23,487 nt of DNA from a virus, in IMG/VR virus record IMGVR_UViG_3300023174_000643, positions 1 to 23,487 of that record; one strand, 5' to 3'. Below the pieces are notes generated by a model, which saw nothing but the letters and a program-made list of their open reading frames with translations, searched no databases and was not told where the DNA came from. Made by a program: the position numbers and the translations under genes. Shown piece by piece: positions 1 to 23,487 of this stretch; position 1 is the stretch's first letter, and each line of letters starts with the position of its first letter.

Positions 1-565
1 TAGGAGCATCAGTTCCCGATACATTAGTTTGAAAAGCTGTAGCAGTTCCGCCTACTGATATCTTGCGGATAGTGTAATCATCGTGAAGTAAGATACCGTT
101 GATGCTAGACCAACGAATAGACCTAGCATATTGAACTGGGCGTAGGTTAGTAGCAATAGTTCCAGTAGTTGTATTAGTAGATGTGTTATCTCTAAGTAAA
201 GTTACTTGACCTTTAGTCCAGATATTACAACCTTTAGAGTACTTGTATTGGAAACGAAGTGATTCATCCTGTGCTGGTTCAAAGAAGGTAATACCTTGAC
301 CTAAATGAAATGTTGATTGAGAACGGATCCACCAACCGGTAAGAGTCTGCTCACCAGGTTCTCTAGTTGTATCTAATTGTTGCTTGCGATACTGAGCAGT
401 TACGCGACGGTATGGTGAGTCATCACTAGTCTCTAAGAAAAATGGTTGTCCGCCAATAGCAATATCGTAGGCAACGGTTGATCCGCTATATGATGAATTA
501 ACTGGAGGGTTCGAGAGGGTATAGGGAATTTTTTCCGTGATGTCATCGCCAAATGGTGGAACCAT
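1..565 (-). CDS. Large tail structural protein, N-terminal 188 residues (continues off window)
   Basis: Frame open from ATG 565 (AAGGAG five bases upstream) to the window edge, no stop. Begins MVPPFGDDITEKIPYTLSNP; then GGQPFFLETSDDSPYRRVTA, QYRKQQLDTTREPGEQTLTG, WWIRSQSTFHLGQGITFFEP, DESLRFQYKYSKGCNIWTKG and QVTLLRDN, followed by a beta-rich part (ARSIRWSSINGILLHDDYTI). The PFFxxTSDDxPYRR...DPGEQxLTGWWxRSQSxFHxGxGI pattern is a known type of actinobacterial-phage tail proteins, in my memory, often followed by beta-propeller-like repeats. Tail or appendage role likely; precise function unknown. Confidence 0.7.
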   Translation of the reverse strand, partial: MVPPFGDDITEKIPYTLSNPPVNSSYSGSTVAYDIAIGGQPFFLETSDDSPYRRVTAQYRKQQLDTTREPGEQTLTGWWIRSQSTFHLGQGITFFEPAQDESLRFQYKYSKGCNIWTKGQVTLLRDNTSTNTTTGTIATNLRPVQYARSIRWSSINGILLHDDYTIRKISVGGTATAFQTNVSGTDAP

Positions 566-587
566 TATTCTCCTTAAATTTGGACAC

Positions 588-618
588 AAAAAAGTAAGCC
601 TTTTAGCCTCGGTGCTTA
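588..618 (-). terminator. Possible intrinsic terminator after the 74-aa gene
   Basis: On the transcribed strand TAAGC...GGCTTA forms a 5-6 bp stem (one bulged A) followed by CTTTTTTG, a run of six T. The stem is short and GC-poor, so efficiency is probably modest. It lies between the 74-aa gene and the large tail gene, the only place in the window with a hairpin plus T-run. Confidence 0.5.
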
Positions 619-636
619 GGAGGAATTTAAAACTTA

Positions 637-861
637 TTACTTAGTTAGTGCTGCGATCTCTTCTGCAGTTAAACCAAGGGAAGCAAGCTTTGCGTTAGCA
701 GATTCTTTAGCGGCAGCCTTAGCTGCAGCCTCTGCCTCTTCGGCAGCCTTCTGTACTGCATACTCTGCAGCCATAGCCTCACGCTCTGCGATCTCCTCTG
801 CGGTTAGTTCAACCTCAGTAGTAACTCCAGTAGAGCAATCTACGATTAGTTTAGTTGGCAT
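637..861 (-). CDS. 74-aa acidic helical protein (tail-associated)
   Basis: Begins MPTKLIVDCSTGVTTEVELT, then an Ala/Glu/Lys helix (EEAEAAAKAAAKESANAKLA) and a SLGLTAEEIAAL end. I recall this KLIVDCSTG...ELTAEEIAEREAM...LGLTEEEIAAL pattern as widespread in phage tail regions (fibre-assembly-like small proteins). The helical middle probably forms a coiled coil. ATG 861 with AAAGGA six to seven bases upstream. It follows the HNH gene by 14 bases; before insertion of that gene it would have followed the paralogue array directly. Confidence 0.75.
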   Translation of the reverse strand: MPTKLIVDCSTGVTTEVELTAEEIAEREAMAAEYAVQKAAEEAEAAAKAAAKESANAKLASLGLTAEEIAALTK

Positions 862-875
862 TGTTTTTCCTTTCG

Positions 876-1421
876 TTAGTTAAGCGTTAAATGTGGTGCG
901 TATTGTTCTAGTATTTCTAAAGCATATTTAATTTTATCTTCTATGCGTTGACCTTTGGGTTGTTTAATAGACCAAAGTTCTAGGTTCTCAATTCTATTAT
1001 CAAACCTATCACCGTTTTTGTGATGAACATTCTCATCTTCTGTTAATGGTCTACCAAGATGTTCAGACATAATTAGGCGATGTTCAAATATCCATCCTTT
1101 AGAATCTGAATTAGGATGACCATAGGCTGGAACCACTTTATAATATTTACGTTTACCTTTATGGCCTTTTTCTCTTGCAAAAGGATCTCCATAAAATTTA
1201 ACTCTACGATAGTGCATCTGACACATACCTTTAGCGGTATGAGGTTTTAAACATTTGCGTTTATCTTGAGTAATAATCGTACAGGTTTCATATTGTATTT
1301 CTCTACCCATACGACCTTCTGTTAATGGGTTACCCCATTTTCTATATTTTTTATAATGGTTAGCACAGTAACCTTTTGCGCGATGGATATTATTACACTT
1401 ATCAATAGAGCAGGTTTTCAT
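876..1421 (-). CDS. HNH endonuclease with two N-terminal zinc-finger-like modules (181 aa)
   Basis: Free-standing homing-type nuclease. HNH_3 core near residues 110-150: GWIFEHRLIMSEHLGRPL then ENVHHKNGDRFDNRIENLEL, with HH at 133-134, the first catalytic His among them, and the Asn and final residues of the beta-beta-alpha-metal fold in IENLELW. Two Cys-rich modules precede it: C4, C9, C19, H22 (GYCANHYKKYRKWGNP) and C47, C57, C67, H70 (GMCQMHYRRVKFYGDP), likely zinc-binding DNA-recognition elements. No intron is apparent; both flanking genes are intact. No ribosome site, as expected for a poorly translated mobile gene. Probably a selfish insert in the tail module. Confidence 0.9.
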   Translation of the reverse strand: MKTCSIDKCNNIHRAKGYCANHYKKYRKWGNPLTEGRMGREIQYETCTIITQDKRKCLKPHTAKGMCQMHYRRVKFYGDPFAREKGHKGKRKYYKVVPAYGHPNSDSKGWIFEHRLIMSEHLGRPLTEDENVHHKNGDRFDNRIENLELWSIKQPKGQRIEDKIKYALEILEQYAPHLTLN

Positions 1422-1435
1422 ACAAATTATTGTAT
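1420..1435 (-). other. Small palindrome across HNH gene start
   Basis: ATACAA and TTGTAT arms around a 4-base centre, overlapping the first two bases of the HNH ATG. No Shine-Dalgarno is present upstream, so this may limit translation or be chance in AT-rich DNA. Confidence 0.35.
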
Positions 1436-1438
1436 CAC

Positions 1439-1957
1439 TTAACTGGACGATATTCCATATAGATAAGCGGTTGAGTATTGAACAAAATTTGCACTTGCTG
1501 AAGGATAAATGTATAAAGACGAAATTGCAGTTGTTCTATCCCATAATGCAGCCGTCATAGTTAAATATCCAGTTGTTGCATTATTTTCATCAACAGATTC
1601 AATAGATAACGATTTGTAATTACTAGAAGTATAATTTGGTATGTAGATTTGATTATTACTAAATGTACTTGCAGTATTATTGGCTGCGGGTATTATTGTT
1701 TTTATTAAACCATCCTGACCTGATGACGCTGATGCACCATCGCCTTGTAAATACCTCATATTAGTTGCGCCTGTATTAGTTGGTTGTTGATTATTTGGCC
1801 TAATATCTGGAACATTATATAAAGCAGCATTGTCACCTCTTGCAGACAAAACTAAACATAAATCAGTATAAGTTGAGGGTATAGAAATAAAAGACATTGA
1901 AGCCGCACCACCACTACCAACCGTAACACTTGATATGAGCGTATAAGTCGCTGCCAT
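1439..1957 (-). CDS. Tandem beta-rich tail paralogue 3 (172 aa)
   Basis: Starts MAATYTLISSVTVGSGGAAS, then MSFISIPSTYTDLCLVLSAR, NMRYLQGDGASASSGQDG, QIYIPNYTSSNYKSLSIESV, AALWDRTTAISSLYIYPSAS, ending YLYGISSS. Third member of the tandem family. ATG 1957; AAAGG about nine bases upstream lies inside a possible 9-codon leader frame (1988-1959, starting in TAATG on the previous stop), which may pass ribosomes on to this gene. Followed by an HNH endonuclease gene. Confidence 0.75.
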   Translation of the reverse strand: MAATYTLISSVTVGSGGAASMSFISIPSTYTDLCLVLSARGDNAALYNVPDIRPNNQQPTNTGATNMRYLQGDGASASSGQDGLIKTIIPAANNTASTFSNNQIYIPNYTSSNYKSLSIESVDENNATTGYLTMTAALWDRTTAISSLYIYPSASANFVQYSTAYLYGISSS

Positions 1958-1987
1958 ATTATTTTACCTTTCTAAGGTTAGTAGTCA

Positions 1988-2482
1988 TTATGCTTTTAAT
2001 ATTCCGTAGATGGTGAAGGTTGAACCTGAAGCAATATTAAAACCATCACCCAATAAACTTATTGATGTAATTGCAGAGGTACTTCTCCATAACATAACAG
2101 AAGCATAAACAGCACCGCTTGGGTAATTTTCTCTTGATAAAAAAGTTTTATAGGTTGTGGTGTTAGAATAATTTTGAAAATTAACAATAGCGTTTCCAAA
2201 ACTATCTACTGCTTGACCTATTGTTAAATAACCATTAGCGCTATTTGTATTTCTAAAACTTCCAGCAGTAGAACCATCTCCATACATACCAGTACGAGAA
2301 TAATTTGTACTGCTATCACTATTAACTCTTAATAATAAATAATTATTACCACCCGAACCTGTAGTTTTACCATTTACAACTAATACTAAATCAGTATATG
2401 AACCACTAATAGAACTAAAGGTAACCGAAGCAGTTGCACTACCTAAAGTAGTTGTCGCTATCTTTTCGTATGTTGATGCCAT
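1988..2482 (-). CDS. Tandem beta-rich tail paralogue 2 (164 aa)
   Basis: Starts MASTYEKIATTTLGSATASV, then TFSSISGSYTDLVLVVNGKT, LRVNSDSSTNYSRTGMYGDG, FQNYSNTTTYKTFLSRENYP, VMLWRSTSAITSISLLGDGF and ends IYGILKA. Same block order as its neighbours on both sides. GGGAG six bases from ATG 2482. Its role is probably the same class of surface or adhesin subunit; three diverged copies suggest specialised or alternative binding. No signal peptide or membrane helix. Confidence 0.75.
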   Translation of the reverse strand: MASTYEKIATTTLGSATASVTFSSISGSYTDLVLVVNGKTTGSGGNNYLLLRVNSDSSTNYSRTGMYGDGSTAGSFRNTNSANGYLTIGQAVDSFGNAIVNFQNYSNTTTYKTFLSRENYPSGAVYASVMLWRSTSAITSISLLGDGFNIASGSTFTIYGILKA

Positions 2483-2491
2483 TATGCTCCC

Positions 2492-3037
2492 TTATTTAAT
2501 TCCGTATAGGGATATTGAAGTATATTGTGCAAAACTAGTATCTGTACTAAAACTTAAATCAGTAATAGCATTTGTATTAACTGCGTATAATGCTGAATAA
2601 AATGCTATTTCACCCGACCCATTAGCATCTGTACCAGTTAAACTTCTTATTGTTTTATTTTTATTTGTATTTGTATAATCTAAAATATCTATTATTACTG
2701 TACCAAAAATATTTGTAAAACCTGCGGCAGGTATATTTCCTATTGCTAAATTAGTTGTGCTAGTTCCAGCAGCAACACTCGCACCATCGGCATATAAATA
2801 ATGCCGTCTAGTCATAGTATTACTATTTATAGTCATCTTAAAATTTTGAAAAGTTGAACCACTAGTTGTATCTTTAGCCAAACATCTAACCTGTAAATGT
2901 GTATATGTAGAAGGTATTGAACTAAAAGTAACAGTAGAACTTCCACCTGAACCAACAGTTACGGTCGCAATAGATTCATAACTACCAGTAATTCTTTGAT
3001 AATTAGATGAAGCGTAGATACCTAAGATTGGACTCAA
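2492..3037 (-). CDS. Tandem beta-rich tail paralogue 1 (181 aa, TTG start)
   Basis: First of three tandem paralogues. Core: TGSYESIATVTVGSGGSSTV, TFSSIPSTYTHLQVR, RRHYLYADGASV, IDILDYTNTNKNKT, LYAVNTNAITDLSF and a SISLYGIK end. Start chosen at TTG 3037, which overlaps the previous stop as TTGA and has GGAG seven bases upstream; an open frame back to a TTG at 3079 has no ribosome site and would overlap the 138-aa gene by 46 bases. Likely beta-sandwich surface proteins in the fibre or tail-tip apparatus; family common in uncultured phages as I recall, function unproven. Confidence 0.68.
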   Translation of the reverse strand: MSPILGIYASSNYQRITGSYESIATVTVGSGGSSTVTFSSIPSTYTHLQVRCLAKDTTSGSTFQNFKMTINSNTMTRRHYLYADGASVAAGTSTTNLAIGNIPAAGFTNIFGTVIIDILDYTNTNKNKTIRSLTGTDANGSGEIAFYSALYAVNTNAITDLSFSTDTSFAQYTSISLYGIK

Positions 3038-3450
3038 GATAGATCTCCAATTATTAAGAACGTGTTTGAGGCTGTACAAATAACTGAAGCTGCTGAGTAC
3101 TGCGCCCTTAGTTTAGGAGCAGCGGCAGAAGCACCAGTTGAAGTAATAGTAACACCAGCACCTGCTGCAAAGGTTACCTGACCCGCACCAGTTTGAGCAA
3201 TACTTACTTGATCATTGGCTGAGAATACTGATGGAGGTACTGTTACTGTAATAGCAGAAGCATTGCTTGCTTGGACTAGTTTGTCCTTATCGCCAATAAC
3301 TAGCGTATATGTGGTACCAGTCTGTGAATTAAAGCCTACAAGGTTATTACCGGTAGGACCTGTAGGTCCTGTTGAGCCAGTACTACCTGTTGGACCCGTT
3401 GGTCCTGTAGGTCCTAAAGTATTTGGATTTGGGCTAATACTTACTGACAT
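3034..3450 (-). CDS. Collagen-linker plus duplicated fibre domain (138 aa)
   Basis: Short N-terminus (MSVSISPNPNTL), seven Gly-X-Thr triplets (residues 13-33), then residues 44-138, a beta domain about 60% identical by eye to the C-terminus of the 289-aa protein (TGTTYT, KLVQ, NASAITVTVP, VFSA, QTGAGQVT, TSTGAS, RAQ, SAA, IGD in the same order). Looks like a shortened fibre carrying the same receptor or trimerisation domain on a collagen stalk. Start 3450 with GGAG eight bases upstream and TAATG overlap; the stop TGA overlaps the next TTG start. Confidence 0.75.
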   Translation of the reverse strand: MSVSISPNPNTLGPTGPTGPTGSTGSTGPTGPTGNNLVGFNSQTGTTYTLVIGDKDKLVQASNASAITVTVPPSVFSANDQVSIAQTGAGQVTFAAGAGVTITSTGASAAAPKLRAQYSAASVICTASNTFLIIGDLS

Positions 3451-3779
3451 TATGCAATCTCCGATCCAAATGCGCTAAATGAACTTGTACCATTTGTTGA
3501 ATAAACTGTTAAAACATCTGTAGTTGCTAGGGTTATACCAGCCTGCATACTAAATACAGCTCCTCCTACTAAGGTAACTCCATATGCTACGTAGTGTTGA
3601 TTAGCCAAAGCAGCACCTGCTGGCCTTACAGCAATACGAATTGTGTCAGAAGTAGCTGAGGTATTAGCCACATTTATTGTTGACACAATAGTTGATGTTG
3701 CTGAGGGAACGGTATACAAAGTAGTTGCCGTTGCCGCTGATGGGGCTGATTGCCCTAAGACTTTATATACGGTTGCCAT
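3450..3779 (-). CDS. Beta-rich small tail protein (109 aa)
   Basis: Begins MATVYKVLGQSAPSAATATT, then LYTVPSATSTIVSTINVANT, DTIRIAVRPAGAALANQHYV and GAVFSMQAGITLATTDVLTV, ending FGSEIA. The pattern TTLYTVPSATSTIVSTINVANTS is common in small phage tail or fibre proteins that I know from memory, of unassigned function. GGAG eight bases upstream; TAATG overlaps at both ends, embedding it between the two paralogous fibre proteins. Confidence 0.75.
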   Translation of the reverse strand: MATVYKVLGQSAPSAATATTLYTVPSATSTIVSTINVANTSATSDTIRIAVRPAGAALANQHYVAYGVTLVGGAVFSMQAGITLATTDVLTVYSTNGTSSFSAFGSEIA

Positions 3780-4648
3780 TAGGCTATATCTCCGATCACT
3801 GTGAAGTTATTACTACTGGTGCAAACAATTGTTGCTGCACTAAATTGAGCACGAGTCTTAGGAGTTGTACTACTTGCTCCAGTAGAGGTAAGAACAGTTG
3901 TTCCATCTCCTTGAACCGTTACTTGACCAGCGCCAGTTTGCTGAATGTTAACCTGTTGACCTGCGCTAAATACTGCGGCAGGAACAGTAACTGTTATTGC
4001 ACTAGCATTATTTAACTGAACTAATTTATTAACATCAGTTACTGCAGGTGTATAGGTAGTACCAGTTGCTGTACTAATTGTGATATCAACATTATTCCAA
4101 GAAGCGGCAGAGCCATCTGTCTTTAGATACTTACCACCATTACCAGTTTGTGAAGGTAATCCAGTAGGTGATGCAGCCCAATTAAGTCCAAGGGTGGCTG
4201 TGCTATCTGCAACAAGGACCTGTCCATTAGACCCAACGGGTAATCTTTGCAGGGTTGCTGTTGTTCTAGTTAATAGATCACCCTTTGTAGTTAAGGTAGA
4301 TGCAGGTATTGCAGCATTAGCGGTAGTTACACCATCTCTAAAGAATACTAAGTCAGAGCTAGTAAGTACGTGTCTTACCGTTGCACCGCTTGCGTGTGCT
4401 ACGGCACTGCTACCAGCTTGTCCTCTAGTAATTGTAAAGATATCACCAGAGTTAGCGGTAACAAAACAAATCTCTTCAGTCTGAGTATCTGGGTCAATAG
4501 CAATAGTAAAGATGTCACCATTAGTAAAACCTGATCCTTGAATCAAAGGTCCACCACCACCAGCGGTAACTGTCATACTTGTTGCTATATTAGATAGCGA
4601 TGAAGCCAGAGTAGTTGCTACGCTGGTTGAGGAATATACTCTTGCCAT
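3779..4648 (-). CDS. Fibre/tail protein with two beta modules (289 aa)
   Basis: Residues 1-100 contain a beta module (GDIFTIAIDPDTQTEEICFV, TITRGQAGSSAVAHASGATV) that resembles in pattern the N-terminal module of the 300-aa protein next to it. Residues ~118-160 (TLTTKGDLLTRTTATLQRLP, GSNGQVLVADSTATLGLNW) are a classic phage-fibre motif. The C-terminal domain (195-289; LVQLNNASAITVTVPAAVFS to TVIGDIA) is duplicated in the 138-aa protein two genes on. Probably a fibre or adhesin. Start 4648 with AAGGAAG; the stop overlaps the next ATG (TAATG). Confidence 0.75.
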   Translation of the reverse strand: MARVYSSTSVATTLASSLSNIATSMTVTAGGGGPLIQGSGFTNGDIFTIAIDPDTQTEEICFVTANSGDIFTITRGQAGSSAVAHASGATVRHVLTSSDLVFFRDGVTTANAAIPASTLTTKGDLLTRTTATLQRLPVGSNGQVLVADSTATLGLNWAASPTGLPSQTGNGGKYLKTDGSAASWNNVDITISTATGTTYTPAVTDVNKLVQLNNASAITVTVPAAVFSAGQQVNIQQTGAGQVTVQGDGTTVLTSTGASSTTPKTRAQFSAATIVCTSSNNFTVIGDIA

Positions 4649-4658
4649 TTATTCTTCC

Positions 4659-5561
4659 TTACTTGGAGTAGTGAGTTCTGATAGGGAACAGAGATTGCAA
4701 CTTAACAGACTCTTCTTGGAGACGTTGTTGGTACAAAGCGAAAACATATTTAGAAGCTGAAGCACCAGATGTTGAAGGTAACTTAGTATCTGCTAGATCT
4801 GCCTCGGCGCTGGTAAGGTTAATTCTACCGGTATCAAGATAAGACAGTAATCTGTATGCAGCACCGAGAGTAGTAACATCTCTTGTGGATTCTGGTAATC
4901 CTGTAACTGTCGTATAATTATCAGTGCTATTAGTGAGGTTATTTGGTAAAGCGGAATAGTAGACTTGGACCGTACGACCAGGCATAATCTTGTCATAAAT
5001 ATTCACCGTCTTTGTTGTATTAAATGCTGCTACGTTAGCCATCTTATCGATACGCCACTTGTTAACTGGTAACCATTCTTTAGATGGACCAACAGTCTGC
5101 CAAGATATATACAGCACATCTCTTGCATCATTTGGTAAAGTGTATGCAACTTGCGCTGCATTAAAAGTAAAAGTAGTTGAATAGATACCGAATAGTTTTG
5201 GATAGTAAGAACTGATCGTATCGTTAATAGCTTGTTGAATAGTTGTTCTAGGAAAGGTAGGAGTCATAGTAATCTGAGCGTTCTCAGCGTGAGGAGATGG
5301 TGTAGTTCCTTGGTATCCTCTACCAAATCCTGGTATTACATTAAGAGTTAAGTTAGTTCTATCAAAGGATGTAACCCAGATAAGTTCATCACCAATCTCA
5401 ATAATACCTTTAGCAAGGTTCTCTGCTGATCCAATCTGGATAGATAGGTCAGTAGCAGTAATGCCACCAGTGTTGGCTAGGTTAGTTATGCGATCTTGAC
5501 GAAGCGTATAGCCTGCAAGATTTGCTCTAACCTCAGATATCATCTGACTAAGTGTTGTCAT
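4659..5561 (-). CDS. Connector/adaptor-like structural protein (300 aa)
   Basis: A 300-aa protein. N-terminus MTTLSQMISEVRANLAGYTL; residues about 35-100 form a beta module (EIGDELIWVTSFDRTNLTLN, then GFGRGYQGTTPSPHAENAQI); helix FPRTTIQQAINDTISSYYPK; middle beta region (YTLPNDARDVLYISWQTV, ~140-210); C-terminal helices (YRLLSYLDTGRINLTSAEAD, YVFALYQQRLQEES). This helix-beta-helix plan, with 'QAINDTISSYYPKLFGI', is what I expect of phage head-tail adaptor or neck proteins, the only such candidate in the window. Start 5561 with AGGTGG; inside the last codons of the glycosyltransferase. Placement among fibre genes is unusual, so assignment stays moderate. Confidence 0.6.
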   Translation of the reverse strand: MTTLSQMISEVRANLAGYTLRQDRITNLANTGGITATDLSIQIGSAENLAKGIIEIGDELIWVTSFDRTNLTLNVIPGFGRGYQGTTPSPHAENAQITMTPTFPRTTIQQAINDTISSYYPKLFGIYSTTFTFNAAQVAYTLPNDARDVLYISWQTVGPSKEWLPVNKWRIDKMANVAAFNTTKTVNIYDKIMPGRTVQVYYSALPNNLTNSTDNYTTVTGLPESTRDVTTLGAAYRLLSYLDTGRINLTSAEADLADTKLPSTSGASASKYVFALYQQRLQEESVKLQSLFPIRTHYSK

Positions 5562-6609
5562 TACCCACCTTATCTCTGTAGAACTTTAAATTTGTTTGTA
5601 ATCTTTCATCTGTTGGTGTTATCTCTAACGCCTTCTTACCGTGCTCATATGCTTCTTGCCACTGTTCTAAGTTCCAAGCCGATACTGCAATCAGATCATC
5701 TGCCATATGAGTCCAAGCCCAATCCTCTGATAAGAACTCATTTGTTCTAACAGTTTGTTCTAGGCTTATCTTGGCTACTCTGTTACATTCCTTCCACTTC
5801 TTTTGGTGGTAGTAATAGTTAGCCAAAGCTAATATAGATTCTCTACTCTGATAAACCTCAGTAGCCTGAATCAAATACTCTTCTGCATTATCGGGATCTG
5901 TCTTAGATAGAATCCGTAACGCATAAGACTTCTCTGCTGGAAATACACTGACATCTAAATACTTTTTTAGAGTCTCTGTTGCCTGTGGAAATTTCTGTTG
6001 GTAAAAGTATTCTCTTCCTAGATAATATAAGTTTCTACTATCAGGGTTTTCTTTAGCTGCCAGTTCAAGCATAGGCAGGTAATTACTTCTAGATTTCCCA
6101 CCATCTGGTAAGTGCCAAGACTCTATGTCATACTCTTTAGATGTCTCTTCACCTTCACGATCATAACCTTGCGGTACTTCGTGGATGCGATAAGACCATC
6201 TAACATTATTTCTAGTATGGATTCTAAATCCTAAGAATGATGCTTTAGGTGTTTTATCAGGATTAAAATCTGTTACAAATCTATAACGAGGTTTATGTGT
6301 ACCATCTTTATAGGCTTGCTCTAATCCTGCTCGCCAGCCTGGAAGCATAATCTCATCCATATCCATTGCGATACAGTAATCAGCATCGGCTGGTACTAAA
6401 GCAAGGGATGCGTTCCTAGCATCATCAAATCTAAATGGTTTAACTGAGATTGTATAAACTGTTATCCCAAGTTCTTTAGCAATTTTAACGGTATCATCAG
6501 TTGAACCGGTATCTGCTATAATATGATAATCAGCTTCTTTAGTTGACTCATACCATCTTTTGACGTGCTTTGCTTCGTTTAAAGCGATAGTGTAGATAGC
6601 AACTTTCAT
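5548..6609 (-). CDS. Glycosyltransferase family 2 with TPR-like C-terminus (353 aa)
   Basis: Transfers a sugar from a nucleotide-sugar donor to an unknown acceptor. N-terminal GT-A fold (residues 1-120): MKVAIYTIALNEAKHVKRWY, ADTGSTDDTVKIAKELG and DADYCIAMDMDEIMLPGW, with the DxD metal site at D83-D85-E86. Middle (about 120-185) has VRWSYRIHEVP and IESWHLPDGGKSRS, typical of GT2 enzymes of the SunS/tetratricopeptide type. Residues about 190-345 are helical repeats (NLYYLGREYFYQQKFPQATE, LALANYYYHQKKWKECNRVA, WQEAYEHGKKALEITPTDE). No signal peptide, so cytoplasmic. It lies between two fibre regions; ribosome site weak. Overlaps the next gene by 14 bases. Confidence 0.85.
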   Translation of the reverse strand: MKVAIYTIALNEAKHVKRWYESTKEADYHIIADTGSTDDTVKIAKELGITVYTISVKPFRFDDARNASLALVPADADYCIAMDMDEIMLPGWRAGLEQAYKDGTHKPRYRFVTDFNPDKTPKASFLGFRIHTRNNVRWSYRIHEVPQGYDREGEETSKEYDIESWHLPDGGKSRSNYLPMLELAAKENPDSRNLYYLGREYFYQQKFPQATETLKKYLDVSVFPAEKSYALRILSKTDPDNAEEYLIQATEVYQSRESILALANYYYHQKKWKECNRVAKISLEQTVRTNEFLSEDWAWTHMADDLIAVSAWNLEQWQEAYEHGKKALEITPTDERLQTNLKFYRDKVGNDNT

Positions 6610-6618
6610 TACGCTATT

Positions 6619-6849
6619 CTACATTCCACCTAACATTAAGATATCGGGCAACGCCGTTGCACTTGCACCTGTTGAACCAGTAGCACCAGTAGCACCTGTT
6701 GGTCCTGCAACTGTTGAAGTTGCACCAGTAGGACCGGTAGGTCCAATAGATCCTGTAGAACCAGTTGGTCCGGTAGGACCAGTTGGTCCCTGTGCTCCAA
6801 CAATAGCACTAACCCACGCTGACCCATCCCAGTATTTGAGCTGAGCCAT
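6619..6849 (-). CDS. Short collagen-like protein (76 aa)
   Basis: Anchor [17 protein letters not shown], of the YWDGSAWV type found in phage fibre proteins, then 14 Gly-X-Y triplets (residues 18-63, GPT, GAT, GST) broken by STVA after triplet 9, and a hydrophobic tail ending PDILMLGGM. The STVA-GPTG break matches the one in the 517-aa fibre. Start 6849 within TAATG; GAGGAA about ten bases upstream. Perhaps a mini-fibre or a linker that joins larger fibres by triple-helix formation; function inferred. Confidence 0.75.
6661..6798 (-). repeat. Short collagen-coding repeat tract
   Basis: Encodes residues 18-63 of the 76-aa protein: 14 Gly-X-Y triplets with one STVA interruption. Same nine-base period as the longer tract at 7751-8428. 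Confidence 0.85.
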
Positions 6850-6949
6850 TATTTTGTTTCCTCATCTGGAATGTCGATTTCCTCGACAATGTTGTTGTTT
6901 GGTTTTAATGGGTCGTAGCCGCCTAAACCAAAAGTTATTGATTTTGTCA

Positions 6950-6950
<1 letters not shown>
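6849..6950 (-). CDS. 33-aa acidic protein
   Basis: Begins [20 protein letters not shown] and ends [12 protein letters not shown]; acidic tail. The start overlaps the collagen gene's stop (TAATG) and its own stop overlaps the next start (TAATG), so it sits in a coupled chain of three genes. Too short for the usual gene-length cut-off. I do not know the family; the neat overlaps at both ends support it being real. Confidence 0.62.
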
Positions 6951-8499
<1,549 letters not shown>

Positions 8500-8503
<4 letters not shown>

Positions 8504-8856
8504 ACTGTCACCCCTGGAGTCACAATAAACTGACCCTCCATAATTCTAGTTACTACGCTACCTTGGTATAAAACAAAATCATAAACATAAGAGTTGGCGG
8601 CTATATCAGTTGCTGTATTACTAAAGGTAACTGTTGCTCTGCCTAAAGCATTATTTAAAACTATAAGACCATTAGCGGTAGTAGCTAATAAAGTTGTGGT
8701 AGTTGAACCAGCAAAGGGACGAACTGTCATAGTTGCGGTATAGCCTGTTAAGTTCCAAGGCGTAGAGGCACCGGTACTAGGATTAGTATCGTTAATTGTA
8801 AATTGAAAAGTAAATGTAGTTGCTTGTGGGCAAATGAGGTTATAGGTTGCCGTCAA
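8500..8856 (-). CDS. BppU-like beta-sandwich protein (118 aa, TTG start)
   Basis: Beta-rich protein: [20 protein letters not shown], then [59 protein letters not shown] and a VTPG end. The order (extended N-terminus, [11 protein letters not shown], GxxTVTFS, YxYDFVL, GxFxVTPG) matches the N-terminal domain type of baseplate upper protein BppU and related phage tail or neck adaptors. It probably joins the collagen-like fibre encoded next to the particle. Start is TTG 8856 overlapping the previous stop (TTGA), with GAGGTG upstream; the stop overlaps the next start as ATGA. Confidence 0.72.
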
Positions 8857-9143
8857 TTAGCCACCTCACGCAGTGCTGCTGCAGGCTCTAATCCAGTAGT
8901 ACCAGCAATCTTGTTACAGATACCAGCAATATCTAACATATCATTACGGTTTTTAATATTGTTGATATAGTTAATAACTCCAACTGTATCTGTTACTTTA
9001 CCTAGAACTACACCTTTACGAATAGCCCAAGCCTTAGCTGCTGCAGCAGTATCCTTGTAATCCGCTCTTGGAGGATAGGTGCCACCATTGGCTAGACGAT
9101 TTAATTCATCTACGAGGGTTGAACCAAATTTTCCGTATGACAC
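8853..9143 (-). CDS. Hypothetical structural-region protein (96 aa, GTG start)
   Basis: Begins MSYGKFGSTLVDELNRLANG with GTYPPRADYKDTAAAAKAWA, then two similar segments around NYINNIKNRNDMLDIAGICN and [20 protein letters not shown] associate LVDELNRLANGGTYPP with a common phage protein next to tail or fibre genes; function unknown. GTG at 9143 has GAGG seven bases upstream, 8 bases after the previous stop. Its TGA overlaps a TTG start of the next gene (TTGA). Soluble and helical. Confidence 0.7.
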   Translation of the reverse strand: MSYGKFGSTLVDELNRLANGGTYPPRADYKDTAAAAKAWAIRKGVVLGKVTDTVGVINYINNIKNRNDMLDIAGICNKIAGTTGLEPAAALREVAN

Positions 9144-9151
9144 CTTCTACC

Positions 9152-9313
9152 TCACTTCTTTTTCTTTTTAGATACTGCGGCGTTATCCACTAGATTTGGA
9201 TAAGGTCTACCTGCTGCCTTTGCTCTTGCTTTTGCTGAACTCTTTTGTTTTGGTGTTAATTTTTTAGATGTTTTCTTAGGATTCTTTGTATCCCAAAATG
9301 CTTTCTTTTTCAT
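9152..9313 (-). CDS. 53-aa Lys-rich protein with AGRPYPNLVDN motif
   Basis: ATG at 9313 overlaps the previous stop (ATGA) with only a weak ribosome site, so translation is probably coupled. Begins MKKKAFWDTKNPKKTSKKLT, continues QKSSAKARAKAAGRPYPNLV and ends in five Lys. The KAAGRPYPNLVDN pattern recurs in small phage proteins as I remember them; function unknown. Basic, helical, no membrane segment. Confidence 0.72.
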   Translation of the reverse strand: MKKKAFWDTKNPKKTSKKLTPKQKSSAKARAKAAGRPYPNLVDNAAVSKKKKK

Positions 9314-9588
9314 CTGCACTTACAATCCCAAGCCCGCAAGGACTTGTTTATCCTAGAGTTTGGATCTCTTGCTGTCTTAGCAGAGGTTAATTTAGATTTC
9401 ATTCCACACATACGACCACAGAAAGACTTACGTCTACCGGCTGACTTAGGTGATCTCTTAGCCTCTGCCTTTTTAACGGGAGGTTTAAGATTCATACCCT
9501 GTGCTTTGGCAGATGCTCTGCCCTTAGCGTTAAGTCCGCCTTTAGGGTTCTTACCTTCTTTGCGTTGCCACGCCGGACTGCTTGCCAT
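9310..9588 (-). CDS. 92-aa DUF6321-like basic protein with four Cys
   Basis: N-terminus MASSPAWQRKEGKNPKGGLN, then AKGRASAKAQGMNLKPPVKK, which I recognise as the conserved core of a small phage family (DUF6321, recalled from memory). The second half differs from the plain form: FCGRMCGMKSKL and the end RAWDCKCR give Cys at 57, 61, 89 and 91, a possible zinc site. Very basic overall. Start 9588 has GGAG four bases upstream and lies inside the 52-aa gene. The stop overlaps the next start as ATGA. Role unknown; likely a virion or DNA-binding accessory. Confidence 0.75.
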   Translation of the reverse strand: MASSPAWQRKEGKNPKGGLNAKGRASAKAQGMNLKPPVKKAEAKRSPKSAGRRKSFCGRMCGMKSKLTSAKTARDPNSRINKSLRAWDCKCR

Positions 9589-9709
9589 ATTCTCCGTACT
9601 TTCCTAATATTGCTCGAATAGTGCCATTCTTATTAAGACGGACTATTAACCCGTTTTTAATTTGAATTGAATTAAATCCATCGTGGCGCTTGTATTGACC
9701 AGATGACAT
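9551..9709 (-). CDS. 52-aa hypothetical basic protein overlapping the next gene
   Basis: Starts at ATG 9709 within TAATG and reads MSSGQYKRHDGFNSIQIKNG, then LIVRLNKNGTIRAILGKYGE and ends VATQRR. Predicted as a small beta structure with alternating hydrophobic and charged residues. It overlaps the 92-aa gene by 38 bases in another frame, which also encodes the latter's clear AWQRKEGKNP motif, so both frames are constrained there. Its C-terminal residues may simply follow from the overlap. Family not recognised. Confidence 0.62.
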   Translation of the reverse strand: MSSGQYKRHDGFNSIQIKNGLIVRLNKNGTIRAILGKYGEYGKQSGVATQRR

Positions 9710-9828
9710 TACTTCTTCTTGGCCTTCTTAGCCTCAGACAAAGCAATAGCAATTGCTTGCTTACGGGATTTAACTACTGGTCCCTTTTTGCTACCAGAAT
9801 GTAGAGTTCCTCTTTTGAACTCACCCAT
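9709..9828 (-). CDS. 39-aa DUF6496-like basic protein
   Basis: Begins MGEFKRGTLHSGSKKGPVVK and continues SRKQAIAIALSEAKKAK. The pattern FKxGTLxSGSxxK...SRKQAIAIALSEA is one I know from a widespread small-protein family of phages and bacteria (DUF6496, recalled from memory). Biochemical role unknown; the family is compact, basic and often found among phage structural genes. ATG at 9828 with GAGG upstream at about eight bases; it starts four bases after the previous gene's stop, and its stop overlaps the next start as TAATG. Confidence 0.75.
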   Translation of the reverse strand: MGEFKRGTLHSGSKKGPVVKSRKQAIAIALSEAKKAKKK

Positions 9829-9832
9829 TACT

Positions 9833-10054
9833 TTAGCCTCTTTTGTTTTTGCTTTTGCCTTTTTTGCCATTAGGTTTCGCCTTAATCTTTTTGATAATTT
9901 GTTTATCTATCTTTGTATCTTGATCTTGATACTTAACCTTGCGGTGTTCTTTGTCCTTCTTCTCAAACGCTCTGCGTTGAGCAGGGGTTAAACGAGCAAG
10001 TAACTTGGCATCAACCTTTTTATCACCGGCTTCGGTGTAAAGTTGACGAGCCAT
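9833..10054 (-). CDS. 73-aa highly basic helical protein
   Basis: Begins MARQLYTEAGDKKVDAKLLA, then LTPAQRRAFEKKDKEHRK and a long Lys-rich tail (IIKKIKAKPNGKKGKSKNKR). Very basic; helical first half, disordered tail, DNA- or RNA-binding character. The start overlaps the 36-aa gene's stop (TAATG), so it probably depends on re-initiation. No family recognised. A role in DNA condensation inside the head is possible but only inferred from charge and location. Confidence 0.68.
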   Translation of the reverse strand: MARQLYTEAGDKKVDAKLLARLTPAQRRAFEKKDKEHRKVKYQDQDTKIDKQIIKKIKAKPNGKKGKSKNKRG

Positions 10055-10164
10055 TAGTATTCAGATTTCTCTGTAGCTTCGTTCTCTCCGCCGACTTTTG
10101 CTCCAGGAGCACCGGTCTCAATATCATCATAAGTTGCATATCCGCATCCGCATACTGCACACAT
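10054..10164 (-). CDS. 36-aa peptide with CxxCxC knuckle
   Basis: ATG at 10164, one base after the previous stop, with AAAGGTAGG upstream. Begins MCAVCGCGYATYDDIETGAP and ends EATEKSEY: Cys at 2, 5 and 7 followed by an acidic tail, unlike its basic neighbours. A CxxCxC knuckle could take part in metal binding, but one knuckle alone is not a full site, so a partner or dimer would be needed. The stop TAA and the next ATG overlap as TAATG. Unrecognised family. Confidence 0.62.
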   Translation of the reverse strand: MCAVCGCGYATYDDIETGAPGAKVGGENEATEKSEY

Positions 10165-10165
10165 A

Positions 10166-10330
10166 TTATTTACCTACCTTTTTCTTGCCACCTGAGAAGG
10201 TTGCTTTGTTGCCTTTGGTCTTAGGTGTAGTACCAGACATAGTTGATGCTGGAACACCCTTCTTGCTTCCCTTGCGGAAGCCTGTATCGTTAGTGGACAT
10301 AGCGCCACCAGATGATTTCATTTTCTTCAT
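10166..10330 (-). CDS. 54-aa Lys/Gly/Thr-rich basic protein
   Basis: ATG at 10330 has AGGAGC four bases upstream. The product begins MKKMKSSGGAMSTNDTGFRK, contains KKGVPASTMSGTTPKTKG and ends GKKKVGK. Strongly basic, no hydrophobic segment, probably disordered. Family not recognised. It ends one base before the next gene starts. First of the run of tiny basic genes after the capsid module. Confidence 0.68.
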   Translation of the reverse strand: MKKMKSSGGAMSTNDTGFRKGSKKGVPASTMSGTTPKTKGNKATFSGGKKKVGK

Positions 10331-10359
10331 AGTTGCTCCTATTTTCTATTTAGTGACGC

Positions 10360-10641
10360 TTAGTCTCTAAATCCCATTGTGTTGCCATCAAAGGCTTTGC
10401 CTACATCATTTGATATCTTCATTGCAGCATCTATATCTTTTTGTTTTGTAGATACTGGCTCTACTCCCTGCTTTAATGCAGACCAGTAGGAGTTTAATTC
10501 TCTGTTATCTTTATTCTCTTTGTCTTTATCCCAACCTTGTCTAGTTGGAAAACATCCTGCAAACATTGGTGAGTTCTGCTTAATGCACTCGCCATATGAC
10601 TGGTGATCTTGGGTCTTACAGCTTGATGTACAGTTACTCAT
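10360..10641 (-). CDS. Cys-bearing hypothetical protein (93 aa)
   Basis: N-terminus MSNCTSSCKTQDHQSYGECI with Cys at 4, 8, 19 and 30 and a TQDHxSYGEC pattern that I recall as conserved in many phage hypothetical proteins. The remainder is charged and helical (WDKDKENKDNRELNSYWSAL) and ends NTMGFRD. The four Cys plus His could bind one zinc ion, which is not proven. It overlaps the previous stop as ATGA, with GAGGAG upstream. Probably a small structural or morphogenetic protein, on context only. Confidence 0.72.
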   Translation of the reverse strand: MSNCTSSCKTQDHQSYGECIKQNSPMFAGCFPTRQGWDKDKENKDNRELNSYWSALKQGVEPVSTKQKDIDAAMKISNDVGKAFDGNTMGFRD

Positions 10642-10988
10642 TGCTCCTCATAAATCGGTGTTAGGTAATCGCTATATCCTTTGGATGCCATAAAATTACC
10701 CTGAGCAATACTAATGCTATAGACGTGACCACCGAGGAAATAGTAATCAGCATCTGCTAAAGTGTTTTGATATGGATATAAGGTTTCTTCAACCTCTCCA
10801 TTTTTTACAATTAAAGTTACGCCACGAGCAATATCTGTTAGAAACGGATTGATAGTTCCTGTAGATGTTCCACCTGTAATTGGTCTACCAGCAAGACGAG
10901 AGTATTTATCAGGCCAAGGTTCGCCTGCTCCCCAAGTCTGATATTGCCAAGGTGTGTTGATTGAGTAACCAACTAATACTTGTGCCAT
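10638..10988 (-). CDS. Hypothetical protein after capsid gene (116 aa), possible decoration/head protein
   Basis: A 116-aa protein rich in aromatic residues, Gly and Thr: MAQVLVGYSINTPWQYQTWG, later LAGRPITGGTSTGTINPFL, DIARGVTLIVKNGEVEETLY and ending LTPIYEEQ. It looks beta-rich and soluble. The frame is open back to 11222, inside the capsid gene, but the start at 10988 has AAGGAAG in front and clears the hairpin. The stop TGA overlaps the next start as ATGA. A position directly behind the major capsid gene is typical for decoration or head-completion proteins; that is inference, and no family is recognised. Confidence 0.75.
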   Translation of the reverse strand: MAQVLVGYSINTPWQYQTWGAGEPWPDKYSRLAGRPITGGTSTGTINPFLTDIARGVTLIVKNGEVEETLYPYQNTLADADYYFLGGHVYSISIAQGNFMASKGYSDYLTPIYEEQ

Positions 10989-11004
10989 AACTTCCTTTCT
11001 AAGT

Positions 11005-11034
11005 GATAAGAGGCGGTTTGACCCGCCCCTTACC
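11005..11034 (-). terminator. Strong hairpin after major capsid gene (attenuator or stabiliser)
   Basis: On the transcribed strand 12-base arms GGTAAGGGGCGG and CCGCCTCTTATC pair fully (two G-T wobbles) around a 6-base loop, starting 12 bases after the capsid TAA. No run of T follows (ACTTAG instead), so full Rho-independent termination is doubtful; partial termination or 3'-end protection of capsid mRNA is more likely. The ribosome site of the next gene begins just 7 bases beyond. Confidence 0.75.
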
Positions 11035-11046
11035 GAAACGGATTTA

Positions 11047-11973
11047 TTAGCCGTTTGTTGCAGCAGATTCAACACGATAGATAGCTGCTTGACGAAGTAG
11101 TGACCATCCGCCAAAGTAGTACCAACCGATTGTGTGGAAACGACGTAGAGCGTCGATTTGTGGTCCGATAACGGTTGAGATATCTTGACCTTGCGCCTCT
11201 GCAAGCGCTTCACGTCCGGCAATTACTGCCTTGTAGACGTTAGTTGTTCCATTTGTTGCGTAAGGAACGCGAGGTGTTTCAACAATGAACGCACCTTCAA
11301 TTACGCCAACAGCACCAGCGACGAACGGAGTGCGATCAACGTACTTAGTTAGGTCCTGGAATCCACCAGTTCCTGTCTCAGCACGAAGGTCAGCAGTCTG
11401 ACGTGGGTGTAGGTATCCTGCATATAGTTCGCCAATACGAGGCAGAGCCTTGTTTGTACGAAGTTCAGTTACAGCCTGACGGATGTCAGAAACTGTTAGT
11501 AACTGATCAGCCTTGATACCTGCTGTGTTGGTTGCTGTTCCTGCATAGATTGCGTTTGAGCCTGCTGTTAAAACAGATGCTACAACAGCATCGATAGAGT
11601 CTGCAGCGTTATAAGCGATGATATCAGCAAGTGCTGCATCTACATCGTTGAAAGAAGTTAGGTTTAACTTCTTAGTTGTTGTTACGGCTGAGCCGTACTC
11701 TTGAAGTGTTACAGTAACCTGATTTGGGTTACCTAGGGCAATAGAAGAAACATCTGTTGATTCTGTCAAAGTTGAAGTAGCTTGTGCTAAATCAGAATAG
11801 ATTGAGAATACAACTGATGATCCTGGCATTGCCTGTTGTACTGGCTTAACATCAGCAAGCGCTCTCATCACTGGGATGGAACGTAGGGCCATACGTACGT
11901 ATTGATCATACGCGGTCTGGACCAAATTGCTAATTGCCGAGGTACCGGTTAACGAACCGCCTGGAATTGCCAT
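11047..11973 (-). CDS. Major capsid protein, N4-gp56-like HK97 fold (308 aa)
   Basis: Main shell subunit. Starts MAIPGGSLTGTSAISNLVQT. The sequence follows the N4-gp56 type of HK97-fold capsid protein: N-terminal helix with AYDQYVRMALRSIPVMRALA, then GSSVVFSIYSDL, a central ADIIAYNAADSIDAVVASV helix, LYAGYLHPRQTADLR, the FVAGAVGVIEGAFIVETPRV strand region, and the C-terminal GWYYFGGWSLLRQAAIYRVE. There is no long acidic delta domain; a separate scaffold gene lies upstream. The nearest Shine-Dalgarno-like AAAGG is about 11 bases from ATG, longer than usual for such an abundant protein; coupling or another signal may help. A strong hairpin follows the stop. Confidence 0.9.
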   Translation of the reverse strand: MAIPGGSLTGTSAISNLVQTAYDQYVRMALRSIPVMRALADVKPVQQAMPGSSVVFSIYSDLAQATSTLTESTDVSSIALGNPNQVTVTLQEYGSAVTTTKKLNLTSFNDVDAALADIIAYNAADSIDAVVASVLTAGSNAIYAGTATNTAGIKADQLLTVSDIRQAVTELRTNKALPRIGELYAGYLHPRQTADLRAETGTGGFQDLTKYVDRTPFVAGAVGVIEGAFIVETPRVPYATNGTTNVYKAVIAGREALAEAQGQDISTVIGPQIDALRRFHTIGWYYFGGWSLLRQAAIYRVESAATNG

Positions 11974-11999
11974 TTAGGGTTTAGCCTTTCGGATAGAAG

Positions 12000-12470
12000 T
12001 TATAACCCAGATTGGCGTAGAACTTCGTCCAACTCTTCCTTGCTGTTAGTGTTAAGAATCTTTTTAAGAATATCATCTGATGAATCAGGAGTTAATCCAG
12101 AATCAATAGCGCTATTCATTTTCTTATACGCAGCCGCTTGAGCCGGGTCTACGACCTCTTGGGTTGGTTCAGCAGTTACACCAAATACGTCTCCGTATTC
12201 GTTTAACCACTTAGACAAAGACTCCTCAGTTGGGTCTATGTCCGAAGGAATGAAAGAAGCGATCTTCTTATTCACTCCACGAGCTTCGAGGACATCTTTA
12301 ATAGCTCGTTCTCTTTGTGCTTTGGAAAGTCCGTCAAACTGAGATTTTAATTCAGCTAACTCTTTTTCCTTTTGCTTGTTTGCTTTACGCAACTGTTTAA
12401 CGAGATCATTATTCTGATTAGATTCCTGTGTGAAATCGTCATCTTCATCCTCGTAGTCGAAATTGGACAT
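12000..12470 (-). CDS. Capsid scaffolding protein (156 aa)
   Basis: Assists assembly of the procapsid and then leaves. Features: very acidic N-terminus (MSNFDYEDEDDDF), then a charged coiled coil (about residues 20-55, LVKQLRKANKQKEKELAELK), then RAIKDVLEARGVNKKIASFI and WLNEYGDVFGV, a combination I know from scaffold proteins of actinobacterial phages, and a short helical C-terminus (ELDEVLRQSGL). It sits directly before the major capsid gene as scaffolds do. Start chosen at ATG 12470, with GGGAG eight bases upstream; an ATG at 12485 (five residues longer, MGDGL) is also in frame but its GGGAG would lie inside the coding region. Confidence 0.8.
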   Translation of the reverse strand: MSNFDYEDEDDDFTQESNQNNDLVKQLRKANKQKEKELAELKSQFDGLSKAQRERAIKDVLEARGVNKKIASFIPSDIDPTEESLSKWLNEYGDVFGVTAEPTQEVVDPAQAAAYKKMNSAIDSGLTPDSSDDILKKILNTNSKEELDEVLRQSGL

Positions 12471-12508
12471 TAGTCCATCTCCCATTCTGTTTGTAGTTTC
12501 GCGGACCT

Positions 12509-12534
12509 CATATAAAATCGGGGGCTTTTATATG
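12509..12534 (-). promoter_or_regulatory. Perfect palindrome upstream of scaffold gene
   Basis: Nine-base arms CATATAAAA and TTTTATATG flank an 8-base GC-rich centre (GCCCCCGA on the transcribed strand), 38 bases upstream of the scaffold start. It could be an operator, an RNA hairpin in the 5' leader, or contain a TATAAA-type -10 element. I see no convincing -35 partner (best is an AACAAA-like stretch), so a promoter here is only possible. Confidence 0.55.
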
Positions 12535-12562
12535 GCTTCCACTTCTGGTGTTTGTTATCACT

Positions 12563-12586
12563 CTAACGGACCAGTCGTCCCGTTAG
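12563..12586 (-). other. Inverted repeat (hairpin) just after the 407-aa gene
   Basis: Perfect 7-base arms CTAACGG and CCGTTAG around a 10-base loop, 13 bases downstream of the TAA stop in transcript direction. No T-run follows on either strand, so it is not a typical intrinsic terminator. It may protect the 3' end of the upstream message or be a processing or protein-binding site. Confidence 0.55.
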
Positions 12587-12599
12587 CAGGCCTAGTTGT

Positions 12600-13823
12600 T
12601 TAGTAAGAGCCAGCTCCTGGCGCTCCATATTGCTGGTAACTTCCAGCACGATCTCTACTTAATGCTCCACCACCAGCACCAGATGAACCACTAAATGTGG
12701 CTGTCTCTAATTGAGATAGGCGCTTGCGCTTCTTAGCGGCTTCTGCAGAGTTTGCAAGATTAAATATTTCTTGCTCTGCTTGTGTTTGAGTATAAGGAGA
12801 CTCTTGATAAATCTGTGAAAGTTTTTGACCGGTAGGTAGGAACTCTGCAATAGCACCATAACCTTGTTGTGCTTGGCCTTTAGTTATACCGTAATTTGCT
12901 AAGTTTTCAGCGGCTAATTGACTTGTAGCAAGTCCTGCACCAAGTGCTGCTCCACCAATTTCAGCAGCAGTTACTTTGCGCTTAATATCAGTTAGTGCTT
13001 TAGTTGGATCAAGGGTATAAGCCAAAATATCGCCATCTGTAATATCAGGATAAAAAGATCTAAGTGCTTTTTTAACCTCTGGGTTAGCATTAACAACTCT
13101 GCTTTGTGCAGTCATTACTCGATCTTCTAATTCTGATGCAGATACATCATTAGCAAGAAGTTGATTAAATCCAGATTGAGTTCCTAAAGAATCTTTAGCA
13201 TAATAACTAGCAGGTAATCCATAATTACGCATAACATTCTGATATTGATCCTCAAGACCTATGTATTCGGCAGGGGTTAACGCTCTAAGACCTTTTGCAA
13301 TACGATCTTGGTTTGCAGCAAATCGTTTTTTATAAGCATCTGTTTGTTGTAAACGAAGTGCAAATTCTGATGGAGATACATTTTCTTGAACTAATGCTTT
13401 AAGAGGTTCTACTAAAGAACCTAATCCATATTGAGAAAATTGCTGATATAGTAAATCATATGCAGATTGACGAGATTCTTTAGCTGCTGCTGCTTGTGCT
13501 TCTTGCTGTTGTTTAAGTAGTAATGCTTGTTGCGCTGCAAATCGTTCTGCCTCTGACGGTCCAGTTGCTGGAGTAACGGGAGCAGAACCACCACTACCTA
13601 ATTTTTCTACAATCCCACCAAGAGCACCTAATGATTCTGATAAACCACCTAATGTGTTAAGAATTGATTTATCAACTGAGGTACTGCTTGTTGATTTTGG
13701 TGTTGCTTTAGGAGTAGAAGTACTAACTGTAGTAGTAGATGGAATACCGCTATAACCGCCTACAGTTTTTGTGGTAGTACTAGGAATACCGCTGTAACCA
13801 CCTGATGTTGTTGAACTGGCCAT
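12600..13823 (-). CDS. Candidate internal/minor head protein (407 aa) with N-terminal repeats
   Basis: Starts at ATG 13823 (AGGGG six bases upstream), three bases after the previous stop. The N-terminus is Ser/Thr/Gly-rich with two copies of GGYSGIPSTTT (residues 8-18 and 22-32). Residues about 90-150 form a Gln/Ala-rich helix. The core (about 150-300) includes VSPSEFALRLQQTDAYKKRF and DITDGDILAYTLDPTKA, which I associate with a conserved structural protein of actinobacterial and freshwater phages. There is a small Gly/Ala stretch (EIGGAALGAGLA) and a Gly/Ser-rich C-terminus ending GAPGAGSY. Together with the 447- and 1565-aa genes it makes a block between portal and scaffold. Exact role unknown. 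Confidence 0.75.
   Translation of the reverse strand: MASSTTSGGYSGIPSTTTKTVGGYSGIPSTTTVSTSTPKATPKSTSSTSVDKSILNTLGGLSESLGALGGIVEKLGSGGSAPVTPATGPSEAERFAAQQALLLKQQQEAQAAAAKESRQSAYDLLYQQFSQYGLGSLVEPLKALVQENVSPSEFALRLQQTDAYKKRFAANQDRIAKGLRALTPAEYIGLEDQYQNVMRNYGLPASYYAKDSLGTQSGFNQLLANDVSASELEDRVMTAQSRVVNANPEVKKALRSFYPDITDGDILAYTLDPTKALTDIKRKVTAAEIGGAALGAGLATSQLAAENLANYGITKGQAQQGYGAIAEFLPTGQKLSQIYQESPYTQTQAEQEIFNLANSAEAAKKRKRLSQLETATFSGSSGAGGGALSRDRAGSYQQYGAPGAGSY
13728..13802 (-). repeat. In-frame tandem repeat encoding GGYSGIPSTTT twice
   Basis: Two copies of an 11-residue unit (residues 8-18 and 22-32 of the 407-aa protein), period 14 residues or 42 bases. The peptide is identical while the DNA differs at several third positions, so the peptide appears selected rather than freshly duplicated. 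Confidence 0.85.
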
Positions 13824-13826
13824 TAC

Positions 13827-15170
13827 TTACCCCTGGAATCCGAAGTCTTTGAGAACTTGCATTACCGAACTTGATACTTCATCTCTAGCATTATTGGTGT
13901 ATTGCCAACGAGGATCTTTACGTAATGCCCGTTGAAAATCATATATAGACATTTCTTTATCAGGGCCAATAGCACCTCTAAGAACTGGATCATTAAGATC
14001 AATACTGGTAGAAGGTAATTCTAAAACTGCGGCCATAGTAGTTTTATATGGAGCGTAAACTGAATCAAGATCTACACCAGTATTGAGTAATTGCTTAACG
14101 TGATCAGGCATACCGTTAGCAGCAATACTTCTAATTTGATTTTTAATAACATCAAGGTTTGTGCCATTTTGTATTTGTTTAGACCAGTCATCAATTTGAG
14201 CTTGAGATATTGTCTTGCCTAATCCATTTGCTAAAATTGTATCAGATATAGACTGTGTAGTTAAAGATGCTTTTTGTGCTTTCTTAGTAGAAAATTCTGG
14301 AAGTTTTTGAATTTCTGAAACTAAGAATTGATCTTTATCTAAACCACCTGAATATTGAGTTGAAGTAACATTACCTGATTTAGTAGATACTGCTTTAGTT
14401 GCGGCTTTTCTTTCAGCAGCATTAAGTTTCTTTGTGTAGACATCAATTTCTGAAGCAGTTGCATCTCTTCCAAGTTGTTGCTTAAAAACATTATTGATTG
14501 TAGCAGCGGCTTCAGTAGGAGCAGATATACTGGTAGTAAGGGTTACTGATGGTCCGCCACTGGTAACACCTTCTAATTTTTTAGCGGCAATAAACTCATC
14601 AATTGTTTGACTGATACCAAAATTGGTATTACGCATTTGGTTATCAGATAATGCTTTTTGGTATTGACCTACAAGATTTTCAATATCTTTGTAATTAGGA
14701 ACTGCATATCCAGCACTAGTTAATTGATCAGCAATTGCTTTTTTCTCAGGATCGGATTTACCGTATAACCATTTAGGAGCAGCAGCAATTTCCTTTGATA
14801 TATCTCTTGTTTTAGGAGCACTACCAGCTGTAGTAGTTGTACCCGTTGTGCCGGTGGTACTAACTGGTGGTGTATATACCTCACCTTTTTTGGCTGCTTC
14901 AAGTTCTGATTTAATAGTATTTTCTGGCTTAGATTGTTTTTGTTGTTCTTGTAAATCTTTGTATTGTTTAAGAGCAGCTTGAGCGGCTTTAGAAGCATCA
15001 TAAGCATCTCTAACTTTTTGCAAGGCTGCTTCTTTTGCGGCACCTTCTAGTGGCTTACCATTTATGGTGTACTGTGCTGCTTCTACAGCTTGCTTGTATT
15101 TTCCTTGAGCATTATTTTTTTCAGCCGTAAGGCGTAATTCTTCTTTGCTAGGATTTTTAATAATACCCAT
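13827..15170 (-). CDS. Candidate internal/minor head protein (447 aa)
   Basis: A 447-aa protein with an N-terminal Lys/Ala/Gln helical region (about residues 1-95; coiled-coil-like), a Thr/Gly low-complexity linker (around 100-120), a middle segment with FKQQLGRDATASEIDVYTKK (near 235-255, similar in feel to LGR-type repeats of structural proteins), and a conserved-looking C-terminus (YDFQRALRKDPRWQYTNNAR then VLKDFGFQG). I have the impression that this C-terminal pattern recurs in actinobacterial phage head operons; I cannot check. Start ATG 15170 with GGGAG four bases upstream; one base separates it from the 1565-aa gene's stop. Probably works with its two large neighbours in the head. Confidence 0.75.
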   Translation of the reverse strand: MGIIKNPSKEELRLTAEKNNAQGKYKQAVEAAQYTINGKPLEGAAKEAALQKVRDAYDASKAAQAALKQYKDLQEQQKQSKPENTIKSELEAAKKGEVYTPPVSTTGTTGTTTTAGSAPKTRDISKEIAAAPKWLYGKSDPEKKAIADQLTSAGYAVPNYKDIENLVGQYQKALSDNQMRNTNFGISQTIDEFIAAKKLEGVTSGGPSVTLTTSISAPTEAAATINNVFKQQLGRDATASEIDVYTKKLNAAERKAATKAVSTKSGNVTSTQYSGGLDKDQFLVSEIQKLPEFSTKKAQKASLTTQSISDTILANGLGKTISQAQIDDWSKQIQNGTNLDVIKNQIRSIAANGMPDHVKQLLNTGVDLDSVYAPYKTTMAAVLELPSTSIDLNDPVLRGAIGPDKEMSIYDFQRALRKDPRWQYTNNARDEVSSSVMQVLKDFGFQG

Positions 15171-15171
15171 T

Positions 15172-18100
15172 TTACTCCCTTACCAATGATGAAAATAGAA
15201 CATCGTATGCAGATTTAGCACTAGCATTTGTTGACGCTAATTCTTTTAATCTAGAAATAACATTAACTTTTAACATATCTTTATAGTCCTGAGAATTAGC
15301 ATTTGAGCCAAAGGCTGAGTCCCTTATAGATACATAATTTTCATACTCTTGAACCATAGAATTTAATACGGCTCTAGTATTAGGTTGTACATCTTTAAAT
15401 TTAGGATCATCAAGCATTGAACGTAGGTCTTGGTAAGCCCTTAACTTTTCAACTTTACTTGCTGCACCCTTGCCTAGTTCTACTTGTAACATAGGTCTTA
15501 CGCCTTTAAATTGTGTGGACCAAGTATCCCATTGGTCTTTAAGCATACGACGATATGAATCAGAAAATGCAGTTTTTAAATTAGCATCAAGTTCATCTTT
15601 TTTAGCAAAATACTCTTGCTTATCTTTAGCTGTTTGTACTTCTGATAAGAAATCTGTAAGAGTTTTGTTAACTTTAAGACCTGACTTTTGAAGTAATTTA
15701 TATGCGTTGAAATCAAAATTACCGGATTGTGGAATCAAGAATGAAGCACCTTGAGGATATTTTTTCATAAGTTCAGGATTCTGATTTATCCAGTTAGCAG
15801 CACTTTCTACCGGAGCAATCTTGGCTACTGTAGTTTTATCAGATTCTGAAATCATATAAGGCATTTGATCTGGATAATTCTTTACCCATTCTTTTGTTGT
15901 CTTATCGATATCAAAATTATTAGCAGATAACATTTGATTAAAGACTTGTTTATAGTTGGTAGCACCATTGTCTCTTACCCATTTAGCCATATCTGACTTT
16001 AAGGTTATTTGAGGAGAAGCAGGTGCAACAAAACCAAAAGCAAATCGTAATAACAATACAGTTAATGTAGAGGATTGCAATTTATCTTGATAGTTAGCAA
16101 TTTCACCTTCAGTTGGTGGAACTTCTAATCCAGTTGCTGGGTCAATTTTAGGTTTTAGCCCGTGACCTGTAGCCTCAAGATAGGTTGCTGCCTTGCGATA
16201 AGCGGAAGCATATTGAGAATTACGTTCATCTCTATTTAAAGTCTGTAGTAACCGGTTTATATGTGATGGAAATACTGCAGAAACTAAAGGTTGATCTACT
16301 CCGTATGATCCTAATAGATAACCCTCAAGATCTTTAATTTGAGGTATAGCTGCACCAACAAAACTTAATGGTACTGCCGCTAAAGGACCAGCAAATGTAG
16401 GAAATAATGAATCAGGGTTTAAAGATGGTGTAATCATCTTTAGTTTAGCACCAAATTCTAAAGGTGCTGGAACTTTAAACGCATCTTTCCAACCAAATAT
16501 ATTAGTAACTCTAGACATTACAGAGTAAACAGGTGCTAATCCTGGATAGAAAAAGTATTGATCTCCGTTATCATCTGTTTGTACAAAACCAGAATGGGTA
16601 ATGCCTTCATAAGTAAGTGATGCACGAGTCAATGCTTCTGGATTGTACCTAACGGTACGACCTACGCGACGATAAAAATCTTCAGTAGCACGATAGAATC
16701 GTGCAAAATTGCGAATAGACATAGAAAGTTGACTGCGAACTTGAGGATTATCTACATAAGACAATACTCGGTTCTTTGCAATATCTTCGGCTATGGCAAT
16801 AATTTGTTTTTTAGCGTTAGTCTCTGCTTTTATTAAAGCTTCGCCAGTTTTACCAGCAGTTGCTTTTTCCATAAAGGCTTTTTCAAACCCTGTTTTATCC
16901 ATAGTTTTACGAACGTTAATTACAGCGTCTTGTACTAGAGGTATTCTAGACATACGGGAGTTTGCTGCACCCATAATATCCCAACCTTTTTCCATAATAC
17001 CAGTAGCAAAATTATTATTATCTAATACAGGTATAAGAGTTGGACCTGAAATAAATTCAGGGGCAAGATCAAATTGACCTTTACCAGGAATATGAGTTAA
17101 GTTAATTCCTTCAGAGTTAACAATTACGTTTCCGTCTTTGTCCACCTTGCGAACTTTACTTAGTAAATCGGTATTGATATCACCGTTACGTTTACTAAAA
17201 TATGGTTTTACTGAATCGTAAATTGCTTCAGCGTGACGTTGTGTAGTTACACCATTTTTAGTATATAATTGAAAACGAGCGAGATCTTTTTCTGGAAGAT
17301 TATCTAGATACTTGCGAATATTGTTAATAGCATCTACACGAGCAATTTTAGGGTCTAAATTTTTAATAGCCAAAGCGCCAAGATCAGAATTAGCGTTAAC
17401 GGCAATAGACATTAACCAAGATACTCTATTTTCTTGACTTAATACTGGATTAAAATTGTCAAATGAGGTACCGGTTTGTTGTTTATATTTAATACCGTCT
17501 ACTTCAAATGCTTCTACTTTTCCATACTTAGATACGTCATCTGTAACGTTTAAATATTGACTAGCACCACGAAGGGAATTTTTTCCACCTTCAGATACTG
17601 CTTCTGATAAAGCATCAATATCGCCAAGTAGTGTGTGCTCAGCTATTATTTCAGCACCGCGTTTATCTAGTTTTTGACCTATACCATCTTCAATAACTGC
17701 TCTGGCTTGAATAGCACGAACAGCATTAACATCGCCTTTATCAATTGCTTTGGCAACTTCTTCTTGATATTTAGCAATATCATCTCTATGAATAAACTTA
17801 TTTATAAAACCTAAGTTACCATCTTTCTTTGCTACATTTAATCTTGTAGAAAGAAACTTGCCTTTAACAATTCCCCAAGGAGAATCACCAATAGCAACGT
17901 GAACACCTAGATCTTCTGCTGCATTACGAATAACGAAACGAGGACCAGCAAGGGTACCAAACACCCAAGCAGATGTTATTTTATCAGCCCATTTTTTATA
18001 ATTAGGACCAAACATTCTAGTAAGTAATGCGCCTTTAGCAGCATAACTATCTAAATCCATAACTGAAGGAACTGAAATACCAGATGATAATTGCCAGTCT

Positions 18101-19869
18101 AATACCGCTAATTCTTGTCCATCAAATTCTGCTGGGTTATAAGAAACTGTTTTTTCTTTACCAGTTAAAGAATCAATTTCTTTTTTAAGTATAGTTGGAG
18201 CATAGCGTTGTTTTCTAGCAAACTGTTGTTCAAGTTGAACTAAACCTGAATCGGATTTGTTCCATCCACGAACTTCAGCAAGTGTTCCCCAAATACCTTG
18301 AAATATTTGACGCTTCTGTCCTTCATCACCAGCGGCAAAAGCCTCTGAAATAATTTTAGAATGATATCTAGTATTGCCTAAACGAGCTAATCTATATACT
18401 TGAGTAGCAGCATCAGGGCTATTGACATCAAAAAAGTTATTTGCAAAATAAGGAGTGGTAGCAAACTTTTGAGCAAAACGATCTATCTTGCCTTGAATTT
18501 GATTTAATCCTAAACGGATAGCACCGTCTTGTTTAATTTTACCAACTGCTTTTTCTGCTTGACCTATTGCTTCAGCGTTTTTACCTAAATTGGTAATAAT
18601 TGTTTCAGGGGTTGCACCTATACCGTAAAGATTACGAACTAAGGTTTGACCAATTTTATCAATATTAAGAATTTTATTACCGGTAGTTAATGCTACAACT
18701 CTAGTTTTACGAGCAAAATCTAATTGAGGAATTAAAGGAGTTTTACGAGCAGCTTGGCCTTTAAGAATAAAAGTTGTATCTTGAACATTTTTTAAATAAT
18801 TACTTGCAGTAGGAGCGTCCTTAACACCAGCTTTAATAAATTCATCTACTGCTGAAGGACCAAACTCAGGAGCTAAACGTCTTAACTGAGTTGATGACTT
18901 TTCCATTGCAGCAAGATCGCCTGCTTTACGGGCTTTAGATAGATTATCTAGTTCAGTTCCATATACATTAAAGAAATTTGAAACTTTAGGATTAGAAAAT
19001 ACACGATCTACTTGTGCTTCATTATTTATAGCGCCAAGTAAAGAGCGACCATAAGTTTGTTGTTCCTTGCCTATAACGTTATAAAGTAACCAATCACCAG
19101 CATCATATGCTTTTTTGGCTTTACCTAATGCAAGGGTTGGATCTGCAAATATGCGGTATGCCGCATCTACTGTTCCAGAAATACCTTTGTATAAAAAACC
19201 TGAACCTTCTAAAGATCCTGGTAATAATAAGTTAGCTACAAAACGTCCTGGAGAATATTTTGCTGCTTGAACAGCATCTAAAGCATCTTGGAATAAAGGA
19301 TCTTTATTTTGTGCAGCATCTGCTGCAATCTTTTTTTCTTCGTCAGTTCCGTTAATTGCAATATCAGCAAGGCGTTGACCTTGTGCTACTTTAGTTGCAA
19401 CTGAAATATAATTGTTACCAAATTTTCTTTTAGCGTCAGCAATACGACCTGGACTGAATACGTTATCGCCTTTATCGTTTGCTATTTCAAATGCTTTACC
19501 AATATCAACACCTTGGTCTACAGCGATAGCACCGGTTCGATAAACACGGGTCATAAAATCTGATACTTCGTTTAATGCTTTAAAAGGGGCAGCAATTACT
19601 TCTTTAGTGCCTTGACCTAAGTAATGAAAAGCATTACCTAACCAACCACGCTTTGCTGCTAATTTAGGATCTTCTCCACCAAACATAGCAACGTGAGCAT
19701 TTTGTTGATCTTGTGGTAATGAAGCAAAAGTTTGTTGTGCATACTCTACAGGCATTGCTAATAGGTTACGGTGTGAATCTACCAGTTTACCTAAGCCATC
19801 CATTTGTGCTTGTTCAGCAGGAGTAAGTCCTGCTTGTGCAGCAGCAGCTTTAATATTTATACTAGCCAC
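15172..19869 (-). CDS. Giant head-associated / candidate internal virion protein (1565 aa, GTG start)
   Basis: The largest gene here. Begins MASINIKAAAAQAGLTPAEQ at a GTG (19869) preceded by AGAGG. Mostly helical with many Lys/Asp/Ala/Gln residues. Hydrophobic or amphipathic stretches lie near residues 626-665 (TSAWVFGTLAGPRFVIRN), 1150-1175 (FAGPLAAVPLSFVGAAI) and 1265-1285 (LTVLLLRFAFGFVAPA). An Arg/aromatic segment near 1040-1070 contains SIRNFARFYRATEDFYRR. No lysozyme, ADP-ribosyltransferase, protease or polymerase motif was recognised. Lying between portal and scaffold, it is in the place where phages encode minor head or ejected proteins. A tape measure is less likely, because those follow the major tail gene downstream of the capsid. 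Function as an ejection protein is inference. Confidence 0.8.
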   Translation of the reverse strand: MASINIKAAAAQAGLTPAEQAQMDGLGKLVDSHRNLLAMPVEYAQQTFASLPQDQQNAHVAMFGGEDPKLAAKRGWLGNAFHYLGQGTKEVIAAPFKALNEVSDFMTRVYRTGAIAVDQGVDIGKAFEIANDKGDNVFSPGRIADAKRKFGNNYISVATKVAQGQRLADIAINGTDEEKKIAADAAQNKDPLFQDALDAVQAAKYSPGRFVANLLLPGSLEGSGFLYKGISGTVDAAYRIFADPTLALGKAKKAYDAGDWLLYNVIGKEQQTYGRSLLGAINNEAQVDRVFSNPKVSNFFNVYGTELDNLSKARKAGDLAAMEKSSTQLRRLAPEFGPSAVDEFIKAGVKDAPTASNYLKNVQDTTFILKGQAARKTPLIPQLDFARKTRVVALTTGNKILNIDKIGQTLVRNLYGIGATPETIITNLGKNAEAIGQAEKAVGKIKQDGAIRLGLNQIQGKIDRFAQKFATTPYFANNFFDVNSPDAATQVYRLARLGNTRYHSKIISEAFAAGDEGQKRQIFQGIWGTLAEVRGWNKSDSGLVQLEQQFARKQRYAPTILKKEIDSLTGKEKTVSYNPAEFDGQELAVLDWQLSSGISVPSVMDLDSYAAKGALLTRMFGPNYKKWADKITSAWVFGTLAGPRFVIRNAAEDLGVHVAIGDSPWGIVKGKFLSTRLNVAKKDGNLGFINKFIHRDDIAKYQEEVAKAIDKGDVNAVRAIQARAVIEDGIGQKLDKRGAEIIAEHTLLGDIDALSEAVSEGGKNSLRGASQYLNVTDDVSKYGKVEAFEVDGIKYKQQTGTSFDNFNPVLSQENRVSWLMSIAVNANSDLGALAIKNLDPKIARVDAINNIRKYLDNLPEKDLARFQLYTKNGVTTQRHAEAIYDSVKPYFSKRNGDINTDLLSKVRKVDKDGNVIVNSEGINLTHIPGKGQFDLAPEFISGPTLIPVLDNNNFATGIMEKGWDIMGAANSRMSRIPLVQDAVINVRKTMDKTGFEKAFMEKATAGKTGEALIKAETNAKKQIIAIAEDIAKNRVLSYVDNPQVRSQLSMSIRNFARFYRATEDFYRRVGRTVRYNPEALTRASLTYEGITHSGFVQTDDNGDQYFFYPGLAPVYSVMSRVTNIFGWKDAFKVPAPLEFGAKLKMITPSLNPDSLFPTFAGPLAAVPLSFVGAAIPQIKDLEGYLLGSYGVDQPLVSAVFPSHINRLLQTLNRDERNSQYASAYRKAATYLEATGHGLKPKIDPATGLEVPPTEGEIANYQDKLQSSTLTVLLLRFAFGFVAPASPQITLKSDMAKWVRDNGATNYKQVFNQMLSANNFDIDKTTKEWVKNYPDQMPYMISESDKTTVAKIAPVESAANWINQNPELMKKYPQGASFLIPQSGNFDFNAYKLLQKSGLKVNKTLTDFLSEVQTAKDKQEYFAKKDELDANLKTAFSDSYRRMLKDQWDTWSTQFKGVRPMLQVELGKGAASKVEKLRAYQDLRSMLDDPKFKDVQPNTRAVLNSMVQEYENYVSIRDSAFGSNANSQDYKDMLKVNVISRLKELASTNASAKSAYDVLFSSLVRE

Positions 19870-20282
19870 TACAAACCTCTAGATGCAGCTTGTTGGTAAA
19901 GAACGCCTATCTCGCCTGTAGTATCATAAGGTAATAGTTTTGCTAAAGTTGTTGATAGTTTAGTAGAAGCAACTCCTTGTTGCATCATAAGTGCTTCTGG
20001 TCCTGCACCTGGCCCTACAGAAATACCGTGAGTAATTGGTTCTTGTGGGCGTTGAGTTGGTGCAAATAATGGAGTTATTGGTGCTTGACTTGCTGCGCTA
20101 GTTACTTCTGATGTTGGTGCTGGACGTACATCTGGAGTCTTAGCAATAGGTGCACCTGATGCTATTTCACCCATTTGCTTTTGATCACCATAAAAATTAG
20201 CTGGCATACGATCTAAACGCTTTGCGTATTTGCCTGGACCTGATGCTCCCTTAATTGGGTTAACTGCGTCTTCAAGCGCCAT
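19869..20282 (-). CDS. Hypothetical head-region protein (137 aa)
   Basis: A 137-aa protein starting MALEDAVNPIKGASGPGKYA; Pro/Ala/Gly-rich and probably extended in the middle, with a helical C-terminus (LAKLLPYDTTGEIGVLYQQA). The start is clear: AGGAGG six bases before ATG at 20282. Proteins with this C-terminal LLPYDxTGEI pattern are, to my memory, found beside portal genes in actinobacterial phages, but the role is unknown. The stop TAG (19869-19871) shares one base with the GTG start of the 1565-aa gene, so the two are translationally coupled. Confidence 0.7.
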   Translation of the reverse strand: MALEDAVNPIKGASGPGKYAKRLDRMPANFYGDQKQMGEIASGAPIAKTPDVRPAPTSEVTSAASQAPITPLFAPTQRPQEPITHGISVGPGAGPEALMMQQGVASTKLSTTLAKLLPYDTTGEIGVLYQQAASRGL

Positions 20283-20493
20283 CTTGGTCCTCCTGAATCT
20301 TCTCTAAGTCGTTAGCAAAATCTTCCCAAACCTTCTTGACTTTGCTTTCTCTGTTTGCGTTATAAATTGATAATTCTAATAATTCTTCTGTAAATGTTGA
20401 AAAACTTTGTGCAAGGTTGTGTAAAAAACCTGTAATAACTACCAAGAAATCTGAATGGTGTACTGGGCGTGGGACTTTATCTCTGTCATCCAC
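20272..20493 (-). CDS. Hypothetical helical protein (73 aa, GTG start)
   Basis: A 73-aa protein opening MDDRDKVPRPVHHSDF, followed by a hydrophobic helix (FLVVITGFLHNLAQSF) and an acidic/basic helical tail (ESKVKKVWEDFANDLEKIQEDQ). GTG at 20493 is preceded by GGAG with seven-base spacing; an ATG at 20489 is in another frame. It overlaps the following gene by 11 bases, so translation of the two is probably coupled. The hydrophobic stretch could be one membrane helix or a buried helix. No family is recognised. Likely a small head protein, from place only. Confidence 0.68.
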   Translation of the reverse strand: MDDRDKVPRPVHHSDFLVVITGFLHNLAQSFSTFTEELLELSIYNANRESKVKKVWEDFANDLEKIQEDQDGA

Positions 20494-20514
20494 GCCAGTA
20501 CTCCGATCTAATAA

Positions 20515-20655
20515 TTAACCCTTTTTTACTTTGTTTCCTTTGCGAGCTGCTGCTGTGTAGCCAAAATATGTCTTTCCGCCTGCTGGCTTAGAAGTATCCT
20601 TCTTGCCCTCAACTGGCTTTGACATAGGAGCTGATGCTCTTGATCCTTTGTTCAT
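20515..20655 (-). CDS. 46-aa Lys/Gly-rich basic protein
   Basis: Short gene 17 bases after the portal stop. ATG at 20655 is preceded by a very strong ribosome site (AGGGGGTG, six bases upstream). The product begins MNKGSRASAPMSKPVEGKKD, contains KTYFGYTAAARKGNK and ends KVKKG. It is strongly basic with no Cys and no membrane segment. I do not know its family; compact basic proteins of this sort recur further down this operon. The strong ribosome site and the tight fit between flanking genes argue it is translated. Confidence 0.7.
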   Translation of the reverse strand: MNKGSRASAPMSKPVEGKKDTSKPAGGKTYFGYTAAARKGNKVKKG

Positions 20656-20672
20656 TGTTCACCCCCTTTACT

Positions 20673-22421
20673 TTATGCCGCGCCGCCGATTGAGGCGAGC
20701 AATGATGCAATGTCAGGTTTACCTTGTGGTTGTTGGCCAGGAGCAGGGGCCGCACCGCCAGTTTGTACTGGAGTAGGCTGCGAGGCAGGGACGGGGGCCA
20801 TACCTGCTGCTGGCATCTGAGGCAACGGGGTTGCCTGCGGTTGTGGTTCAAGCGCAAAGGCTTTTTCCACAATGTTTTCAATCTGCATACCTTTTTGCCG
20901 TCCTTGAATTACTTCGGCAATGCGGTTAATGATTTGTGAAGGATCTTGTCCTTGTGCTGCAAGTGCTGGAATTGCTTGAGCATATTGTGCTACAGCAACT
21001 CTTAGTGCATCACGCATTTCTTCGATATCAACTTTTTGCTCTTCTTGAGTAACGTTAATCTCAACTGGAATCTCTCGTCTTACATAATCACGAGATACAA
21101 GTTTATCGCTACGCATCTGTAGTAATGCAATAACTGCACGGTTAGGATCTAGTCCTGACATAATTCCGTAGCGGACATCTACAGTGTAATCACCGTTGAT
21201 AGCACGGGCTGGAACATACTTCATTGTGAACGGAGTACCGTCATCAATTCCGCGAATCTCTTTTACTTTGCTACCAAATAGTTTCTCATCTACTTCAAAG
21301 CAGAGACCAATTAACTCAGTAAATACTCTAGCGAACTGTGCTTGTGCTGCTTTGATCTGTGTATCAAATCCAGCCTGTAATGCTTGAACACCGCGACCTG
21401 TTACAACGGATGCGTCTAATTGACCAGAGCGAGATTCAGGATAACGAGCACCCATACGAAGTTCACGCTCTAATACACCTGACTCTTGGAATACACCAGC
21501 AGGAAGTTCTAATGGAACTCGACGGATAGATTGTGGATTAGATGACCGCATAATCGCATCTGGTCCCAAAGCAAGTTCTTGTACATCTTGTGGAATAGCA
21601 ATAGGTGCTTGGATAGATTTTTCAGCAGCTTGAATCTGTAGTACTGCAAAACGAGCACGTGCTAACTGAACTGCTAGTACATCATCGAACTGTCCACGAG
21701 CCTCACCATCAATAGATGGACGGAAGGCAACACGAGCCATACACTTTCCGATTGGATTAGGTGTACGGGCTAGAACTAAATCTTTACGCTCTGGTACATA
21801 AATAGTATCTTGATCTTTATCGTGGTAACGAACTAAAGAAAGATATGGAGAGCCTGGTGTAAATAAATTCTTATTTAAAATCTGATCTGCATACTCTGGA
21901 TATAGTGATGCCAAAGTCTGTGCATCCATACCAACGATCTGTGTTAAAGATAAACAACGACCAAAGCGGTCAATCTCTGGGTATGAGCCAAATGGGTTGA
22001 TAAGTTTAATTGTTGGATCATTGTTCTCATAATCAAGATCAATCATACCAATCATCATTCCGTAGGTGTTATACCAATCAGCACCGGTATACATCTGAAC
22101 TTGTAGTTCGGAACGGTCTATATAATAATTTGCAATACGAGCACGGGTGTCTGCTGCTTTACGAGCGGCATCTGAAACCATATTAGAAGCAGAGCAACTA
22201 AATGTTGGTAGAGGTGCCATTGCCTCCGCTAGATCACGAGCGGAAACGTCAATAAGGTTAGCGATGAGAGGCTTTGGATATTCCTCTGAAAACATCGACG
22301 GATAAACTTTAGATATATCGCCTTGACGAACTGATAGTACATCACGCATACGTCCATCGCGTTGAGCGTACTTAGTTTGTAGACGAGATACCTTAGCAGT
22401 GATCTCTCTTATATTTAACAA
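20673..22421 (-). CDS. Portal protein (582 aa, TTG start)
   Basis: Forms the dodecameric ring at the capsid vertex through which DNA is packaged and ejected. Size (582 aa), position directly after terL and sequence style fit a phage portal: N-terminal helical region, KPLIANLIDVSARDLAEAMAP, then an aromatic-rich segment around YNTYGMMIGMIDLDYEN and INPFGSYPEIDRFGR, a middle helix rich in Gln/Ala (VQLARARFAVLQIQAAEKSI), and a Pro/Gln/Ala-rich flexible C-terminus. The start is TTG at 22421, preceded by AAGGAA with five-base spacing; the codons read TTG TTA AAT ATA. The next in-frame Met is residue 25 and would remove the conserved-looking N-terminus. The assignment rests on position plus pattern, since portals diverge strongly in sequence. 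Confidence 0.83.
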   Translation of the reverse strand: MLNIREITAKVSRLQTKYAQRDGRMRDVLSVRQGDISKVYPSMFSEEYPKPLIANLIDVSARDLAEAMAPLPTFSCSASNMVSDAARKAADTRARIANYYIDRSELQVQMYTGADWYNTYGMMIGMIDLDYENNDPTIKLINPFGSYPEIDRFGRCLSLTQIVGMDAQTLASLYPEYADQILNKNLFTPGSPYLSLVRYHDKDQDTIYVPERKDLVLARTPNPIGKCMARVAFRPSIDGEARGQFDDVLAVQLARARFAVLQIQAAEKSIQAPIAIPQDVQELALGPDAIMRSSNPQSIRRVPLELPAGVFQESGVLERELRMGARYPESRSGQLDASVVTGRGVQALQAGFDTQIKAAQAQFARVFTELIGLCFEVDEKLFGSKVKEIRGIDDGTPFTMKYVPARAINGDYTVDVRYGIMSGLDPNRAVIALLQMRSDKLVSRDYVRREIPVEINVTQEEQKVDIEEMRDALRVAVAQYAQAIPALAAQGQDPSQIINRIAEVIQGRQKGMQIENIVEKAFALEPQPQATPLPQMPAAGMAPVPASQPTPVQTGGAAPAPGQQPQGKPDIASLLASIGGAA

Positions 22422-22430
22422 TTAAATTCC

Positions 22431-22619
22431 TTACATACCCTGATCGGTTTGACCTGCAACGTTGGTAGGCCATTCAACTTTGTCTTTAGCAGATGCTTCT
22501 GCTTTAGCTGCCATATACTTTGTATTAGCAACCATAGATGGTGTAGGCATTGTGATAGCGCCTTTATCTACGTAGACCTCTTCGCCTTCGGCGTTAGTGA
22601 CCCAACTTGTTTGTCCCAT
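22431..22619 (-). CDS. Small hypothetical protein between terminase and portal (62 aa)
   Basis: A 62-aa soluble protein starting MGQTSWVTNAEGEEVYVDKG and ending GQTDQGM, with an Ala/Lys-rich centre. I do not recognise a family. The start is set at 22619, where AAGGAG lies six bases upstream of ATG; an upstream ATG at 22667 in the same frame would overlap the terminase by 38 bases and has no such ribosome site. The stop (TAA at 22431) is 9 bases before the portal start. The TerL-portal position suggests a packaging or portal accessory role, but that is inference from place only. Confidence 0.75.
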   Translation of the reverse strand: MGQTSWVTNAEGEEVYVDKGAITMPTPSMVANTKYMAAKAEASAKDKVEWPTNVAGQTDQGM

Positions 22620-22629
22620 TGTTTTCTCC

Positions 22630-23487
22630 TTAGATGAACTGTGTGTCCTTCTCCGCAAGTAGTTCATCGATGTTGACTACTACTCGTTTGCTCTTTTCAT
22701 AACTTGATAGGAATGGATTTCTCATATGATGCTTTGCATACTGTCCGTAATTAAGCATCTCTCTTGCTCTGATCTCGCAGAACCAAAGAGCCATTACCAT
22801 ATCGGTCTTACCCTTAGTAGTCGGAGACCAAGTTATCAACTGCTCGATTAAAGCTTTGACGTTCTCGGTTTGATCACTAGGTAAATGTATTAAGTTATCT
22901 CGATGGTGCTTGCCATCGGCTAATTGCTTTGTACCAAATAGGGTGGACATAGATGCCACACCGAAACCTGAATCCCATTTATTAGCACCGGTATGGTGTT
23001 CTTTTAAAACTACACCTCTTGATGCTAAGTGCATCTTGATACCTTCGTCTTGGGTTAAGAAAGCTTGGAAGGCGTTCTTCTCGACGATCCATTCACTAGG
23101 TTTGTAAATATCGGTCCAGTCAAAAATAAGTTGCCTAATTTGTGCCGGAGTAGGTCGAGTAATCTTATGAGCGTCCACAATATAACGCTTGTGGCTGATG
23201 CGATCAATAGCATAACAAACAACAGCAGTGTCACCAACCATAGCAGGATCAAGGCCACAAATGAAAGTGAATCCGTTAAGGTCTTTAGGATGCCCCGGAT
23301 AACCTGCATTAAGAGGACCAGCCTTTCTCATACCATCAATAGATCCTCTAACACATATTGGATCAAATATGGCATCATCTGAAATATCTTGTTGTTGGTA
23401 AATCAAAGCCCAGGTTGAAGCGTCCATAGATTGACGTTCGTTAAATAGGTTGCGACCATTCCATCTTGGGTATAGGCCGTCTTCATT
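22630..23487 (-). CDS. terL: Terminase large subunit (C-terminal nuclease part), 5' end outside window
   Basis: Motor and nuclease that cuts and packages phage DNA at the portal. The frame stays open upstream of the first internal ATG (23427) to the window edge, reading a WNGRNLFNER-type segment followed by WALIYQQQ, the usual end of the terminase ATPase domain; 285 codons are visible and the ATPase motifs are off-window. The RNase H-like nuclease is recognisable: GLDPAMVGDTAVVCYAID gives the first acidic residue, WIVEKNAFQAF the second (Glu) region, and KTDMVMALWF the last Asp before the terminal helix. Family knowledge: this order of acidic residues is the metal-binding nuclease centre of TerL. 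The stop codon (22630-22632) overlaps the Shine-Dalgarno of the next gene. The ATG at 23427 is internal, not the real start. Confidence 0.93.
   Translation of the reverse strand, partial: NEDGLYPRWNGRNLFNERQSMDASTWALIYQQQDISDDAIFDPICVRGSIDGMRKAGPLNAGYPGHPKDLNGFTFICGLDPAMVGDTAVVCYAIDRISHKRYIVDAHKITRPTPAQIRQLIFDWTDIYKPSEWIVEKNAFQAFLTQDEGIKMHLASRGVVLKEHHTGANKWDSGFGVASMSTLFGTKQLADGKHHRDNLIHLPSDQTENVKALIEQLITWSPTTKGKTDMVMALWFCEIRAREMLNYGQYAKHHMRNPFLSSYEKSKRVVVNIDELLAEKDTQFI

Follow-up and report, generated by a model that had tools for sequence, protein, structure and literature searches.

Ejection proteins are known mainly from phages of Gram-negative hosts, and phi29-like phages of Gram-positive bacteria are described as having none, in the available portion of a published account (PMC8954989). 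In the same account, the ejectosome of the short-tailed phage T7 (gp14, gp15 and gp16) includes a wall-hydrolase activity and, with gp16 (1318 aa), a helical protein of very large size, and membrane-inserting segments are predicted in gp14 and gp16 and not in gp15. In P22, the ejection genes 7, 20 and 16 can be replaced as a set, and foreign 7-20-16 sets function in this phage. The Sf6 proteins gp16 or gp20 fail in P22 when introduced singly, yet work jointly. Within the P22 virion cluster, genes 16 and 20 count as two of the most variable, and P22 mutants in 16 and 20 escape SieA (all from the accessible sections of PMC10883804). In API480, a podovirus of a Gram-positive host, the portal (gp6) is followed by one 31-kDa protein (gp7) and then by the capsid (gp8), with no giant protein in the order as given in the available part of PMC6937236. 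The interval between portal and capsid is therefore not a general ejection slot, and the arrangement with a giant protein described below is lineage-specific.

The closest described relatives of our locus carry such a giant. In the Beephvirinae it is annotated as “hypothetical” (for example Stella gp10, Immanuel3 gp9 and Abafar_00008; phrog_10618). Abafar is a podovirus by TEM, with a tail of 16 ± 2 nm, as stated in the accessible part of PMC11536984. The Planktophila phages LanE43AprE7 and LanE43AprF5 (OX376640 and OX376641, hereafter E7 and F5) encode giants of two types in the gene place studied here. Both infect “Ca. Planktophila” and were isolated on one host strain (PMC10202952). The main text of the same paper reports that they differ by an 8-kb island of three and four hypothetical proteins, to which it gives no function. 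In the literature as far as its text was available, our search found nothing assigning an ejection role to this island or to the giant.

The window, that is the whole stretch of DNA that was analysed, comprises 23,487 nt of the IMG/VR record IMGVR_UViG_3300023174_000643. Its relevant features are:

11047-11973, minus strand: N4-gp56 family major capsid protein (TIGR04387), constant flank
12000-12485, minus strand: scaffold-like protein (phrog_7813, unknown function), constant flank
12600-13823, minus strand: 407-aa cassette partner, p407 (phrog_8424), first ~100 aa variable
13535-19989, no strand: block exchanged between the window and locus L192, without detectable nucleotide similarity, with 88% identity on both sides
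13827-15170, minus strand: 447-aa cassette partner, p447 (phrog_6654)
15172-19869, minus strand: giant 1565-aa protein, class 0 of the superfamily, GTG start, mostly helical in its models, pI 9.1
16246-16746, minus strand: conserved core of the giant, residues about 1042-1208, RNFARFYRATEDFYRR ... PGLAPVY ... LKMITPSLNPDSLFPTFAGP
19869-20282, minus strand: 137-aa protein, p137 (phrog_8200), directly upstream of the giant, proposed adapter
19872-19982, minus strand: C-terminal 37 residues of p137, whose sequence type tracks the giant class
20673-22421, minus strand: portal-like protein, 582 aa, homologous to annotated Beephvirinae portals, constant flank
22630-23487, minus strand: terminase large subunit (TerL, by family match), cut by the window end

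An earlier note, made from the sequence alone, had placed a 1565-aa frame of about a fifth of the window in the portal-to-scaffold interval, and both the frame and the matches of its neighbours agree. Positions 15172-19869 form a single minus-strand open reading frame of 1565 aa (20% of the window), whose GTG overlaps the stop of the upstream 137-aa gene by one base. The giant is under purifying selection, with dN/dS of 0.107, 0.112, 0.158 and 0.220 in comparisons with the related loci L001, L002, L003 and L004, respectively, while a fifth comparison, with L034, was saturated. The frame is a real gene of a widespread, unnamed superfamily. As for its surroundings, the portal was identified solely through homology to annotated Beephvirinae portals and is accompanied by small genes between itself and the giant, and the scaffold-like protein has a weak match to the head scaffolding family phrog_648 (E 1.3e-4).

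Further along the window, two collagen-like Gly-Pro-Thr repeat proteins are encoded (6950-8503 and 6619-6849), the larger of which matches tail fibre families. In E7 and F5, a second variable island includes collagen-like genes (PMC10202952). Three adjoining proteins of 164-195 aa with a similar look (1439-3079) are possibly tandem copies of a receptor-side protein, and an HNH endonuclease-like gene within the fibre region (876-1421) is perhaps a homing element. Positions 5548-6609 (phrog_13126, E 6e-106) encode TPR repeats preceded by a glycosyltransferase family 2 domain.

Database searches bear out the previous impression that the giant has no recognisable enzyme motif. The window giant has no PHROG match at E <= 1 by direct hmmscan, and its single Pfam match lies below the cut-off (DUF2852, E 0.0057). 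NCBIfam, searched for classes 0 and 1 of the superfamily, returned no family, and representatives of classes 0 to 3 gave no enzyme family above the Pfam cut-off. In the PDB, the single sequence had no match at E <= 10, and profiles of the giant reached only chance level (best E 0.16 and 1.2). Phage N4 carries a giant virion RNA polymerase in its head, and a large head-borne enzyme of this kind would fit the size of our protein, its coding by a single gene and the N4-gp56 family capsid (TIGR04387) common to N4. Against this, none of the Pfam, NCBIfam and PDB searches lends support to an enzyme, and we regard such a role as very improbable.

The two structure models of the giant are of moderate confidence (mean pLDDT 68 and 65, pTM 0.33 and 0.36). 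Among the fold matches listed, the best reached Z 6.0 over 60 residues for the N-terminal model and Z 6.4 over 72 residues for the C-terminal model, and we read these matches as common helical arrangements. Foldseek, run against the PDB with the C-terminal model, gave nothing below E 0.25. Neither T7, P22 nor any other solved ejection protein was among the fold matches listed for these moderate-confidence models, just as the PDB gave no significant sequence match. A portal-linked core or internal protein, the kind of match by which the earlier note would have been supported, did not come up in the profile and structure searches run. At E <= 1e-3, BFVD returned five matches, four with the C-terminal and one with the N-terminal model, each to an uncharacterised or unnamed entry; Streptomyces phage Manuel is present at E 0.11. 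One scan of bacterial genome contigs found no relative encoded in any of 90 pattern-matching stretches.

Of the 51 invariant columns in alignment A4, 30 fall within the conserved core (residues 1042-1208), and pLDDT is below 50 across nearly all of this core. Such a combination could arise where folding needs an oligomer or takes place only after release, which is what the model may suggest here. The same note had named three hydrophobic or amphipathic stretches, and these turned out not to be special. The best 19-residue Kyte-Doolittle windows of the giant, 1155-1173 (1.49) and 1264-1282 (1.47), lie close to two of the three, and the latter is also where the family average peaks in hydrophobicity (1.44), while residues 626-665 are absent from the ten best. 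In shuffled copies, the median maximum window is 1.75, above the real best of 1.49. By this measure the giant has no membrane-helix-like segment above chance, and we rejected these stretches as membrane segments.

The 167 distinct giants fall into four classes at BLASTP >= 200 bits: class 0 (109 giants, window and E7 types), class 1 (41, Beephvirinae type), class 2 (13, F5 type) and class 3 (4, L195 type). The best BLASTP links between classes have E values of 1.5e-12 (0-1), 5.7e-26 (0-3) and 1.5e-15 (1-2). The class-1 HMM finds 99 of 99 class-0 giants (median E 1e-6, 97 below 1e-3, Z=10000; best reversed sequence 33), ten of ten E7-type giants (five below 1e-3), and all members of class 2 (13/13) and class 3 (4/4), each below 1e-3. 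The opposite search is weaker, with the class-0 HMM finding 41/41 class-1 giants at a median E of 0.029, eight of them below 1e-3 (best reversed sequence 38). Not one reversed-sequence control fell below E 1.3 in any class-HMM comparison. Some pairs stay apart when compared directly: class-2 HMM against class 0 (median E 110, best 0.023), class 3 against class 1 (median E 69, best 0.0027) and class 3 against class 2 (best 27). Judged by sequence comparison, the four classes are thus joined, some pairs through intermediates alone.

Early comparisons of the window family with the Beephvirinae giants were weak, giving P 0.0012 (probability 19.8%) and, in a second run, P 0.0032 (probability 10.0%; reversed controls 0.22-0.32) with hhalign, and best E values of 0.0041 and 2.4e-4 in the two directions with hmmsearch. 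The homology between classes 0 and 1 became firm once freshwater class-1 members had joined the profiles. Both controlled homology and gene neighbourhood place the window giant in the phrog_10618 superfamily. It shares with the Beephvirinae giant its gene place, a similar size, profile homology and homologous flanking proteins, while the two are about 19-20% identical over the aligned part.

The synteny extends over the whole head region. By phmmer, TerL, portal, p137, p447, p407 and capsid of the window all match proteins of the Streptomyces Beephvirinae Stella and Immanuel3, in the same order; for the scaffold-like protein, there was no phmmer match to the gene in the scaffold position of these two phages. 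Seven Beephvirinae records with an intact gene have the order portal, small genes, giant (1635-1648 aa), a 271-280-aa gene, two 430-438-aa proteins, one 370-390-aa protein, tRNA genes, scaffold-position gene and capsid. In Immanuel3, the two 430-438-aa proteins belong to phrog_6654 and the next one to phrog_8424, the families of p447 and p407. Immanuel3 differs from the window in that NlpC/P60 and SLT reside on proteins of their own, and in an additional gene of 274 aa. In an eighth record, JXY1, the giant is split into two annotated genes (L046 1679-6610). The JXY1 capsid gene is split as well (L046 14025-14893), so this looks like a sequencing error. A 1649-aa open frame lies antisense to the giant in Immanuel3 (L039 6611-11557, minus strand) and in an equally long IMG/VR record (L145 6100-11046, minus strand); it is probably an artefact of base composition.

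The superfamily is common in environmental data. A first scan of IMG/VR yielded 36 loci related to the giant, and a second at least 518 relatives among the 600 candidate stretches listed. Intact giants have 1458-1938 aa, and the phages that code them between portal and scaffold infect Actinobacteria and have an N4-gp56 capsid. WhiB, an actinobacterial marker, has a match in 19 of 26 related records, which were chosen for length, and none in the other seven. In G003, the contig of L011, WhiB matches lie at both ends (44-157 and 40490-40681), as if this 40.7-kb record had a terminal overlap and were close to complete. Counting loci, with some contigs present twice with different flanks (for example L003/L047, L011/L050, L059/L193 and L057/L196), a 137-type gene lies at most 60 bases upstream of the giant in 105 of 107 related loci, and the remaining two have no room for it. 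The 447-type gene follows the giant directly in 41 of the 107 loci, 48 have an extra gene of 198-257 aa in between (for example L005 8821-9474), and 18 have no 447-type match, in some cases owing to the contig end. By eye, the extra gene is similar to the central part of the 447-type protein, of which it might be a duplicate.

The length and helical content of the giant, together with weak BFVD matches to tape measures (best E 0.088 and 0.11), could point to a tail tape-measure protein. The short tail was seen in Abafar, and the syntenic giant of Abafar has 1644 aa. By the rule of 1.5 Å per residue for tape measures, given in the available text of PMC11536984, this giant would imply a tail of ~247 nm. 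Furthermore, none of 20 window proteins and none of ten G003 proteins convincingly match a tail-tube or tape-measure family, the best value being 0.038 for the scaffold-like protein. We reject the tape-measure reading, to which we give next to no credence, because the Abafar tail measures 16 nm despite a giant of this length.

Locus L192 is 94% identical to the window in its portal and 96% in its capsid, yet its giant is only 20% identical. At the DNA level, the two are 92/88% identical up to window position 19989 (codon ~99 of p137), cannot be aligned from there to 13535 (codon ~97 of p407), and are again 88% identical through the capsid gene and beyond. L195 behaves as L192, except for one 75% piece at the end of p447. 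Among the matches listed, six loci have portals 92-95% identical to that of the window, and their giants are 91% (L002, class 0), 20% (L192, class 1), 54% (L193, class 0), 55% (L194, class 0), 21% (L195, class 3) and 54% (L196, class 0) identical to the window giant. The converse is seen in L001, in which portal (76%) and p137 body (51%) have diverged from the window, but the p137 tail (89%) and the giant (92%) have not.

A scan with the portal yielded at least 80 loci, three of them already known; of the 77 new ones, 21 have no giant in their stretch and 12 have a cut one. Leaving out these 33, the 44 loci listed with a complete giant comprise 27 of class 0, 13 of class 1 and four of class 3. 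Portal identity was computed for the portal-scan loci and eight of the earlier loci, and its median to the window among the 44 is 79, 79 and 80% for classes 0, 1 and 3, respectively. For two class-1 giants, the identity values of 1 and 6% reflect poor global alignments. Among the portal-scan matches listed, p407 is largely constant after residue 100 (medians 60-63% in all three classes), and its first 100 residues are not constant across classes (21-22%).

E7 and F5 show the same pattern in cultivated phages. The E7 giant belongs to class 0 (1764 aa) and the F5 giant to class 2 (1711 aa), in the same place. The two genomes (L040, and L166 on the reverse strand) are 96% identical as far as E7 position 8372, at about codon 30 of the 137-type gene, and the identity is 98% from 16922 onwards (end of the 407-type gene). 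The 8-kb difference, the main one between the two, covers most of the 137-type gene, the giant, the 447-type and the 407-type gene, and smaller stretches outside it differ too. It is evidently the island that was reported for these phages. The whole 407-type gene lies inside it, and the two 407-type proteins are distantly similar (E 4.6e-13).

Giant, 447-type and 407-type genes are exchanged as a unit between otherwise close phages. The partnership of these three proteins proposed in the earlier note gains from this joint exchange and from the syntenic set in a TEM-verified short-tailed phage; it has to be narrowed for the kin of the window, in which only the N-terminal part of the 407-type gene is co-exchanged. 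The exchange also bears on the idea that the giant is an assembly or host-takeover protein, expressed but kept outside the virion, which would agree with the homologous phrog_10618 having no known function. An assembly protein is expected to follow its capsid and not to be swapped against a constant one. In addition, the position of the giant between portal and scaffold is stable across the families examined, and the giant is inherited with proteins whose Immanuel3 versions bear entry-type wall-hydrolase domains. We therefore consider a role outside the virion quite unlikely.

The small gene upstream takes part in the exchange with its end. In the four pairs examined by DNA (L192, L195, L001 and E7/F5), the upstream breakpoint lies before the p137 tail. 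In a set of 41 distinct 137-type proteins, identity over the C-terminal 37 residues is 60% when the giants belong to the same class and 10% when they belong to different classes, and none of 2000 label permutations, which ignore relatedness, reaches this difference. For the rest of the protein, the values are 46.4% and 45.5%, a difference reached in 464 of 2000 permutations. The tail of the 137-type protein is thus coupled to the giant class. The 137-aa protein is likely, from this sequence pattern, an adapter whose body fits the constant virion and whose C-terminal 37 residues fit a particular giant. The tail lies next to the giant gene, however, and physical linkage could by itself account for the coupling, the more so as the permutations take no account of relatedness. 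A docking role of the tail is therefore what we infer rather than observe.

Taken as a whole, the giant, the 447-type and the 407-type protein are probably a set that is packed in the head of short-tailed Actinobacteria phages and ejected ahead of or with the DNA, building a path into the cell. During assembly, the three would be loaded beside the portal via the 137-type adapter, and on infection they would exit through the portal before or with the DNA. The set would then open or bypass the cell wall, as the NlpC/P60 and SLT domains on the Immanuel3 partners may indicate, and would line a path to the membrane. Of the Immanuel3 counterparts of p447, one carries NlpC/P60 (E 3.6e-30) and the other SLT (E 2.5e-5), and the C-terminal part of p447 is common to these Beephvirinae proteins. 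A search of 69 p447 homologs from class-0 loci and of seven class 1/2/3 counterparts detected no lysin domain, and the wall-enzyme argument is thus one drawn from the Beephvirinae. A gene after the capsid that is labelled “tail tube protein” in the Kumquat record speaks against the proposed set.

An alternative is that the giant is a structural protein of the neck or short tail, such as a part of a hub or nozzle, which stays with the particle and is exchanged since it faces the host. The swapping of a host-facing part would look identical to what we observed, three Beephvirinae records name 447-type proteins “minor tail protein”, and one Immanuel3 counterpart matches PHROG tail families via its NlpC/P60 domain. 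The giant sits, however, between portal and scaffold, while the PHROG tail-fibre matches of the window are all downstream of the capsid gene. Moreover, modelling as a monomer gives no confident fold for its most conserved part, which is a better fit to a protein that refolds, though still compatible with a tail part. On balance, we hold a neck or tail protein to be unlikely, and by the best reading the giant belongs with the ejection proteins that would travel inside the virion.

Compared with the known systems, the proposed ejected set resembles that of T7 in the short tail seen in Abafar, in one very large helical member and in a wall-hydrolase component. It differs in having no detectable homology, in a hydrolase domain that Immanuel3 carries on proteins of its own and that did not turn up in the class of the window, and in hosts that are Actinobacteria. 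The likeness to gp7, gp20 and gp16 of P22 lies in a variable gene set that can be replaced as a set in a constant virion, with a co-dependence of its members that we infer for the window set. No sequence relation to the P22 set was seen, P22 gp16 has 609 aa (from the available portion of PMC8954989), and the host of P22 is Gram-negative.

It is conceivable, if somewhat speculative, that short-tailed phages of Actinobacteria have a class-switchable giant ejection complex for the Gram-positive-type envelope. A universal 137-type adapter would combine a constant body with a changeable 37-residue docking tail, and at least four classes would be block-exchanged among close relatives, driven by host or prophage blocks to DNA entry as with SieA against P22. 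An entry block akin to SieA could in this way drive the exchange of giant sets. That the block is swapped between similar virions, including those of two phages from a single host strain, suggests diversifying selection on the entry step itself in this setting. With this reading, an anonymous “hypothetical” giant and the unexplained island of the first cultured Nanopelagicales phages become a testable entry machine, in phages whose hosts are some of the most abundant freshwater bacteria.
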